Shown here: positions 1-64,000 of the stretch, piece by piece | How the letters are laid out: the number at the start of each line of letters is the position of its first letter | Numbering within the stretch: position 1 is the first letter of the stretch | Source: Tenacibaculum sp. 190524A02b | Lineage (GTDB): Bacteria > Bacteroidota > Bacteroidia > Flavobacteriales > Flavobacteriaceae | Assembly: GCF_964036645.1 (NCBI RefSeq) | Contig: NZ_OZ038525.1 | Coordinates: 3,104,001 to 3,168,000 of the forward strand | Direction: 5' to 3' | DNA length: 64,000 nucleotides | Made by a program: the position numbers and the translations under genes | The notes under the pieces: generated by a model | Seen by the model: the letters and a program-made list of their open reading frames with translations, nothing else | What the model was told of the DNA's origin: nothing | Database searches by the model: none

Positions 1-354
1 CATCGCTTCCGCAGAACGGTTAATTGCCATTCTCCATTTTTGACGGAATAATAAAAGTACTGCAGAAATTAATGTACCAGCGTGACCGATACCTACCCAC
101 CATACGAAGTTGGTAATATCCCATGCCCAACCAATGTTTTTACTTAATCCCCATACACCAATACCAGTTCCTACGGTGTAGAAGATACATCCAAATCCCC
201 ATAACATTGCTGCTAAAGCGATATAGAATGCTATATACCAATTTTTGTTTGCTTTTCCTTCAATAGGTCTAGCTATATCCTCAGTAATATCATGATAAGA
301 TTTCTCACCAAGTATTAAAGGTTCTCTATAAGATGATTCGTAATGAGACGACAT
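1..354 (-). CDS. actC: ActC-like NrfD-family membrane subunit of alternative complex III (partial)
   Basis: The first 118 codons are visible, starting with ATG at 354; the rest lies off the left edge. The N-terminus is cytoplasmic-looking and is followed by hydrophobic helices containing WNY-type aromatic and glycine-rich stretches (for example GIGHAGTLISAVLLLFRQKWR), as in NrfD/PsrC-type quinol-interacting subunits. In alternative complex III this integral membrane subunit oxidises quinol and passes electrons to the iron-sulfur subunit ActB. It starts 23 bp downstream of the actB stop in the same direction, so it is co-transcribed with actA and actB. Family assignment is strong because of the order cytochrome c, Fe-S/molybdopterin-like, NrfD. 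The protein is incomplete, so catalytic residues cannot be checked. Confidence 0.88.
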   Translation of the reverse strand, partial: MSSHYESSYREPLILGEKSYHDITEDIARPIEGKANKNWYIAFYIALAAMLWGFGCIFYTVGTGIGVWGLSKNIGWAWDITNFVWWVGIGHAGTLISAVLLLFRQKWRMAINRSAEAM

Positions 355-377
355 AATCTATTTTCTTATAATTTTAA

Positions 378-3300
378 TTAAGCTTCGTTTGTATTTCTTA
401 CTTTCACTTGATACACTACGTTTGGTTTTGTACCGATGTAATCTAACACGTGGAAAGCTCTTCTATCTTCTTTTAAATGCGCTACTGCATCTTCTGAATT
501 GTTCACATCACCAAACACCATTGCTCCTGTAGAACAAGCTTGAGAACAAGCCGTTTGGAATTCATCTTTCTTAACTGCTCTACCTTCTTTCTTAGCCTTT
601 AAGATAGTAGCTTGTGTCATTTGAATACACATAGAACATTTTTCCATAACTCCTCTTGAACGAACAACTACGTCTGGGTTTAACACCATTTTTCCGTACT
701 CATTATTCATATTGAAGTCAAATTCTTCGTTTTCTGCATAGTTAAACCAGTTGAAACGACGTACTCTATATGGACAGTTGTTTGCACAATAACGTGTACC
801 TACACAACGGTTATATGCCATGTGGTTTTGACCTTGACGACCGTGAGATGTTGCCGCTACAGGACATACTGTTTCACATGGTGCATGGTTACAGTGCTGA
901 CACATCATTGGTTGAAAAGCAACTTGAGGGTTCTCTGCTGGGTTTTCTAACGCATCAAATAAATCACCTCTACTTAAACCTAATACCTTCTCAGTATAAA
1001 GTCTCTCAACTTCTTGATTTGGTACATTAGGGTTTTGCTTCTTAAACTCTTCTAATGTTATTTTAGCTTGCTTCTTATCGTGTTGTCTGTCTTCAACAGT
1101 TGAAGAATAGTAACGATCAATACGTAACCAAGCCATATCTCTACCAACTCTTACTTCATCTTTACCAACAACTGGAACATTGTTTTCTGCATGACATGCT
1201 ACTACACACGCCCCACAACCTGTACAAGATGTTAAATCAATAGATAAATTAAAATGGTGTCCAATACTTCTATCATGATCATCCCATAAATCAATTTTAC
1301 TTCCTTCTGTTTCTTGGTGATCATATGAAACCATGAAAGGCTTATTCCAAGTATGTTTAGGATCTAATGATTTATTATTTACTTCTTTTAAAGAAGCTTC
1401 TCTTAAAATATCATGACGCCCAGCAAGTGTACTTTGTACTTGCATACAAGCAAACTTGTGCCATCCTGAAGTTTTTTCTATAGAAACATTGTATTGAACA
1501 TTGTTTCCGTTTTTATATAATGAATAGGCGTTTACACCTACTTGCATTTCTTCTTTTAATCCTTGCTTTCTACCATACCCTAAAGCTAATCCTAACGACC
1601 CTGGTGCTTGACCTGGTTGAATCATTACTGGTACATTCTCTAAAGCTACTCCGTTTACAGTTACCTTAGCATAATTACCATCAATAGCTCCGTTATCTTT
1701 TACTGGATTTGCAAAACCTAACTTCTTAGCATCTGCCATAGACATAGTTAAGTAATTATCCCAAGAAGCTCTGGTTAAAGGATCTGGCAACTCTTGTAAC
1801 CAAGGGTTATTGGCTTGCTTACCGTCTCCTAATGCTGTTGATGAATATAATTTTAATTCAAATCCAGAAGACTTAACAGAAGCTACTAATCCGTTTGCTA
1901 CTGCTACAATATCAAATACTGTTTCTTCAGTTTCTTCTTGTTTAGGCACTTCTACTTCCTCAACAACTACTTCAGGCTTAAAGAATCCATCATGTAAAGC
2001 TTGATTCCAAGACTTTCCGCCTAAAACATTGGTTGCCCAAAACTCCTTTAACGTATCGTAATAGTTCTTTGCTCCTCCAGACCATTTTAATAACGTATCT
2101 TGTAATTGACGTGTATTAAATAAAGGTTGAATAGTAGGCTGCATTAAACTATATACACCATTAGTAGTCATTACATCTCCCCAGCTTTCTAAGTTATGAG
2201 GAGCTGGTAATGTATATTGTGATGCATTTGCTGTAGCATCGTTTTGAGTTCCAATTGCTACAGAAAGTGACAATTTAGCTAAACCAGCTTTAAAATCAGC
2301 GGCATTTGCTAATGTATAAACAGGGTTTACATTATAAGTAATTAAACCTTTAACGTTTCCTGATTTCATATCAGCTACTAACTTAGCTACTTCTGCATCG
2401 TTACCTTGGCGTGTTAAGTTAACTGCTTTAGTATCTAAAATTTCACTATTTAATGCTTTGTTGATTGCTAAAGCTAATAACTGTGCATTTTTATCATTAA
2501 TTCCAGTTACTACTACTGCTTTTGAACCTGCTTTTTTAAGATCAATAGCTAACTTTTTAATCTCAGCATCAAATGCTGTAGCTTTAGAAGGTAAATTACC
2601 TCCAACAATGGCATTATATAAATTTAAAAGTGCATATACTTGATCAGATGGCTTCGCAACAATTCTCTTATCTGCATTAGACCCTGTCAAGGACATGTTA
2701 CCTTCTATTTGAACATGATAAGACATTTTACCTGTCTCAACTCTACGTCCATCTGTATAAGACTTTTCATAACCTCCTTGCCAATCTCCAATAAAATCAG
2801 CACCAATTGAAGCTATAACTTCTGCCTTACTAAAGTCATAATTTGGTAAAGCACGTTTTCCATACATTGTTTCAAAAGCATCTAAAGAAGCACTTTCAGA
2901 AATTGCATCATAAACAACATGCTTAATATTAGGGTATGCTGCTACAAAATCAGCAATTACCTTTTCAGTAGATGGACTTGCCAATGTACCTGTTAATAAC
3001 ACTACAGGAGCATTTGCAGTTTTTAGCTGATTTAGTTTTGCGATAATTTCTTTATCAGCATTCGCCCAAGTTATTTGAGTTTCTCCTTTTCTTGGTTCTT
3101 TTAAACGCAACCTTTCATCATATAATGATAAAACAGATGCTTGTGTACGTGCATTGGTCTCTCCTCCTGCCTCTTTGTTTGGCATAATTTGAATTGGACG
3201 CCCCTCACGTGTTTTAACTAACACATTTGCAAAATCAAAACCATCAGCAATAGTAGTTGCATACCAATCCGCAACACCTACAACAATATCATTAGGTTGT

Positions 3301-3545
3301 ACTACATAAGGAATTGATTTTCTTACTGGACCTTCACATGCTGCTAACGAAGCGGCTGCTGTGGTAAATCCAACATACTTTAAAAAATCTCTACGTGAAG
3401 TTGATGTGTTTTCTAAAGTTTCTTTATCTCCTAAAAACTCACCAGTAGGAATTTCTTGTACAAACTCTTGACTACGTAGCGTTTCAACAACGGAACTTTC
3501 TTTAAGTTCTTCAACACTTTGCCAGTATTTTTTGTTTGAAGCCAT
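378..3545 (-). CDS. actB: ActB: TAT-signal iron-sulfur / molybdopterin-oxidoreductase-like subunit of alternative complex III
   Basis: 1055 aa. A twin-arginine-type signal (RRDFLK near residue 50) followed by a short Ala-rich segment and Cys targets it outside the cytoplasm; the position well inside the N-terminus is typical of the Bacteroidetes form. Residues about 80-700 resemble a molybdopterin oxidoreductase fold, which in ActB carries no molybdenum cofactor. The C-terminal part is a ferredoxin-like module with cysteine clusters near residue 777 (CTGCGACVVAC), 882 (CQHCNHAPCETVC), about 920 (CVGTRYCANNCPY) and 971 (CSMC), enough for several Fe-S clusters. It accepts electrons from the NrfD-like ActC and donates to cytochrome c subunits, substituting for the bc1 complex. 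It lies between actA (31 bp upstream) and actC. Confidence 0.95.
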   Translation of the reverse strand: MASNKKYWQSVEELKESSVVETLRSQEFVQEIPTGEFLGDKETLENTSTSRRDFLKYVGFTTAAASLAACEGPVRKSIPYVVQPNDIVVGVADWYATTIADGFDFANVLVKTREGRPIQIMPNKEAGGETNARTQASVLSLYDERLRLKEPRKGETQITWANADKEIIAKLNQLKTANAPVVLLTGTLASPSTEKVIADFVAAYPNIKHVVYDAISESASLDAFETMYGKRALPNYDFSKAEVIASIGADFIGDWQGGYEKSYTDGRRVETGKMSYHVQIEGNMSLTGSNADKRIVAKPSDQVYALLNLYNAIVGGNLPSKATAFDAEIKKLAIDLKKAGSKAVVVTGINDKNAQLLALAINKALNSEILDTKAVNLTRQGNDAEVAKLVADMKSGNVKGLITYNVNPVYTLANAADFKAGLAKLSLSVAIGTQNDATANASQYTLPAPHNLESWGDVMTTNGVYSLMQPTIQPLFNTRQLQDTLLKWSGGAKNYYDTLKEFWATNVLGGKSWNQALHDGFFKPEVVVEEVEVPKQEETEETVFDIVAVANGLVASVKSSGFELKLYSSTALGDGKQANNPWLQELPDPLTRASWDNYLTMSMADAKKLGFANPVKDNGAIDGNYAKVTVNGVALENVPVMIQPGQAPGSLGLALGYGRKQGLKEEMQVGVNAYSLYKNGNNVQYNVSIEKTSGWHKFACMQVQSTLAGRHDILREASLKEVNNKSLDPKHTWNKPFMVSYDHQETEGSKIDLWDDHDRSIGHHFNLSIDLTSCTGCGACVVACHAENNVPVVGKDEVRVGRDMAWLRIDRYYSSTVEDRQHDKKQAKITLEEFKKQNPNVPNQEVERLYTEKVLGLSRGDLFDALENPAENPQVAFQPMMCQHCNHAPCETVCPVAATSHGRQGQNHMAYNRCVGTRYCANNCPYRVRRFNWFNYAENEEFDFNMNNEYGKMVLNPDVVVRSRGVMEKCSMCIQMTQATILKAKKEGRAVKKDEFQTACSQACSTGAMVFGDVNNSEDAVAHLKEDRRAFHVLDYIGTKPNVVYQVKVRNTNEA

Positions 3546-3576
3546 TTATATACGTGTTTTTCTACTTTCTAATTGA

Positions 3577-4872
3577 TTAATAGTGGCACTTACCACACTC
3601 TTTTCCTCCTAACTGCGCAATTGTCACTTGCTCTACACCGTACTTCTTCGCTAATTCTTTATGAATCTTAGCGTAGTACTCATTCCCCTTCAAGTCAACC
3701 TTAGTTTCCTTGTGACAATCAATACACCAACCCATTGTTAATGGTGAATGTTGGTATACTTCATCCATCTCCTCTACAGGACCATGACACTTTTGACACT
3801 TCACTCCAGCTACTGTTACGTGTTGTGAGTGATTGAAATACGCAAAATCTGGTAAATTATGTACTCTAATCCATTTTACTGGTTTAGTTTTCCCTGTATA
3901 TTCTAATTTTTCAGCATCCCAACCAGCAGCTTCATATATTTTAGCAATCTCTTTATCTAATTGCTTTTTACCTAACTTCACTCCATCGTGCTCTACCTGT
4001 AAACCATCGGCTACTTCAGAAATATTCTTATGACAGTTCATACAAACATTTACAGAAGGAATTCCTGAGTGCTTACTATGTTTAGCCGCTGAGTGACAGT
4101 ATTGACACTCAATCTTATTGTCTCCAGCATGTACTTTATGTGAAAACGCAATTGGCTGTACTGGCTGATACCCTTCATCAACACCAACTTTAAATAACGT
4201 ACCGAACAATACATACGCCGTCATTAATGCTCCAAAAATCACAAACAACACATGTAAAAATGTATTCTTTTTAATTCCTTGCCACAACTCAGCAGACTGC
4301 CCTAATAAACCTGGGGTTTTTGGCGCTCCTTTTAACTCACTAATTGTTTTTAATAAACTAGCAATAATTAAAAACGCTACAATTATAGCTGCTGCTAAAA
4401 TGTAAATTAACCATTTTGGACCGCCATTACCACCTCCATTACTACCATCTGAACCTGAACCAGGAGGAGGAGTCTTTACAATTTCCCCAACAGTCGTATA
4501 ATATAGAATATCATCAATATTCTTATCAGTTAACTGAGGAAAAGCAGTCATGTTTGACCCTTTGTACTCATCATAAATAGCGATTGCATCCTTATCTCCA
4601 GATGCTCTCAAAGCAGCATTATCTTTAATCCATGCTTTTAACCAATCATTTCCTCTTCTATCTTCAACCTTACCTAAAGCAGGCCCAACTAGCTTCTTAT
4701 CTAACTTATGACATGAAGCACAAAGAGACTTAAATAATTTTTTCCCTTCTTTTTGACGTGCCTCATCTACATCTTGTGAATAGGCAGAAAAACTTAGTAA
4801 AAAGATTAAAAAGAAAGCTAAACTCTGTAAGAGTGTTTGAGTTGATTTACTGTGATGTTTCACACTTTTCAT
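3577..4872 (-). CDS. actA: ActA-like multiheme cytochrome c, monoheme domain fused to pentaheme domain
   Basis: 431 aa with a signal-peptide-like N-terminus. One CASCH motif near residue 52 lies in a monoheme class-I cytochrome c domain. Two hydrophobic segments follow (about 150-172 and 205-225). Then come five CxxCH motifs in the C-terminal third (CQYCH, CMNCH, CQKCH, CIDCH, CGKCH, the last at the very end). Six hemes are therefore predicted. In the characterised complex the pentaheme ActA and the monoheme ActE are separate proteins, so this looks like both in one chain. First gene of the act operon, with a TACTTTTG promoter box about 85 bp upstream. It should carry electrons from ActB to a terminal oxidase or soluble cytochrome. 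Confidence 0.92.
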   Translation of the reverse strand: MKSVKHHSKSTQTLLQSLAFFLIFLLSFSAYSQDVDEARQKEGKKLFKSLCASCHKLDKKLVGPALGKVEDRRGNDWLKAWIKDNAALRASGDKDAIAIYDEYKGSNMTAFPQLTDKNIDDILYYTTVGEIVKTPPPGSGSDGSNGGGNGGPKWLIYILAAAIIVAFLIIASLLKTISELKGAPKTPGLLGQSAELWQGIKKNTFLHVLFVIFGALMTAYVLFGTLFKVGVDEGYQPVQPIAFSHKVHAGDNKIECQYCHSAAKHSKHSGIPSVNVCMNCHKNISEVADGLQVEHDGVKLGKKQLDKEIAKIYEAAGWDAEKLEYTGKTKPVKWIRVHNLPDFAYFNHSQHVTVAGVKCQKCHGPVEEMDEVYQHSPLTMGWCIDCHKETKVDLKGNEYYAKIHKELAKKYGVEQVTIAQLGGKECGKCHY

Positions 4873-4954
4873 ACTATAAAATATAAATTTTGTATCTATT
4901 TTGGTACAATTTTTTCTGTAACTTTACTTTAAAAACAGGTTACAGAAAGTTGCA

Positions 4955-4962
4955 CAAAAGTA
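4955..4962 (-). promoter_or_regulatory. -7 promoter box of the act operon
   Basis: On the minus strand this reads TACTTTTG, matching the Bacteroidetes -7 consensus TAnnTTTG, about 83 bp upstream of the actA start. No clear TTG is seen at the -33 spacing. A single, well-placed box; moderate support. Confidence 0.5.
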
Positions 4963-5062
4963 CTACTTCTGTCTAAATTGTGAAATGTTAAGAGTTTCCT
5001 AATTTGTAATTTATATCTATTCTAAATAACACTTGTGAACAATGTATTATTTAACAAGTCGT

Positions 5063-5070
5063 TACTTTTG
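5063..5070 (+). promoter_or_regulatory. -7 promoter box of the SPOR-domain gene
   Basis: TACTTTTG lies 18 bp before the ATG at 5089 and matches TAnnTTTG. The resulting 5' leader would be about 12 nt, which is usual for Flavobacteriia. Confidence 0.5.
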
Positions 5071-5088
5071 TAAAAAGCAAAGTCACTT

Positions 5089-5451
5089 ATGAAAAGTAAA
5101 CATCAAATATTCTTTTTCTTATTCATTTTTATAAGCTTCACTATTAATAGTATAGCTCAATCTAATTATAAAGATACAAAAGCTATTCATAAATTGATAG
5201 AGAAAAAGAGAGAATATAATAAAACTAATAAAACTGGATTTAGAATTCAGTTGTACAATGGTTTAGAAAAAAGAGCCAAAAGCATTAAACACCGATTCCA
5301 ATTAGAGTTTCCTGATATCAGCACACACCTAGCTTACAAGAGTCCTGAATGGAAAATTCAAGTTGGTTATTTTAAAACACGTTTAGATGCTGATAGAGCT
5401 TTAAATAAGATACGTGAAAAATTTTCTGGTGCCATCGTGATACCTATGTAA
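5089..5451 (+). CDS. Secreted SPOR-domain protein
   Basis: 120 aa. A hydrophobic signal peptide (residues about 5-23, ending NSIAQ) exports it. Residues about 48-118 form one SPOR domain (starting GFRIQLYNG and ending GAIVIP), a fold that binds denuded peptidoglycan glycan strands at division sites. There is almost nothing else in the protein. It is transcribed divergently from the act operon and ends 12 bp before the convergent CvpA gene. The family call is good; the exact cell-envelope role is unknown. Confidence 0.85.
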   Translation: MKSKHQIFFFLFIFISFTINSIAQSNYKDTKAIHKLIEKKREYNKTNKTGFRIQLYNGLEKRAKSIKHRFQLEFPDISTHLAYKSPEWKIQVGYFKTRLDADRALNKIREKFSGAIVIPM

Positions 5452-5463
5452 TTAACAACAAAA

Positions 5464-5991
5464 CTATACTGATTGGTTATCCATATCAGAATTTTGCTTC
5501 TTCTTTTCTTCATCTTTAATTATAGATGGAAATATAGTGGGAGCAATTTTTTTTACGGGCTTATACAAAATAGATTCATCTAAACTTTCCTGACTTACAA
5601 AAGGGATTGTATTATTCATTTTTCCAAAGAATATAAACAACACACTTAATATCAAGCCTATTTTCAAAGCCCCAAATACACCTCCAAGTATTTTATTTAA
5701 AATTCCTAAAGAAGCAAAATCAGCAATTTTAGTCAACACTTTTCCTAATAAGGCAATTACAATTATTATTACCACAAATGTACCTGCAAAGGCAGCTAAA
5801 GAAATATATTTTTCATCCCAGCTTACACTATTTTTAAGCCAGTCACCTATAAAATACGAAAAATGTATAGCTCCGTAAACACCCGCTACTAATGCTACTA
5901 AAGAAGCAACTTCAACAAACAACCCTTTCATCAACCCTCGTACAAAACCAAACAGCAATAAAGCTGCAATAATGATATCAAATGTCCCCAT
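5464..5991 (-). CDS. CvpA family membrane protein
   Basis: 175 aa with four predicted membrane segments in the first about 125 residues and a charged cytoplasmic tail (Lys/Glu-rich). The opening (FDIIIAALLLFGFVRGLMKG) is characteristic of the CvpA/colicin V production family, whose members are small inner-membrane proteins. Some of them affect envelope stress or bacteriocin export; the function here is not settled. It converges with the SPOR gene and has no obvious operon partner. Confidence 0.85.
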   Translation of the reverse strand: MGTFDIIIAALLLFGFVRGLMKGLFVEVASLVALVAGVYGAIHFSYFIGDWLKNSVSWDEKYISLAAFAGTFVVIIIVIALLGKVLTKIADFASLGILNKILGGVFGALKIGLILSVLFIFFGKMNNTIPFVSQESLDESILYKPVKKIAPTIFPSIIKDEEKKKQNSDMDNQSV

Positions 5992-6072
5992 TTTTTTTAA
6001 TTTTCTTTAATTATTAAGTTATAAAGCAGTAGCAGAATTTTTATTCTTACACAAATATAACTAACTCGTTTG

Positions 6073-6080
6073 TATCTTTG
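6073..6080 (+). promoter_or_regulatory. -7 promoter box that decides the start of the next gene
   Basis: TATCTTTG matches TAnnTTTG and lies inside the longest possible reading frame, which could otherwise open with TTG at 6070. The box makes the ATG at 6109 the likely start. Confidence 0.55.
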
Positions 6081-6108
6081 TTGCTTTTATAAAATAACGG
6101 ATAAAAAG

Positions 6109-6450
6109 ATGGAGTTAAAAGAAAAGTGGGAACTTATTTTAGAAAAACTTTCTTCTCAGTTTGCTGATGGTGACACTATAGATGTGGATGGTATACTATA
6201 TTTAATAGGTGTACAAGAATTAGGCAAAGGACATCAGAGCTTTAAGAAAGATGAGAAAATCAATTTAATGCATATAGCAATATGTAAGCTTTTAGAACCA
6301 TATGGTTATTATGAATTTGACTATTTTGATGATGACGGCTGGCCACATTATAAAACAGTTAATGAATTACCTAGTTTAAAACCTGGAGAACAATCTGTTT
6401 TAATAAAAGAAGCTATTATCAATTATTTTGAGTCTTTAGACTTTTTATAA
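6109..6450 (+). CDS. Conserved hypothetical cytoplasmic protein
   Basis: 113 aa when started at ATG 6109; an upstream TTG at 6070 is rejected because it overlaps the promoter box. The protein is acidic, has no signal or membrane segment, and contains an aromatic-acidic stretch (YYEFDYFDDDGWPHY) and a helical N-terminus. I recognise this as a family common in Flavobacteriia but of no known function. It stands alone between CvpA and the thioredoxin-like gene. Confidence 0.75.
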   Translation: MELKEKWELILEKLSSQFADGDTIDVDGILYLIGVQELGKGHQSFKKDEKINLMHIAICKLLEPYGYYEFDYFDDDGWPHYKTVNELPSLKPGEQSVLIKEAIINYFESLDFL

Positions 6451-6642
6451 AGCCTTTTTTGTACCTTCCTTTATAAGTAACTATAAAACGTCTTGTTATT
6501 TTAATAAACTGTTATATATTTACTGGCAAATAACGTTCTTTTTTGTTTAGTTCTAAAAGAATTTACATTTTTGGTACACTTCTTGAAATAGAAACAACAA
6601 ACAAAACGTTTTAACCCTTAATAATAACTTTATCAAAACATT

Positions 6643-8016
6643 ATGATGAAAAAATTAATGAGCCTGATAGTTTTAGTAACCTCAATAGCAAATGCTCAAT
6701 ACTCTGTTAGAGGTACCATGACTCCTCCTGATAAAGGAGATTGGGTTATGCTTCATAAACTTCAAGGTGTTACCCCAAAATACATTGCCAACACTACTAT
6801 TAAATTTGATACTGTTAATGTTGGCGGAGATAAACAAGTTTTAGGTAAATTCTCTTTAGAACTCCCTAAAAATGCAGAATCTGGTGTTTATCGCGCAACT
6901 TACAGAAATAAAGGTGCTGGATTTGTTGACTTCCTTTTTAACAAAGAAAATGTTGAATTTATCTTCAACCCTAAATTCCCAGATCAATCTGTAGTTTTTA
7001 CAAGTTCTAGAGAAAATAAGTTATACAATGAGTATCTTGAAGCTTATGCTCTTATCCAAAAAAAGATAGACTCTCTTCAAATGGAGTATTTAAAAACTTT
7101 GGCAAAAGACACTAAAAGAGCTTATAAAAAAGAACTTAATAACTTAGAGGATTTACAAGAGTTATACGAAAACAAGTCCGAAGGAATGTTAACTCATGAA
7201 TTCATTAAGGCTTCGCAGCGTTACAATCCAAGTAGTATTATTGATAATATGCCAGACTACATGTCTTCAACCATGGATAACTTCTTTAAGTTTGTAAATT
7301 TTGACAATAAAACTTTATACCAATCATCTTTTTTAGTTGACCGTGTTAATGACTATGTTTTCTACTTAAACTCTTCTGAAGATCAAATAACTCAGCAAGA
7401 GTTGTACAAGAAATCTATTAACAGAGTAATGGACATTATTGGTAACAAAAGAGTAAAAAAAGAAATTCTTGAGTTTTTAGTAAATACCTATGCTGAAAGA
7501 AGAAATTCTGAAATTGTAGACTGGTTGTTTAGTGAATATTATGACAAACTATCAAATAAGGATAGCTCTTTTAAAGCTAAAAAATTAGATCAATTAAGTG
7601 TATCTGTTGGTAGACCTGCTCCTGACTTTTCATGGAAAGAAAATGGTAAAGATTATAGATTATCTACCTTAAATGAGAAGCAATATTATTTGATGATTTT
7701 CTGGAGTACTGCTTGTCCTCACTGTGTAAAAGAGATTCCTGAAGTTCATAGCTTCATGCAAAGTTTCTCAAATACTTCTGTAATTTCATTTGCAATTGAA
7801 GATAATGATGTTGAGTTTAATAAATTTAAACAAAAACTTCCAGGATGGCACAATGTAATTGGTACGCATCCTACCTATAAGTTTGATAACGAAATAGTAA
7901 AAAAGTACAAGATTGATGCAACACCTACTTATTTTGTATTAGATGCCAATAAAAAAATAATTGCAGTACCTAATACTGTTAAGGATGTTCAACAATTTTT
8001 CAAGAACTTAAAATAA
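6643..8016 (+). CDS. TlpA-like secreted thioredoxin-fold protein
   Basis: 457 aa with a signal peptide (residues 1-19, ending ANAQ). The first about 320 residues form a helical Bacteroidetes-specific region, often annotated as DUF4369/DUF5106-like. Residues about 325-457 are an AhpC/TSA-thioredoxin domain with the redox motif CPHC in FWSTACPHC, which fits a periplasmic thiol-disulfide oxidoreductase. The cis-proline context (ATPTYFVLD) is present. A 13-bp hairpin follows 20 bp after the stop. Substrate unknown. Confidence 0.85.
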   Translation: MMKKLMSLIVLVTSIANAQYSVRGTMTPPDKGDWVMLHKLQGVTPKYIANTTIKFDTVNVGGDKQVLGKFSLELPKNAESGVYRATYRNKGAGFVDFLFNKENVEFIFNPKFPDQSVVFTSSRENKLYNEYLEAYALIQKKIDSLQMEYLKTLAKDTKRAYKKELNNLEDLQELYENKSEGMLTHEFIKASQRYNPSSIIDNMPDYMSSTMDNFFKFVNFDNKTLYQSSFLVDRVNDYVFYLNSSEDQITQQELYKKSINRVMDIIGNKRVKKEILEFLVNTYAERRNSEIVDWLFSEYYDKLSNKDSSFKAKKLDQLSVSVGRPAPDFSWKENGKDYRLSTLNEKQYYLMIFWSTACPHCVKEIPEVHSFMQSFSNTSVISFAIEDNDVEFNKFKQKLPGWHNVIGTHPTYKFDNEIVKKYKIDATPTYFVLDANKKIIAVPNTVKDVQQFFKNLK

Positions 8017-8037
8017 AAAATAATCACCATTTTACAA

Positions 8038-8066
8038 AAAAGAGTTAAGCTTAGCTTAGCTCTTTT
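8038..8066. terminator. Intrinsic terminator after the TlpA-like gene
   Basis: Arms 8038-8050 and 8054-8066 pair over 13 bp (one T.G) with a 3-nt loop, and the right arm ends in a T run. Confidence 0.65.
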
Positions 8067-8232
8067 TGCTTTTAACACCATTTCTGATATAAATCACACT
8101 CAAAATAAAAGTAGTTTAATTGAGGATTAGATGAAGCAAGAAACTAAAGTATAACCGAACTACAGTTTCTGTTTTATTTTATATTAATTAAAAAGAGTCA
8201 GTTTAATTGAGCTATTTTGTATTAAAACCGCT

Positions 8233-8592
8233 TTAGAAATACAAGAAAGCGTCTTCAATATACTCTATTGTATGTTTTTTATTCATACACACAATAGCTA
8301 TAATGTCAAATTGTACCTCTACATCTATATCTTTACTTTCTATATATTCATTAATTGCACTGACTAATAGTTTTATTTTTTTAGTGCTAATAAAATCCTG
8401 AGGATTTCCAAAGTAACTAGAAGAACGTGTTTTTACCTCTACCACTGAAAGTATATCATTTTTCAAAGCAATTATATCAATTTCAGCTTTTTGAAAACGG
8501 TAATTTTTTTCAAGAATTTTAAATCCGTTTTTCTTTAAAAACTCCTCTGCCAACTCTTCTCCTTTCTTTCCTAATTCATTGTGCTCAGCCAT
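8233..8592 (-). CDS. YraN family (UPF0102) endonuclease-like protein
   Basis: 119 aa, the full family length. The N-terminus (LGKKGEELAEEFLKKNG), the nuclease-fold signature (EIDIIALKNDILSVVEVKTRS) and the C-terminal sheet are typical of UPF0102, a PD-(D/E)xK-like fold with E, D and ExK residues present. The family's substrate is uncertain. The start is 6 bp from the stop of the LD-carboxypeptidase gene upstream, so the two form an operon. Confidence 0.9.
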   Translation of the reverse strand: MAEHNELGKKGEELAEEFLKKNGFKILEKNYRFQKAEIDIIALKNDILSVVEVKTRSSSYFGNPQDFISTKKIKLLVSAINEYIESKDIDVEVQFDIIAIVCMNKKHTIEYIEDAFLYF

Positions 8593-8598
8593 AGATGA

Positions 8599-9585
8599 TT
8601 ATTTAAAAATCAATTTTGACTCTTGATCTTTTATTTCTAACTCAACATTTCTTCCCATAATCAACGCTCTATTATCTGGTTCATGTCCTGCAGGGAAATC
8701 AAATAGTACTGGTATATTCTTAGGCAATACTTCTAGTATTAACTGTTTTATAGAGCTTCCCCAAGGGGTCGTATTTTTTTTAATTTTTGTCATATCACCA
8801 ACAACTACCGCCTTAATTTTTGTAAAATACCCTGCTCTTTTCAAACTTTGCAACATTCTATCTATGCTATACTTATACTCACCTATTTCTTCAATAAATA
8901 AAATCTTACCTTCTGTTGACATTTGACTCTCTGAGCCTAACATAGATGTCAATATTGCTATATTTCCTCCTATTAGCTCACCAGAAACATTTCCTTTTCT
9001 ATTGTATTTAGACGGAGTAATCTCATAACTTAACCTCTCTCCAAATAATGCTTTTTTAAACGTTGAGATTGTATGAGGAATATCCTCCTTTTTATCCTGC
9101 ATACTTGTTCCCATCATAGCATGTAAAGTTTCTATTCCTAAGTTATGAATATGGTTATGAAATGCCGTTATATCAGAATACCCTATTACCCATTTAGGAC
9201 TATCTTTAAACTTTGAAAAATCTAATTTATCTAATATTCTTACAGAACCATAACCTCCCCGTGCGCACCAAATAGCTTTAACATTTGGATTATCCATTGC
9301 CTCCTGAAAATCTTGACAACGCTCATCATCTGTTCCTGCAAAATGATTTCCTTGATTAAACATATGTTTTCCATACACAACCTTTAATCCCCAATCTTCT
9401 AATAATTGTTTAGCCTTATCTATTACATTTTTCCTATTCTTTAAAATTCCAGCCGGAGCCACTAATGCTACGGTATCTCCTTTTTGTAAATAAGGCGGCG
9501 TTACTAACTTCATAGTTTGAGCTTTTGAAAACATTGATGAAATCATCATTATAAAAACCAAAAGTATGTTTCTTTTTTTCATCAT
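8599..9585 (-). CDS. LD-carboxypeptidase (peptidase S66 family)
   Basis: 328 aa with an N-terminal signal peptide (ending FSKAQ). The S66 serine peptidase fold is visible: nucleophile Ser in GYSDITAFH, Glu in IEEIGE, and His in PAGHEPDN near the C-terminus. The enzyme removes the terminal D-Ala from tetrapeptide muropeptides in cell-wall recycling; the signal peptide places this copy outside the cytoplasm. Likely co-transcribed with the yraN-like gene. Divergent from metG. Confidence 0.9.
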   Translation of the reverse strand: MMKKRNILLVFIMMISSMFSKAQTMKLVTPPYLQKGDTVALVAPAGILKNRKNVIDKAKQLLEDWGLKVVYGKHMFNQGNHFAGTDDERCQDFQEAMDNPNVKAIWCARGGYGSVRILDKLDFSKFKDSPKWVIGYSDITAFHNHIHNLGIETLHAMMGTSMQDKKEDIPHTISTFKKALFGERLSYEITPSKYNRKGNVSGELIGGNIAILTSMLGSESQMSTEGKILFIEEIGEYKYSIDRMLQSLKRAGYFTKIKAVVVGDMTKIKKNTTPWGSSIKQLILEVLPKNIPVLFDFPAGHEPDNRALIMGRNVELEIKDQESKLIFK

Positions 9586-9672
9586 AGATTTCTGTTTTTA
9601 ATGTTAAAATTGGTAAAAACTGTAAAAAGTAAATGTACCCATTTTATAACAGTTTAAAAAATAGCTTTTTCG

Positions 9673-9680
9673 TACTTTTG
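9673..9680 (+). promoter_or_regulatory. -7 promoter box of metG
   Basis: TACTTTTG followed by CGC, 23 bp before the metG ATG; matches TAnnTTTG. Confidence 0.55.
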
Positions 9681-9703
9681 CGCTTTAATTTTAGTATAAA
9701 ACA

Positions 9704-11758
9704 ATGAGTACACCTAAAAGATATACCATTACAGCAGCATTACCTTATACCAACGGCCCTATTCATATAGGTCATTTAGCAGGAGTTTATGTTCCAGCTG
9801 ATATTTATGCTCGATTCTTACGTGCTACAGGTAAAGATGTAGCCTACATTTGTGGTTCTGATGAACATGGCGTTGCTATTCCAATGCGTGCTAAAAAAGA
9901 AGGTGTCACTCCTCAAGATATTATTGACAAGTATCATGGAATTATCAAAAAATCTTTTAAAGATTTTGGTATTTCTTTTGACAATTACTCAAGAACTTCC
10001 GCTCCTATTCATCATGAAACTGCTTCTGAGTTCTTTCAAAAACTATATAAAAATGGTGATTTTATTGAAGAAGTTACCGAACAGTTATATGACGAAGAAG
10101 CTAACCAATATTTAGCAGATCGTTTTGTTATAGGAACTTGTCCTAAATGTGGTAACGAAGAAAGTTATGGAGATCAATGTGAAAAATGTGGAACTAGCCA
10201 TAATGCAACGGATTTAATCAATCCTAAATCAGCAATTACTGGAAATGTTCCGACTTTAAAAGAAACAAAACATTGGTTTTTACCTTTAGATAAACACGAA
10301 GAATTTTTAAAAGAATGGATTTTAGACGGTCATAAAAATGATTGGAAGCCAAATGTTCTTGGTCAAGTAAAATCTTGGATCGATGATGGTCTGCGCCCAA
10401 GAGCCGTTACTCGTGACCTGGACTGGGGAATTCCTGTGCCAGTTGAAGGTGCTGATGGAAAAGTATTATATGTTTGGTTTGATGCGCCTATTGGATATAT
10501 TTCATCTACTAAAGAATGGGCAGAACAAGCTGGGAAAAACTGGGAAGATTACTGGAAAAAAGATGATACAAAACTGGTACATTTTATTGGTAAAGATAAT
10601 ATTGTATTCCATTGTATTATTTTCCCCGCTATGCTAAAGGCACATGGCGATTATATTTTACCTGAAAATGTTCCTGCAAACGAGTTTTTAAATTTAGAAG
10701 GTAATAAATTATCTACTTCTAAAAACTGGGCGGTATGGTTACATGAATATTTAGAAGAGTTTCCTAACCAACAAGACGTATTACGCTATACTTTAACTGC
10801 AAATGCACCAGAAAGTAAAGACAATGATTTTACATGGAAAGATTTCCAAGCTAAAAACAATAATGAATTAGTTGCTGTTTTTGGAAACTTCATCAATAGA
10901 GTAGTTGTTTTAACTAACAAATACTATAATGGAATAATTCCTGAACCAGGAGAGTTTTCTGAAGTAGATGAAGATACTTTGGCACAACTAAAAGAATTCC
11001 CAAACATTATAGCTAAATCTATAGAACGTTATCGTTTTAGAGAAGCGTCACAAGAAATGATGAATTTAGCCAGATTAGGGAACAAATACTTAGCAGATGA
11101 AGAGCCTTGGAAGGTTATTAAAGAAGATGAAGAACGTGTAAAAACCATTATGTATGTAGCACTACAAATAGCAGCTGGTTTAGCGGTTTTATCTGAACCG
11201 TTCTTACCGTTTACTTCATCTAAATTAAAATCAATTTTAGTAATTAATGATGCATTAAACTGGGATTACATATCTAAACAAAAAGTATTACTTTCAGCTA
11301 ATCATCAAATAAATAAAGGAGAATTGTTATTCTCAAAAATCGAAGATAAAACTATTGTTGCTCAATTGGAAAAATTAGAAGCTACCAAAAAAGCCAACGA
11401 AGCAGCAAACAAAGTTGTAGAGCCTCAAAAAGACACTATTCAATTTGATGATTTCACCAAATTAGATATTAGGGTTGGAACTATTTTAGAAGCTGAAAAA
11501 GTAGCTAAAACTAAAAAGTTATTAAAACTTACTGTTGATGTAGGCATTGACAAACGCACTATTGTATCTGGTATTGCTGAAAGCTTTAAGCCTGAAGATA
11601 TTATTGGACAACAAGTAAGTGTACTTTGTAATTTAGCTCCAAGAAAACTAAGAGGTGTCGAAAGCCAAGGAATGATTTTAATGACTGATACTCCTGATGG
11701 TAAATTGGCATTTGTTCAACCTTCTGAAAAAGTTAAAAATGGTGAATTTATTGCCTAA
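9704..11758 (+). CDS. metG: Methionyl-tRNA synthetase
   Basis: 684 aa. Class I synthetase signature HIGH near residue 21. The zinc knuckle ([17 protein letters not shown]) is near residue 145. The second signature appears as KLSTSKN near residue 334, the variant of KMSKS usual in Bacteroidetes. The C-terminal about 100 residues form a Trbp111/EMAP-like tRNA-binding OB fold. The enzyme charges initiator and elongator tRNA-Met. Complete and ordinary; single-gene unit. Confidence 0.97.
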
Positions 11759-11766
11759 ACATAAAA

Positions 11767-11788
11767 AGGGAGCCTTTTTAGGCTCCCT
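11767..11788 (-). terminator. Terminator of the GEVED-type M43 protease gene
   Basis: Arms 11767-11774 and 11781-11788 form an 8-bp GC-rich stem. Read on the minus strand it is followed by a T run, so it best serves the protease gene ending at 11814. It sits only 9 bp after the metG stop. Confidence 0.7.
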
Positions 11789-11813
11789 CAAAAAAAAACA
11801 ATTAACAATGGCT

Positions 11814-14800
11814 TTATTCTTTGATAAATACTTTTTTATCTATTTTTTTTCCGTTGTTAATTTGCAAAATATAAACTCCGTTTTTAAAACCCCCAACATT
11901 CAACTTCATTACTCCATTTAAACTACTAGATTTTGAAGTTTTTATCAACTTCCCTGTCACATCAAAAACTTTAATACTTAAACCATCAGTTTTTTCACCT
12001 AAATCAAGTGTCAACTCATTACTTACTGGATTTGGATACATTTTAAATGATGTACCTAAGCTACTTCCTTCTTTTAATTCTCTTAGTCTTGATGCATTAG
12101 TTGATATACTTACAGTATAATCCTGAACAGCACCATCTCCTACACTACCACATGGCTTTGGAGCTCTATTATACGCCATAGACACACGCATTCTAGTCTT
12201 TCCATTTTGAATATTAGCTGGCACTGTTACTGTTTTTGTTTGCGCATTAGGTATAGCACTTCCTGAATCAAATAATACTTCAGAATTCTCAAAAGTTCCA
12301 TTTTTATTATAATCTACCCAAACCTTAAAAAATTCTTTATATTTTGAATTCAAATAACCCGGTGTCAACGTCATTGATGTACTTTCTCCCGCTACCAATG
12401 GAATAGCCGCTACTGTCTTTGTCAAATCTAAATATTTTGCCGCATCTGTTGTATGCGTAAAATTCCCTACGGTAACACCTGCTATCCATTCATATTTAAT
12501 TCTATTTCCTGCAGACTCACAATACTCTACATCATTAATTTTGTCCTCATTTATTGCTAGATTATCAATCCATATACGCGTTCCAAATCCTGATATATTT
12601 TTAAATTTTACTAAAACACTAGGATTCCCTGTATAGCTTTTTAAATCCACTACCTCTCTTCTCCAATGATTTGCTTTTGTAGGAACCCAATCATTTGGTT
12701 CGTTACTATCTGTATCTGGATTATCAAGTACTTCTATTGTTTGTAAATCATGATGTGTTTTATTGTATACCTCTGTCCAATTCTCTCCACAGTCTTTTGA
12801 GACTAGAATAATTAAATTATCAGGACTATCTACATTATTATCTGGAATTGAACTGTTATATTTTGTATACGCCAAATCAAAAGCTAAAGCCTGATTCTCG
12901 CCTCCAGAAAAGTCAAAAGGTTTCAATATCAATTCATCAACTTTGTCTTTTTCATTATCTGCATTATTAATTACTAAACAAGAAGTATCTCCATTACCTA
13001 CATCTGTTCTTTTTTCCCATAGAATATCATCATTATCAGTATTAATAATATGCCATCCTTCAATAGGAAAGTCTCCTTCAAAATTCTCACTATATGGCAA
13101 TTCTGTTTTTTCGTTAATTGTTACAAATTCTTCCTTTATTTGCGTTGAACCTTCTCCATATTGATTAGTTGCAATTAACTGTACACGGTACTTACCAGTA
13201 GTACTATAAGTTACTTTAGGGTTCTTTTCATTTGATGTAGCTGGAGACCCTCCTTCAAATATCCAAGCCCAAGTAGTTGGTGAGCCTGTTGATATATCTT
13301 TAAAACTAACAGGTATATCTAAACAAATGTTCTCCTTCTCTAATTTAAAATCTGAATTTGGTACTTGCTTACTATCAAATTCTACTTTTACATTGTCAAT
13401 CCAAATACGGGTTCCATATCCTGATTCATTAACAAATTTAATTAATACGTTTTTCTCTCCTTTATATTCATCTAATAGTACGTGTTCTTTTCTCCAATCT
13501 GAAGCATTTGTAGGAACCCAGTCGTTTGGCTCGTTGCTAGAAGTATCCGGGTTATCTAATACCTCAACAGTTTGCAGGTCATGATGTGTTTTGTCATACA
13601 CTGTTAACCAAGTTACACCACAATCTTTAGACATCATAACTTTTAGTTTATCTGGACTATCTACATTAAACTCCGGCTTAAAATGATTGTATTTAGTATA
13701 TGCTACGTCAAATGTAAACATTGTATTTCCTTTTGTTAAATCTATAGGATACATAATAATTTCATCCAACTCACCTACTGTTTCGTTATCTGCATTATTC
13801 ATTATCATACAAGAATTATCTCCGTTACCTACATCATTACGTTTTTCAAATTGTAATCCACTATCAGGATTAATTATCTGCCATCCTTCTGGCGGGAAAC
13901 TTCCCGAAAAACCTTGATTAAATGAATTCTTCTCAGGAATCTGAATTACTATAAAGTTAGACTTAGTAGCTGTACTTGTTCCATAGGCGTTTGTTACCGT
14001 TAACTTCACATTATAAGCTCCTTGCTGACTATAGGTAACTTCTGGCTTTTCTGCAGTTGAAGTAGCTGGTGTTCCTCCAGGAAATTCCCATTGCCATGAA
14101 GTAGGTTGCCCAGAAGAAACATCTTGAAATGTAGTTGTTAATGCATCACATATTGTACTTCTTTTATTTGCATAAAAATCTACAACTGGTGCTACATTAT
14201 TTTTCATTGATAATTTTACATTATCTATCCATATACGGGTTCCAAAACCTGATACATTTTTAAATCTTATAGTGATTTTTGATTCACCATCATAGGCACT
14301 TAAATCTACAATTTCTTTTCTCCAATGCTCCTCTTTAGAGGGAACCCAATCATTTGATGCACTAGTTGGTACTTCTAACGTTTCTAACTCAGTATGTGTT
14401 TTACTATAAACCTCTACCCAGGTCGCTCCACAATCCGTAGAAACTTCAACTTTTAGTGCATCTGGACTATCATTATCAAATTTTGTATACGCAACATCAA
14501 AATACAACTCAGCTTTAGCCGCACTAGTGAAATCAAAATATGGCATACGAATAAAGTCTTCTGCTCCAACTTTATCATTCTCTGCATTGTTCATAATCAT
14601 ACATGAATTATCTCCATTTCCAATATCTGCTCTTTTTTCCCAAGCCAATTCATTATCTGGATTAGAAATACTCCAACCTTTAGGAGGAAATACTCCTGCA
14701 AAACTCTCAGAAAAATCAGTTGTTTTTGATTGATCTACATACACATAATCAACATACTCCTTTATATCTTTTCCTAAACTATTTGTTACTTTTAATGTTA

Positions 14801-16055
14801 CTTTATATTTACCTGATGTATTATAAGCTACAACCGGTGCTAACGAAGAAGACGTAGCTGGGCTTCCTCCTTCAAAAGTCCATTCTCTAGTAGTAGGTAT
14901 ACCTGTTGACACGTCTTCAAATTGAATACTTTGTCCACTACAAATTGCATCAACATTACTTTTAATTTTTGCTACAGGTGTAGCAGGTATTATTCCTGTT
15001 GCCATTAAATTACTTTCTTGCCAAAGCAATCCTCTTGGATGCATTACTTCACTAGTATCTTCCAACCAATAATTCATTAATGCTACTTGATCCTTGGTAA
15101 ACATATTTTGACAAGAGGTATTATAATCCATGTGATTTTCAAGATTCGCGTATACCCCACAATCATTTAGTTTATCCCTAGTACAACCTTCTTGACCTGG
15201 TGTATTGGGGGTATCTGCTAAACCATCTCCATCTCCACAAACTGCATTTCCATCTGCATCTCTAGCTGGAAAAACATGATTTAACCCAAAAAAGTGTCCG
15301 ATTTCATGTGTAAAAACCTTTTCAAAATTTGGCCCGGCATAGATACCAGCTCCATTAACTCCACTTCCTCCTCCACAAGAGTCATAAGCACCTATGTAAC
15401 GCCAGTTGAATACTATTCTAGGGTAAGTTTTTTCATGTGGCCCATTTGGTAAAAAAGCATGTCCGGATTGATTCCATTTACCATTTTCATTTGGATAATG
15501 AACAATAAAAACCTGTAAATAATATTTTCCATTTTTACCCCACCACCAAGGGTCATCTGTTATTCTTTTATCATAACCCCAACTAATTAATTCTCCATCT
15601 GCTTTCCAATTCATTCCTGGAGTATCTAACAAATTTCCATCAGGATCTTCAGTAGCTAAAATAAATTCTATATTATCCATTTTATCTTTAACTGCATCAA
15701 ACCTAGGATCTGTTGTGTTAAATTCTGGATACTCTCCTCGAAAATCTTTATTAGCCACCTCAATAGCATTGGCTATTTTACAAGCCATAGTTTCCTTACT
15801 GATTTCATTTTTATTATTAGGTCCATCTCCTTCTCCATTATGTAAAATGTGAAAAACAACTGGTATTTTGTAAGTAGTATTTCTTTTTCTAAATATTCCT
15901 TCTTTTCTTTTTTGTTTAAAATTCTCAATACTCTTTTTATAAATCAGCAATTCTTTTGGAGTTAAATGCGCCCCGCATCTATCTACTTTTTGAGCGTAGG
16001 ATCCTCCAATAAATGTAACCAATATAGCTACAAATAACTTTAGTTTGTTTGTCAT
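11814..16055 (-). CDS. Giant secreted M43-family (pappalysin-like) metalloprotease with PKD and GEVED domains, T9SS substrate
   Basis: 1413 aa. Signal peptide, then a propeptide and an M43 catalytic domain with the zinc motif HEIGHFFGLNH near residue 250 and a disulfide-rich Met-turn region. There are three PKD domains, near residues 360-440, 625-700 and 890-960; each is followed by a jelly-roll or MAM-like module ending in a motif of the form GTRIWIDN. A GEVED domain (about 1172-1312) and a T9SS type A sorting domain (about 1332-1413) close the chain. It should be exported by T9SS and digest protein outside the cell. The first about 1120 residues are almost identical to the protein at 17112-20912; the GEVED domain is unique to this copy. 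Confidence 0.92.
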   Translation of the reverse strand: MTNKLKLFVAILVTFIGGSYAQKVDRCGAHLTPKELLIYKKSIENFKQKRKEGIFRKRNTTYKIPVVFHILHNGEGDGPNNKNEISKETMACKIANAIEVANKDFRGEYPEFNTTDPRFDAVKDKMDNIEFILATEDPDGNLLDTPGMNWKADGELISWGYDKRITDDPWWWGKNGKYYLQVFIVHYPNENGKWNQSGHAFLPNGPHEKTYPRIVFNWRYIGAYDSCGGGSGVNGAGIYAGPNFEKVFTHEIGHFFGLNHVFPARDADGNAVCGDGDGLADTPNTPGQEGCTRDKLNDCGVYANLENHMDYNTSCQNMFTKDQVALMNYWLEDTSEVMHPRGLLWQESNLMATGIIPATPVAKIKSNVDAICSGQSIQFEDVSTGIPTTREWTFEGGSPATSSSLAPVVAYNTSGKYKVTLKVTNSLGKDIKEYVDYVYVDQSKTTDFSESFAGVFPPKGWSISNPDNELAWEKRADIGNGDNSCMIMNNAENDKVGAEDFIRMPYFDFTSAAKAELYFDVAYTKFDNDSPDALKVEVSTDCGATWVEVYSKTHTELETLEVPTSASNDWVPSKEEHWRKEIVDLSAYDGESKITIRFKNVSGFGTRIWIDNVKLSMKNNVAPVVDFYANKRSTICDALTTTFQDVSSGQPTSWQWEFPGGTPATSTAEKPEVTYSQQGAYNVKLTVTNAYGTSTATKSNFIVIQIPEKNSFNQGFSGSFPPEGWQIINPDSGLQFEKRNDVGNGDNSCMIMNNADNETVGELDEIIMYPIDLTKGNTMFTFDVAYTKYNHFKPEFNVDSPDKLKVMMSKDCGVTWLTVYDKTHHDLQTVEVLDNPDTSSNEPNDWVPTNASDWRKEHVLLDEYKGEKNVLIKFVNESGYGTRIWIDNVKVEFDSKQVPNSDFKLEKENICLDIPVSFKDISTGSPTTWAWIFEGGSPATSNEKNPKVTYSTTGKYRVQLIATNQYGEGSTQIKEEFVTINEKTELPYSENFEGDFPIEGWHIINTDNDDILWEKRTDVGNGDTSCLVINNADNEKDKVDELILKPFDFSGGENQALAFDLAYTKYNSSIPDNNVDSPDNLIILVSKDCGENWTEVYNKTHHDLQTIEVLDNPDTDSNEPNDWVPTKANHWRREVVDLKSYTGNPSVLVKFKNISGFGTRIWIDNLAINEDKINDVEYCESAGNRIKYEWIAGVTVGNFTHTTDAAKYLDLTKTVAAIPLVAGESTSMTLTPGYLNSKYKEFFKVWVDYNKNGTFENSEVLFDSGSAIPNAQTKTVTVPANIQNGKTRMRVSMAYNRAPKPCGSVGDGAVQDYTVSISTNASRLRELKEGSSLGTSFKMYPNPVSNELTLDLGEKTDGLSIKVFDVTGKLIKTSKSSSLNGVMKLNVGGFKNGVYILQINNGKKIDKKVFIKE

Positions 16056-16480
16056 GATGTTTGTTTGTTAGTGTAATTTTCGGATTTATTATATATTAAC
16101 TTCTACATATATATGTTTAATTTTAACGAGCGCTCATTTTACAAAAATCTCAATAAAAACAAGTTTTAAATATTTTTATCAAAATAATTCACGTCAAAAG
16201 AAACAAATTATACAACACAAACTGATATTTTTTTAACATTAAGGTAATATAGTATCATTAACCGGTAAACCAATACAGTACCTACCAGTTAAAAAGCACA
16301 AAAAAAGAACTATTCTTAACAAAACAGCATTTTTATAAAAATATCCACAATTAAAATTAAAAAAAATAAGAATTCACCCTTAACAAAAACAACAAAAACT
16401 ACCAAACTTAGTATTAAAAGGAGCTTTAAAGTTATTTTTAATTGTAGAATATTAACATATACATAAATCTGAAAAACAGA
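16056..16480. repeat. Upstream region of the M43 gene, duplicated copy 1
   Basis: Blocks of this sequence recur in order at 20913-21315, upstream of the second M43 gene. They include an AACATTA-rich stretch, a CGGTAAAC block, TACAGTACCTACCAGT and a TTTAAAGTTATTTTTA block. The shared upstream DNA shows that the duplication carried its promoter region. No clear TAnnTTTG box was found. Confidence 0.7.
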
Positions 16481-16979
16481 AAAGTTTCTTTTTCCATGTA
16501 GAAAATTTCTATCATTTTGTTTGGTTCTCGAATTAAATGATTGACAAACGAGATCTTAATTTAATCTCTTAAAATCTTTAAGTGTATCTATAGTTTTATA
16601 TTTAGAAACTATAATCATATGATGGTATTATTAAAATTAACCCCAGCTATTTAATTAATAACGATATAGATATTATCAACTATAAACAATTTGACGTTTG
16701 TATATAAAAATAGAATATTCATAGTAATATGCTTGTTATTTTTACATTAATGCATCTTCATTTGAAAAAAATATCTTTCAATAGTTTTAGGTATTTATTT
16801 AAGCAGAAAGGGTTATCATAAACACTCCTCTATTTTAAATACTTAAAAAGAACTCTAAATCCATGTATGGGTTAAAACGATTAGAAATCATTTCATACCA
16901 TTCTTCAAAAAACAATGCAATACTTTATCAATTATTCTCCCTCAACTAATTAACACCATTAAAAAGGAATACTAGAAAT
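16481..16979. other. AT-rich intergenic stretch without recognised features
   Basis: About 500 bp with no coding potential on either strand, no tRNA-like folds and no strong hairpin seen by eye. Confidence 0.5.
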
Positions 16980-17029
16980 AAATAAGTGGTTATTGAATAG
17001 AGCAAATACTATTCAATAACCACTTATTT
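16980..17029. terminator. Long perfect hairpin downstream of the second M43 gene
   Basis: Arms 16980-17000 and 17009-17029 are perfectly complementary over 21 bp with an 8-nt loop. A weaker pair (17045-17052 with 17087-17094) lies nearer the stop codon at 17112. Probably terminates the minus-strand transcript; the unusual perfection may mean another role. Confidence 0.6.
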
Positions 17030-17111
17030 TTAAAACTATTAAAAGACCTATTCTACTTTTTATTTTAAAAGGTTTTTCATTTTTTTAATAGGTCATAAAT
17101 TAACAATGAAT

Positions 17112-20100
17112 TTATTCTTTTATAAACATACTTTTACTTATTTCACTACCGTTGTTGATTTGTAAAATATAAACTCCGTTTTTAAAGTTTTCTACATTCA
17201 ACTTCATTACCGTATTAATATTAGCATCTTTAATATTCTTTATCAACTTTCCTGTTACATCATAAACCTTTACAGTTAAGCTTGTTGATTTATTTTGCTC
17301 CTTAATTAAATGTATAATTAAATCTTTACTTACTGGATTAGGATATACATAAGCTAAGTTATTCTTAGTGCTTTCTTCTTCTATTCCTAAAGTACTATCT
17401 TCATTTATCTCTAAATTATCAATCCATATACGCGTTCCAAATCCTGATATATTTTTAAATTTTACTAAAACACTAGGATTCCCTGTATAGCTTTTTAAAT
17501 CCACTACCTCTCTTCTCCAATGATTTGCTTCTGTAGGAATCCAATCATTTGGTTCGTTACTATCTGTATCTGGATCATCAAGTACTTCTATTGTTTGTAA
17601 ATCATGATGTGTTTTATTGTATACCTCTGTCCAATTCTCTCCACAATCTTTTGAGACTAGAATAATTAAATTATCAGGGCTATCTACATTATTAGCTGGG
17701 ATTGAACTATTATACTTTGTATATGCCAAATCAAAAGCTAAAGTCTGATTCTCGCCTCCAGAAAAGTCAAAAGGTTTCAATATCAATTCATCAACTTTGT
17801 CTTTTTCATTATCTGCATTATTAATTACTAAACAAGAAGTATCTCCATTACCTACATCTGTTCTTTTTTCCCATAGAATATCATCATTATCAGTATTAAT
17901 AATATGCCATCCTTCAATAGGAAAGTCTCCTTCAAAATTCTCACTATATGGCAATTCTGTTTTTTCGTTAATTGTTACAAATTCTTCCTTTATTTGCGTT
18001 GAACCTTCTCCATATTGATTAGTCGCAATTAACTGTACACGATACTTACCAGGAGTACTATAAATTACTTGAGGATTCTTTTCATTTGATGTAGCTGGAG
18101 ACCCTCCTTCAAATATCCAAGCCCAAGTAGTTGGTGAACCTGTTGATATATCTTTAAAACTAACAGGTATATCTAAACAAATGTTCTCCTTCTCTAATTT
18201 AAAATCTGAATTTGGTACTTGCTTACTATCAAATTCCACTTTTACATTGTCAATCCAAATACGGGTTCCATATCCTGATTCATTAACAAATTTAACTAAT
18301 ACGTTTTTCTCTCCTTTATACTCATCCAATAATACGTACTCCTTTCTCCAATCTGAAGCATTTGTAGGAATCCAATCATTTGGCTCGTTGCTAGAAGTAT
18401 CCGGGTTATCTAATACCTCAACAGTTTGCAGGTCATGATGTGTTTTGTCATACACTGTTAACCAAGTTACACCACAATCTTTAGACATCATAACTTTTAG
18501 TTTATCTGGACTATCTACATTAAACTCCGGCTTAAAATGATTGTATTTAGTATATGCTACGTCAAATGCAAACATTGTATTTCCTTTTGTTAAATCTATA
18601 GGATACATAATAATCTCATCCACCTCACCTACTGTTTCGTTATCTGCATTATTCATTATCATACAAGAGTTATCTCCATTACCTACATCATTACGTTTTT
18701 CAAATTGTAACCCATTATCTGAATTAATTATTTGCCATCCTTCTGGTGGGAAACTTCCCGAAAAATCTTGATCAAACGAACCATTGTTTGGAGTCTCCAG
18801 TACAACAAAACCAGCTTTAGTAATTGTAGAGGTACCAAACACATTTGTAACAGTTAACTTCACATCATACTCTCCTGCTCCAGCATAGGTAACTTCTGGC
18901 TTTTCTGCAGTTGAAGTAGCTGGTGTTCCTCCAGGAAATTCCCATTGCCATGAAGTAGGTTGCCCAGAAGAAACATCTTGAAATGTAGTTGTTAATGCAT
19001 CACATATTGTACTTCTTTTATTTGCATAAAAATCTACAACTGGTGCTACATTATTTTTCATTGATAATTTTATATTATCTATCCATATACGGGTTCCAAA
19101 ACCTGATACATTTTTAAATCTTATAGTGATTTTTGATTCACTATCATAGGCACTTAAATCTACAATTTCTTTTCTCCAGTGCTCCTCTTTAGAAGGAACC
19201 CAATCATTTGATGCACTAGTTGGTACTTCTAACGTTTCTAACTCAGTATGTGTTTTACTATAAGCTTCTACCCAGGTTGCTCCACAATCCGTAGAAACTT
19301 CAACTTTAAGTACGTCTGGACTATTATTATCAAACTTTGTATACGCAACATCAAAATACAACTCAGCTTTAGCCGCACTAGTGAAATCAAAATATGGCAT
19401 ACGAATAAAGTCTTCTGCTCCAACCTTATCATTCTCTGCATTATTCATAATCATACATGAATTATCTCCATTTCCAATATCTGCTCTTTTTTCCCAAGCT
19501 AATTCATTATCTGGATTAGAGATACTCCAACCTTTAGGAGGAAATACTCCTGCAAAACTCTCAGAAAAATCAGTTGTTTTTGATTGATCTACATACACAT
19601 AATCAACATACTCCTTTATATCTTGTCCTAAACTATTTGTTACTTTTAATGTTACTTTATATTTACCTGATGTATTATAAGCTACAACCGGTGTTAACGA
19701 AGAAGACGTTGCTGGGCTTCCTCCTTCAAAAGTCCATTCTCTAGTAGTAGGTATACCTGTTGACACGTCTTCAAATTGAATACTTTGTCCACTACAAATT
19801 GCATCAACATTACTTTTAATTTTTGCTACAGGTGTAGCAGGTATTATTCCTGTTGCCATTAAATTACTTTCTTGCCAAAGCAATCCTCTTGGGTGCATTA
19901 CTTCACTAGTATCTTCCAACCAATAATTCATTAATGCTACTTGATCCTTGGTAAACATATTTTGACAAGCAGTGTTATAATCCATGTGATTTTCAAGATT
20001 CGCGTATACCCCACAATCATTTAGCTTATCCCTAGTACAACCTTCTTGACCTGGTGTATTGGGGGTATCTGCTAAACCATCTCCATCTCCACAAGTTCTA

Positions 20101-20912
20101 TTTCCATTTTCAATACGAGGAAAAACATGACTCAATCCAAAAAAGTGTCCGATTTCATGTGTAAAAACTTTTTCAAAATTTGGACCAGCATAGATACCAG
20201 CTCCATTAACTCCACTTCCCCCTCCACAAGAGTCATAAGCTCCTATATATCGCCAGTTGTATACTATTCTAGGGAATGCTTTTTCATTACCTCCATTTGG
20301 TAAAAAAGCGTGCCCAGATTGGTTCCATTTACCATTTTCATTTGGGTAATGAACAATAAAAACCTGCAAATAATATTTCCCATTTTTACCCCACCACCAA
20401 GGATCATCTGTTATTCTTTTATCATAACCCCAACTAATTAATTCTCCATCTGCTTTCCAATTCATTCCTGGAGTATCTAACAAATTTCCATCAGGATCTT
20501 CAGTAGCTAAAATAAATTCTATATTATCCATTTTATCTTTAACTGCATCAAACCTAGGATCTGTTGTGTTAAATTCTGGATACTCTCCTCGAAAATCTTT
20601 ATTAGCCACCTCAATAGCATTGGCTATTTTACAAGCCATGGTTTCCTTACTGATTTCATTTTTATTATTAGGTCCATCTCCCTCTCCATTATGCAAAATG
20701 TGAAAAATAACAGGTATTTTGTAAGTGCCATTGCTTTTTTTCTTGGTTAACTTTCTGTTTTTTATTTTTTGCATAATTTTACCCACTTGTTTTTTGTGAG
20801 CTTCAATTTCCTCTAGAGTTAGGCTTACCCCACAGCCATTTTTTTCCTGAGCGTAGGTAATGCTCATACTCATAGCCAATAAGGCTATTAAAATTCTTAT
20901 TTTTTTTATCAT
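17112..20912 (-). CDS. Giant secreted M43-family metalloprotease, tandem paralogue without GEVED domain
   Basis: 1266 aa. Same order as the downstream paralogue: signal peptide, M43 domain with the HEIGHFFGLSH zinc site near residue 252, three PKD plus jelly-roll modules, T9SS sorting domain. The GEVED domain is absent and the sorting domain is a different variant. The paralogues are nearly identical from about residue 60 to about 1120 but differ at the signal peptide/propeptide start and at the C-terminus. That pattern fits tandem duplication followed by gene conversion of the middle or replacement of the ends. Independent transcription is suggested by the 1-kb gap and hairpin between the copies. 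Confidence 0.92.
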   Translation of the reverse strand: MIKKIRILIALLAMSMSITYAQEKNGCGVSLTLEEIEAHKKQVGKIMQKIKNRKLTKKKSNGTYKIPVIFHILHNGEGDGPNNKNEISKETMACKIANAIEVANKDFRGEYPEFNTTDPRFDAVKDKMDNIEFILATEDPDGNLLDTPGMNWKADGELISWGYDKRITDDPWWWGKNGKYYLQVFIVHYPNENGKWNQSGHAFLPNGGNEKAFPRIVYNWRYIGAYDSCGGGSGVNGAGIYAGPNFEKVFTHEIGHFFGLSHVFPRIENGNRTCGDGDGLADTPNTPGQEGCTRDKLNDCGVYANLENHMDYNTACQNMFTKDQVALMNYWLEDTSEVMHPRGLLWQESNLMATGIIPATPVAKIKSNVDAICSGQSIQFEDVSTGIPTTREWTFEGGSPATSSSLTPVVAYNTSGKYKVTLKVTNSLGQDIKEYVDYVYVDQSKTTDFSESFAGVFPPKGWSISNPDNELAWEKRADIGNGDNSCMIMNNAENDKVGAEDFIRMPYFDFTSAAKAELYFDVAYTKFDNNSPDVLKVEVSTDCGATWVEAYSKTHTELETLEVPTSASNDWVPSKEEHWRKEIVDLSAYDSESKITIRFKNVSGFGTRIWIDNIKLSMKNNVAPVVDFYANKRSTICDALTTTFQDVSSGQPTSWQWEFPGGTPATSTAEKPEVTYAGAGEYDVKLTVTNVFGTSTITKAGFVVLETPNNGSFDQDFSGSFPPEGWQIINSDNGLQFEKRNDVGNGDNSCMIMNNADNETVGEVDEIIMYPIDLTKGNTMFAFDVAYTKYNHFKPEFNVDSPDKLKVMMSKDCGVTWLTVYDKTHHDLQTVEVLDNPDTSSNEPNDWIPTNASDWRKEYVLLDEYKGEKNVLVKFVNESGYGTRIWIDNVKVEFDSKQVPNSDFKLEKENICLDIPVSFKDISTGSPTTWAWIFEGGSPATSNEKNPQVIYSTPGKYRVQLIATNQYGEGSTQIKEEFVTINEKTELPYSENFEGDFPIEGWHIINTDNDDILWEKRTDVGNGDTSCLVINNADNEKDKVDELILKPFDFSGGENQTLAFDLAYTKYNSSIPANNVDSPDNLIILVSKDCGENWTEVYNKTHHDLQTIEVLDDPDTDSNEPNDWIPTEANHWRREVVDLKSYTGNPSVLVKFKNISGFGTRIWIDNLEINEDSTLGIEEESTKNNLAYVYPNPVSKDLIIHLIKEQNKSTSLTVKVYDVTGKLIKNIKDANINTVMKLNVENFKNGVYILQINNGSEISKSMFIKE

Positions 20913-21315
20913 AATACTTCTTGGTGTTGTTTAGGTTTAGTTTTTTAATATTTGTATTGATCTCACTTACTTTTAACTTTACTTAAATCACAATAAAAAT
21001 CAGTTTAAAGTATCTCAACCAAAACAAAGAGCTCCAAAAAAAGTAAATTATACAATGTAAATTAGCATTTTATTAACATTACGATAATATAATACCAGCA
21101 AACGGTAAACAAGTACAGTACCTACCAGTAGCAAAGTTAAAAAAAAGGAAAATATTCAAAGAAAAAACACTTTAAACAAAAATTTCACAATCAAAAACCA
21201 AAAAAAATAAGAATTCAACTTTTTTAAAAAATAAACAAACCTTCTAAAACGAGAGTTTAAAGGACTTTAAAGTTATTTTTAGTTATAGAATTTTAACCTA
21301 AATATAAATCTTAAA
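20913..21315. repeat. Upstream region of the M43 gene, duplicated copy 2
   Basis: Matches 16056-16480 in the same order of blocks, with small gaps and substitutions. It lies between this protease and the divergent M64-like gene, so it probably holds the minus-strand promoter and its control sites. Confidence 0.7.
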
Positions 21316-21392
21316 GAATGTTAAAACCTCAATTTTTAAATAGGGTATTTTTCACCTACTTCGTTTTGTAGTTATATTAAACAATTAACAAA

Positions 21393-22616
21393 ATGATGAA
21401 TAAATTTAGTTTTCTAAGAATTATAAGTGTACTTACTATTTTACTCTTTCTAAGCTGTAATGATGATACTATTGAGGACTTAGACACAAACAACAACATT
21501 GATACTGATAATGAAACTAGTGAACTAGTAACTCTAAATACGTGGAAACTTGCACATGGAAGTGGCAATAGTAACGCGTATTCTATAGGTATTATTTTTG
21601 AAGTTAAAGATAAAAACCAAACAGATGCCTCTTTTGAAAAACTAATAGACGAAATGGTTGGTAATGGTGACTTCTCTTTATTTAAAACCCAACCTTTTGA
21701 TAAAAATAAAGAGAAATTTAATGTATACTACGCAATACTTTCAAAAAGTAGAGACCAAAACTCCTACCCTTTTTCTAAAGAAGAACTTACTAATATGAGA
21801 GACAAAGCTGGTAAATACTTCTCAAAAAACAAACAGCTTTTCTTTGGAGCAAAAGAACCTAAAGACGCCAATAATTTTATGCAAAACATGGCTAGTACGG
21901 TAGGTTTTGATTTTAGTAAAACAGATCAAATATTCTCATATGCTGATGGGTTTTCATTAGACAATACAAGCACAACCCCTAATCAAAAAAATATTATTCA
22001 AAGGAACTTAAATCGTTTTGACAATTTATTTAATCAAAAACAATTCAATACCCAAGTTTATATTTCTCCAGGTGTAGGGCAAGCTTATGCAAATACTTCT
22101 GATAAAATTAAAAAGGTATACATGAGTTACGAGGACTATTCTTTAGCTAAATTAGTTTCTTCTGATTTAATACACCAAAATATGCTTGCCATTACTTTTA
22201 CTCATGAGTTTGGACATGCTTTTGCTTTATTTGGTGATGAATATTACGACTACGAACCTAATTTTTCTTTTGTAAGTCTTAAGTTCCAAAATAATGTTGT
22301 TAACCAAGGGTTTGATTTCAACAATAAACAATTTGACGCCAATAACACTACTAGTAACCCTTGGATAGCATCAAAAGTTCCTGTTTTAATTAGAGAAAAT
22401 AATGGACAAGGTGTTTATGAATTTACCTCTGGCCCTATTCCTAATTATAACGGGCAATTGGTAAAGGGTGGTCCTGGTGGCTACGGTGGTTATAGAGCTT
22501 CTGACAATAGTATTATGCGATTTTACATGTTTATCAATACCCCAAATGATTGGGTTCATGGCTGGAATGCTGTACAACAGTTTTATATAAATTATTTTAT
22601 CAATAAAATAAACTAA
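21393..22616 (+). CDS. M64-like zinc peptidase lipoprotein
   Basis: 407 aa. The N-terminus is a lipoprotein signal (hydrophobic run ending LFLSC, lipidated Cys near residue 23) followed by an acidic Asp/Asn-rich spacer, as in surface-exposed Bacteroidetes lipoproteins. The catalytic motif HEFGHAFALFGDEY near residue 270 matches the HExGHxxxxLxDEY arrangement of peptidase family M64 (IgA peptidase type). There is no T9SS domain. It is divergent from the M43 pair, and a strong terminator starts at the stop codon. Family assignment is from the motif only. Confidence 0.78.
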   Translation: MMNKFSFLRIISVLTILLFLSCNDDTIEDLDTNNNIDTDNETSELVTLNTWKLAHGSGNSNAYSIGIIFEVKDKNQTDASFEKLIDEMVGNGDFSLFKTQPFDKNKEKFNVYYAILSKSRDQNSYPFSKEELTNMRDKAGKYFSKNKQLFFGAKEPKDANNFMQNMASTVGFDFSKTDQIFSYADGFSLDNTSTTPNQKNIIQRNLNRFDNLFNQKQFNTQVYISPGVGQAYANTSDKIKKVYMSYEDYSLAKLVSSDLIHQNMLAITFTHEFGHAFALFGDEYYDYEPNFSFVSLKFQNNVVNQGFDFNNKQFDANNTTSNPWIASKVPVLIRENNGQGVYEFTSGPIPNYNGQLVKGGPGGYGGYRASDNSIMRFYMFINTPNDWVHGWNAVQQFYINYFINKIN

Positions 22617-22658
22617 AAATAAAAGCCCAATTTTTTAACAAATTGGGCTTTTATTTTT
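22615..22658. terminator. Bidirectional terminator
   Basis: Arms 22615-22633 and 22640-22658 pair over 19 bp around GCCCAATTT/AAATTGGGC with a 6-nt loop, A-rich on the left and T-rich on the right. It would work in both directions. Only 6 bp separate it from the IS3 element, beyond which the convergent protease gene ends. Confidence 0.85.
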
Positions 22659-22704
22659 ATTAATTGTCCCGTCCTAAAATAGCGTTACAACTAAAAGTTA
22701 TTTT

Positions 22705-23136
22705 ATGGATTCTAGGAAATCAGATTATGTAAAGCGAACCCAAAAGGATTATAGTTTGTCCTTTAAACTACAAGTTGTTCAAGAGATTGAGCAAGGATTA
22801 TTAACCAGAACTCAAGCGATTGATAAATATGGTATTCAAGCAAGATCTACGATTCGTACTTGGTTAAAAAAATATGGTAAATTTGATTACGATTTTAGTA
22901 TAAATCAAACCATGTCAAAAACACCTGAACAGCGTATTTTAGAATTAGAGCAACAAGTCAAGCTTTTAGAAAAGCAAAAAGCACGTGCTGAATATTTAGC
23001 AGAGCTTGCTGATAAAAAAGTCATCATTTTTGATATGATGATTGATATTGCTGAAGAAGAATTTAATATTCCAATCAGAAAAAAGCACGTACCCGAGTTA
23101 TCAAAAAATATAGTCAAGAAGCCAAAGAAAGCATAA
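22705..23136 (+). CDS. IS3 transposase OrfA
   Basis: 143 aa. The N-terminal half is a helix-turn-helix typical of IS3 OrfA (SLSFKLQVVQEIEQG, then a KYGIQARSTIRTWLKKYG recognition helix). A leucine-zipper-like coiled coil follows (LELEQQVKLLEKQKARAEYL). Near its end lies the heptamer A AAA AAG in the zero frame at 23079-23085, where a -1 slip would continue into orfB. Confidence 0.92.
   Translation: MDSRKSDYVKRTQKDYSLSFKLQVVQEIEQGLLTRTQAIDKYGIQARSTIRTWLKKYGKFDYDFSINQTMSKTPEQRILELEQQVKLLEKQKARAEYLAELADKKVIIFDMMIDIAEEEFNIPIRKKHVPELSKNIVKKPKKA
23079..23085 (+). promoter_or_regulatory. Programmed -1 frameshift heptamer of the IS3 element
   Basis: A AAA AAG is positioned with its A_AAA_AAG phasing in the orfA frame. 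After a -1 slip the reading frame is open through to orfB without a stop and encodes the usual IS3 junction ending in CDLLGVNR. Same heptamer as used in IS911. Confidence 0.75.
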
Positions 23137-23984
23137 CAGCTACCTGTGATTTACTCGGGGTGAATAGGCAGGTATATTATAGAGCTATTCATTCATATAA
23201 AGAGAAACAAAAGCTTAGTAAAAAGGTTATTGATTTAGTAAATACTATCCGTATATCAATGCCGAGAATAGGTACAAGGAAATTATTTTATCTTTTAAAA
23301 TCTGAATTAAAAGCAATTGGTGTTGGTCGTGATAAGTTGTTTAAAATATTAAAAGCTAATAATTTATTAATTCTACCAAGAAAAAAATATCATATAACTA
23401 CAAATTCTCATCATAGATTTAGAAAACATGTAAATCAACTTAAAAATATAGAATTTGTAAGACCTGAACAAGTATGGGTGAGTGATATTACTTACATTGG
23501 AAAGAGAGAAAACCCATGTTATTTAGCGCTAATTACTGATGCTTACTCTAAAAAAATAATGGGGTATGATGTCTCTAATAGTTTAAATGTAGCAGGTTCT
23601 TTAAGAGCCCTAGATATGGCAATCTCTAATAGAAATTATAATAAAGAACCTATTATTCATCATTCAGATAGAGGGTTACAATATTGCTCTAATGAATATC
23701 AAAAAATGTTAAGTATCAATAATATCAAACCTAGCATGACTGAAAAATATGATCCTTATGAAAATGCTATAGCTGAAAGAATCAATGGGATTCTTAAACA
23801 AGAATTTGCAATTGATAAATACGACGTTTCTATACAAATTAAAAAGAAGTTAATTAAAAATGCAATCAATATTTACAATCAAATAAGACCTCATTTATCA
23901 AATTCAATGTTAACTCCTAATCAAATGCACCAACAAAAAAAAGTCAAAAGAAAAAGCTACAAAAAACTAAAGGTAGCAATTTAA
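23085..23984 (+). CDS. IS3 transposase OrfB (DDE integrase domain), read as the OrfAB fusion
   Basis: The independent reading would start at GTG 23160 (274 aa). The homologous IS3 sequence however begins upstream in the -1 frame, from the slip site. The DDE catalytic residues are visible: Asp in VWVSDITYI, Asp in HHSDRGLQY, and Glu in ENAIAERINGILKQEF with the expected spacing. Complete to the end. The start given marks where the frame continues after the slip. Confidence 0.92.
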   Translation, partial: ARTRVIKKYSQEAKESITATCDLLGVNRQVYYRAIHSYKEKQKLSKKVIDLVNTIRISMPRIGTRKLFYLLKSELKAIGVGRDKLFKILKANNLLILPRKKYHITTNSHHRFRKHVNQLKNIEFVRPEQVWVSDITYIGKRENPCYLALITDAYSKKIMGYDVSNSLNVAGSLRALDMAISNRNYNKEPIIHHSDRGLQYCSNEYQKMLSINNIKPSMTEKYDPYENAIAERINGILKQEFAIDKYDVSIQIKKKLIKNAINIYNQIRPHLSNSMLTPNQMHQQKKVKRKSYKKLKVAI

Positions 23985-24047
23985 AAATTACTACCTTTAA
24001 TATATTAATTATTGTAACGAGTATTCAGGACGTCACAAATAGATAGG

Positions 24048-26375
24048 TTACTCTACTATTACCTTTCTTGTTAAACTTCTATTGTTTTCTGTTTTTATTT
24101 TTACAATATACATCCCAATACCTAAATCAGAAGTATTAATTTTTACTGCTTTTTTATTCATTTTATAAACAGCAACCTTTTCACCTAATAAATTAAATAT
24201 CTTAATTTTCTTAATAATATTATTAGCTGAAATATATAAATTATCTGATACTGGATTGGGATACATTTTAAAACCAACCTCATCAAAAACAGCAACGTTA
24301 AGTGTTTTATTATCTACTTCACAACCATTTTGATCTTTAACGCTTATTGTAAAATCTCCCGATACATTTTCAAAAACAGGATTATTAGTCCAACTACCAG
24401 CATTTAATTTATACTGGTATATTCCCGTTCCAAAATTTGGTTTTATAGTCAGGTCAGTTCCATCCAAATCATAAGATATCACTATAGGTTTTGGGCTTTT
24501 AATAGGCTTTGTCATTTCTTTTGAAACTTCACATCCATTAGCATCTTTAACATAGATTGTATAGGTACCTACAGACAATCCTTTAATAATATCAGAGCTA
24601 GTATACGTACCTCCTTCTACTTTATACTGATAAGGAGGCACACCTCCTTCTGCATCAACTTCTACTTCACCTGAGCTATCATTAGTACATTTTACATCTC
24701 TCACATACATATTGGTAACTTTTAAATTACAGCCTGTTGCAACAATATTAGAGGCTCTTGAAGGCAAGTTTGTAGTAGTACCTTCAACTCGAATTCTAAA
24801 TTCATAAACCTGATTTACATTTGTACCAAAACCAGTTGTATAACTAGTTGCATTGTTTGCTACACTTCCTACTGCTCTCCAGGAATTACTCCCTAAAGTT
24901 CTATATTGTACCAACACGTTACCATTATTCCCTGAACTTAAATGATTGTTCTCCCAAGTTACCTTTAGTTGAGAAGTTGCTAAACGAGTTACATTTAATG
25001 CAGTTGGAGCTGGGGTTTTATTTTTACTGTTTTTAATTTCAATATCTAAAGTAAAAGAACCGTCGTTATTTTTTTTAACATTACTCAACTTCACATCATT
25101 ATTCTCATATATTTCTCCTGGTTTCAAAACCACATCTCTTATATCATAATATGTCCCCCAACTAAAATTAATATTAGCCGAAGGGCTCATATCTAACAAA
25201 TGATTGGCTAACCCGTTTATTTTATGTACAAAAACTCCTTCTACATTATCTTTTAATTCTGGGTGTTTTAACATCTCATCAAACGCATCTACCTTTCGTA
25301 CCTCAATTCCATAACCAGCTTCTTTGTATTGTGAAAATGTACGCTGAAATGGTAATAAAACTTCCACATATCGCTTAGAAGCCTTACTATTAATAGGATA
25401 AATTGTCACCGTTTTTGTTCCAATTTCATTTACTGTTTCAATATTTTCATAAGGTAACAACCCAATTACTTCTCTAAAGTAGCCATTCATAGAGCTAGAA
25501 AACGCATGTGTTCCCATTATATCATAAGCATTTCCATACTCTCTATCATAAAAGTTCCTATTGTTTGAAACTTCTGGCTCATAATCATATTTATTACCAT
25601 TGGTTCTGGAATTAGCATGCGCTCCTATTCCCATAGAATGTCCAAGTTCATGGCAAAAAGTAGCTTCCGTTTGACTTAAATCATAAAATACTTTACCTTC
25701 TTCTGATCCTCCTCCAGTAGTAGGTATTAAATAATTTTTCTTAGACTTAAGTGTATTCACTAAATTTCCACTAGTATTTCTTCTACTTCTTCCGTTCTCA
25801 TAATACATAATCATGGCTCCTTGCGAATATGTTTTTCCATTAATAGTGTAAGAATAACTACCTACATTAGATGCTGAGAGCGCAGCATCATGACAACTGA
25901 GAAAAACAATCTCATCATATTTTTCAACATCAAAATTAGGAAGGGTAAAAGACATGTTGTCCAACACTTCTTGAAAAGGAATAGTAGTATTAGTAGCACT
26001 ATTCCAATATACAGAATTACTAGTTATATAATCAAAAACATCTCCTGTAAGTGTAAAATTATCATTTGATAATCTTCTAAAGGTATCTTGTATTTTACTG
26101 TGAAAAATAATGCGCTCCCAATCATTTTTAGTAGGAAACTGCTCCTTGAAATTCAGAGGAACATCTGCATACGTAATTGGAATTACGGCAATATGATAAT
26201 TGGTTCTTTTTTGATAAGCTTTTAAATCATTCCAAGTAAGTTGGTCATTTAAAGATACTCTATTGTTTTTCACATTTGAATTCAACTCCGTACTACACCA
26301 TACTTTAGGTATTTCTTGAGCAAAGGACATTAAGGTGAAACAATAAAAAAATAAGGGTAAAAATATTACTTTCAT
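24048..26375 (-). CDS. Secreted metzincin-type metalloprotease (M6-like) with Fn3 and SprB-like repeat, T9SS substrate
   Basis: 775 aa. Signal peptide (ending SFAQ). The catalytic domain has HELGHSMGIGAH near residue 240, the three-histidine HExxHxxGxxH motif of metzincins; the overall layout recalls immune inhibitor A (M6). A fibronectin type III domain (about 445-535), one or two SprB-type repeats (about 545-695, with the GTYTIYVKDANGCE signature) and a T9SS type A sorting domain at the end follow. Exported protease. Its stop codon is 10 bp from the IS3 element, which has separated it from the terminator it probably shared with the M64-like gene. Confidence 0.87.
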   Translation of the reverse strand: MKVIFLPLFFYCFTLMSFAQEIPKVWCSTELNSNVKNNRVSLNDQLTWNDLKAYQKRTNYHIAVIPITYADVPLNFKEQFPTKNDWERIIFHSKIQDTFRRLSNDNFTLTGDVFDYITSNSVYWNSATNTTIPFQEVLDNMSFTLPNFDVEKYDEIVFLSCHDAALSASNVGSYSYTINGKTYSQGAMIMYYENGRSRRNTSGNLVNTLKSKKNYLIPTTGGGSEEGKVFYDLSQTEATFCHELGHSMGIGAHANSRTNGNKYDYEPEVSNNRNFYDREYGNAYDIMGTHAFSSSMNGYFREVIGLLPYENIETVNEIGTKTVTIYPINSKASKRYVEVLLPFQRTFSQYKEAGYGIEVRKVDAFDEMLKHPELKDNVEGVFVHKINGLANHLLDMSPSANINFSWGTYYDIRDVVLKPGEIYENNDVKLSNVKKNNDGSFTLDIEIKNSKNKTPAPTALNVTRLATSQLKVTWENNHLSSGNNGNVLVQYRTLGSNSWRAVGSVANNATSYTTGFGTNVNQVYEFRIRVEGTTTNLPSRASNIVATGCNLKVTNMYVRDVKCTNDSSGEVEVDAEGGVPPYQYKVEGGTYTSSDIIKGLSVGTYTIYVKDANGCEVSKEMTKPIKSPKPIVISYDLDGTDLTIKPNFGTGIYQYKLNAGSWTNNPVFENVSGDFTISVKDQNGCEVDNKTLNVAVFDEVGFKMYPNPVSDNLYISANNIIKKIKIFNLLGEKVAVYKMNKKAVKINTSDLGIGMYIVKIKTENNRSLTRKVIVE

Positions 26376-26610
26376 ATTTGAAGGGGTAAAAGGTTTATAA
26401 TGTTTCTTATAACTAAAAAAACACTTTAATATTTTACAAGCATCCTATAGAATTACAACAGTTAGTTATTTTCGTTTCACTTACACCCAAATATTTATTT
26501 TTCAAACACATACATAACACAGATAAATATATATAAGCTTAGTTATAACTCTACCTTTTTATTTTATAGCTTATTCAATACTTTAGCCATAATTTCAAGA
26601 TCAAAGTTAC

Positions 26611-27513
26611 ATGCTAAAAATAGCCTACCATGAAATTTACAATCATCCGTTGCCCCCTAAGCATCGATTTCCGATGATTAAGTATGATTTACTTCCACAA
26701 CAGTTATTATTTGAAGGAACTTGCAATGAAACTAATTTTTTCATGCCTGAAATCCCGAATAACAAACATTTTTTTGCAGTACATGATCCTGAGTATTTTT
26801 TTGATTTACTCAACATTACACTTTCCAAAAAAGACGAACGTAAATTAGGTTTTCCTTTAACCGAACAATTAGTAGCTAGAGAAATGGTTATTGCTGATGG
26901 CACTATGAAAGCCTCTAAATTTGCCCTAGAAAATGGAATTGCTATGAATATAGCAGGCGGTACGCATCATGCTTTTTCTAATAGCGGAGAGGGTTTTTGT
27001 TTATTAAATGACCAAGCTATTGGCGCGCGTTATTTACAGGAACAAAAACTGGCTCAAAAAATAGTCATTATTGATTTAGATGTTCATCAAGGTAACGGAA
27101 CAGCTGAAATCTTTCAAAACGATGCTTCTGTATTTACCTTTTCAATGCATGGTAAAAGTAATTATCCGTTTCATAAAGAACAATCGGATTTAGATATTCC
27201 TCTTGAAAATGGAATAACTGATGATACATATCTAAATATTTTAAAAGAGACATTACCTAAAATTATTCAAGAACAACAGCCCGATTTTATTTACTACTTA
27301 TCTGGTGTTGATATTTTAGAAAGCGATAAACTAGGAAAACTCAATGTTTCTATTGAGGGTTGTAAAGAACGTGATAGATACGTGCTACAAACTTGTTACG
27401 ACCACAAAATACCTGTAATGTGTAGTATGGGTGGTGGGTATTCTGAAGACATTAAAATTATTGTAGAAGCGCATGCCAATACATTTCGTTTAGCACAGGA
27501 TATTTTTTTCTAA
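26611..27513 (+). CDS. Histone deacetylase / AcuC-AphA family hydrolase
   Basis: 300 aa, typical length for bacterial class II-like deacetylases. Metal and catalytic motifs are visible: GGTHHAFSNSGEGFC (tandem His) near residue 115-128, IIDLDVHQGNGTAEIF (Asp and His metal ligands) near 153-168, and GGGYSED near the C-terminus. Likely a zinc-dependent deacetylase acting on acetyl-lysine or polyamines; the substrate cannot be read from sequence. Single gene with no signal peptide. Confidence 0.9.
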   Translation: MLKIAYHEIYNHPLPPKHRFPMIKYDLLPQQLLFEGTCNETNFFMPEIPNNKHFFAVHDPEYFFDLLNITLSKKDERKLGFPLTEQLVAREMVIADGTMKASKFALENGIAMNIAGGTHHAFSNSGEGFCLLNDQAIGARYLQEQKLAQKIVIIDLDVHQGNGTAEIFQNDASVFTFSMHGKSNYPFHKEQSDLDIPLENGITDDTYLNILKETLPKIIQEQQPDFIYYLSGVDILESDKLGKLNVSIEGCKERDRYVLQTCYDHKIPVMCSMGGGYSEDIKIIVEAHANTFRLAQDIFF

Positions 27514-27589
27514 ATTAATACAACCAGTAACTTTTTTGATTATACAACTAACAAAAACACTGATTTTTTTAGTTTATTACCTCTTTCTT

Positions 27590-27755
27590 TTCCTTGATGA
27601 AAAGAAGCAAAAATCAAGACTTATGATAAAAACTTGAGAAAATACTACGGATGATACCTCCAGCCACAGATAAAAAGAACTCGCTTACGCTCAAACAGCT
27701 TTTTATCTCATAGCCAACACTGCTATCTTGATTTTCAAACTTTTTATCATAGGTC
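27590..27755. repeat. Extragenic element with several inverted repeats
   Basis: 27611-27620 pairs with 27726-27735; 27623-27633 (TATGATAAAAA) pairs with 27741-27751; and 27668-27677 pairs with 27699-27708. The first two pairs are in crossed order, the third is a local stem-loop. Resembles dispersed palindromic elements common between flavobacterial genes. It lies between two convergent genes. Confidence 0.55.
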
Positions 27756-27800
27756 AAACATTATATTTGCTTACCTACTTTTTATAAGAAAACAAAAATG

Positions 27801-29060
27801 TTATTTATTAACGTGTATACACTCCAAAATTTGTTGCCCAGGAGTAATTCCTTCTAGAAAAACTTTTTGATAACTCTTTCCATTATACTGCTGTGTAAAC
27901 GTAGCATAATGAAAACTACACCTGCCATCTGGTCGTTTCATTACAACAACTCCGCTAATTCTTCTTCCTAATTGAATACCTGTTAACTTATTTCTATAAA
28001 TTCCCCAATCATTTCCTGTAAAATAAGTCTTAGTAACTGTTTCTTTCCATTGGTATTGTTTTGCCCAGTTTTTTGCAGATACTAGAGCTTGTGCTTCTAA
28101 CGCTGTGTTTTGCATTCCTCTTTTAGGCAATCTCCTATTTTTAATATTGGCAGCTTCTTCAATAGCATGAGCTTCTTCAACATGTTTTTTTATCTTCAAA
28201 CTCCAATCACTCAATTTAGCATCTAATGCATCTTGTTGCCTTTTATCTACCAATAACTTACGTATCACTGTTTCATCTCTATGAAAATAATTATACACTT
28301 CGTGTTTTCCCCATGCTGATCTTCCTAAGTCATTACCATGACTAAATTTTGCCCAAATAATAGCATCCTCGCTTTCTACAAATACATATTCTCTTAAATT
28401 ACCACTATCTCCATAAACTTTCATCCCTAAAACTTTACTGTATTCAGGTAAAAACTTATACCCATTACTTGCTTCTTTGGTAATTGTTCCTATTGCTAAT
28501 TCCTTTTCGTCTTTTAATATCAATACTTTTCGTTGCTTTTTACCTCCTGCAAAAGCTATACGTACTGCTGGAAAGTAAACCGAACTATTCGCATCTACTT
28601 TTGCTTTATCTCCTGTCATTATTTTAGTAGACAAAGCAATTGCCCATTCAGTTACTTTTTCAGTAGTCATGGTACTTACCTTATTTTTATCAGTACTAAA
28701 AAAGTTGGTATAGTAAAATGTTTTCCATATTCCTTGCCCTAAAGCTACTAGTGGTGCTTTGGGTGCTACTGCTACATAACTATTCTCATCATACGGAAGC
28801 ACGTAAATCCCAGAAGTCCCATACACTTTTTTACCTAAAATATCACTTGCCTCTTTGTTATGCTGGTATACGGCTGGCATACATTTTTTACAAGATGCCA
28901 TGACAAATAATTCTGTTCCATTATTATTTCCTATTTGTATAATGTTTTCTTTTTTACCATCTCTAGAAGGTACTAGTAAATGATAAACTTCTTGCGCATG
29001 TACTTTAAACAAAGTCAGAAAAAAGAATCCTATTGCTATATTTTTACTTATTTTTTTCAT
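27801..29060 (-). CDS. Hypothetical secreted protein
   Basis: 419 aa. A cleavable signal peptide (residues 1-22, ending VHAQ) is clear. The mature part has a CKKC pair near residue 57 (MASCKKCMPAVY), no transmembrane segment, no T9SS domain and a Lys-rich central helical region. I do not recognise the family. Monocistronic, convergent with the HDAC-like gene. Confidence 0.7.
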   Translation of the reverse strand: MKKISKNIAIGFFFLTLFKVHAQEVYHLLVPSRDGKKENIIQIGNNNGTELFVMASCKKCMPAVYQHNKEASDILGKKVYGTSGIYVLPYDENSYVAVAPKAPLVALGQGIWKTFYYTNFFSTDKNKVSTMTTEKVTEWAIALSTKIMTGDKAKVDANSSVYFPAVRIAFAGGKKQRKVLILKDEKELAIGTITKEASNGYKFLPEYSKVLGMKVYGDSGNLREYVFVESEDAIIWAKFSHGNDLGRSAWGKHEVYNYFHRDETVIRKLLVDKRQQDALDAKLSDWSLKIKKHVEEAHAIEEAANIKNRRLPKRGMQNTALEAQALVSAKNWAKQYQWKETVTKTYFTGNDWGIYRNKLTGIQLGRRISGVVVMKRPDGRCSFHYATFTQQYNGKSYQKVFLEGITPGQQILECIHVNK

Positions 29061-29303
29061 GATTGTGCTACTTTTAAACTTTACCTCAATATTATTTACA
29101 AATTACCAAGGAATAAATTACCTATAAGATAATACATATCTGTATAAAACCCTTGTTTCTCCGATTAAAAGTACTGACCTACAACAACAAACCATTAAAA
29201 AAACTGCCGAATGTTATTATTTTTCTTCCGAAACAACCCATTTACATCAACAATTACTTTGACATAAACTCCGTATTTTTGCCTTACATTTCACTTAAAT
29301 TCT

Positions 29304-31427
29304 ATGCAATTAATAAACTATATAGCTTCTAGAGCTTCGTTTTCAACTACAGCTATTAAAAATACTGTTGAACTTTTAAATGAAGATTGTACACTTCCTT
29401 TTATAGCAAGATATCGAAAAGAAAAAACTGGTAATCTCGATGAAGTTGCTATTGGGCAAATAGTTAATTTAAAAGAAACTTTTGAAGCACTTGAAAAAAG
29501 AAAAACAACCATTTTAAAAGCCATTGATGAACAAGGTAGTTTAACCGAAGCTTTAAAAACGAAGATTGAACATGTTGATGACATCACTGTATTAGAAGAT
29601 TTATACTTACCTTATAAAAAGAAACGAAAAACTAAAGCAGAAACGGCTCGTAATAACGGTTTAGAGCCTTTGGCTAAAATTATTATGAGCCAAGGTAATA
29701 ACGATATTGAATTTGTTGCTAACAAATATCTAAATCAAAACATTACTTCTATTGACGCTGCCTTAGAAGGTGCTCGTCATATTATTTCCGAATGGATTAA
29801 TGAGCATACGGATGTTCGAAATTTAATTAGACGTGAATTGGCTTTGTTTGCTACCATAAATACTAAAGTGGTAAAAACTAAACAGAACGAGCAAGAAGCT
29901 CAAAAATTTAAAGATTACTTTGACTGGTCGGAAAGTTTAAAGCGTATTCCTTCGCATAGAATGCTTGCTATTTTACGCGCCGAAAAGGAAGGGTTTATCC
30001 GTGTAAAAATAACGATTGATGACGATCGTGTTTTAGAGAAAGTAGACCGAAAAATTATCAAAGCAAATAACGAATCTGGTGCAGAGATTCAACTTGCTAT
30101 TGACGATGCTTACAAACGTTTATTACTTCCTTCTTTAACTACCGAAGCTTTAAATGTTGCTAAAGAAAAAGCTGACGAAGCAGCTATCAATGTTTTTGCT
30201 AAAAACTTGCAACAATTGCTGTTGGGTGCTCCTTTGGGTGAAAAAAGAATTTTAGCTATTGACCCAGGGTTTAGAACAGGTTGTAAAGTGGTTTGCTTAA
30301 ATGAACAAGGTGACATTCTTAAATATGAAACTATTTTTCCGCATGCACCTCAAAACAAAGCCATGGAAGCTACATATACTTTAGAGCATTTGGTAAACAA
30401 ATATAATATAGAAGCCATTTCTATTGGTAACGGAACAGCTTCTAGAGAAACGGAACAATTAGTAAAAAGTATTTCTTTTAAAAATACTATCGAAATTTTT
30501 GTGGTGAATGAGGCTGGTGCTTCTATCTATTCTGCCTCTAAAATAGCCAGAGATGAATTTCCTAACCACGATGTAACAGTACGTGGTGCTGTTTCTATTG
30601 GAAGAAGATTGGCGGATCCTTTGGCTGAATTGGTAAAAATAGAAGCTAAATCTATTGGTGTAGGACAATACCAACATGATGTTGATCAAAATAATCTTAA
30701 AAAATCATTGCACACCGTAGTAGAACATTGCGTAAACAAAGTAGGTGTAAATATTAATACAGCTAGTGCTTCATTATTAAGTTATGTTTCTGGTATTGGT
30801 CCTAAACTTGCAGAAAATATTGTACAACATAGAAATGAACATGGTGCTTTTACCAACAGAACAGCTATAAAAAAAGTACCTAGATTGGGCGGAAAAGCTT
30901 TTGAGCAATCGGCTGGTTTTTTAAGAATTAAAAAAGGGAGTAATCCTTTAGATGATTCTGCGGTACATCCTGAGCGTTATGCCTTGGTAAAACAAATTGC
31001 AAAAGACTTGGGTAAAAAAGTGGAGGATTTAATCGGTAATACGGTTGTTCTTAAACAAATTAAACTACAACAATACGTTACAGATTCTTTTGGTTTACCT
31101 ACGCTACAGGATATTGTAAAGGAGTTAGAAAAACCGGGATTGGATCCTAGAGAAAAAGCCAAAGCTTTTTCTTTTGATGATAATATTAAAACTATTAACG
31201 ATTTAAAAATAGGTATGGTATTACCGGGTATTGTTAACAACATTACCAATTTTGGTTGTTTTGTTGATATTGGTATTAAAGAAAGTGGTTTGGTACATGT
31301 TTCTAATCTTTCCAATAGTTTTGTTAAGGATATTAATGAGCATGTTAGCTTACAACAACAGGTTAGAGTAAAAGTGTTAGAGATTGATATACAGAGAAAG
31401 CGTATTCAGTTAAGTATGAATTTTTAA
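29304..31427 (+). CDS. tex: Tex-family RNA-binding transcriptional accessory protein
   Basis: 707 aa. N-terminal helical Tex domain, YqgF/RNase H-like domain (about 320-430, starting ILAIDPGFRTGCK), helix-hairpin-helix domains (SGIGPKLAENIVQHR near residue 500) and a C-terminal S1 RNA-binding domain (about 640-707, GCFVDIGIKESGLVHVS). Complete. Tex binds nucleic acid and affects transcription and stress survival. A TATTTTTG box lies 23 bp upstream. Confidence 0.95.
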   Translation: MQLINYIASRASFSTTAIKNTVELLNEDCTLPFIARYRKEKTGNLDEVAIGQIVNLKETFEALEKRKTTILKAIDEQGSLTEALKTKIEHVDDITVLEDLYLPYKKKRKTKAETARNNGLEPLAKIIMSQGNNDIEFVANKYLNQNITSIDAALEGARHIISEWINEHTDVRNLIRRELALFATINTKVVKTKQNEQEAQKFKDYFDWSESLKRIPSHRMLAILRAEKEGFIRVKITIDDDRVLEKVDRKIIKANNESGAEIQLAIDDAYKRLLLPSLTTEALNVAKEKADEAAINVFAKNLQQLLLGAPLGEKRILAIDPGFRTGCKVVCLNEQGDILKYETIFPHAPQNKAMEATYTLEHLVNKYNIEAISIGNGTASRETEQLVKSISFKNTIEIFVVNEAGASIYSASKIARDEFPNHDVTVRGAVSIGRRLADPLAELVKIEAKSIGVGQYQHDVDQNNLKKSLHTVVEHCVNKVGVNINTASASLLSYVSGIGPKLAENIVQHRNEHGAFTNRTAIKKVPRLGGKAFEQSAGFLRIKKGSNPLDDSAVHPERYALVKQIAKDLGKKVEDLIGNTVVLKQIKLQQYVTDSFGLPTLQDIVKELEKPGLDPREKAKAFSFDDNIKTINDLKIGMVLPGIVNNITNFGCFVDIGIKESGLVHVSNLSNSFVKDINEHVSLQQQVRVKVLEIDIQRKRIQLSMNF

Positions 31428-31436
31428 GGGAAGTGA

Positions 31437-31901
31437 TTGGAAAAAAACGAATACATAGAATTTGAAGTCAATAATTTAAATAAGTTTAATGATTTAATTG
31501 AACTTCTTAACCTAATTTTTGAATCGAAAAACAATGAGGATTTTAAAACAGATAAGTATTGGCTAGATAAATTTCCTAATTATGCTCTTAGACATTATTA
31601 TTTTGGAGAACGTGATTTAAAGCCCCAATTTAAAACTCATAAACCAAATGATGGAACTTGGCACTTCTATTCAATGATAGAACATCTTTTAGAGAATATT
31701 GAAATTGAGTTCTTAGGTTGTAAAAAAATTGAAGAAAAAAAAGGTAGGCTAGAGTTTTATGCTTTTAGTTATCCTTATGGTGGAATAACTGGACTAACAA
31801 TGTTTCTTAAATCATTTGGGTTTAGCGCTCAAAAAATAGATGATGGTACAGGAATATATAAAGTTAAATGGAAAAATGAGACAGAGTTTGAATTGAAATA
31901 A
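31437..31901 (+). CDS. Hypothetical protein with TTG start
   Basis: 154 aa. The frame is closed upstream by TGA at 31434, and the first internal ATG would remove more than half of the protein. TTG at 31437, 10 bp after the tex stop, is therefore the likely start. Contains PNYALRHYYFGERDLKP and a C-terminal SYPYGGITGLTMFLKSFGF segment; acidic and cytoplasmic. The family resembles small immunity-like or SMI1-unrelated proteins of unknown role; I cannot name it. Confidence 0.65.
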   Translation: MEKNEYIEFEVNNLNKFNDLIELLNLIFESKNNEDFKTDKYWLDKFPNYALRHYYFGERDLKPQFKTHKPNDGTWHFYSMIEHLLENIEIEFLGCKKIEEKKGRLEFYAFSYPYGGITGLTMFLKSFGFSAQKIDDGTGIYKVKWKNETEFELK

Positions 31902-32011
31902 AAAGTAGCCATTACTAATGAAAATAAATTTCGGAATTTTATTAGCATATCAAAGTAAAAAAAACTTAAATACAACCCTACACCAATCTATATATCAAAC
32001 ACTAACCCTTT

Positions 32012-33031
32012 ATGGATTCACTAACTCAAATTGTATTAGGAGCAGCAACTGCGGAAGCGGTGGTAGGTAAAAAAATTGGTAACAAAGCTTTATTATTGGG
32101 TGCCATAGCAGGAACAATTCCTGATTTAGATGTGTTAGCTTCTCCTTTTTTGAATGCTGTAGATGAATTGGTTTTTCACCGTAGTTTTAGCCACTCATTG
32201 CTATTTGTAATATTAGGAAGTTGGCTTTTTGCTTACCTATTTTGGAAAACTTTTAGGTGGAAAAAACTTGTTTTTAAAGATTTATACCTTCTGTTTTCAT
32301 TGTGTTTTCTTACCCATATTCTTTTAGATCTTTGTACAACTTGGGGAACTCAATTATTGTGGCCTTTCACTAGCTATGGCTATGCTTTATATAATGTTTT
32401 TGTGGTAGATCCTTTTTATACCGTTCCCTTTCTACTGTTATTGATTGCGTTACTATTTTTTAAAAAAACAAACCCTTGGCGTAACAGACTCAATTGGCTT
32501 GGAATCATTCTGAGCACTTCTTATTTACTTACTGGATTATTTTTGCAGAAAAAAGCTACAGACGTATTCAAGAAAAATTTATCTGAACAAGGAATCAAGA
32601 TTGAAAAAATGATTACTAAACCAACTCCTTTTAATATTATTCTTTGGAGTTGTTCCGTAAAAACTACAGATGGTTATTATACTGGATTTTATTCTTTTTT
32701 TGATGAAAACAAAAATGTGAGTTTTGATTTTGAACCTGCGAATACATCATTACTGAAACCTTTTTTAAAAAATCAAGATATACAAACACTAATAAAAGTA
32801 ACCAAAGGTTTTTACACAATTGAACCTATTGACGGAGGTATATTGATGAACGATTTAAGGTTTGGAAAATTTAACGGTTGGCAAGGAAAAGAAAAAGGTG
32901 AATATGTATTTAAGTACTCTATAAAACCATCAAGCAAAGAGCACCTTAACATTGAACAAATAAGCTATAGAAAACCTGTAAATAAAGACTATATTAAAGC
33001 TTTTTATAATCGTGTTTTGGGAATTAAATAA
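32012..33031 (+). CDS. Membrane-bound metal-dependent hydrolase (YdjM/DUF457-like)
   Basis: 339 aa. N-terminus MDSLTQIVLGAATAEAVVGKK, then GTIPDLDVL and a FHRSFSHSLL motif, with further His/Asp residues before transmembrane helices. These are the hallmarks of the LexA-regulated YdjM-like membrane hydrolases. About four to five membrane segments lie in residues 50-175, followed by a soluble C-terminal domain. The metal ligands (D, H, H) are present. Substrate unknown. Confidence 0.85.
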   Translation: MDSLTQIVLGAATAEAVVGKKIGNKALLLGAIAGTIPDLDVLASPFLNAVDELVFHRSFSHSLLFVILGSWLFAYLFWKTFRWKKLVFKDLYLLFSLCFLTHILLDLCTTWGTQLLWPFTSYGYALYNVFVVDPFYTVPFLLLLIALLFFKKTNPWRNRLNWLGIILSTSYLLTGLFLQKKATDVFKKNLSEQGIKIEKMITKPTPFNIILWSCSVKTTDGYYTGFYSFFDENKNVSFDFEPANTSLLKPFLKNQDIQTLIKVTKGFYTIEPIDGGILMNDLRFGKFNGWQGKEKGEYVFKYSIKPSSKEHLNIEQISYRKPVNKDYIKAFYNRVLGIK

Positions 33032-33191
33032 TTATTCCTATTAAGTTCTGAAAAGCTAAAAAACTTCTTAAAAACGTTAAAAAATGAAAACTTCGCTTTC
33101 ATTTTTAACTATATTTACTACTTAAAAATCACAAATAAAACCCACCAAAACCAAACCTTCTACTAGACAAAACATTAGAAATAATTTAAAA

Positions 33192-34322
33192 ATGAAAAGT
33201 AAAAAAACAAGGATTACGTCTATAGATGTATTAAGGGGTTTTGTCATGTTAATAATGTTAGTTGATCATGTACGAGGGCATTTTTTTTCTAACCACTACC
33301 TTTCCGATCCCATGTCAATTCAAGAAACCAATAGTAGTTTATTTTTTACTAGGTTAGTTTCTCATTTATGTGCCCCTATTTTTGTCTTTCTAACAGGTTT
33401 ATCTGTTTGGTTATACGCCAACCCAAAAAACAAACCACCTAGATCAGCAACGGGATTTTTAGTCAAACGAGGGCTTTTTTTACTTCTTTTAGAAATCACA
33501 CTTATAAACTTTTCATGGTCTGCCTCTTATCATACTTTGTATTTACAAGTTATATGGGCAATAGGTATCAGTATGATTTGCTTAGCTTTTTTAAGTAAAC
33601 TACCAAGAATTTGGATTGGTATCCTTGGGTTCATTATTGTTTTTGGGCATAATTTTTTAACACCAATTACATTTAACAATACTGAGTTAGGCTATAATTT
33701 TTGGGCTATGCTTCATGACAGAGGTTATTTGAATACCGATTTTATGAAAATCAGAGTTTCTTATCCTGTTTTACCATGGATAGGCGTTATTTTATTAGGA
33801 TACTTTACAGGCTCTTTATATCATTATCAAATAACAGCTTCAAAAAGAAAAAAAGCATTAACACTTATAGGTGGTTCTACGCTTGGTTTACTTTTGCTAT
33901 TAAGAGGACTAAATATTTATGGTGAAACGTTACCTTGGGAAGCGCAAGGCTCTGTTTTAAAATCGGTAATGTCATTTTTAAATTATACTAAATACCCGCC
34001 TTCGCTTCATTTTTTACTATTAACCTTAGGAATTGGTTTTTTATTACTTTCTTATTTTGAAAAAGGCAACAATTTACTTTCAAAGGTTTTAAAAGTCTAT
34101 GGCTCTGCTCCATTATTCTTTTATGTTATTCATCTATACGTTATTCTAATTCTCCATGCAATTTTAATGTTTACGGTAAATGGTGGTAAAATTGTTCAGT
34201 TAAACAGTATATATCAAATTTGGTTGCTTTCAATAGTGTTAGCAGTTTTATTGTATTTTCCAACCAAAAAATTCTCTAATTTTAAACGCAAAAGTACTTC
34301 TAAATGGATTAAGTATTTTTAG
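33192..34322 (+). CDS. DUF1624 / heparan-alpha-glucosaminide N-acetyltransferase-like membrane protein
   Basis: 376 aa with about ten hydrophobic helices. The start (RITSIDVLRGFVMLIMLVDHVRG) carries the Asp and His characteristic of the family, which transfers acetyl groups across the membrane. Internal SHLCAPIFVFLTGLS and VLPWIGVILLGYFTGSLY fit the family. It may modify envelope glycans; the substrate is unknown. Followed 62 bp later by a small gene. Confidence 0.85.
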   Translation: MKSKKTRITSIDVLRGFVMLIMLVDHVRGHFFSNHYLSDPMSIQETNSSLFFTRLVSHLCAPIFVFLTGLSVWLYANPKNKPPRSATGFLVKRGLFLLLLEITLINFSWSASYHTLYLQVIWAIGISMICLAFLSKLPRIWIGILGFIIVFGHNFLTPITFNNTELGYNFWAMLHDRGYLNTDFMKIRVSYPVLPWIGVILLGYFTGSLYHYQITASKRKKALTLIGGSTLGLLLLLRGLNIYGETLPWEAQGSVLKSVMSFLNYTKYPPSLHFLLLTLGIGFLLLSYFEKGNNLLSKVLKVYGSAPLFFYVIHLYVILILHAILMFTVNGGKIVQLNSIYQIWLLSIVLAVLLYFPTKKFSNFKRKSTSKWIKYF

Positions 34323-34384
34323 AGCTTCTTAAGAATTATTTTAACTATTTTTTGAAAGAAAATTAAAAACTCTCAACAATCATA

Positions 34385-34633
34385 ATGAAAAAAGAAACGG
34401 TGAACTATTTGATTAATCATTACCTTTATTTGATACCACTTGCTATAAAAAGTAAACTAAAGTATCCGTATCTACAAGAACAGGAGTTAGAAATAGAGAA
34501 AGAAAAAATTGCTAAAGTAATTTTAAACAACTATTCAGATAAAATATTCCTTAACAATTGTCTTAAATGCGGAAAGTTAGCAAGAACACCAAAAGCAAAA
34601 CAATGTCAATTTTGCTTTTATAGTTGGTATTAA
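34385..34633 (+). CDS. Small hypothetical protein with zinc-ribbon-like cysteines
   Basis: 82 aa. Two cysteine pairs, CLKC and CQFC, 15 residues apart at the C-terminus suggest a zinc knuckle. The N-terminal half is helical and Lys/Glu-rich. Likely transcribed with the DUF1624 gene. No function assigned. Confidence 0.6.
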   Translation: MKKETVNYLINHYLYLIPLAIKSKLKYPYLQEQELEIEKEKIAKVILNNYSDKIFLNNCLKCGKLARTPKAKQCQFCFYSWY

Positions 34634-34938
34634 ATTCAAAGCTATAACATATGCTGGGTAAATACAACTAAAATAAATCGAAGCCTTAAAAACACACTTT
34701 CAAACAATCAATAAATTTTGTACACGTTTTTCTTAGCGAAAACTTTTCGTGTACACTTACTGTACACCTTTTTTTTCTGAGAAAAAAATCGTGTACAAAA
34801 AAACAATTCAGTGTTTAATTTTTACTTGTACAAACATCAACTAATTTAAAATTATAAACAGATAAAAACCAATTGTTAAAATTACTTTCCATCCTATTAA
34901 AACAAGTCTTTTCAGAAGGCTTTCAGACATACATTTCG
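34634..34938. promoter_or_regulatory. Intergenic region with four GTACAC boxes upstream of cydAB
   Basis: 34716-34726 and 34790-34800 are a perfect 11-bp inverted repeat (TTTTGTACACG/CGTGTACAAAA). Between them lie the palindrome GTGTACAC (34749-34756) and TGTACACC (34761-34768). The 85-bp cluster could be an operator or a folded RNA, about 140 bp before the cydA promoter. The rest of the gap shows nothing. Confidence 0.45.
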
Positions 34939-34946
34939 TATCTTTG
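34939..34946 (+). promoter_or_regulatory. -7 promoter box of cydAB
   Basis: TATCTTTG, 29 bp before the cydA ATG, matching TAnnTTTG. Confidence 0.6.
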
Positions 34947-34975
34947 TTAGCACACAATCTTAAAACTTTTTGGTT

Positions 34976-36289
34976 ATGGAAAATCTAGATGCAGCTAGAC
35001 TCCAAATGGCATTTACCCTTATTTTTCATATTGTATTTGCCTGCATTGGCATGGTCATGCCTTTTTTTATGGTAGTCTCTCATAAAAAATGGTTAAACAC
35101 CGGAAATCCTACATATTTAAAACTCACTAAAGCTTGGCAAAAAGGTGTTGCTATTTTCTTTGTTACTGGAGCCGTTTCTGGTACTGCTTTATCATTTGAA
35201 TTAGGACTTCTCTGGCCAGAATTCATGGAACATGCAGGGCCAATTATTGGAATGCCTTTTTCCTTAGAAGGCGCAGCTTTTTTTGTTGAAGCTATTGCGC
35301 TTGGATTTTACTTATACGGATGGAAAAATCTTCCATCAAAATTTCATTGGTTTACGGGAATCATTGTAGGTATTGCTGGTGTTGCCTCTGGTATTTTAGT
35401 AGTTTCTGCCAATGGTTGGATGAATGCTCCTTCTGGATTTGATTATGTTGATGGAAAATTTTTAAATATAGACCCTATTCAGGCACTTTTAAACCCTGCT
35501 TGGTTTACCCAAGCTTTACACATGGTATTAGCTGCTTTTACAGCTACAGGGTTTGCTGTGGCTGGTATACATGCCTTTCAAATTCTTAGAGGCAAAAATA
35601 AAGAGCTGCATACAAAAGCCTTTAAAATTGCACTAACCTTTGGAGCTATCGCAGCTATTTTACAACCTATTAGTGGAGATATATCAGCTAAGGACATTGC
35701 AAAACGTCAACCAGTAAAATTAGCCGCTATGGAAGCACATTACGAAACTTCTAAAGGCGTTCCTTTATACATAGGTGGTATTGTAGATCAAGAGAAAAAA
35801 GAAGTCAACTATAAAATAGAAATTCCTAAAGCCTTGTCTTTTTTAGCCTTTGGTGATTTTAATGCAGAAGTAAAAGGACTGAATGATTTCCCAGAAGATG
35901 AAATCCCTAATGTAGCTATGGTACACTATGCTTTTCAAATTATGGTTGGGCTTGGTGGTATTTTAATGCTAGCTGGCATTGCTTTCTTTTTTATCAACAG
36001 AAAAAGAAAAAAATGGATGGATAAAAAATTATTTTGGAAACTTTTTGCTTTCCTAACACCCGCAGGTTTTATTGCTTTAGAAGCTGGTTGGATTGTTACT
36101 GAAGTAGGAAGACAGCCTTGGATTATTCATAAAATTATGAAAACCAAAGATGCTGTTACACCAATGCCTGGTATTGAATATAGCTTTTATATGTATTTAG
36201 TTTTATATACTATACTTACTATAACTGTTACTTGGTTAATGGCCAGACAAATTAAAGCTTTTAATAACGATAAAATAGCAACCGTATGA
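34976..36289 (+). CDS. cydA: Cytochrome bd-type quinol oxidase subunit I
   Basis: 437 aa when started at ATG 34976 (an in-frame TTG at 34970 is less likely). Nine membrane segments, an N-terminal conserved His in FTLIFHIVFACIG, an internal SFELGLLWPEF motif and a C-terminal GWIVTEVGRQPW motif. The length is that of the short-Q-loop form. Catalyses quinol oxidation coupled to oxygen reduction, usually at low oxygen. Overlaps cydB by 4 bp. Confidence 0.95.
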   Translation: MENLDAARLQMAFTLIFHIVFACIGMVMPFFMVVSHKKWLNTGNPTYLKLTKAWQKGVAIFFVTGAVSGTALSFELGLLWPEFMEHAGPIIGMPFSLEGAAFFVEAIALGFYLYGWKNLPSKFHWFTGIIVGIAGVASGILVVSANGWMNAPSGFDYVDGKFLNIDPIQALLNPAWFTQALHMVLAAFTATGFAVAGIHAFQILRGKNKELHTKAFKIALTFGAIAAILQPISGDISAKDIAKRQPVKLAAMEAHYETSKGVPLYIGGIVDQEKKEVNYKIEIPKALSFLAFGDFNAEVKGLNDFPEDEIPNVAMVHYAFQIMVGLGGILMLAGIAFFFINRKRKKWMDKKLFWKLFAFLTPAGFIALEAGWIVTEVGRQPWIIHKIMKTKDAVTPMPGIEYSFYMYLVLYTILTITVTWLMARQIKAFNNDKIATV

Positions 36290-37320
36290 CTGTAGTAGTT
36301 CTTTTCTTTTTGGCCTTTTCATTATTATTATACGTATTGTTAGGAGGTGCCGATTTTGGCGCGGGTATTATCGAGTTATTTTCGTCAAAAAAAAATCAAG
36401 ATATTACCAAAAGGACAGTCTATCGTGTTATGGGACCTGTTTGGGAAGCCAATCATATTTGGGTAATTATTTTAATCGTAATTCTATGGATTGCCTTTCC
36501 TAAATATTATAAAATCATGGTTACTTCTTTACACATTCCCATTACGTTAATGTTACTAGGAATTACCTTACGTGGAGTTGCTTTTGTATTTAGGCATTAC
36601 GATGCTTATGTAGATGAATCACAACGTATTTACAATTGGCTTTTCCGTATTTCAAGCTTAATTACACCAATTTTTCTTGGGATGGTTTTTGGCGGAATGG
36701 TAAGTAGTAAAATTATTATTGTAGATGAAACTACACGTAGTTTTTCTGAGGCTTATATTACACCTTGGTTGAATACCTTTTCTATACTAGTGGGTTTATT
36801 TTTTGCTAGTTTATGCGCTTTTTTATCAGCTGTATTGTTAATTGGTGAAGCAAATGATGAAGGATACCCTGTTTATGTTAGAAAGGCTAAAACTGCTACA
36901 ATAGTTGTAGTTATTATGGGATTTATAACTATTAGCTACGGGTATTTAAACAAACTACCCTTTGTTAATGGAATTGTAACTGATAAATTAAGTATTGGTT
37001 TAATTATACTATCGGCTATTTGTTTAATTCCACTTTGGTATTTTGTAAAAAAAGGAAGTAGAATTATAAGCAGAACTTTTGCTGGTTTACAAGTAGTTTT
37101 AATTATTGCTGTGGCCATTATTCCGCATTTTCCAAATTCTTTGTTAATTAAAAATGGAAGTTTGAATCTTTTTGAAAGTATGGCACCTAGTTCTGTAATC
37201 AATGTACTCGGTATTTCCTTACTCATTGGTGGTGCTATTATTCTACCAGGATTATTTCATTTATTAAAATCGTTTAAACTGATTAAAATTTTGGAACGTC
37301 CTAACACTAGCAGTAAGTAA
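36286..37320 (+). CDS. cydB: Cytochrome bd-type quinol oxidase subunit II
   Basis: 344 aa with about eight to nine membrane helices. Starts inside the cydA stop (ATGA overlap), which implies translational coupling. Contains LLGGADFGAGIIELFSS and GPVWEANHIWVI, both conserved in CydB. Forms the oxidase with CydA. No cydX-like small ORF was found after it; a terminator follows at 37335. Confidence 0.95.
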   Translation: MTVVVLFFLAFSLLLYVLLGGADFGAGIIELFSSKKNQDITKRTVYRVMGPVWEANHIWVIILIVILWIAFPKYYKIMVTSLHIPITLMLLGITLRGVAFVFRHYDAYVDESQRIYNWLFRISSLITPIFLGMVFGGMVSSKIIIVDETTRSFSEAYITPWLNTFSILVGLFFASLCAFLSAVLLIGEANDEGYPVYVRKAKTATIVVVIMGFITISYGYLNKLPFVNGIVTDKLSIGLIILSAICLIPLWYFVKKGSRIISRTFAGLQVVLIIAVAIIPHFPNSLLIKNGSLNLFESMAPSSVINVLGISLLIGGAIILPGLFHLLKSFKLIKILERPNTSSK

Positions 37321-37334
37321 AGAACTAAAAAGTA

Positions 37335-37366
37335 AAAACCGTTTTGTACCACTACAAAACGGTTTT
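37335..37366 (+). terminator. Terminator of cydAB
   Basis: Arms 37335-37348 and 37353-37366 pair perfectly over 14 bp (AAAACCGTTTTGTA) with a 4-nt loop, 15 bp after the cydB stop. May also serve the convergent gene ending at 37419. Confidence 0.8.
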
Positions 37367-37418
37367 CTAAAAATAAATATACCCTGCACCTCTGCAGTAT
37401 GAATTCAAGGTTAAAATT

Positions 37419-38726
37419 TTACTCTATAAATAGCTTTTTAACTGACGTTCCTCCTTCTTTACTCTTTACTTTTAAAAAGTATAATCCTGCATTATATTTA
37501 GCTACATTAATTTCTATAGCCTCTTGTGTTGCCATCATACTAAAATCTGCTACTTCTTTACCAATTGCATCATATAAGGAAATTTGCGCTACTTCAATAG
37601 TTTTATCAGTAACGTCTACTAAAAACTTATCTTTTACAGGATTTGGGTAAATTGTAATCGCATTATTTAATACGGTATCTTCTACACTTAATACTTTTAC
37701 ACTATTCTGTAAATTGGCTATTTCCATAGACCCTTTTCCATTAGTAGCTTCCCAAAAATTATACGAAGAAGTACCGTCTGATCCTTTTCTTCCAAATTTT
37801 TCTGCATGATCATCTAATAAATTCCATTGTGCTGTAGTTAATGGCTCATCAGTTAATGCTATTACCAACAACTTAAATTCTTTTTGTGAAGTAGTTGATG
37901 AAGGAACCCTTTTACCCATTTCACTCTCTAGTAAAGCAGGAGTAAAAGTGGTTCTATTAGACGCTTCAAAATCAAAAACCCCATTATTTACCGCAACGGA
38001 AGTTATGTTAGTAAATACATCAAAATTTGTTACTTCTGAAGCAGGAATCATCCCCATTAAGTATAACTCTAATTCATTAAATGGAACACTATTTCCTCCA
38101 TTAGCATTTTGTCCAAATGATTCAACTGAATAGGCTCCATTTCCTTTATCAACTAAAGTACTTTGCTTAAAACCTCCTAACTGTCCTTTTGTGTTTCCAC
38201 CAGTAAATCCCCAATGTGGTATATAACGAGTAGATGTAAGGTTAGTTCCAGCAGATTGTACTGCATGTGTTTCAATCCCAAAATTACCCCAATTATGCAT
38301 TAACTCATGCAAAGAAGGACCATTTCTTAAAAAGTTGATTTGCGTTAATTGCATTACCGATTTTAACTTTCCTGAAGAACCGTAACGACTTCCGTTATTA
38401 TACTTATTCATCCCTAGACCTTCAATATCATTAGACACCTTTATCAATCTTCCAAACGGTAGATTGTCTGGTTTCTTTTCTTCATTCAGTACTAAAAAGA
38501 TAAAATCAAAATCGTCATTAAATTTGCTATAAATATCTTTAAATAAAGCTTCTCTTACCGCTCTTGTACCAAAACCGTCATCAACTTTCCAACTATTATA
38601 TTCAGAAACTGGCATTTGTAAAGAGGCCACTCTATTGTTTGCATGAATTTCTATTGGGTACGTCTGTGCTTTTGCAATTGTTATAAATGCCAATTGCAGC
38701 ATTAAAAAAAGTAATGTTTTTTTCAT
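37419..38726 (-). CDS. Secreted metallopeptidase-like protein, T9SS substrate
   Basis: 435 aa. Signal peptide (ending AKAQ). HELMH near residue 142 looks like a zinc-peptidase HExxH motif, followed by a possible third ligand in GIETH; no named peptidase family is certain. Residues about 355-435 form a T9SS type A sorting domain beginning with the usual YPNPV motif. Probably a surface or secreted enzyme. Monocistronic. Confidence 0.75.
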   Translation of the reverse strand: MKKTLLFLMLQLAFITIAKAQTYPIEIHANNRVASLQMPVSEYNSWKVDDGFGTRAVREALFKDIYSKFNDDFDFIFLVLNEEKKPDNLPFGRLIKVSNDIEGLGMNKYNNGSRYGSSGKLKSVMQLTQINFLRNGPSLHELMHNWGNFGIETHAVQSAGTNLTSTRYIPHWGFTGGNTKGQLGGFKQSTLVDKGNGAYSVESFGQNANGGNSVPFNELELYLMGMIPASEVTNFDVFTNITSVAVNNGVFDFEASNRTTFTPALLESEMGKRVPSSTTSQKEFKLLVIALTDEPLTTAQWNLLDDHAEKFGRKGSDGTSSYNFWEATNGKGSMEIANLQNSVKVLSVEDTVLNNAITIYPNPVKDKFLVDVTDKTIEVAQISLYDAIGKEVADFSMMATQEAIEINVAKYNAGLYFLKVKSKEGGTSVKKLFIE

Positions 38727-38943
38727 TTATGAATAATTTAAGGGGTGATTTTTATACTATAATTAAATTAAAAATAGTACTTACCCGATTATAACGCGGT
38801 TTTTTAACAGTTATTTTCCTGAAAAAAATATTATTAAACTTGCTTTTTTTTTAGTAATTTAAACACTGCCAATTTTCTAGGCTAAACTATACTTATAAAA
38901 GGCTTTAAAATAGTAACAACAGGGGAGTAATATTTTCACTAAA

Positions 38944-41040
38944 ATGAATGAAAACAAGATACAATCTTTAGAAGAGTCTCTTGCGCAAGAAAGAACAGCA
39001 CGTAAAGAAGCTGAACTATTAATGCGACAAAAATCTATAGACCTTTACAATAAAAATCTTGAACTTGAAGAAACCAATAAAACCCTGTCTAAAGTTATTA
39101 ACGAGAAGGAAATTGAGCTTAACAACTTATTTAAAACAATTATTGATCCGTATATATTAATGGATTTATATGGTAATGTTTTAAAAATGAATAAAGCTGC
39201 TGTAGAATTTTATGGTTTTAATAATGAAGAGGCACCATTTAATGTCATGAATACTTTATACAGCGATGATGTAGAATATGCTATGACTTCTTTTCAAGAG
39301 TTTTTAGAGAATGGTACTTTTAGAAACTTCCAAGCAAGGGTTTACAATAAAAATGGTGATTTAAAATGGGTAGATATTAATTGTAATGTTATCTATGATG
39401 CTAATAATGAACCCACACTTGCACAAGGAATATTAAGGGATATTACCAAACAAAAACTTCATCAACAAGTTTTTGAAGAGCAGAAAAACCAACTGAATAC
39501 TATTTTTGAAAACTCTTCTTTAGGTATTGTACTATCTGAAAAAGAAAAAATTGTAAAAGCCAACAAAGCCTTTTTAGCCCTTTTAAATTATACCGAAAAG
39601 GAATTATTGAATATAAACATTAATGAGCTTGCTGTAAAAGAGGATAACGAAACTACCTTTAGGTTAAAACAACAACTAAATAATGGTGAAATTAACCATT
39701 ATTCAGCTAACAAGCGCTACAAAACAAAATACGGAAAAACCATTTGGGCAAAAACCAACGTATCCAACGTTAAATCTAATAGTAAAACAAAAAAATATCA
39801 AGTTACTATTATTGAAAATATTACAGAAGAACTACAAAATGAAGCTTTACTAAAAGCACTAAACAGTTTAATGTCTTCTATACTAACCAAAACTGGTATC
39901 TATGAAATTGCTTGGGAAATTACCTCTAACATTACCAAATTATTAGGTTTTGAAGACTTTGTGATTTATTTGTTGAATTATAAAACTGGTAGACTAAAAC
40001 AAATTGCTGCTTATGGTAATAAAGTAAATACAGATGGAACTATAAAGAATCCTATGGAAATTTCTATTGGTGATGGCATTGTGGGACATGTAGCCCATAC
40101 TGGAATTTCTGAAATTGTAAATAATACTGCTGAAGATATTAGATATATTACAGACGATAGTAAACGATTATCCGAAATTTCTGTACCTATAATTGCAAAT
40201 AACGAAGTAATTGGTGTCTTAGATTCTGAGCATTCTAGTATGAATTTTTTTACTGAGTACCATTTAAAAACATTAGAAACTATTGCCAATTTAGCAGCAA
40301 CACAATTAAAAAATGCGCTTAACTTACAACTACTTGTTGAAACGGATAAAAAAAATAAAGAACTCTTAAAAAATTTAACTCAAAGTAATAAAGAACTTAA
40401 GGACTTTGCACACGTAGTATCGCACGATTTAAAATCACCTTTACGAAGTATGGATGCTTTGATTAATTGGATTAAAGAAGAAAATGATAAAAACCTTAAT
40501 CAAGAAATTGAAGAAAACTTAAATTTAGTATTAAAAAAAATTGATAAAATGGATCACTTGATCAACGGTATTTTAAAATATGCCAGTATAGAACAAGTAG
40601 GGAAAGCTAAAAAAGTAACTGATATACAACTTTTAGTAAGTGATCTTATTGAAACTATATACATACCAGAACATATTTCTTTAACTATTAAAAATAAACT
40701 ACCTAAATTAAAAGTAGACAAATTTAAAATACACCAACTATTTCAAAACTTGGTAAGTAATGCTATAAAATATAATGATAAAGAAAAGGGTATTATTATT
40801 ATTGATTGTATGGAAAAAAAAGACCATTGGCAATTTAGTATTGAAGATAATGGCATAGGAATTTCTGATAAATATTATAAAAAGATTTTCGAAATATTTC
40901 AGTCTTTGGAGGCTAATGAAGATTCAACAGGTATTGGATTGTCTATTGTTAAAAAAATTGTTGATATGTATGGTGGTGATGTTTGGGTAACCTCTAAATT
41001 AAACAAAGGCACTACTTTTTATTTTACACTTCCTAAATAA
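38944..41040 (+). CDS. PAS/GAF sensor histidine kinase
   Basis: 698 aa without transmembrane segments. An N-terminal coiled coil (about 1-55) precedes two PAS domains (about 60-170 and 180-300), then a GAF domain (about 310-460). A HisKA domain carries the phospho-acceptor in HVVSHDLKSPL (near residue 488), followed by a HATPase domain with N, G1 and G2 boxes (QNLVSNAIKYND, DNGIGI, GIGLSIVKK). Cytoplasmic sensor. No response regulator lies beside it, so its partner is encoded elsewhere. Confidence 0.93.
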   Translation: MNENKIQSLEESLAQERTARKEAELLMRQKSIDLYNKNLELEETNKTLSKVINEKEIELNNLFKTIIDPYILMDLYGNVLKMNKAAVEFYGFNNEEAPFNVMNTLYSDDVEYAMTSFQEFLENGTFRNFQARVYNKNGDLKWVDINCNVIYDANNEPTLAQGILRDITKQKLHQQVFEEQKNQLNTIFENSSLGIVLSEKEKIVKANKAFLALLNYTEKELLNININELAVKEDNETTFRLKQQLNNGEINHYSANKRYKTKYGKTIWAKTNVSNVKSNSKTKKYQVTIIENITEELQNEALLKALNSLMSSILTKTGIYEIAWEITSNITKLLGFEDFVIYLLNYKTGRLKQIAAYGNKVNTDGTIKNPMEISIGDGIVGHVAHTGISEIVNNTAEDIRYITDDSKRLSEISVPIIANNEVIGVLDSEHSSMNFFTEYHLKTLETIANLAATQLKNALNLQLLVETDKKNKELLKNLTQSNKELKDFAHVVSHDLKSPLRSMDALINWIKEENDKNLNQEIEENLNLVLKKIDKMDHLINGILKYASIEQVGKAKKVTDIQLLVSDLIETIYIPEHISLTIKNKLPKLKVDKFKIHQLFQNLVSNAIKYNDKEKGIIIIDCMEKKDHWQFSIEDNGIGISDKYYKKIFEIFQSLEANEDSTGIGLSIVKKIVDMYGGDVWVTSKLNKGTTFYFTLPK

Positions 41041-41213
41041 ACCTAATCATACTACTTACCAATCTTTTTATTTTAACTATCTTTAATACAACAAAATACT
41101 AACACCAATTAAAATAATACCCTATTCAAATCTATTTACTAGTTAGATAACTTTTTCAACTAAAAAATTTAATCATTAGCTAAAATGCATAGCTATCGAA
41201 AAACTATTTTTTT

Positions 41214-43292
41214 ATGAAAACTTTATTTCTAATTCTTTCCTTGATTACAACACAGATTATTATAAGTCAATCCACTCAAAAAAGGAGTATTGCTTTATTT
41301 GATTTAAGCATCAGAAATAATGAGTATAATGATGGCAAACTTTTTTCTGCAGAGCATATACTCAAAATAACAGGGGTAAATTATTTAATAACTGATGACA
41401 TACAAAAAGCAATGGAATACGCTATTATTTTCTTTTCCTGTAACCTAAATAAAAAATCACTAACAACAGAAGAGAAAAATTTACTTCGCAATTATGTTTC
41501 TAAAGGCGGAATATTAATAGCACCATACATTATGGATCCAGAACTTTTTTCTTTATTTGGCATTTCAAATTATCAGGAATCAAAAACTAATTTTTGCATT
41601 AGTTTTTTAAAAGATCCTTCTTCAAGTTGCTATGATTGGTTGGACGAAGATTATGAAAAACAAATTTCATTCTCTAGAAAAAAAGACTCTCCTATTTTTA
41701 AAACACTTAGTTTTAAGCTAAATACAGCTATTCCTTTAGGTTATTATTCTAACGGAAAAGTTGCAGTTTTCAAAAACAGTTATGAAGAAGGTTATACGTA
41801 TAGTTTTGGCTTTTCTTGGAAAGATGTTATTCTTAGAAATCAACTTAATAGAGATTATGAAGCACAAAGAATTAGTGGCAATGGATTTGAACCTACCTCA
41901 GATGTAATTATGCTTTTAATACGAAGTTTTGCATGCCAACACACTCCTAATTTACTATGGAAACATACAAGCTCTGGAAACTCTAGCTCAACACTTATGA
42001 TTACTCATGATCTTGATAGCTCTTCTGCTATGGATACTTTAGCTTTTTTTACTAATTATGAAAAGAAAATGAAAATCTCAGCTACATATAATGTTACGGT
42101 TCGTTATTTTTCTGATGCTTTAAATTCCGATTTCTACAACGATAGAGATTCCGAAATAAATGGAATTTTAAACCAAGGTCATGTGATAGGTTCTCACTCT
42201 GTTGGACATTTCCCCGATTTTGCAAATGCTACTATTTTTCCAATGGGCGAATCTGGTAATACTAAGGAAAGTTACAATCCATATAATGATGGAACAAAAA
42301 CTACTGGTGGAAATGTTTTTGCTGAATGTGAAATTTCTAAAAATATATTGGAAGCAGATTTTCAACAATCTATCAATATTTTTCGTTCTGGACATTTAGC
42401 CTATCCAGACAAATTAGTCAATGTTTTAGAAGCTTTAAATTATGAATACAACTCTAGTAACAGTGCCAATGATGTACTTACACATTTTCCTTATCAAAAT
42501 AAAAAAGACAGAAAATTTAGTGGAATAACTTCTAACGTTTATGAGCTTCCTGTAACAGTTTCTGATGTTTTTAAAGAAGTACCTATAAACGAAAATAATT
42601 ATACTGATAAAGTAAACACATGGCTTAGAGTTATTGAAAAAACCAATGCCAATGGTGCGCCTACAGTTGTGTTAATCCATCCAAATAGGAAATACAAACT
42701 TGACGCTCAAAAATTATTAATCTCCTATTTACCTAAAGAAATTCATTTTCAAGAAATGGGTGATTTTGGAGCCTATTGGAAAGCTAGAGAGCAGGTGAAA
42801 ATTAACTCCTATATAAAATATAACATTGCAAATATCACCATATCAAATGCTAATTTGGCTTCTGATAAAAACATTAGTTTTATTATAAAAAATGGCCAAG
42901 AATTAGATGGTATTATCATTGAAGATACCGAAGGAAATCAGCTAGATTATTTTTATGAAGATTGGCATAAAAACGATCTTATAGTTTATAAAAAAAATGT
43001 AACTAAAACACTTCTCGCTAAACAATATGAGGATAAAAAAGCGATAACTGTTTATTTCAATAAACTTCTAAAAGAAGTACACATCAAAACAAAATCACAA
43101 GCTATAACCAAAATCCAGCTTATTAATATTTTAGATAATACAAGTTATACGTTTACCGAAAAATATAGTGCAAAAAATCTACAAAATATAGCGCTATCAA
43201 TTAGCTCTCATAAAATAAAGTCAGGTATATATATTTGTAAAGTAGTTACTAAAGAAAATTCTACCTACACTAAAAAAATAGTGATTCCTTAA
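41214..43292 (+). CDS. Secreted polysaccharide-deacetylase-like protein, T9SS substrate
   Basis: 692 aa. Signal peptide (about 1-18). A NodB-like region has THDLD near residue 264 and HSVGH near 328, the metal-binding Asp and His-xxx-His of carbohydrate esterase family 4. N-terminal (about 20-240) and C-terminal modules flank it, and the last about 80 residues form a T9SS sorting domain. It may deacetylate an extracellular polysaccharide. The active site looks complete, but the catalytic base has not been matched with certainty. Confidence 0.75.
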   Translation: MKTLFLILSLITTQIIISQSTQKRSIALFDLSIRNNEYNDGKLFSAEHILKITGVNYLITDDIQKAMEYAIIFFSCNLNKKSLTTEEKNLLRNYVSKGGILIAPYIMDPELFSLFGISNYQESKTNFCISFLKDPSSSCYDWLDEDYEKQISFSRKKDSPIFKTLSFKLNTAIPLGYYSNGKVAVFKNSYEEGYTYSFGFSWKDVILRNQLNRDYEAQRISGNGFEPTSDVIMLLIRSFACQHTPNLLWKHTSSGNSSSTLMITHDLDSSSAMDTLAFFTNYEKKMKISATYNVTVRYFSDALNSDFYNDRDSEINGILNQGHVIGSHSVGHFPDFANATIFPMGESGNTKESYNPYNDGTKTTGGNVFAECEISKNILEADFQQSINIFRSGHLAYPDKLVNVLEALNYEYNSSNSANDVLTHFPYQNKKDRKFSGITSNVYELPVTVSDVFKEVPINENNYTDKVNTWLRVIEKTNANGAPTVVLIHPNRKYKLDAQKLLISYLPKEIHFQEMGDFGAYWKAREQVKINSYIKYNIANITISNANLASDKNISFIIKNGQELDGIIIEDTEGNQLDYFYEDWHKNDLIVYKKNVTKTLLAKQYEDKKAITVYFNKLLKEVHIKTKSQAITKIQLINILDNTSYTFTEKYSAKNLQNIALSISSHKIKSGIYICKVVTKENSTYTKKIVIP

Positions 43293-43294
43293 AG

Positions 43295-43322
43295 ATAAAA
43301 GTCCCAAAATGGGGACTTTTAT
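43295..43322. terminator. Bidirectional terminator overlapping the slipin stop codon
   Basis: Arms 43295-43305 and 43312-43322 pair over 11 bp (ATAAAAGTCCC) with a 6-nt loop. The right arm contains the stop codon of the convergent slipin gene. Confidence 0.75.
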
Positions 43323-44419
43323 TTATTTACAGCAAAAATTTCTTTTAACTGTTTTACCATATTTCCATTACCAGACACCGTAATTTCTCCAATTTTATCG
43401 GCAATTTTCTCTACATATTCCATTTCTTTTAATTTAAACAACATTTCATTATTTTCCATCAACTTAGCAGTATTTAATAAACTTCTAGTTGAGGCTGTTT
43501 CTTCTCTTCTAGTAATTATATTGGCCTGTGCTCTTTTTTGAGCTACTAAAACTTGATTCATAATTTCTTTCATTTCACCAGTTAAAATAACATCTCTAAT
43601 TCCACAAGTAATTACTTTTACTCCTAACACAGTTGCTTTATCTTTTATTTCTTTTAAAACCTCTGTTGCAATATCTTCTTTCTTTTCTAGTAATTCATCC
43701 AAAGAATAGGTTCCTACATAAGCTCTTAAAATTAACTGCATAGCAATGTATAATTGCTTCTCATATTCTTTATTCTCTAACAAAGCCTTCTCTACATCAA
43801 TTACCTTATACTGTGTATAGAAGTTAATACGAATCGTTGCTTTGTCTTTGGTCAATAACTCTTGTCCAGAAATTTCTAATTGTAATCGTCTAGTATCAAC
43901 TTTTGCTATTTTAATTGAAGTATTATTTCTCCAGAATCTATACGTACCTCCCGTTAAGGTTTTAGTATGTACATCATCTACTAATAATACTGCTTTTTCA
44001 TAGGCTGTTACTTCAAACTCTTTAATATATTTGGCTACAGCATAGTTTTTAAATAGTGATTTATCAATAGTTTCTGTTATGTAAATTTTACTAATATCTA
44101 TTCTTTGAAACGTTCTATTAATTAATCCTTTCCAAAACACATACCTTCCAGCCTCAAGCACGCGCTTAAAGTTATCATTTTCATATACAAAAACTAACTC
44201 ATTATCCTTTACCTCAACCACATCTAACATATTTATTAATGTCTCATCTGTTAGTAAAATATCTAAAGCTACTGGTGCGTAAAAATCTTTAGTTATATCA
44301 AAAGGTAATACACTTTCATTCCATTTTAACCAGTGTACACCTTTAGTTATGGCTTTTAAATAGTCTCCATTTTTAAATACCAATCCAACTTTTCCTTGGT
44401 TAATTCTAACTCTTTTCAT
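43319..44419 (-). CDS. Slipin / SPFH (band 7) domain protein
   Basis: 366 aa. A central SPFH domain (about 95-290) has the typical LQLEISGQELLTKDKATIRINFYTQYKV-type strands and a following coiled-coil stretch (AQKRAQANIITRREETASTRSLLN). Unusually, it lacks the N-terminal membrane hairpin usual in slipins and begins with two beta-rich SPFH-like repeats. Forms membrane-associated rings in better-known members. It follows the end of the tRNA array in the same direction (about 305 bp), and slipin-type genes have been reported near RtcB RNA-repair loci in other bacteria. Confidence 0.85.
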   Translation of the reverse strand: MKRVRINQGKVGLVFKNGDYLKAITKGVHWLKWNESVLPFDITKDFYAPVALDILLTDETLINMLDVVEVKDNELVFVYENDNFKRVLEAGRYVFWKGLINRTFQRIDISKIYITETIDKSLFKNYAVAKYIKEFEVTAYEKAVLLVDDVHTKTLTGGTYRFWRNNTSIKIAKVDTRRLQLEISGQELLTKDKATIRINFYTQYKVIDVEKALLENKEYEKQLYIAMQLILRAYVGTYSLDELLEKKEDIATEVLKEIKDKATVLGVKVITCGIRDVILTGEMKEIMNQVLVAQKRAQANIITRREETASTRSLLNTAKLMENNEMLFKLKEMEYVEKIADKIGEITVSGNGNMVKQLKEIFAVNK

Positions 44420-44724
44420 TTTTCTTTTGTTTTTAATGAAACTTCTTTTATCACATTTTCCTTACGGAATTATTTGTTCTTTTTAATAGAAAGTATTGCA
44501 TGTTAATGCTTCTAAAACAACGGAACTACTAGTTTTAAAAATAATCGATATTTTATTGGAAAAATGGATGATTATTTAATTGTAAACTACATCAAATTCA
44601 ACCAACATCAATACCTCTACAAATTCAAAAGCTAGCATTTCAAAGCTCTTTTATAAGTGTTTATTAAAAAACTCATTAAACACCCAATACTTTTCTCTCA
44701 TCAGTTTTACAAGATGATGTGCTT
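44420..44724. other. Intergenic stretch between slipin and tRNA array
   Basis: About 300 bp, AT-rich; no coding potential or tRNA-like fold seen. It must hold the slipin promoter if that gene is transcribed separately, but no clear TAnnTTTG box was found. Confidence 0.4.
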
Positions 44725-44747
44725 AAAAAACTACGATGCTTACGTAG
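44725..44747 (-). terminator. Terminator at the end of the tRNA array
   Basis: On the minus strand CTACG (43-47 of 44700s) pairs with CGTAG, 7-nt loop, followed by TTTTTT. It comes 22 nt after the last tRNA-like unit. Confidence 0.65.
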
Positions 44748-44768
44748 AACCTGAATACTTCAAGTTTT

Positions 44769-44880
44769 GATTATCCCATGTTATGCGCATGGTGCTCTAA
44801 CCAACTGAGCTACAAAGCCTATTTTTGGTGGCTTTGACAGGAATCAAACCTGTGCTAAAAAACAGACATTTAAAGTGCCT
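44769..44880 (-). tRNA. Candidate circularly permuted tRNA unit 3 (CAU-anticodon-like)
   Basis: In transcription order the 3' part comes first: T arm at 44837-44853 (stem ACAGG/CCTGT), acceptor strand CAAAGCC (44830-44836), discriminator A and an encoded CCA. After a 6-nt linker (44820-44825) comes the complementary acceptor strand GGCTTTG (44813-44819), U8-A9, a perfect D stem GCTC/GAGC and an anticodon arm CCATG/CATGG. The anticodon loop CGCATAA has CAU but G instead of the universal U33. About 27 nt before the T arm form an extra hairpin (AGGCA/TGTCT). The junction would lie in the variable region. The most irregular of the three units. Confidence 0.45.
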
Positions 44881-44960
44881 GAATTCACTAGAACCGAAAT
44901 CTAGCGCGTCTACCATTTCCGCCATACCTTAAAAGGCAGTAGGACTCGAACCTACACGAA
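44881..44960 (-). tRNA. Candidate circularly permuted class II (Leu-type body) tRNA unit 2
   Basis: 80 nt. The 3' part comes first: TTCGT, T arm 44939-44955 (GTAGG-TTCGAGT-CCTAC), acceptor strand TGCCTT (44933-44938). Two nt later follows the complementary strand AAGGTA (44925-44930), then U8-G9, a Leu-type D arm and an anticodon arm CTAGA/TCTAG. TGAATTC completes a variable arm of about 12 nt when joined to TTCGT. The loop TTTCGGT gives anticodon UCG, an Arg-type anticodon on a Leu-type body. Every element of a class II tRNA is present, but in permuted order with the junction in the variable arm. Confidence 0.5.
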
Positions 44961-45034
44961 TTAAAAACCTATTACTATACCAGACTTAGCTACATAACTT
45001 TCGTTATGGAAGGATTCGAACCTTCGTACATAGA
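44961..45034 (-). tRNA. Candidate circularly permuted tRNA-Lys (UUU)
   Basis: 74 nt with every element in canonical size but permuted order: anticodon-stem 3' strand TCTAT (45030-45034), 4-nt variable loop, T arm GAAGG-TTCGAAT-CCTTC and acceptor strand CATAAC (45003-45008). A GAAA tetraloop (44999-45002) follows, then the complementary strand GTTATG (44993-44998), U8-A9, D stem GCTA/TAGT with a GG-containing loop, and anticodon-stem strand ATAGG (44968-44972). The loop TTTTTAA has U33, UUU, A37 and A38. Read in normal order the same DNA has neither a paired acceptor nor a good anticodon stem. The junction would lie right after the anticodon loop. Confidence 0.6.
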
Positions 45035-45184
45035 TGTGGATATTTTTGGAAAACATCCTAACCTTCAAGTCAAGTTGCACATACAAATCAAATACAAAAC
45101 TGCATGAATGTATACAATGGTGCTATACAGAAACACACAACAAGACTTGCTTGATATTATTTATAACTTATTATTTTTTACTTG

Positions 45185-45212
45185 CCTCATCATAGTTTTT
45201 AGTATGATGAGG
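45185..45212. ncRNA. Perfect 10-bp hairpin in the spacer before the permuted tRNAs
   Basis: 45185-45194 (CCTCATCATA) pairs with 45203-45212, 8-nt loop. On the minus strand no T run follows, so it is not a simple terminator. It follows the conserved box at 45222-45266 and may be part of a structured leader. Confidence 0.4.
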
Positions 45213-45221
45213 AATTATCTT

Positions 45222-45266
45222 TTTCTTTGCAATTCTCCCACGTTTACGACGTTCTTTTTCAATTAC
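45222..45266 (-). repeat. 45-nt conserved box, copy 1 (tRNA array)
   Basis: On the minus strand this reads TGTAATT, A-rich, GAACGTCGTAAA, then a GGGAGAATTGC core. It recurs with small indels at 50591-50639 inside the rtcB operon. Indels change reading frame, so it is an RNA or DNA element rather than a peptide. Confidence 0.55.
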
Positions 45267-45270
45267 AATG

Positions 45271-45278
45271 CAAATATT
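45271..45278 (-). promoter_or_regulatory. Possible internal promoter box before the permuted tRNAs
   Basis: Minus strand AATATTTG followed by CATTG resembles the -7 region of the two array promoters (CATATTTGCACCG and CATCTTTGCATCG). It suggests that the permuted units may be transcribed on their own. Confidence 0.35.
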
Positions 45279-45338
45279 ACTTCATTTTACGCAGTCTTTT
45301 TGCGTACTTTAAAATATTTTTATTTTTTTTAGAATTTG

Positions 45339-45411
45339 CAGGAATAATAAGACTTGAACTCATATTTTTGGAATCGTACTCCAATGTTTTATCCAATTAA
45401 ACTATATTCCT
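45339..45411 (-). tRNA. tRNA-Arg (anticodon ACG)
   Basis: 73 nt. Acceptor AGGAATA/TATTCCT perfect 7 bp, U8-A9, D stem GTTT/AAAC, anticodon stem TTGGA/TCCAA with loop GTACGAT (ACG anticodon, G32 and U38 unusual), 4-nt variable loop, T loop TTCAAGT, discriminator G and CA. It starts 10 nt after the YkuK-like stop codon, in the same direction. Confidence 0.8.
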
Positions 45412-45420
45412 TTTTCTTTT

Positions 45421-45921
45421 TTACACCACTCTATCTGCACAAGAGGAGCTTGCAAAGGCAAAAGGCTTGGCTTTAAATTCAAAGCCCATACCTAAAATAT
45501 AACCCATTGCCTCTTTTAAAGCTACATTTGATTGAAACTTAGCATCTGTATTAATATCAGCATGCACTTCTAATTCAACATTATATTTATTTAACAAATC
45601 ACAGATTGCATAAGCTACTTCTACAGACATAGCAACCTCTTTGAGCATTCTTTCTTTTATGCCTATTTTTTTAGCTTCTTTATAACTTCTTATAAACATA
45701 AAACCACCTTTTCCTTCTCTTAATACTACAACCGCTGTAGCATAAGCTGTATGAGATTTATATCCTTGTGAATCTGAACCTACACAAATTTTTAAACGGT
45801 ATCCTGCTTCTTGCTCTTTTACAATTGCATTCTCTACGATTTCTGTAATGGGCTTTTCAAATAACTTCCCTTTAAAATTTCTCCATTTTTGTTGTACTAC
45901 TTCCATTATTTTTCTTTTCAA
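45421..45921 (-). CDS. YkuK-like RNase H-fold protein (DUF458)
   Basis: 166 aa, normal family length. Family hallmarks: KICVGSDSQGYKSHTAYATAV at the first Asp of an RNase H-like fold, then HADINTDAKFQSN, and a C-terminal stretch ending FASSSCADRVV with conserved Ser, Asp. An RNase H-type nuclease is plausible but has not been shown for this family to my knowledge. The gene sits inside the tRNA array, 47 nt after the tRNA-His and 10 nt before the tRNA-Arg, so its mRNA and the tRNAs come from one transcript. A role in tRNA processing or turnover is an inference from this position. The start could be either of two Met codons at the N-terminus (MKRKIM). Confidence 0.88.
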   Translation of the reverse strand: MKRKIMEVVQQKWRNFKGKLFEKPITEIVENAIVKEQEAGYRLKICVGSDSQGYKSHTAYATAVVVLREGKGGFMFIRSYKEAKKIGIKERMLKEVAMSVEVAYAICDLLNKYNVELEVHADINTDAKFQSNVALKEAMGYILGMGFEFKAKPFAFASSSCADRVV

Positions 45922-45968
45922 ATTACACTTTTATTCACATAACTAACAGGAATTTAACTTCCTTTTTG

Positions 45969-46040
45969 GGTGACTTCGGGAATCGAACCCTATTCTTCTC
46001 ATCCACAGTGAGGCGTTTTACCAAATAAACTAAAGCCACC
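45969..46040 (-). tRNA. tRNA-His (anticodon GUG)
   Basis: 72 nt counting the extra G-1, which pairs with C73, the hallmark of tRNA-His. Acceptor GTGGCTT/AAGTCAC, anticodon loop CTGTGGA, T loop TTCGATT. One mismatch at the base of the anticodon stem and one in the T stem. Confidence 0.8.
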
Positions 46041-46045
46041 ATTTG

Positions 46046-46117
46046 TAAACCTGATAGGATTTGAACCTATACAATAAGAATCAAAATCTTATATGCTAAC
46101 CATTACATCACAGGTTT
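46046..46117 (-). tRNA. tRNA-Gln (anticodon UUG)
   Basis: 72 nt. Acceptor AAACCTG/CAGGTTT, anticodon arm TAAGA-TTTTGAT-TCTTA, T arm ATAGG-TTCAAAT-CCTAT. Discriminator A; CCA not encoded. Only 5 nt before the tRNA-His. Confidence 0.82.
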
Positions 46118-46123
46118 CATTTG

Positions 46124-46197
46124 TACAGGAAGAGAGATTCGAACTCTCAAAATTCTGATTCTAAACCAGATGCGTATACCTGTTCCGCCATTCCTGT
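46124..46197 (-). tRNA. tRNA-Leu (anticodon UAG) lacking the long variable arm
   Basis: 74 nt. Acceptor ACAGGAA/TTCCTGT perfect; Leu-type D arm (TGGCGGAAC...TACGC); anticodon loop TTTAGAA (UAG, A37 instead of the usual G37); T arm GAGAG-TTCGAAT-CTCTC. The variable loop is only 5 nt (ATTTT), while Leu tRNAs normally have a class II arm of 12 or more. Either an abnormal Leu tRNA or a decoy. Confidence 0.7.
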
Positions 46198-46301
46198 ATT
46201 TTTAAGTTTGCAGTTTCCCAGTAATCAGCTTACAGTAGTGTACTGCTCACTGAAAACTGATGAACTGCTTGCCATTAATACACACTCCTTTCTAGGTATT
46301 G
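46198..46301. repeat. Spacer with dispersed CAGT-type repeat
   Basis: The 104-nt gap between Pro and Leu tRNAs contains repeated CAGT/ACTG words (TACAGTAGTGTACTG and CAGTTTTCAGTG on the minus strand) of the kind dispersed in many Bacteroidetes genomes. No tRNA fold. Confidence 0.4.
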
Positions 46302-46374
46302 TCTGGGAAGCAGGACTCGAACCTACAACCTCCTGCATCCAAAGCAGGTAAACAACCAATCGTTATCTTCCCAG
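46302..46374 (-). tRNA. tRNA-Pro (anticodon UGG)
   Basis: 73 nt. Acceptor CTGGGAA/TTCCCAG perfect, anticodon stem CCTGC/GCAGG, loop TTTGGAT with A37 where tRNA-Pro normally has G37 (the TrmD methylation site), T arm GTAGG-TTCGAGT-CCTGC. The D stem is weak (TAAC/GTTT). Discriminator A. Confidence 0.78.
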
Positions 46375-46378
46375 TTTG

Positions 46379-46438
46379 CAGTACTGACGGGATTCCCTTC
46401 GTCTTCGCTCAGGATAAACTTCTCTCCACGTCAATACT
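46379..46438 (-). pseudogene. tRNA-Asp-like remnant interrupted by a dispersed repeat
   Basis: The 3' 19 nt (GAATCCCGTCAGTACTGCA) are identical to the tRNA-Asp immediately upstream, and the 5' AGTATTG can pair with CAGTACT. The interior, however, is replaced by a CTTCGTCTTCGCTCAGG-type repeat (about 46395-46417) that is dispersed in this phylum. A broken duplicate. Confidence 0.6.
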
Positions 46439-46442
46439 TTTG

Positions 46443-46515
46443 CAGTACTGACGGGATTCGAACCCGCAACTTTCCGAGAGACAGTCGGACGCGCTAACCG
46501 TTACGCTACAGTACT
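46443..46515 (-). tRNA. tRNA-Asp (anticodon GUC)
   Basis: 73 nt. Acceptor AGTACTG/CAGTACT, anticodon stem TCCGA/TCGGA, loop CTGTCTC (GUC with C38, but U37 is abnormal), T arm GCGGG-TTCGAAT-CCCGT, discriminator G as expected for Asp. Confidence 0.8.
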
Positions 46516-46519
46516 TTAG

Positions 46520-46602
46520 TGGAAGTGGTAGAACTTGAACCTACAAGCTCCGAAGAGAACAGAGTTACAGTCTGCCGAGCCAACCATTTGCTCAACACTT
46601 CC
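46520..46602 (-). tRNA. tRNA-Tyr (anticodon GUA)
   Basis: 83 nt class II tRNA. Acceptor GGAAGTG/CACTTCC perfect, D stem GAGC/GCTC, anticodon loop CTGTAAC (C38 unusual), long variable arm around CTTCGG, T loop TTCAAGT, discriminator A. Confidence 0.85.
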
Positions 46603-46623
46603 TTTGTTATATTTTAATACTAG

Positions 46624-46695
46624 AGACAAGAATGAGAATCGAACTCATAAAAAACGGAGTTGCAGTCCGCTGCCTTACCATTCTGCCACCTTGTC
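46624..46695 (-). tRNA. tRNA-Cys (anticodon GCA)
   Basis: 72 nt. Acceptor GACAAGG/TCTTGTC, anticodon loop CTGCAAC (C38 unusual), T arm ATGAG-TTCGATT-CTCAT, discriminator U as required for Cys. First tRNA of the array, starting 9 nt after the leader terminator's T run. Confidence 0.85.
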
Positions 46696-46703
46696 TTTGT
46701 CAC

Positions 46704-46737
46704 ATAAAAAAAGCATCTCCTTGTTGAGGAGATGCTT
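46704..46737 (-). terminator. Attenuator-like terminator between leader A and the tRNA array
   Basis: 10-bp stem 46728-46737/46711-46720 with a 7-nt loop, followed on the minus strand by seven T. Leader A contains GGGAGAT (46784-46790), which can pair with ATCTCCT of the 5' arm and would then prevent the hairpin. Confidence 0.75.
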
Positions 46738-46761
46738 CTAGTTTTTACTATGAATCAATAA

Positions 46762-46890
46762 TTAACTTATAGCTTCATAGTTTATCTCCCTTTTAAAAAT
46801 GATTGGATCTTTACTACATATCAGTAGATCATATTTCGGCGAACGAAATTCTATATGATGTGCTCTATTATGTTGTAAATACTGTTTCAT
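46762..46890 (-). CDS. Leader peptide A of the tRNA array (42 aa)
   Basis: ATG at 46890, TAA at 46762; core FRSPKYDLLIC. It lies between the P1 promoter and the terminator at 46704. Of 42 codons, 16 belong to the tRNAs of the array below: Cys TGT x1, Tyr TAT x3, Asp GAT x2, Pro CCG/CCA, Leu CTA/CTG, Gln CAG/CAA, His CAT x3, Arg CGT x1. All eight families occur. Thr, Gly and Val are absent. A segment within codons 34-36 copies part of the terminator 3' arm. The likely role is to make a stalled ribosome report shortage of these tRNAs. A peptide function cannot be excluded. Confidence 0.62.
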   Translation of the reverse strand: MKQYLQHNRAHHIEFRSPKYDLLICSKDPIIFKREINYEAIS

Positions 46891-46948
46891 TTTATTATTT
46901 ATTTAAAATACTTTTATTATTTAATGTCGTTTATTTCATTTGTTTTGA

Positions 46949-47018
46949 CGGTGCAAATATGAAAGGTATTTTTTAATCTCACAAGAAAAAAATAAATTTA
47001 TTTTATTGATTTTCAGTT
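46949..47018 (-). promoter_or_regulatory. P1 promoter block of the tRNA array
   Basis: Minus-strand -33 TTG (46982-46984), a 20-nt spacer and -7 CATATTTG (46954-46961). The 70-bp block is identical to P2 of the rtcB operon (54611-54680) at 57 positions without gaps, including a T7 run and the spacer AATACCTT. Conservation outside -33/-7 suggests a shared regulator or recent duplication. Confidence 0.75.
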
Positions 47019-47049
47019 AATTAAATAGAAAACAGACAATAGAATCCCT

Positions 47050-47067
47050 ATCCGTTATTTAACGGAT
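47050..47067. promoter_or_regulatory. Palindrome upstream of P1
   Basis: ATCCGTTATTTAACGGAT, 8 bp either side of a 2-nt centre. Possible operator; no counterpart seen near P2. Confidence 0.35.
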
Positions 47068-47168
47068 TTTAAACACTTATACAAAAGTCTGTCTCTCAAT
47101 TGCTTTCTGTTTTTATCTTTTTATTTTGTTAATTTCTTAGTCTAACATTTTTCATGAAAATTTTTCAT

Positions 47169-47199
47169 AAAAAAAGCGTCCAATTAAAATTGGACGCTT
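47169..47199 (-). terminator. Terminator after leader B
   Basis: Arms 47189-47199 and 47174-47184, stem AAGCGTCCAAT/ATTGGACGCTT, followed on the minus strand by seven T. The same stem core (AAGCGTCCAA) ends the leader D unit at 54798-54837. Confidence 0.8.
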
Positions 47200-47229
47200 G
47201 TATTTATAGTTGTTTTTAATGTTTTTTAT

Positions 47230-47343
47230 CTAAATCATATTCAAATATTGATATACATAGCCTCCTTTTCGCCAAATTGTTGGTCGAAAATCATACGAAC
47301 AAAGTTCTAATTGCTTACTTCTATGTATATTTTGTGTACTCAT
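47230..47343 (-). CDS. Leader peptide B (37 aa)
   Basis: ATG at 47343, TAG at 47230. The core LCSYDFRP is encoded CTT TGT TCG TAT GAT TTT CGA CCA. Fourteen of 37 codons belong to the array tRNAs, and all eight families occur (Cys 1, Tyr 4, Asp 1, Pro 1, Leu-CTN 1, Gln 3, His 1, Arg-CGN 2). It is followed by a terminator. AATTTGGCG at 47270-47278 resembles the terminator 3' arm with a one-nt bulge. A weak promoter box (TATTATTG, 47360-47367) precedes it. It looks like an independent upstream copy of leader A. Confidence 0.55.
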   Translation of the reverse strand: MSTQNIHRSKQLELCSYDFRPTIWRKGGYVYQYLNMI

Positions 47344-47606
47344 TTGTTTATTAATACTGCAATAATACAGCTTTTATTACACAATACACTAGTTTTAAAC
47401 CATTTCTATTTTTTAATTCCTTTTAAAAAATTTAAATTCACTCATTTCCTTACACCCCTTGTAAACGCTACTAAAACGCAATAAAATAATTAACACAAAG
47501 ATTAAATTATATATTATTTTTTACAATTTTAATTAAATTATTCGCAACAATACATTCTTTTTCATTAATTTAGTTGCTGAATAATTAACAACCAAACATT
47601 CAAAAA

Positions 47607-50138
47607 ATGAAAAAAACCCTTCAAAAAGTGGTGGCTTTAGCCACCCTATTCGCCTGTGCATTTCACTTAAATGCACAATCTATCTTAAAGGTTGGAGAAG
47701 AATTTGACGTAAATGTTGACTTAACTCAAAAAAAGTATCAGACATTAGTTCAACAGAAGCTCCAAGGAAAATCTACCAAAGATGGAACAAAAGCTCTAGT
47801 GTATGAAAAAGAATTCTTCTCTAAAAATGCTTCATACATCAAATTGTATTTTGAAAATTTTGATCTTGCTCCAGGAGATTACGTAGAAATTTCAGGCGCT
47901 AAAAGTAAAGAATCCATTCTTTATGGTGGAAAAGGAAAAATTATTGACCAAGAACTTAATATGATTAGTGATTTCTGGTCTAGAGTTATGCTAGATGATA
48001 AAGTAGTTGTAAAACTATACTCTTCTGGTAAAATAGGATCTCATAAAGGTTTTGAGATTAAAAAAGTAGCTTACGGATTTAGTGAAGAAAAAATCCAAAA
48101 ACAATTGATGGCTGATCAACAACAACGTTCAATTTGTTCTGCTGATAACAAGGAAGCAATTGTTTGTTACAATGGAACTGAGATGTTTGAAAAAGCAAAA
48201 GCTGTATGTAGATTACTAATTGGTGGTAGCTCTTTATGTACCGGATGGTTATTAGGAAGCGAAGGTAACTTAATGACTAACAATCATTGCATTGGCTCTG
48301 CTTCTGCTGCACAAAATACTGATTACATGTTTAACTATCAACATTCAAATTGTGCAGGTACTAGTAATGCTACTACAGACGTAGTTGCTTCTTCTGCTAC
48401 TTTTATTAAAACTAACTCAAGTTTAGATTACACGTTGGTTAAATTACCTGTAAACCCAACAAATACCTATGGATATTTAAGTTTAAGTTCTGCTATTCCA
48501 GCTGCTGGAGATAGAATTTATATTCCACAACATCCAGGAGGAAGAAGAAAAGAGATTTCTGTAAAAACGGACACAGATGCTACTGCTGGTGGTTTCTCTA
48601 GAGTATATCAAAGTTCATCAGGCTCTGGACAACAAGTTAGATATTATGCAGATACTGAAGGAGGAAGTTCAGGTTCTCCTGTTTTAGATTACAATTCTAA
48701 TTTGGTAATTGCTATTCATAACACAGGTGGATGCCCTAATGGATCGTATGGTAGATGTGATAATTTAATTAATGCTATTGGCTCTGATATGCCTGCAAAT
48801 GGTGTTGATGGTACTGGTGGTGGTGACCCTGATCCAACTGGGTGTAGTTCTACCGTAAGTTCTTTTCCTTACAATGAAAGTTTTGAGTCTAATGATGGTT
48901 GGACACAAGCTACTGGTGATGATGGAAATTGGGTTAGAGATGCTTCTGGAACTCCATCTTCAAACACAGGACCAAGCTCTGGGGCTAATGGTTCTTACTA
49001 TATGTTCTTAGAAGCTTCTACAAACGGAAGTACTGGACAAATTGGTGCTAATGCTACCGCTATTTTAGAGAGTCCATGTTTCAACTTATCAGGTCAGTCT
49101 CAAGCTACTTTTAAGTTCCAAAATCATATGTATGGAACAAGTGTTGGTTCCTTAAAATTAGAAGCTTCTACTAATGAGGGTTCTTCTTGGACTTCTTTAT
49201 GGTCTTTATCTGGAAATCAAGGGAATCAATGGAATGCTGTTTCTGTAAATTTAGCTTCGTATTTAGGACAAGCTAAATTAAAGTTACGTTTTGTTGGTAC
49301 TACTGGATCAAGTTGGTCTAGTGATATTGCTATTGATGCTATTTCTTTAAGTACTGATGGTGGTGGTGATCCTGATCCAGGGTGTAGCACTTTAAACTTT
49401 AATGATTATACTATTACTTCTTTCTCTAATCAAGATTCTGCTGGAGATTATTCAGTAGGTAGTGGTGGTGCCTCTCTAAATTTAACTAACAATACTTGGA
49501 AATATATTTCATACAATTACACTGTAACTGCTAATACTGTTATTGAATTCCAGTTTAGTAGTACTTCAGAGGGAGAAATTCATGGAGTAGGTTTTGAAAA
49601 TGATAATTCATTAACTTCATCTAGATATTTCAAAGTACATGGTACTCAAAACTATGGTGTTACTAACTTTGACAATTATGCTGGTGGTACCAAAACATAT
49701 GTAATTCCAGTTGGAGATTCTTATACAGGTACTATGGATAGATTAGTATTTATAAATGATAATGATGCTGGTTCTGGAAATAATTCTACCTTCTCTAATG
49801 TAAAAATTTACGAAGGTTCTTGTACGCAATCTACTTTCGAGGTTGCTTCTTTTGGTACTAGAATTGACAGAATTGGTAATGAAGATGAAGGTTTATTCTC
49901 TTCACTTCAGTTAGCTCCAAACCCTATACAAAAAGGGAACTACTTAAAATTAGTTGGTCCTAGTAAGGATATTTCAGGAGCTAAATATTCAGTAATTAAT
50001 ATTCTTGGTCAAGTATTAGACAACGGTACTTTAAACAACAGTAAAGCTATCAATGTAAGCAAATTGAACACAGGAATTTATATTCTGAAATTAGAAAATG
50101 AGTTTACTAAAACAACCAAACGTTTTATTATAGAATAA
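47607..50138 (+). CDS. Secreted trypsin-fold (lysyl-endopeptidase-like) serine protease, T9SS substrate
   Basis: 843 aa. Signal peptide (ending LNAQ) and propeptide. The trypsin-like domain has His in TNNHC near residue 226, Asp in SSLDYTLV near 272 and Ser in GGSSGSPV near 353, with a cysteine pattern like lysyl endopeptidases. A MAM-like module (about 420-590), a second beta-rich module (about 600-740) and a T9SS type A sorting domain follow. Extracellular protease. Probably unrelated to the RNA-repair genes that surround it. Confidence 0.9.
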   Translation: MKKTLQKVVALATLFACAFHLNAQSILKVGEEFDVNVDLTQKKYQTLVQQKLQGKSTKDGTKALVYEKEFFSKNASYIKLYFENFDLAPGDYVEISGAKSKESILYGGKGKIIDQELNMISDFWSRVMLDDKVVVKLYSSGKIGSHKGFEIKKVAYGFSEEKIQKQLMADQQQRSICSADNKEAIVCYNGTEMFEKAKAVCRLLIGGSSLCTGWLLGSEGNLMTNNHCIGSASAAQNTDYMFNYQHSNCAGTSNATTDVVASSATFIKTNSSLDYTLVKLPVNPTNTYGYLSLSSAIPAAGDRIYIPQHPGGRRKEISVKTDTDATAGGFSRVYQSSSGSGQQVRYYADTEGGSSGSPVLDYNSNLVIAIHNTGGCPNGSYGRCDNLINAIGSDMPANGVDGTGGGDPDPTGCSSTVSSFPYNESFESNDGWTQATGDDGNWVRDASGTPSSNTGPSSGANGSYYMFLEASTNGSTGQIGANATAILESPCFNLSGQSQATFKFQNHMYGTSVGSLKLEASTNEGSSWTSLWSLSGNQGNQWNAVSVNLASYLGQAKLKLRFVGTTGSSWSSDIAIDAISLSTDGGGDPDPGCSTLNFNDYTITSFSNQDSAGDYSVGSGGASLNLTNNTWKYISYNYTVTANTVIEFQFSSTSEGEIHGVGFENDNSLTSSRYFKVHGTQNYGVTNFDNYAGGTKTYVIPVGDSYTGTMDRLVFINDNDAGSGNNSTFSNVKIYEGSCTQSTFEVASFGTRIDRIGNEDEGLFSSLQLAPNPIQKGNYLKLVGPSKDISGAKYSVINILGQVLDNGTLNNSKAINVSKLNTGIYILKLENEFTKTTKRFIIE

Positions 50139-50159
50139 AGCCCTATTTGAATTAAAAGA

Positions 50160-50191
50160 AAAAGCTCTCTTAACATATCAAGAGAGCTTTT
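50160..50191. terminator. Bidirectional terminator between the protease and the rtcB operon
   Basis: Arms 50160-50171 and 50180-50191 pair over 12 bp (AAAAGCTCTCTT), 8-nt loop, A- and T-rich flanks on both sides. Marks the 3' end of the rtcB operon. Confidence 0.82.
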
Positions 50192-50216
50192 GAATTTTGG
50201 ATACTGCATTAAGTAA

Positions 50217-50531
50217 TTACCTTTTACTCTCATAAACTTTATCTCTTCGGTCAATTTCAGCCAAAGGACTTCCTTTAAAAGTGTCGATATTTACAAATCC
50301 ATTTTCTTTGGTAATCATAGAATCGACCTCTTTTACAGCTCCTCTTCTTACATTACCGTAATCGCCTGTAAGCTTTTTAGTAGCAGGGTCTAAATCTCCC
50401 CATAACTTATCGGGTTTACCATTATCTATGGGTTCTACATAATACGTTATGCCTGTAACTTTTGATTTTACTACAAATCTTCCCGTGTGGTCTGTTCCTT
50501 GTAAAAATCTTTGTAATACTTCTTGTCTCAT
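50217..50531 (-). CDS. Small hypothetical protein at the end of the rtcB operon
   Basis: 104 aa, basic, no signal or membrane segment. Central region GRFVVKSKVTGITYYVEPID suggests a small beta-sheet domain; the tail is charged. No family recognised. It is preceded by the conserved 45-nt box (50591-50639) and followed by the operon terminator. Confidence 0.65.
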   Translation of the reverse strand: MRQEVLQRFLQGTDHTGRFVVKSKVTGITYYVEPIDNGKPDKLWGDLDPATKKLTGDYGNVRRGAVKEVDSMITKENGFVNIDTFKGSPLAEIDRRDKVYESKR

Positions 50532-50590
50532 CTTCTTCTATTTTTATTTAATAATTTATTCTTTTTCTTTTAAAATATTTTTCTTACTTA

Positions 50591-50639
50591 TTTCTTAGCA
50601 ATTCTCCCCTTTTTTACGACGTTTCTTTTCTTAATTACA
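50591..50639 (-). repeat. 45-nt conserved box, copy 2 (rtcB operon)
   Basis: Same element as 45222-45266: TGTAATT, A-rich, GAAACGTCGTAAA, then GGGGAGAATTGC on the minus strand. It lies in the 131-nt gap upstream of the 104-aa gene. Confidence 0.55.
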
Positions 50640-50662
50640 CAGCTCTTTTACTTCTAAGCGTG

Positions 50663-51181
50663 TTATTTTTTCTTCTTCTTTTTACAATTGTTTTTCTTTT
50701 TCTTAGGAACCTTCCTTTTTATACGATCTTTTGCACTATCTATAGTATACAAGTAGTCATTGTTATATGTATGTAGCTTTGCTTGTTTTAATGCTTCCAA
50801 GGCTTTTTTATACTTTTTCAACTGCTCATATAAATGTGCTTTGCCTACATAAAGAACTGCTTTATCTACTCCTTTTACAGTTAATGCAAATGCTATTAGT
50901 TTTTTAGCTTCTTCTATATCCTCATTCCATAACAGTACGTTGATATAGTGTGGATACACTTCAAAAGCATGCATATTTTCTGCTAAAGCTTCTGCATAAT
51001 AGCCTTTAGCTTTTTCAAAATCTTTTAATACCTCAGCATGTATTCTTCCTAATAAAGTTAGTGCTGTTGTGTTTTTTTCATCATAAGACAATGCATAGTT
51101 TAAAGCTTCTACTGCTTCTTCCAAATCATACGGATATGCATCTAATGCCTTGAATATATAATTGTTTACTAATGTTGCCAT
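50663..51181 (-). CDS. TPR-repeat protein with Lys-rich tail
   Basis: 172 aa. Three to four tetratricopeptide-type helical pairs (for example ALTLLGRIHAEVLKDFEKAKGYYAEAL) take up residues about 15-145. The C-terminal about 20 residues are almost all Lys, suggesting RNA or ribosome binding. The start is 1 nt after the prfH stop, so translation is coupled and a role with PrfH is likely. Confidence 0.8.
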   Translation of the reverse strand: MATLVNNYIFKALDAYPYDLEEAVEALNYALSYDEKNTTALTLLGRIHAEVLKDFEKAKGYYAEALAENMHAFEVYPHYINVLLWNEDIEEAKKLIAFALTVKGVDKAVLYVGKAHLYEQLKKYKKALEALKQAKLHTYNNDYLYTIDSAKDRIKRKVPKKKKNNCKKKKKK

Positions 51182-51182
51182 T

Positions 51183-51875
51183 TTATTCTAATTGTTTTCG
51201 CAAGTCGTTTTTTAATTGACTTCGTTTTGATTTATAGTTTTTCTTTTTCTTTTGAACTTTAAAATCGGTTCCTGTAAATATTTTTATAGGATTCCCTCTT
51301 TGTAAGTTCAAATGGTTTTCCCATTCTTGTTTAACACTGTTTTGTAACTGTATTATGTTATGATTTGCTACTTGTTCTTTCAATCGTTGTATCGCTATTT
51401 TTTTATTTTGATGCTGCGATCTACTTTCTGAAACCAATACCTGAATCCCTGTTGGAACATGTTTTGCTCTTATTGCTGAACTTACTTTATTTACATGTTG
51501 TCCTCCGGAACCTGAACTTCTAATTGCTTGAAATTCGATATCTTTTTCTTGTATGGTTTGTTCTTTTATAAGTGGCAATTCAAAACAACCAATAAACCAG
51601 TTACTACGTTTGTGGTATTTTCTGAATGCAGATTTACCAATCCACTGAATAGTACCTAACCATTCTTTTAAAAAAGGAGTTAATTCTTTTCCTTTTAGTT
51701 GTAATGTTACGGACTGTATCGTACCATTTTCTACTCCATTTTCTTTTTGAAGAATAGTGTAGGCAATGTTATTTTCTATTAGTTTTTCAATGAACGTTTT
51801 TAAAACCTTGGCTACAACCCAAGTGCATTCCGCAGGACCACGGCCTGCGGTTAATTGTATTATTTTTATTTCCAT
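51183..51875 (-). CDS. prfH: Peptide chain release factor-like protein PrfH
   Basis: 230 aa from ATG 51875; an upstream in-frame TTG is less likely. Contains the GGQ motif (GSGGQHVNKVSSAIRA near residue 125) that triggers peptidyl-tRNA hydrolysis, and the short N-terminal domain (LTAGRGPAECTWVVAKVL) in place of the codon-reading domain, as in RFH. PrfH with its RtcB partner has been reported to act on ribosomes cleaved at the decoding centre. It sits between the nucleotidyltransferase-like gene and the TPR gene. Confidence 0.92.
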   Translation of the reverse strand: MEIKIIQLTAGRGPAECTWVVAKVLKTFIEKLIENNIAYTILQKENGVENGTIQSVTLQLKGKELTPFLKEWLGTIQWIGKSAFRKYHKRSNWFIGCFELPLIKEQTIQEKDIEFQAIRSSGSGGQHVNKVSSAIRAKHVPTGIQVLVSESRSQHQNKKIAIQRLKEQVANHNIIQLQNSVKQEWENHLNLQRGNPIKIFTGTDFKVQKKKKNYKSKRSQLKNDLRKQLE

Positions 51876-52016
51876 TTTATGTTTAGCAGATATCAATTCA
51901 AATGATTTTAATCGAATGAGAATGAAACTTTATCAAACAATTCTATATCTTCTCGATACAAAATTTTTCTCCATTTCATTCTAAAAAATTTCACTCGAAG
52001 TGACAATATATTTCTG
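51876..52016. repeat. Dispersed repeat between prfH and the nucleotidyltransferase-like gene
   Basis: Contains TTCTCGATACAAAATTTTTC...ACTCGAAGTGACA, a palindromic element with relatives at 52719-52775 and in other gaps of this window. Confidence 0.5.
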
Positions 52017-52559
52017 CTAGGGCATTTTAGATAACAATGGATTTCCTACTGGATTTTCTCCTTTTCCTAAGAGTTGTAAGGCTCCTTTTACCGCCCAACA
52101 TTTATCACTAGAATGAATGTTTGAATAAAAGCTGAGTAATGTTTTTGGTTCTACAACGTTCCATCCATTTACTTGAACACTTTTTAGGTTTTTAGATTCA
52201 AAAAAATCAATAGTTACTCTTACTTCTTTTCCTGTGGGTAACCATGCTATTTTTTCATATCTCCTAAAGTTTTCATCACTTTGCAAACGGTCGTAACGTG
52301 TCCAAACTTTCTCAAATCCTTCTTCTAAAAGAATTTGCATTACAATCCCTACATTTTTAGGATTCACAAAGATGTCTATGTCTTTATGATCGTGTGCGTG
52401 TTTATATTCTTTATGATTCATTTCTGACATGAAATGCCATGCCCATCCTCCTGAAATGATAATCCATTGTTTTAATTTTTTTAATATTTCTAAACCTAAT
52501 TCTATTCGGTAATCAGGCCACAATTCTCCGTATCTTTTTGTATTATGATTTGTTCTCAT
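52017..52559 (-). CDS. Nucleotidyltransferase-fold protein in the rtcB operon
   Basis: 180 aa. SGGWAWHFM near residue 38 followed by HKDIDIFV about 20 residues later is the GG...DxD pattern of minimal nucleotidyltransferases. It has no HEPN partner next to it. It could add nucleotides to damaged RNA ends (a CCA-like or ligase-assisting job) or modify a protein; the operon favours an RNA role, which is inference. 275 nt separate it from rtcB, with a hairpin and a dispersed repeat between. Confidence 0.75.
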   Translation of the reverse strand: MRTNHNTKRYGELWPDYRIELGLEILKKLKQWIIISGGWAWHFMSEMNHKEYKHAHDHKDIDIFVNPKNVGIVMQILLEEGFEKVWTRYDRLQSDENFRRYEKIAWLPTGKEVRVTIDFFESKNLKSVQVNGWNVVEPKTLLSFYSNIHSSDKCWAVKGALQLLGKGENPVGNPLLSKMP

Positions 52560-52834
52560 AGTTTTTTATGTTTTTAGCTAATTAGCCTTTGGCTGTTTGC
52601 TTTTAGTTTTTGGTTTTACTTTTGTCTTTATGGGTAAAAGAAGTAATCAGTTAGTCAACTAGCAGATTACTTCTTCTCTGCGTTTCACTCATCATAATGA
52701 CGGTTATACTTTTTATATAGTTCTCGATACAATTTTTCTACGTTTTACTTCGAAAAATTACTCGAACAGACAGAAAATGGATTTAAGTTTTAAACTCATT
52801 GCTACATTATCCAACTTTCAAATTGTTACATTAA
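52560..52834. repeat. rtcB-NTase gap with hairpin and dispersed repeat
   Basis: 11-bp hairpin 52638-52648/52665-52675 (AAGAAGTAATC) with a 16-nt loop, and a TTCTCGATACAATTTTTCTACG...CGAAAAATTACTCGAAC palindromic repeat (about 52719-52775). No T run, so transcription may continue. Confidence 0.5.
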
Positions 52835-54226
52835 CTACCTATCCATTCTCACAATCTTAGGCGTAAAAGTGCCAACTACCTCTACTAATTCTTGTTGGTT
52901 TGCCATTACTTTTTTGATGTTTTTATACGCCATTGGGGCTTCATCAACACCACCTCCAATTAAGGTTACTTCATTCCTATTTAATTGATGCTTGATATCG
53001 CTTTTTGTAAACTTCTCTTTGCATTTTCTTCTTGAATGTTTTCGTCCTGCTCCGTGTGATGCCGATTGTAAGCTTTCTTGATTTCCCAAGCCTCGAACAA
53101 TATAACCTGGTGCTACCATAGATCCCGGAATAATTCCTAATTCGCCTTTACTAGCTGGTGTTGCTCCTTTTCTATGTACAATACGCTCTACACCGTTTAC
53201 TTGCTCTTTCCATGCAAAATTGTGATGGTTTTCAATCATTGTTAAAGGTTTTACGCCTAACAATTTTGCAATTCGTTGGTGAATGTTATCATGACAAGCT
53301 TTGGCATAATCACCTGCTAAATTCATAGCCATCCAATATTCTTGTCCATCATGCGTATTCATATCCAACCACGCTAAATGTTGTACATTTTTTGGTAGCG
53401 GACATTGTTTACTTGCTAAATAAGTATAATGTTTGGCTATGTTTGCGCCTAAACCTCTACTTCCACTATGTGATAACAAGCCTACATACTCACCTACTGG
53501 TACATTAAATTCATTGTTCTCATCTGTTATGTTTACAATTCCAAATTCTACAAAATGGTTTCCGCCTCCTGAACTTCCTAATTGATTGTATGCTTTGGTT
53601 TTTAAACGTTTTATCAAAGGAATCTCTTTAAATTCAGCACGCTCAAATATTTCATGATCTTGTTTTTTAGCGTGTGTTTCATACATTCCAAACTTGGTAT
53701 GTTCTGAAAGTATATTTACCATTTGGTGTTGCTTTCCTTTTATATAGGAAGCTTTCATTGGAAATATACTGAGTGCCATTCTACAGCCAATATCTAACCC
53801 AACTCCGTATGGAATTACTGCATTTTCTGTTGCTAAAACACCTCCAATGGGCAAACCGTATCCCGAGTGTGCGTCTGGCATTAATGCGCCTTGCACTGCT
53901 ATTGGTAACTTTAAGGCGTCGTAAAGCTGATACTTAGCTTGGTCATCAATTTCATTTTCTCCATAAATTGAAAACGGTGCTCTTGTATTTCTTAATTGAT
54001 GCATTTTAACTTCTACTGGTTTTATTAAACCTTCTGCAACTTTCCCCCATATCGCATTTCCTTCGTATTTTTTTGGATGAAGCAAAACGTCTTTGGTTTC
54101 TTCTAAAATGCGTTCTTTCTTTTCTTTTTTTCTATATCGGTTAATTTGCCCTAGAGCGATGTTTATACTATTGTTTTTTGGAAATCCTAAATTAATTAGG
54201 TCTTTTCCTTTTAGTTTTTTTCCCAT
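52835..54226 (-). CDS. rtcB: RtcB-family RNA ligase
   Basis: 463 aa, full length. Family motifs: GVGLDIGCRMALS with the Mn-binding Asp/Cys, HFVEFG, SHSGSRGLGANIAKHYT, HRKGATPA, and the guanylylation region ASHGAGRKHSRRK near the C-terminus (the His accepts GMP). RtcB joins 2',3'-cyclic phosphate or 3'-phosphate ends to 5'-OH ends, for example those left by anticodon nucleases. It is the first gene after the P2-leader C-terminator module. With prfH it matches the RtcB2-PrfH association known in other bacteria. No RtcA, RtcR or archease gene is visible here. Confidence 0.95.
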   Translation of the reverse strand: MGKKLKGKDLINLGFPKNNSINIALGQINRYRKKEKKERILEETKDVLLHPKKYEGNAIWGKVAEGLIKPVEVKMHQLRNTRAPFSIYGENEIDDQAKYQLYDALKLPIAVQGALMPDAHSGYGLPIGGVLATENAVIPYGVGLDIGCRMALSIFPMKASYIKGKQHQMVNILSEHTKFGMYETHAKKQDHEIFERAEFKEIPLIKRLKTKAYNQLGSSGGGNHFVEFGIVNITDENNEFNVPVGEYVGLLSHSGSRGLGANIAKHYTYLASKQCPLPKNVQHLAWLDMNTHDGQEYWMAMNLAGDYAKACHDNIHQRIAKLLGVKPLTMIENHHNFAWKEQVNGVERIVHRKGATPASKGELGIIPGSMVAPGYIVRGLGNQESLQSASHGAGRKHSRRKCKEKFTKSDIKHQLNRNEVTLIGGGVDEAPMAYKNIKKVMANQQELVEVVGTFTPKIVRMDR

Positions 54227-54234
54227 TTTTTTAG

Positions 54235-54320
54235 TTTTAGGCTGTATGCTTTTAGCTATAGGCTTATAGCCTAAAGCATAATGCTTAAAGCGTACAGCTT
54301 TGCTGTATAATTGTCTCGGA
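54235..54320. repeat. AGCTATAAGC-type dispersed palindromic repeat
   Basis: Overlapping words such as AGCTATAGGCTTATAGCCTAAAGC and GTACAGCTTTGCTGTA form nested hairpins between the rtcB start and the leader C terminator. Confidence 0.5.
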
Positions 54321-54350
54321 AATTGAAAACTAAACGGTAATGTATAGCAT

Positions 54351-54385
54351 AAAAAAATCCGAAACTTTAATTAGGCTTCGGACTT
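54351..54385 (-). terminator. Attenuator-like terminator between leader C and rtcB
   Basis: On the minus strand TCCGAAGC pairs with GTTTCGGA (8 bp with one G.U), 9-nt loop, followed by seven T. The 5' arm region AAGTCCGAAGC can instead pair with GCTTCGTGACTT inside leader C (11 bp, one bulged U). Confidence 0.75.
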
Positions 54386-54408
54386 TTCATATAATTAGAT
54401 AGTGTGTT

Positions 54409-54492
54409 CTATTTATAAATGAAGTCACGAAGCGGACATCTAAAAACTACTTGTTTTCCTGATGTGTAGATGTTTACTATTTTATCAAACAT
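54409..54492 (-). CDS. Leader peptide C of the rtcB operon (27 aa)
   Basis: ATG at 54492, TAG at 54409. The core CPLRD is encoded by five array codons in a row, TGT CCG CTT CGT GAC. Nine of 27 codons belong to array tRNAs, covering Cys, Tyr, Asp, Pro, Leu-CTN, Gln and Arg-CGN; only His is missing. The same stretch (54422-54433) is the one that can pair with the terminator 5' arm, so a ribosome positioned over it would block that pairing. Placed between P2 and the terminator before rtcB. Confidence 0.57.
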   Translation of the reverse strand: MFDKIVNIYTSGKQVVFRCPLRDFIYK

Positions 54493-54610
54493 ATTGTACT
54501 TCGTTTTTAATGGTATGTTTTAATTTCTTTTTTTCTTTTATATCAGCTAAACTCCCCTAGCTATTATAATAAAGTAATTAAAACGATACGTGTGTTTTGT
54601 TGCTTTATTG

Positions 54611-54680
54611 CGATGCAAAGATGTAAGGTATTTTTTAATTACGCAAGAAAAAAATGGGTTCATTTCACTGATTATCAGTT
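54611..54680 (-). promoter_or_regulatory. P2 promoter block of the rtcB operon
   Basis: -33 TTG (54644-54646), 20-nt spacer, -7 CATCTTTG (54616-54623). 57 of 70 positions equal P1 (46949-47018). Its upstream end holds the palindrome ACTGATAATCAGT, imperfect in P1. Confidence 0.75.
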
Positions 54681-54797
54681 CTTTGCTTTGTTTTCAAGAA
54701 ATAGAAATCCAGTCCGAATTTCTTCAGAGAAGTAACCTTTTGAGGTTTAGTTATGTAGTACTTTCCACTGATTTTGCAAAGACTTGCTTTTTTTCAT

Positions 54798-54837
54798 AAA
54801 AAAAAGCGTCCAAATTTTAGAAACTTGGACGCTTTTT
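54798..54837 (-). terminator. Terminator after leader D
   Basis: 13-bp stem 54825-54837/54801-54813 with 11-nt loop, eight T after it on the minus strand. Shares the AAGCGTCCAA core with the leader B terminator. Confidence 0.8.
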
Positions 54838-54858
54838 GTGATTTTATACTACAATAAC

Positions 54859-54921
54859 CTATTTATAACCGCATAAAAATCGCCTTTGGGCGTCCGATAT
54901 GTGTATAAATTGCTTTAGCAT
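54859..54921 (-). CDS. Leader peptide D (20 aa)
   Basis: ATG at 54921, TAG at 54859. Eight of 20 codons belong to array tRNAs: Leu CTA, Gln CAA x2, His CAC, Asp GAC, Arg CGA, Cys TGC, Tyr TAT; only Pro is missing. GGACGC (54890-54895), spanning the Asp codon, repeats the terminator 3' arm and can pair with GCGTCC of the 5' arm. Short, so identified by its architecture rather than by protein similarity. Confidence 0.5.
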   Translation of the reverse strand: MLKQFIHISDAQRRFLCGYK

Positions 54922-54959
54922 AGGTTATATTTTGTTTTTATATTAATAATTATTGACCG

Positions 54960-54967
54960 CAAATATG
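54960..54967 (-). promoter_or_regulatory. Promoter -7 box of the leader D unit
   Basis: Minus-strand CATATTTG, identical to the P1 -7 box, 39 nt before the leader D start. No clear TTG at -33. Confidence 0.4.
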
Positions 54968-55021
54968 GTACTTTTATTCGGTTTTGCCTATTAGATTGAT
55001 TTTAAATTATGAACAGCAATA

Positions 55022-55338
55022 CCATTTCTAACTTAAACTTAAGTTACTTTATCATTTTTCTTATTCTACTGCAAGTCTAAACGTCATAGGGTATTACTTT
55101 TTATTGATTTCTTGTTCATTTTCTTTGCATGCTCAAAGAAAACGAACATTCAAACTTATGATTGTCAGTTTGAGTGTTTTTTATGAAGTGCTAACGGAAT
55201 AAAAAATGTATCGAAAACAATTCAATTACTTCTCTATATTAGATTTCGACTCCGCTCAATCTGACATCTAACACAAATATCAAGTTTTAGAGTGCAAAAT
55301 AATTAACCGATCGTATAAAGTGTTTTAACAACAAAAGT
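55022..55338. repeat. Gap with dispersed repeat
   Basis: Contains ATGTATCGAAAACAATTC and GATTTCGACTCCGCTCAATCTGACAT, parts of flavobacterial intergenic repeats, and the palindrome AACTTAAACTTAAGTT. No gene seen. Confidence 0.4.
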
Positions 55339-56112
55339 TTAAGTTCTTATAAAACATTGTGCTAACATCTTGTACAATTCGGGGTGTTTTCTTTTTAAGA
55401 GCATTGGTCTTTCAAAAAAGTATTCGGCTGCTACGGCAAAGAACTCTTCTTTAGAAGTACCTCCATAACTTCTAATATCTGAACGGTCTTTATTAATGGC
55501 TTCCATTTTTTCATATACCAAATCTAACCAAGCTGAAATATTTTCGTTTTGTAATAGTGCTTCTGGTACACCATCTATACTACCGTCTAACTTATCCAAT
55601 AAATGTACAAACTCGTGAATACCTGTGTTTCCTTTATCGGTTTTGTTAGCAAATCCATGGTGTAAAGCCCTTCTTGATAGAATCATTTTATTGTCAAAAG
55701 CACCGTTTCCTACCAAACCGCCTATGTTTTTGTTTTTTGCTTTGGCCTTATAGTCTAAATCTTCATTAAAATAATCAGGATAAATAATCACTTTTTTAAT
55801 ATTGGGATAGTTCCAATTATCAAATCCAAAGACAGGAATCACCGCACTGGAAGCGACTAACAAAATATCTAAATCTTCCAGCTCAAAGTCAACTGGATGA
55901 ATGGTTACATAGGATAAAAAGGCTTGCATTCTTTTTTTAAAGTGTATGCGGTCTTCTTTATTTAATCGTTTGTAAAAAAGTACGTGTTCTTCTAATAAAG
56001 CTTCCCAATGTTTAGGTATTGGTATATGTGCTACTTCAACTTTTCTTTTAGAGGTATCATTTGTATAAACAATATAACCTACTACTGTTAGTATAATGAG
56101 TATGTATATCAA
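55339..56112 (-). CDS. MtfA-like zinc peptidase (M90 family)
   Basis: 257 aa. One N-terminal membrane segment (about 1-18), then an MtfA-like domain with HEFVHLLDKLDG near residue 166 (HExxH and a following Asp) and EEFFAVAAEYFFERP, the third-ligand region. In E. coli MtfA is a cytoplasmic aminopeptidase linked to Mlc; the membrane anchor is usual for the Bacteroidetes form. Monocistronic. Confidence 0.88.
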   Translation of the reverse strand: MIYILIILTVVGYIVYTNDTSKRKVEVAHIPIPKHWEALLEEHVLFYKRLNKEDRIHFKKRMQAFLSYVTIHPVDFELEDLDILLVASSAVIPVFGFDNWNYPNIKKVIIYPDYFNEDLDYKAKAKNKNIGGLVGNGAFDNKMILSRRALHHGFANKTDKGNTGIHEFVHLLDKLDGSIDGVPEALLQNENISAWLDLVYEKMEAINKDRSDIRSYGGTSKEEFFAVAAEYFFERPMLLKRKHPELYKMLAQCFIRT

Positions 56113-56342
56113 AATGGGAAAGCTTTAGTTTGTTTTTAATGTTATATTATGAGTATTATTTTCGTATAAATTTTACTGTTCTCTGTGCATTTTTTTATTC
56201 CGTTAGCACCTCATAAAAAACACTCGAACCGACATGTTCAAAAAAATATATTCATATATCATACTACACTTCTTTTCTTATTCTTAAGTAGCAAAAGTAG
56301 TTATTAAAACCACTTTTACTAACATATATAAGTTTTACCTTA

Positions 56343-58025
56343 CTATTCTGGTTCAGCTTTCCATTGTCTTATTCTTACAGAATAAAAAGCAATGCTTATT
56401 ATCCATAAAACTAAAACTAACTCTCCACTATACATATCTAACCACTCCATAAATGGGGGTTTTACTTCAAGTTCCAACCCTCTTATGTACTTACGATACA
56501 AACTTATTCCTAAACCTATTATAATTGGAATTACAAAAAGCGCTAGCGAAAATAAAATTGCCGTAATTAGTTTCCTCCATTTTAGCGCAAAACTTATTAA
56601 GGATAGTATTACAATTAATATGCATATAGAAAGTAAAATTATACTCTCTGAAGAATAATTGCTCATTGAAAAACTATATCTAGAAACGTATGTACTTATA
56701 AAAATTGTAAAGATTAACACTATACTTCCAGCTACAAAACTTAGTAATAGCGTTTTTATATTGGTTACTTTAAAAAGAAACAGTAATAAACCAAGAATAA
56801 AAGCAAAAATAATGTGAACATAAAAAAGTTCTTTTGGAGTACTTCTAAAATAGGCACTATGAATATTTTTAAACAAAGCATCGACTTCTCCTAAATCACA
56901 ATAAGGGATACTAGTAACCCCTAATGGTTCAGTATATCCTTTTCTTGTTTTTAAAATTTTCTGATACCTTGGTGCTAATCTATTTACCTCATCAATATCA
57001 GGTTTTGAATCAAAAATAAATTCTCTTATGGTATAGTTTTCATTGTCCAATAACTGATACCAATCTTCAACATTTAAATTGTTTTTTATTTTATATTTCT
57101 CTGCTAGTTTAAGAAACGTGTTTAAATTTTCTTTGATTGCTTTTTCATCTTTATCATATAATATTTTCTCATAGTATTTCAACCTCTTTTGTAACGCTAA
57201 CGAGTCTTGACCATAACCATACAATGTTCCTGAATAGTTAAATAAAGTTGGTTCTATATGGCTTTTGTATTTAGATACATCTTTAACAATCCTATACTTA
57301 AAATTATTTTCTTCTTCTAAAAGTTCTTCTTCTAAACTTAGATTTGTATCTAGTTTTTCTTCTTTGATCAAGTTTTTATCCAATTCATAAAATTGATAAT
57401 ACTTGTTCTCATGTTTTATGAATGCTTTGGTAGTATCTACATCATACCCTAAGTTACTACGTGAGTCATCTACCGTATATAAAGGGAAAGGTTTAGGGTA
57501 TTGTTTATTTTCTATAGCATACTTTCTACTCTTTTGAATTAAAAACAATGCAGTTGTATTAAACGCTTTAATGTCTTTATCTACTAGCTTCCAATCATAA
57601 TCTTGTTTAATTCTTACTGTTAGCCCTTTTCTAAAAGAATAATACTGAGTTATATTTAAAAAAAAGATGAACACCATTATACCAAACTGTATAAACAATG
57701 TTCCTTTTTTAAGTTGGTAAAAGCTTTTAAATGCATTGTTTTTTAGGTAGTACACTATCCAAATAAGTAGGATTATAATAGAAAACAAGATGCTTACAAA
57801 TACCACAGAGGTATCTGTATAAAAAGACTCTAAACTATAATGTTGAGAAATATCTTCTTGAGTATTTACGGTAAAATACCCTACCATAAAAAACAGTAGG
57901 TGTAAGCCAGCGCCTACCAATACCATCCAAAGAAGTCTGGTATTCCAAATGAGTGGATAATGTTCTAGTAAATATTTATTTATTTTTTTTACAAGGTTCA
58001 TGAGCAATAGGTTTTTAATATACAA
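56343..58025 (-). CDS. Multi-pass membrane protein paired with an ABC ATPase (DUF4857-like)
   Basis: 560 aa. About eight membrane helices: three in the first 125 residues and four or five after residue 390, flanking a large extracytoplasmic domain (about 130-385). It overlaps the ATPase gene by 11 bp, so it is probably the permease half of a transporter. The family resembles DUF4857 proteins; substrate unknown. Confidence 0.75.
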   Translation of the reverse strand: MYIKNLLLMNLVKKINKYLLEHYPLIWNTRLLWMVLVGAGLHLLFFMVGYFTVNTQEDISQHYSLESFYTDTSVVFVSILFSIIILLIWIVYYLKNNAFKSFYQLKKGTLFIQFGIMVFIFFLNITQYYSFRKGLTVRIKQDYDWKLVDKDIKAFNTTALFLIQKSRKYAIENKQYPKPFPLYTVDDSRSNLGYDVDTTKAFIKHENKYYQFYELDKNLIKEEKLDTNLSLEEELLEEENNFKYRIVKDVSKYKSHIEPTLFNYSGTLYGYGQDSLALQKRLKYYEKILYDKDEKAIKENLNTFLKLAEKYKIKNNLNVEDWYQLLDNENYTIREFIFDSKPDIDEVNRLAPRYQKILKTRKGYTEPLGVTSIPYCDLGEVDALFKNIHSAYFRSTPKELFYVHIIFAFILGLLLFLFKVTNIKTLLLSFVAGSIVLIFTIFISTYVSRYSFSMSNYSSESIILLSICILIVILSLISFALKWRKLITAILFSLALFVIPIIIGLGISLYRKYIRGLELEVKPPFMEWLDMYSGELVLVLWIISIAFYSVRIRQWKAEPE

Positions 58026-59166
58026 AATAACGACGGGTAGATGCTGAGATGTCTCTAATATACTTTATACTAAAGTTAGCCTTAGCTATTTTTAAAAGTA
58101 GGTCATTAAAAGTAGTGGGTTCCTTAAAGTATAAAATGTACACTCCTCCATTGAATTCCACTTTTTGCAGGTTTATTTCTTTGAATAGTTCTTCAATACT
58201 TTCTCTAGTATTTTCAGTATCTAGCTCCACTATTAAGCTGCCATCTTCTTCTGCTTTTTCAAGAGCTTCGGATGGTTTTCCGTCTCTTAAATATATTACC
58301 TCATCAGATATTTTTTCTACTTCGTACAATTGTTGTGATGAAAATACCATGGCTATGGGGTTTGCATGTGATTTTGCTAACATTTTTAAGTCTTCAAGAA
58401 TCACTTGCTGTGCTAAAATATCAAGGTTTGCTAGGGGTTCATCTAACAAAATAATTTCTGGACGTCTTAATAAGGTTCTTGCCAGTTCAAAACGCATTTT
58501 ATATCCTGACGATAATTCTTTCCATTTTAACTTTCTGTATTTCCATAAACCAAATCTAGCAATCATCATTAGTACTAGCAATTCATTTTTTTCTCCTTTT
58601 ACACCATGGTGTGCCAGTGCAAATTTTAAATTGTCTATAACGCTTCCATACCAAACGTCTGTTCTTTGTGGTATATAAACTAGCTTTGATTTTAAATCAA
58701 ATGCATCTTTGCTTTCTGTTAAAAAGTTATAGGTTAATTTTCCTGATGTGGTTTTTATTAATGAGGCTAATATGGTAAGTAATGTGGTTTTTCCGTTACC
58801 GTTTTCTCCTACCAAACCATAAATGCCTCCTTTTTTTAATTGAATATTAATAGGGCCTAATGCAAATTTGCTGTTTCTATATGCTTTACTAAGGTTTTGT
58901 CCGTTTAATATTTCTTCTCCTAAAAGTGCAGAGGTTTCTACGGGTATGGTTTTTAAAAAGGCTGCGTATTTTTCTATTCTTGAAAGTAAAGTAGCTTTTT
59001 CTTCTGTGCTTTCATAAGTTTCTACAAATTGTATGGTTTCTTTAAAAACTTCTGTGGCATCTGTGTTTAATGCAGCATCTAACAAAGTTCTATATCCTAA
59101 AGAATGGTCTCCTCTTTTAAAGTAAGATACTCCTTCATTTATAAGTGCTTCTTGCTTACTTAACAT
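58015..59166 (-). CDS. ABC transporter ATP-binding protein with N-terminal helical extension
   Basis: 383 aa. The first about 95 residues are a TPR-like or helical extension. The ATPase core has Walker A GENGNGKTT, signature LSSGYKMRFELAR and Walker B IILLDEPLANLD. The C-terminal about 100 residues (after EKISDEVIYLRDG) form an extra regulatory region. Coupled to the downstream membrane protein by overlap. A TACATTTG promoter box lies at 59204-59211. Confidence 0.9.
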   Translation of the reverse strand: MLSKQEALINEGVSYFKRGDHSLGYRTLLDAALNTDATEVFKETIQFVETYESTEEKATLLSRIEKYAAFLKTIPVETSALLGEEILNGQNLSKAYRNSKFALGPINIQLKKGGIYGLVGENGNGKTTLLTILASLIKTTSGKLTYNFLTESKDAFDLKSKLVYIPQRTDVWYGSVIDNLKFALAHHGVKGEKNELLVLMMIARFGLWKYRKLKWKELSSGYKMRFELARTLLRRPEIILLDEPLANLDILAQQVILEDLKMLAKSHANPIAMVFSSQQLYEVEKISDEVIYLRDGKPSEALEKAEEDGSLIVELDTENTRESIEELFKEINLQKVEFNGGVYILYFKEPTTFNDLLLKIAKANFSIKYIRDISASTRRYFVY

Positions 59167-59203
59167 AACTGATATTTTGATTGTTGCAATTTATTTTCCG
59201 TGG

Positions 59204-59348
59204 CAAATGTAGTATTTCTATTCGTATTAAAAAAGTATGACTATTCGCTACTGTTAAACTTTATAAATGGTGAAACACTTTAATAAAAATTGTTATGAAA
59301 TAAAAAAAGTAAGTGTTTCTTTATATTGTTTATTCACGAATAGTCATA
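59204..59348 (-). promoter_or_regulatory. Promoter region of the ABC operon with inverted repeat
   Basis: Minus-strand TACATTTG (59204-59211) matches TAnnTTTG. Upstream of it, 59236-59247 and 59337-59348 are perfect 12-bp inverted copies (TATGACTATTCG/CGAATAGTCATA) 89 bp apart. Confidence 0.45.
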
Positions 59349-59386
59349 AAAAGGTGCAGTTTCAATTAGAAATTAATCATTAAATT

Positions 59387-60133
59387 TTATACATCATCTG
59401 TTGGATCTTCATCAGGTTCTGCACCACCTGTATTGTTCTTGCTTCTATTGTCTACTACTTGGTTGTATTTACTGGTTAATACATCTATTTGTGCTACAAA
59501 TTCTGCATATAAAGCATTATCTGATAAGATGGCATGTGCTTGAATTCTTTTTATTAATTCTTTATAAGTCGCCTTACCTTCATCTCTTAAACCGGGTACA
59601 TTTTGCAATGGGTTTGCAGCACTTTCTTTTACTCTTTCTAAATACTTTTTTTCAAACTCGCTATTTTTTTGCTTTAACTCCACCAGCCAATCACTAGCAT
59701 CTAAGGTGGCTATAGCCGCCGTAAGTTCTGCACTTGCTTCAATATCTTTAACTATACTACTAATAATAGCGGTTTCTTCTTGGTAACTTTTTTTGGTAAT
59801 ATCTTTACCATATATATCAATGGCTTTGGTTATAGCAGTACCTGCTGCTTCTAACACTTCATTATAATGGTATGTGTAGGTAATGGCTAACTTCCGTATT
59901 CCTACAATGGCACGGTCTCTTTTAGTATCTAACGCTTCTACTTCTGGCGTCATTTCGCTTGCTTTGGATTGTTTATAAGCGGCATCAACACTGTTGGTAA
60001 TTTCTGTAAGTGTGTTTACGTAGGTTTTGAGTTGTAAGGCTTCTGTGTCTTCATTGTTTAACAGGCTTATTACATCTCTCATGTACTGAATATACTCACC
60101 ATGACGGTAACGATTTAGATATAGATTTATCAT
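59387..60133 (-). CDS. DUF6261-like hypothetical protein
   Basis: 248 aa, almost entirely helical, no signal peptide, ending in an acidic tail (GAEPDEDPTDD). The opening LNRYRHGEYIQYMRDVISLL and the internal pattern fit the DUF6261 family, which is common in Bacteroidetes and of unknown function. Family call is from memory of the pattern. GC-rich repeats lie upstream. Confidence 0.72.
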   Translation of the reverse strand: MINLYLNRYRHGEYIQYMRDVISLLNNEDTEALQLKTYVNTLTEITNSVDAAYKQSKASEMTPEVEALDTKRDRAIVGIRKLAITYTYHYNEVLEAAGTAITKAIDIYGKDITKKSYQEETAIISSIVKDIEASAELTAAIATLDASDWLVELKQKNSEFEKKYLERVKESAANPLQNVPGLRDEGKATYKELIKRIQAHAILSDNALYAEFVAQIDVLTSKYNQVVDNRSKNNTGGAEPDEDPTDDV

Positions 60134-60409
60134 AACATTGATTTTTAAAAATGTTTATTAATTTTTTTTTTTTTGAAGAATATAGCAACTTATATATTCA
60201 TAGACGGTTCTAAAGTAATCAATTAAAACCTACCGAACAATACCTATTTTACTCTTTATTAAATTTTTAACATTTATTGGCACCGCCAAAGGGTATAATA
60301 CTCCGAAGGCTTGCCTCGAAATTAAACCTACCATCCTATTAAACACCTAACAAACTCACTACCAGGTAGTTTACCATCCTTTTTTGAAGGCGATTTTTTT
60401 GTAGTTTTA

Positions 60410-60605
60410 TCCCCGACGCTCGGAACTGCCTTTGTTGGTATAACAGAGGTGTCAGCGAGCTTCGGAAATGGTTCTGCAACTTTGCAGAGGCTTCCCCGAG
60501 CTTCGGAGATGGTTCTGCGCTGTAAAAAAAGCTTCCCCGAACTTCGGGGAACGTTCTGTTCTCTCAACAGAGGTGTCAGCGAACTTCGGGGAAGCTTCTG
60601 TTTTT
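60410..60605. repeat. GC-rich degenerate tandem repeats
   Basis: Units built from GCTTCCCCGAACTTCGGGGAA-like palindromes and CAGAGGTGTCAGCGA words occur at least four times. GC content is far above the neighbours. Overlapping open frames on both strands are artefacts of the repeats. Confidence 0.7.
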
Positions 60606-60771
60606 GTTTTTTGAAGCAATTAAAAAAACTCATAAGCACCTACATATCAATACATTTTTATAATATTTATTATTAAGAATAGTTTAAAAAATTATTGCCT
60701 TTTATAAAAACAGGATATACTTTACTGAATACTCAAAGATTAAACTTATTTTAGCCTAAAAAATAATTAAA

Positions 60772-62238
60772 ATGAATTTGAAATCTTTTCTTTTCGGCAG
60801 TATCTCTTTTATCAAGAAAATATCTTTAATTAAAAGAATCCTTGCTTTTGTTGTTCTTCCTTTCTTATTGGTTAAGTTTTACAATGATTATCAGTTTAAT
60901 AAACAGAATAAAGTTATACAAACTGTTTCTTTAAACTCTCTTACAGATGACACTAGTTTACCTGACTATTTTAAACTTAATAACTATTATATTGATACCA
61001 AAGTTCCTTTGGCTGTACATAAGATTCGTAAAAAAAATAAGCATAGTCATTTTATCCTTCCATTGGTAAAAGAGAAAAATAGTACACAAGTAATAGCTTT
61101 TGTTAAAGATTATAAAACAAGAAAGATTGATGCTTACAGTATTGACCTTATAAGAAATGAACTAAATAATGGTAAAAACTCGTTTGAAAAATTAGAAAGT
61201 AGCCTTTCTGAAGCTGAGAAAAATCACTTTACCCAAAATGGATATGCACTTTCTAAAAATATTCCTGTTATACAAACTTCTTCTCCTACTAAATTTGGTG
61301 CTTTTCAAATAGTATTTGTGGTACTATCTTTCATAGTATTCATTCTTATTCTACTGTCTTTTATTCCTTTTAGTCTTCTTAACAAACTATTTGATAGATA
61401 TACAGGCATTGACTACACCTTTGGATTTAAGAAAATTAAGAAGGTACTTACTGCTGTAGAAAATGGAAATTATGAAAAAGCGGATACTCTATTGCAAACG
61501 TTGAGTTTGGATGAAAAAACACAAGCTATTGAAGCTTTAAGTTTGATGGTAAGTGACTCTAAATTTGAAAAGTGGCGTAACAATGGTAGAGACTCTAATT
61601 TATTTAAAATTACAAATGCCAGTAGATTATTGCATGAGGCTTGGGAGAAAAGAGGGTATAAATTTGCTAACGAGACTGATGAAAGTAATTTTATTGCTTT
61701 TAAAGAGGCTATAAACAAAATACCTAGTAAGTTACAACAGGTACAAGGGCATTTGAAACCTCTAGCTTTAAATTTATTGATTAAAACCTATAAAGGCATT
61801 GGAGATCCAGATACTTGTTTAAAATATTTTAATGAATGTACTTTAAATAACCCTACCTATATTGCTCCTCACCTATCTTATCAGAGTGTTATTTTACCAA
61901 AATGGTATGGTGATGATGAAACGGTACATAATTTTACTAAAGAGCATTCTAAAAAGGAAAAGTTATTGAACTATTTATTAAACAGTGCTTTAGTTCATGA
62001 GAATGAAGACCATTATGAAATTAATAACTTTCTCATTAGCAACCACAATGAAGTAAAAAGTCTTAAAAAAGACAACCCATATATATACATATTATATAAT
62101 TATATGTACCTCTTAGCTTCGGAGGTTGAGAATAAAAAGCTTTTTAAATTTTACGATAAAAAATTAAATAATTATTTATCTACTTCATTGTACCCTCCGT
62201 TACGATCTGAACAGGAAATAGAAGAAAAGTTAGGGTAA
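60772..62238 (+). CDS. Hypothetical membrane protein
   Basis: 488 aa with a membrane segment near residues 24-40 and another near 178-202; the soluble region between them is about 135 aa. The C-terminal about 280 residues are helical, with repeat-like pairs reminiscent of TPR (GNYEKADTLLQTLSL). No family recognised. Confidence 0.72.
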   Translation: MNLKSFLFGSISFIKKISLIKRILAFVVLPFLLVKFYNDYQFNKQNKVIQTVSLNSLTDDTSLPDYFKLNNYYIDTKVPLAVHKIRKKNKHSHFILPLVKEKNSTQVIAFVKDYKTRKIDAYSIDLIRNELNNGKNSFEKLESSLSEAEKNHFTQNGYALSKNIPVIQTSSPTKFGAFQIVFVVLSFIVFILILLSFIPFSLLNKLFDRYTGIDYTFGFKKIKKVLTAVENGNYEKADTLLQTLSLDEKTQAIEALSLMVSDSKFEKWRNNGRDSNLFKITNASRLLHEAWEKRGYKFANETDESNFIAFKEAINKIPSKLQQVQGHLKPLALNLLIKTYKGIGDPDTCLKYFNECTLNNPTYIAPHLSYQSVILPKWYGDDETVHNFTKEHSKKEKLLNYLLNSALVHENEDHYEINNFLISNHNEVKSLKKDNPYIYILYNYMYLLASEVENKKLFKFYDKKLNNYLSTSLYPPLRSEQEIEEKLG

Positions 62239-62269
62239 ACCTTTTGAGTAATATGCATACTTACAATAT

Positions 62270-62956
62270 TTAGGAATTATTTTCATAATCTACAAAAGGC
62301 TCAACAAAACCTATAAATTCAAGATTATTCTTTTTCCATCTTGCCCCGTGTCCTGAAGCAATGCGTACTTCGTAAATGAGTTCGTGCTTGTAATGATAAA
62401 ATACATTCCACCATGTTTTATGAGTTAGTATTTGAGTTACTAACTGCCTTACATGGTTTTCTTTTTGTTGGGGTGATCCTTTTACTTGTCCCCAAAAGCT
62501 ATTGGTGCTTCGCTCTGCATGTTTTTCAAAGGCTCTTACTGCTTTGGTTACATGCGTATTATAGGCTGTAAAACTTGCTTTGCAAACAGTTTCATTTACT
62601 GGTGGTAGTCCTTTTTCGTTTCTTATTGTAGCTGGAGTGAGTCGTTGTCCTAATACCATAAGAAAGTTTTCAATACTTGTTTTTTGAAAATTGTTTGCCA
62701 CCTCAACAAAGGGATTCTCTTTTTTAAAAAAGGAATAGGAGTCGTAAATCTGTTTTCTGTCTAGTATTACTTCTTCTTCAAATGTAGGTTGAGTGAACTT
62801 AGTAAGGTACTCTGGATTTACCCAATAAGTTGCTATGTTATTGGCAAATTCTTGTAAATGTTCTGTTGTACATTTTAGAATAAAATGTTCCTTTTTTTGT
62901 TGTTGGCAGTGTTCTTGTATTTGTAATAACTGATGGTATATTTTTTCTTTTTGCAT
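62270..62956 (-). CDS. Hypothetical protein associated with the DUF434 gene
   Basis: 228 aa, helical and cytoplasmic. The C-terminal motif ASGHGARWKKNNLEFIGFVEPF looks conserved and could form an active site (His, Arg). 58 bp downstream of the DUF434 gene in the same direction. No named function. Confidence 0.65.
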   Translation of the reverse strand: MQKEKIYHQLLQIQEHCQQQKKEHFILKCTTEHLQEFANNIATYWVNPEYLTKFTQPTFEEEVILDRKQIYDSYSFFKKENPFVEVANNFQKTSIENFLMVLGQRLTPATIRNEKGLPPVNETVCKASFTAYNTHVTKAVRAFEKHAERSTNSFWGQVKGSPQQKENHVRQLVTQILTHKTWWNVFYHYKHELIYEVRIASGHGARWKKNNLEFIGFVEPFVDYENNS

Positions 62957-63014
62957 TTTATTCTATTTTTTGTTACTCAATTCAAGGAGATGAATCCCCT
63001 TGGTTTCTCTAGCA

Positions 63015-63716
63015 TTACCTAGTAATTAAACAGGGGTAGTTTTTAGGTAACAACGCTTCTACTAAATTAAACCAGTGGTTTACTCGGTCTAGAATCCATG
63101 CGTCTGATGTTATGGCTATTGATTGGCTCTTGGCTATTATTTTATCTGGATTATTTTCTAATTGTATTTCCCAATGGTAGCCTTGTTCTGCGGCATAAGC
63201 TCCTAATTTGGTTTTCATGCGTCCACTATTAGAAACAGGCTTGTCAAATATCCATGTTACTTTGCTTACTTTTTGTTCTTGCAAAAATGCTCCTATCATT
63301 TGTAGGGCTTCTTCGGTTTGATTGACGCTTTTATAAGTTCCGTGTAATGAGGATAAATCACGATAGGCTCCGTCTTTTCCTTGGAATAAATAGGCTTCTG
63401 ACAACATGCTTTCTAAAAGAATTATTTGATTGAATCCGTCAATGATTACTTCTTTGTTTGCTAATTGTTCTTGGGTCAACTTTTTTTCGGTTCTATTTTT
63501 TACTGCCGTTACTCCTGCTGCCATCCCTTTAATGGCTTGTTGTTGGCGTTTATTGAGCTTATACCTGTTTCCTACTAATTCACAGGAAGAGAATTCTCCG
63601 TAGCCTCTTTCTAATAGGAAAGACATATCATACACGGCTTCTTTTATTTTTCGCTGCATAAAGTCTTGTCCGAATAGTTTCTCGTCTTTTCCTTCTTTTC
63701 CTCTGTTTTTAGGCAT
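63015..63716 (-). CDS. DUF434 domain-containing protein
   Basis: 233 aa from ATG 63716 (MPKNRGKEGKDEKLF, which looks like the family start); a longer form from ATG 63761 is possible. The N-terminal about 60 residues fit DUF434 (a QRKIKEAVYDMSFLLERGYG-type helix pair). The following domain with VIIDGFNQIILLES and VTWIFDKPVSNSGRMK resembles the PIN/NYN-like companion domain. A nucleic-acid role is plausible but unproven. Probably in an operon with its two neighbours. Confidence 0.8.
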   Translation of the reverse strand: MPKNRGKEGKDEKLFGQDFMQRKIKEAVYDMSFLLERGYGEFSSCELVGNRYKLNKRQQQAIKGMAAGVTAVKNRTEKKLTQEQLANKEVIIDGFNQIILLESMLSEAYLFQGKDGAYRDLSSLHGTYKSVNQTEEALQMIGAFLQEQKVSKVTWIFDKPVSNSGRMKTKLGAYAAEQGYHWEIQLENNPDKIIAKSQSIAITSDAWILDRVNHWFNLVEALLPKNYPCLITR

Positions 63717-63777
63717 GTTGTTGATTTTTAAAATCTCACAGGTAAAATTTACTTTACCCATGAGATGATAACTAAAT

Positions 63778-64000
63778 TTAGTATTCCCACCATAATGTTT
63801 TTCTATATAGTGGAAACTCTATTTCTTTTCCTTTTAGCTGTTCTTTTAAAACTATTTTACATTTTGTTCTGTATTGTTGTCTTAAAAATCTTCTATACTC
63901 CCAAGTATTACTTTTCCAATAAATTTTTGCTGATTTTGTACGTTTCTTTCTCTTATGAGACTTTTTGAAATTGTAATACTTCTTATTACTGTACGATTTC
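63778..64000 (-). CDS. Lys/Arg-rich protein, partial
   Basis: C-terminal 73 codons; the 5' end is outside the window. Very basic, rich in Tyr and Trp (FPLYRKTLWWEY at the end). The stop at 63778 is 17-62 bp from the DUF434 start, so the genes are co-transcribed. The opposite-strand open frame over this stretch is a shadow. Family unknown. Confidence 0.6.
   Translation of the reverse strand, partial: KSYSNKKYYNFKKSHKRKKRTKSAKIYWKSNTWEYRRFLRQQYRTKCKIVLKEQLKGKEIEFPLYRKTLWWEY

Follow-up and report, generated by a model that had tools for sequence, protein, structure and literature searches.

On its minus strand the window (the whole stretch of 64,000 nucleotides analysed here) carries a tRNA array accompanied by a YkuK-like gene and an rtcB-NTase-prfH-TPR operon, two units with the following genes and RNAs:

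52835..54226, minus: rtcB, RNA ligase (RtcB PF01139)
52017..52559, minus: NTase-like protein (weak, sub-threshold match to NTP_transf_5)
51183..51875, minus: prfH, peptide chain release factor H (TIGR03072, 222.5 bits)
50663..51181, minus: TPR-repeat protein (Pfam)
50217..50531, minus: 104-aa protein, no Pfam/NCBIfam match, recurring in some related loci
45968..46695, minus: tRNA array Cys, Tyr, Asp, Pro, Leu, Gln, His
45421..45906, minus: YkuK-like RNase H-fold protein (Pfam RNaseH_like PF04308)
45338..45411, minus: tRNA-Arg(ACG), the last array tRNA according to ARAGORN
44959..45048, minus: Y-RNA-like (YrlA) tRNA-mimic RNA (E 5.6e-6, below the Rfam gathering score)
44761..44876, minus: second Y-RNA-like RNA (E 1.7e-5, below the gathering score)
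43319..44419, minus: slipin (SPFH/Band 7) gene, found repeatedly next to array and rtcB operon

The PrfH equivalog TIGR03072 adjoins RtcB PF01139, which marks the operon as one of RtcB-PrfH repair, and a PrfH relative was found in 79 of the 80 rtcB loci fetched. The recurring neighbours of arrays, among the matches listed, are rtcB-prfH, YkuK, Y-RNA-like genes and slipin. In the YkuK-like protein D45, E90, E113 and D117 are invariant across 10 aligned sequences, and comparison with solved structures gave only marginal matches to ribosomal S6 (E 0.07-0.1). A secreted-protease gene on the plus strand (47607-50138) also lies within the interval and is apparently unrelated.

ARAGORN recognises eight tRNAs in the window array (Cys, Tyr, Asp, Pro, Leu, Gln, His and Arg), which share 60-71% identity with the genome's own isoacceptors and several of which have altered anticodon-loop positions. 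Position 37 distinguishes array tRNAs from the hosts' own in a consistent manner: Asp has U37 (21/21) versus A37, Pro A37 (23/23) versus G37, Gln A37 (17/17) versus G37, and Glu a base other than A37 (17/17) versus A37; the letters of the own tRNAs were confirmed in other genomes for Pro and Asp (two) and for Glu and Leu-UAG (one each). Judged by these loops, the altered array tRNAs are probably less sensitive to anticodon nucleases. Array content differs between species.

The array closes with two Y-RNA-like stretches, which were absent from the list of features in the original prediction. They score 34-36 bits with YrlA (RF02553) as against a gathering score of 69, and elsewhere, among the matches listed, the score is at most 52 bits (locus L007); we therefore call them Y-RNA-like rather than members of the family. 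That 44760-45100 holds mere decayed tRNA remnants is doubtful, the tRNA model giving 22-28 bits as compared to the sub-cut-off 34-36 of the Y-RNA model. The Salmonella rsr-yrlBA-rtcBA operon likewise brings RtcB together with Y RNAs, and the study of it reportedly concerned RtcR control and the Ro60 protein; here, by contrast, a Ro60 (TROVE) search found no match in 59 genomes.

Each unit is headed by a leader ORF, a terminator, a promoter, a second leader ORF and a second terminator, laid out as follows:

47230..47343, minus: A1, first leader ORF of the tRNA unit, 37 codons
47265-47259: candidate antiterminator strand of A1, with one internal mismatch
47174..47199, minus: T1 of the tRNA unit, intrinsic terminator GCGTCCAA..TTGGACGC plus U tract
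46954..46984, minus: P2 promoter of the tRNA unit, TTG-N20-CATATTTG
46762..46890, minus: A2, second leader ORF of the tRNA unit, 42 codons
46790-46784: candidate antiterminator strand of A2
46709..46739, minus: T2 of the tRNA unit, terminator AGCATCTCC..GGAGATGCT plus U tract
54859..54921, minus: R1, the rtcB unit's first leader ORF (20 codons), with an antiterminator strand at 54896-54889
54803..54835, minus: T1 of the rtcB unit, GCGTCCAA..TTGGACGC terminator
54616..54646, minus: P2 promoter of the rtcB unit
54409..54492, minus: R2, second leader ORF of the rtcB unit, 27 codons, ending ..LRDFIYK
54433-54422: antiterminator strand of R2, formed by the LRD codons
about 54457-54443: possible inner hairpin of R2
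54358..54382, minus: T2 of the rtcB unit, terminator GTCCGAAG..TTTCGGA

The original prediction of a common architecture with near-identical second promoters is thus borne out, all four leader-terminator pairs being present and the two P2 promoters identical at 26 of 31 bases. In this exact form T1 (GCGTCCAA..TTGGACGC) occurs in the genome only at these two units; extra T1 sites in seven loci had no Rfam match at gathering score, and an Rfam RNA (e.g., rRNA) behind them was rejected. A T-box or other riboswitch was likewise ruled out, an Rfam covariance-model search of the window at gathering score having returned only tRNA (RF00005). Both second promoters match the flavobacterial consensus, -33 TTG / -7 TAnnTTTG, and in relatives a score of at least 5/6 is reached by 87% (R2) and 86% (A2) of second promoters versus 15-16% of shuffles; the first promoters fit it only weakly, at 39% for R1 and 25% for A1 as against 17% and 8% of shuffles.

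Among relatives, R2 was found in 78 and R1 in 49 of 81 rtcB loci, and A2 and A1 each in 28 of 30 tRNA arrays. Our initial picking rule (13-48 aa, gap 8-42) was also satisfied by 137 of 385 control terminators and so proves little alone; within narrow class-specific ranges of size and spacing, however, lie 74/81 R2, 27/30 A2, 26/30 A1 and 46/81 R1 leaders, as compared to 2.3-5.5% of the 385 controls, which are unrelated terminators from these loci. The leaders are kept as ORFs, as the original prediction called for. Three loci are without R2, two of which (L041 and L045) have just 200-211 bases upstream; in L023 an array is present and no leader is detectable; and at L108 and L110 what was picked as A1 is the tail of a gene lying upstream. 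Synonymous change exceeds expectation in A1 (43/90 vs 0.243 expected), with a smaller excess in R2 (80/229 vs 0.266), A2 (39/124 vs 0.240) and R1 (37/125 vs 0.245). Alignments took in 53/78 R2, 23/28 second and 22/28 first array leaders, and 39/49 R1. The statistics on 24 arrays (frame composition, rank correlation, promoters, and codon-box match with its permutations) were calculated without L001 (same genome as L107), L115 (contig end), L023 and the near-duplicates L047, L111 and L072. L108 and L110 were excluded from A1 in the rank-correlation, promoter, codon-box and 20-amino-acid analyses and retained in the A1 counts for occurrence, shuffles, arm permutation, amino-acid variety, frame composition, synonymous change and the ribosome model. 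Seven array genomes of the wider set recur among the named loci.

Near the 3′ end of each leader lies a strand able to pair with the 5′ arm of the following terminator, and strand and arm covary in each leader class; this strand, hidden inside the ORF, looks like an antiterminator. At a fixed place, no more than 5 of 100 shuffles did as well in 46/49 R1, 68/78 R2, 12/28 A1 and 8/28 A2 leaders, so that for A1 and A2 taken singly the pairing beats shuffles in under half of the loci; as classes, all four out-pair permuted arms with their own (0/1000 permutations, kinship ignored). For R2, 93.8% of cells pair, 40 of them with double changes, and covariation is 0.211 versus at most 0.074 when slid; for R1, 93.0% pair, six with double changes, and covariation is 0.160 versus at most 0.072. 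Two of five pair-count measures (double-change pairs and further pair types) were not above shuffles for either R2 or R1. The covarying arms for which the original prediction had proposed a search in relatives were thus found, and an antiterminator overlapping the ORF appears clear for R1 and R2 and, more weakly in single loci, is indicated for A1 and A2 as classes. The inner hairpin of R2 was considered as a polymerase pause site, and 73% of cells pair, but a slide of three columns does equally well.

In a model of ribosome position, strand and arm pair with a probability near 1 without a ribosome or with the A site at least 12 (R2) or 13 (A2) codons before the stop, whereas over the last ten codons the mean falls to 0.26-0.52 for R2 and 0.34-0.58 for A2, with 0.79 at the A2 stop; in the window's A2 the strand is re-exposed at the last codon and stop. 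The model thus predicts that the strand is masked once a ribosome has entered the final ~10 codons of a proximal leader, and that an earlier stall leaves it free. For A1 and R1, where the strand mostly precedes the stop by 6-11 codons, the modelled ribosome uncovers the strand again on reaching the stop, which agrees poorly with a simple two-state model. A ribosome-position toggle would accordingly suit R2 and most of A2, and is ambiguous for R1 and A1.

The codons of the array leaders may indicate what is sensed. Both array leaders of the window carry all eight array families ahead of the antiterminator strand; among 20,000 random protein segments matched to them in length, 26 and 161 do so. 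In the rtcB unit, R2 includes 3/8 families before the strand and R1 7/8 over its whole length. Across arrays, the pre-strand part contains 0.983 (A1) and 0.933 (A2) of own-array codon boxes versus 0.579 and 0.611 in random coding segments. When arrays were permuted the match was 0.939 and 0.885, with 0/5000 permutations as good as the own array (kinship ignored), and within clades 1 and 2 of 5000 were as good, so that the own array fits better than those of clade-mates. In further loci the array leaders contain 18/18, 16/18, 9/10, 9/10 and 9/11 of own-array boxes. Non-array boxes are enriched in A1 (0.786 vs 0.644 in random segments) and hardly in A2 (0.704 vs 0.671); part of the A1 match is therefore general richness. 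A2 composition tracks array content in frame 0 only (Spearman 0.76 vs -0.11 and -0.19 in the other frames), a correlation that drops to 0.55 without structure-bound codons, is weak in family f5 and, in the 24-array set, is not clade-specific. All 20 amino acids occur within the first 27 residues of 5/26 first array leaders, from two clades, versus 9/200,000 random segments. These comparisons suggest that the array-unit leaders are codon checklists for their own array, the regulatory codons being linked to the genes controlled. The original prediction held that stalling in the leaders senses tRNA loss, with both units sensing the same eight families. Conserved leader ORFs, a covarying antiterminator and own-array codons in the array leaders favour the former, and the device probably does sense tRNA loss; eight-family sensing was not supported for the rtcB unit. 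Its leaders have a marginally greater variety of amino acids than expected by chance and are barely above chance for array codons (0.40 vs 0.30 and 0.52 vs 0.42), and thus look like general translation sensors.

From the leaders, terminators, antiterminator covariation, codon match and tRNA divergence present in these sequences, we infer leader translation, polymerase read-through, a stress signal and nuclease resistance, which could be joined as follows. The strand near the leader's end would act as an antiterminator by base-pairing with the terminator's 5′ arm further downstream. A ribosome keeping pace with RNA polymerase would cover the strand as the arm emerges, so the terminator would form; with an earlier stall or no translation, the strand would be free and polymerase would read through. 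In the tRNA unit, the pre-strand codons would constitute a checklist of array tRNA families, so that loss of any listed tRNA should turn on the array, supplying divergent copies with altered anticodon loops that are probably less nuclease-sensitive. In the rtcB unit, the shorter leader would sense slow translation generally and switch on RtcB-PrfH repair. Gene content and the common leader design agree with a putative single regulon of array and rtcB.

Such a device resembles attenuators of the trp/his type, in which a short leader ORF, a terminator and a competing antiterminator likewise take ribosome position as the signal. To our knowledge, known attenuators monitor one amino acid or a handful, whereas the candidate sensor codons here represent as many as all 20 and correspond to the tRNA genes that they would control, the targets are genes for tRNAs and RNA repair, and two attenuators stand in tandem. 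Mycobacterial whiB7 has a multi-stress uORF, and it is similar, as is E. coli toiL-topAI, in that a uORF senses translation stress of several kinds. The toiL uORF, sensing several translation stresses, is proposed to act on the ribosome-binding site and Rho rather than on an intrinsic terminator as here and, as far as the extracts of that paper go, has no codon checklist (PMC12121999). According to the available part of its source, Anabaena too has a silent tRNA array (trn) and rtcB, induced under translational stress, and a slipin gene stands in that study's table of changed genes; control there is by the protein repressor TrcR, where RNA leaders are found here (PMC10272220). The E. coli RtcB2-PrfH operon shares the rtcB-prfH pair, and the accessible portion of its text makes no mention of a leader, attenuation or tRNA array (PMC9223846). 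The Salmonella rsr-yrlBA-rtcBA operon is, by the title of its study, regulated by damaged tRNAs (PMC7790460). Phage tRNA clusters, as partially excerpted, have anticodon loops changed at or near nuclease sites (PMC10264068); here the altered loops belong instead to bacterial arrays that neighbour RNA-repair genes and stand behind a candidate attenuator.

One could envision that any slowing of ribosomes, by drugs, rRNA damage or starvation, operates both attenuators, codon identity being unimportant and the rich composition a by-product. The rtcB leaders are hardly array-matched yet have the same device, the antiterminator is predicted to form even without any ribosome, and A1 is rich in non-array boxes; in the available parts of their sources, moreover, the Anabaena array and rtcB are released by translation-targeting antibiotics (PMC10272220) and toiL responds to five or more classes of antibiotic (PMC12121999). 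However, array leaders containing 93-98% of array codon boxes, near-chance non-array boxes in A2, and the better fit of A1 and A2 to their own array than to clade-mates' arrays make this account unlikely.

Alternatively, an array might be a relic of mobile DNA or serve codon compensation, its control being unrelated to damage, as the varying array content among species and the divergence of array from host tRNAs could suggest. We regard this as very improbable, given the recurrence of arrays near rtcB-prfH, YkuK, Y-RNA-like genes and slipin, among the matches listed, the finding of no viral contig with the YkuK query, and the confinement of Rnl2-type ligases above cut-off to array genomes (6/6). 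Least credible of all is that an RNA-binding protein or other ligand governs the terminators and the ORFs are incidental. Terminators and antiterminators are indeed the most conserved parts, and in locus L011 the leader crosses the strand in another frame with the RNA strand retained; but ORFs of fixed size and spacing (74/81 and 26-27/30 loci), frame-specific composition, the synonymous excess and a window free of Rfam riboswitch or T-box at gathering scores all speak against it.

On balance, we hold it likely that both units are under ribosome-mediated transcription attenuation, the array leaders serving as a tRNA checklist and the rtcB leaders as general sensors, a variant of ribosome-controlled attenuation that we judge not to have been known before. 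We lean slightly towards the wider reading of an audit of the tRNA pool, in which near-pangram leaders test the tRNAs that the array can replace, any loss calls up nuclease-insensitive copies, and copies of the device, found before Rnl2-type RNA ligase genes in four genomes, switch RtcB-PrfH, the Rnl2-type ligase and Y-RNA-like RNAs in a lineage-specific, ribosome-run RNA-damage regulon without a sensor protein.

In marine flavobacteria, then, short upstream ORFs listing nearly every tRNA of a spare set appear to activate both this set and an RNA-repair operon once a shortage of tRNAs slows the ribosomes. If this is true, an attenuator would query the whole set of replaceable tRNAs and answer by making the replacements, providing a protein-free bacterial alarm for anticodon nucleases and ribosome damage. 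It would join tRNA arrays, RtcB-PrfH, Rnl2 and Y-RNA-like RNAs in one regulon and make the purpose of chromosomal tRNA arrays and of bacterial RNA repair directly testable; the tRNAs listed in the leaders would be those predicted to be attacked in nature.

Two units make up the region, and the protease gene that lies between them is apparently unrelated to both (the window, G000:C1:3104001-3168000, is part of one 5.04 Mb contig):

tRNA unit, minus strand: eight tRNAs, a gene for a YkuK-like protein of RNase H fold (PF04308), two stretches that resemble Y RNA but score below cut-off, and slipin
repair unit, minus strand: rtcB, followed by genes for an NTase-like protein, PrfH (TIGR03072), a TPR protein and a 104-aa protein
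47607-50138, plus strand: secreted trypsin-like/MAM protease gene with a Por sorting tail, separating the two units

As originally noted, the window sequence has the same architecture (leader, terminator, promoter, leader, terminator) at the head of both units; we term the first and second leader ORFs A1 and A2 in the tRNA-array unit and R1 and R2 in the rtcB unit, the second being proximal to the genes. The exact form of the first terminator, AGCGTCCAA..TTGGACGCTTTTT, is confined in this genome to the tRNA and rtcB units.

The leaders had also been expected to be conserved as ORFs, and this holds among the rtcB and array loci of the window and its relatives: R2 was found in 78/81, R1 in 49/81, and A1 and A2 each in 28/30, although what was picked as A1 in two loci (L108, L110) is the end of a gene lying further upstream, bringing A1 to 26/30. 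The comparison set consisted of 80 rtcB loci and 19 tRNA-array loci reached via YkuK, with 10 of the 80 doubling as further arrays; identity between the window RtcB and that of Tenacibaculum loci reaches 93%. Two of the three rtcB loci lacking R2 offer merely 200-211 bases of upstream sequence. The loose leader-picking rule alone is satisfied by 137 of 385 unrelated terminators, but narrow ranges of length and spacing hold 74 R2, 46 R1, 26 A1 and 27 A2 leaders as compared to 2.3-5.5% of the same 385. YkuK matches occur in 24/194 genomes, and a tRNA array adjoins YkuK in 20/20 strong matches; none was seen near the four weak matches inside the 3.4 kb fetched. One array of 7 tRNAs (L023:13029-14374) yielded no upstream leader or terminator when these were looked for. 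In three loci (L001, L033, L004) genes are inserted between R2 and rtcB, encoding 115 or 229 aa with no Pfam match, or 457 aa with a PcfJ-like domain, and in another (L025:7812-8864) a gene for RlaP, of the RNA repair polymerase-beta family, lies upstream of the rtcB leaders.

Close to their 3' ends the leader ORFs carry a candidate antiterminator strand, which mimics the terminator 3' arm and is able to pair with the 5' arm. In R2 this strand is formed by Leu-Arg-Asp codons (GCUUCGNGACUU; partner AAGUC-CGAAGC), and in Flavobacterium, where the terminator is altered to GCCCGAAG, the leader is altered to Leu-Arg-Gly (GGC), preserving the pair. This pairing is equalled by no more than 5 of 100 shuffled leaders in 46/49 R1 and 68/78 R2 cases, and in only 12/28 A1 and 8/28 A2 cases, so that a single A1 or A2 case is often weak. 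In every leader class a leader's own arm pairs better than the arms of other loci (0/1000 permutations reach the own-arm value, phylogeny being ignored). Covariation of the arms, proposed as a check, was seen in the R2 alignment (93.8% of cells paired, 40 double-change cells, covariation 0.211 versus at most 0.074 when slid) and in that of R1 (93.0%, 6 cells, 0.160 versus at most 0.072), while the counts of pairs with a double change and of further pair types showed no excess over shuffles in either. One locus (L011:9120-9259) retains the antiterminator RNA strand though its R2 leader crosses it in a different frame.

We modelled pairing between the 5' arm and the ORF at each ribosome position, letting the footprint extend from 15 nt before the P site to 11 nt past the A site. 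On ribosome-free RNA, mean pairing is predicted at 0.95-1.00 in all leader classes. For R2 it would stay near 1 with the A site at least 12 codons before the stop and fall to 0.26-0.52 over the last ten codons; for A2 it would be near 1 at 13 or more codons and 0.34-0.58 over the last ten, but 0.79 at the stop. The modelled values for the window are about 1.0 at codons 2-17 and mostly below 0.4 at codons 19-28 of R2, and 0.97 at codons 2-30, below 0.5 at codons 31-41, 0.68 at the last codon and 0.97 at the stop of A2. In R1 and A1, only an A site some 4-15 codons before the stop weakens the pairing, and a ribosome close behind the polymerase would occupy that stretch as the arm emerges; this close-trailing step, which we infer, is the model's weak point.

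The leaders are varied in composition, and the excess of different amino acids over random protein segments is clearest in the array unit (A1 18.5 versus 15.9, A2 18.0 versus 16.2; R1 13.2 versus 12.4, R2 14.8 versus 14.1). All 20 amino acids occur within the first 27 residues in 5/26 first array leaders (from the f5 and Winogradskyella-like clades), 0/28 second array leaders and 9/200,000 random segments. Of the codon boxes read by the leaders' own arrays, the part before the strand contains 98.3% in A1 and 93.3% in A2 (random coding segments, 57.9% and 61.1%). Arrays permuted among loci give 93.9% and 88.5%, with 0/5000 reaching the own-array value, and within-clade permutation reaches it in 1/5000 (A1) and 2/5000 (A2), phylogeny being ignored throughout; non-array boxes stand at 78.6% versus 64.4% random (A1) and 70.4% versus 67.1% (A2). 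Three arrays outside the main statistics, among them L037 with a second leader only and L045, a near relative of loci already included, have 18/18, 16/18, 9/10, 9/10 and 9/11 boxes present. A2 composition also tracks which families the arrays contain (Spearman 0.76, frame 0 only; 0.55 once structure-bound codons are removed). However, this correlation is weak in family f5, that of A1 is weak and not significant (0.35), and by the rank-correlation test leaders match other clades' arrays about equally well. The sensing of eight tRNA families, as first proposed for both units, is supported for the array leaders, where codon boxes favor it and all eight families precede the strand in both window leaders, and not for the rtcB leaders: R1 and R2 composition was not seen to follow array families, and array codons are only slightly above chance there, so the repair unit probably responds to slow translation as such.

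The array tRNAs of the window share 60-71% identity with the genome's own tRNAs of the same anticodon, and among 255 tRNAs of 24 arrays the anticodon loops deviate regularly from own tRNAs.

Anticodon-loop letters of array tRNAs and of own tRNAs
Asp: U37 in 21/21; own A37
Pro: A37 in 23/23; own G37
Gln: A37 in 17/17; own G37
Leu-UAG: A37 in 15/20; own G37
Arg-ACG: A37 in 7/9; own G37
Glu: U or G37 in 17/17; own A37
Tyr: A38 in 16/18; own C38
Cys: A38 in 14/22; own C38
His: mixed, A37 in 7/19
Lys, Ser-GCU, Trp, Gly-UCC: same as own
Asn: same as own in 8/9

Among the best 30 matches per genome in two other genomes, the own-tRNA letters agree for Pro and Asp (both genomes) and for Glu and Leu-UAG (one each), and own Gln and Arg-ACG tRNAs fall outside these matches. 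G37 is the position that carries m1G37 in tRNAs for Leu, Pro and Arg. Phage tRNAs carry alterations at nuclease sites (PMC10264068).

Similar leaders head other genes. Four genomes of two lineages (L252, L253, L254, L255) have tandem leaders with candidate antiterminator strands directly upstream of an Rnl2-type RNA ligase; in two more, Rnl2 is downstream of the array on the same strand, and the stretch read shows no separate leader for it. Rnl2 is above cut-off in 6 of 147 genomes searched, all six being array genomes, and two further matches, below cut-off, fall outside the array genomes. In five genomes (L244-L248) tandem leaders precede a small lipoprotein-like ORF and further ORFs; in L244, the one run against Pfam, these are a histidine kinase with TPR repeats and, just below cut-off, a response-regulator receiver. 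Stretches resembling Y RNA (YrlA), all below the gathering score, adjoin arrays or lie in the stretch that separates the rtcB operon from slipin (window 44761-45048; L007:12980-13092; L019:13168-13268; and, among the matches listed, L082, L085, L086, L087, L089, L091 and L092); TROVE (Ro60) had no match in the 59 genomes searched.

The open-licence literature, represented mostly by listings, gave no account of tRNA arrays controlled by leader attenuation, nor of attenuation at rtcB-prfH. The gene set is similar to the TrcR regulon of Anabaena, where a protein repressor controls a tRNA array and rtcB, and where the table of changed genes includes a slipin gene (PMC10272220). The leader device described here would operate like trp-type attenuation. 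From the comparisons of sequence, the reading of this device as an attenuator is well supported, and that of the array-unit leaders as a multi-tRNA sensor is supported.
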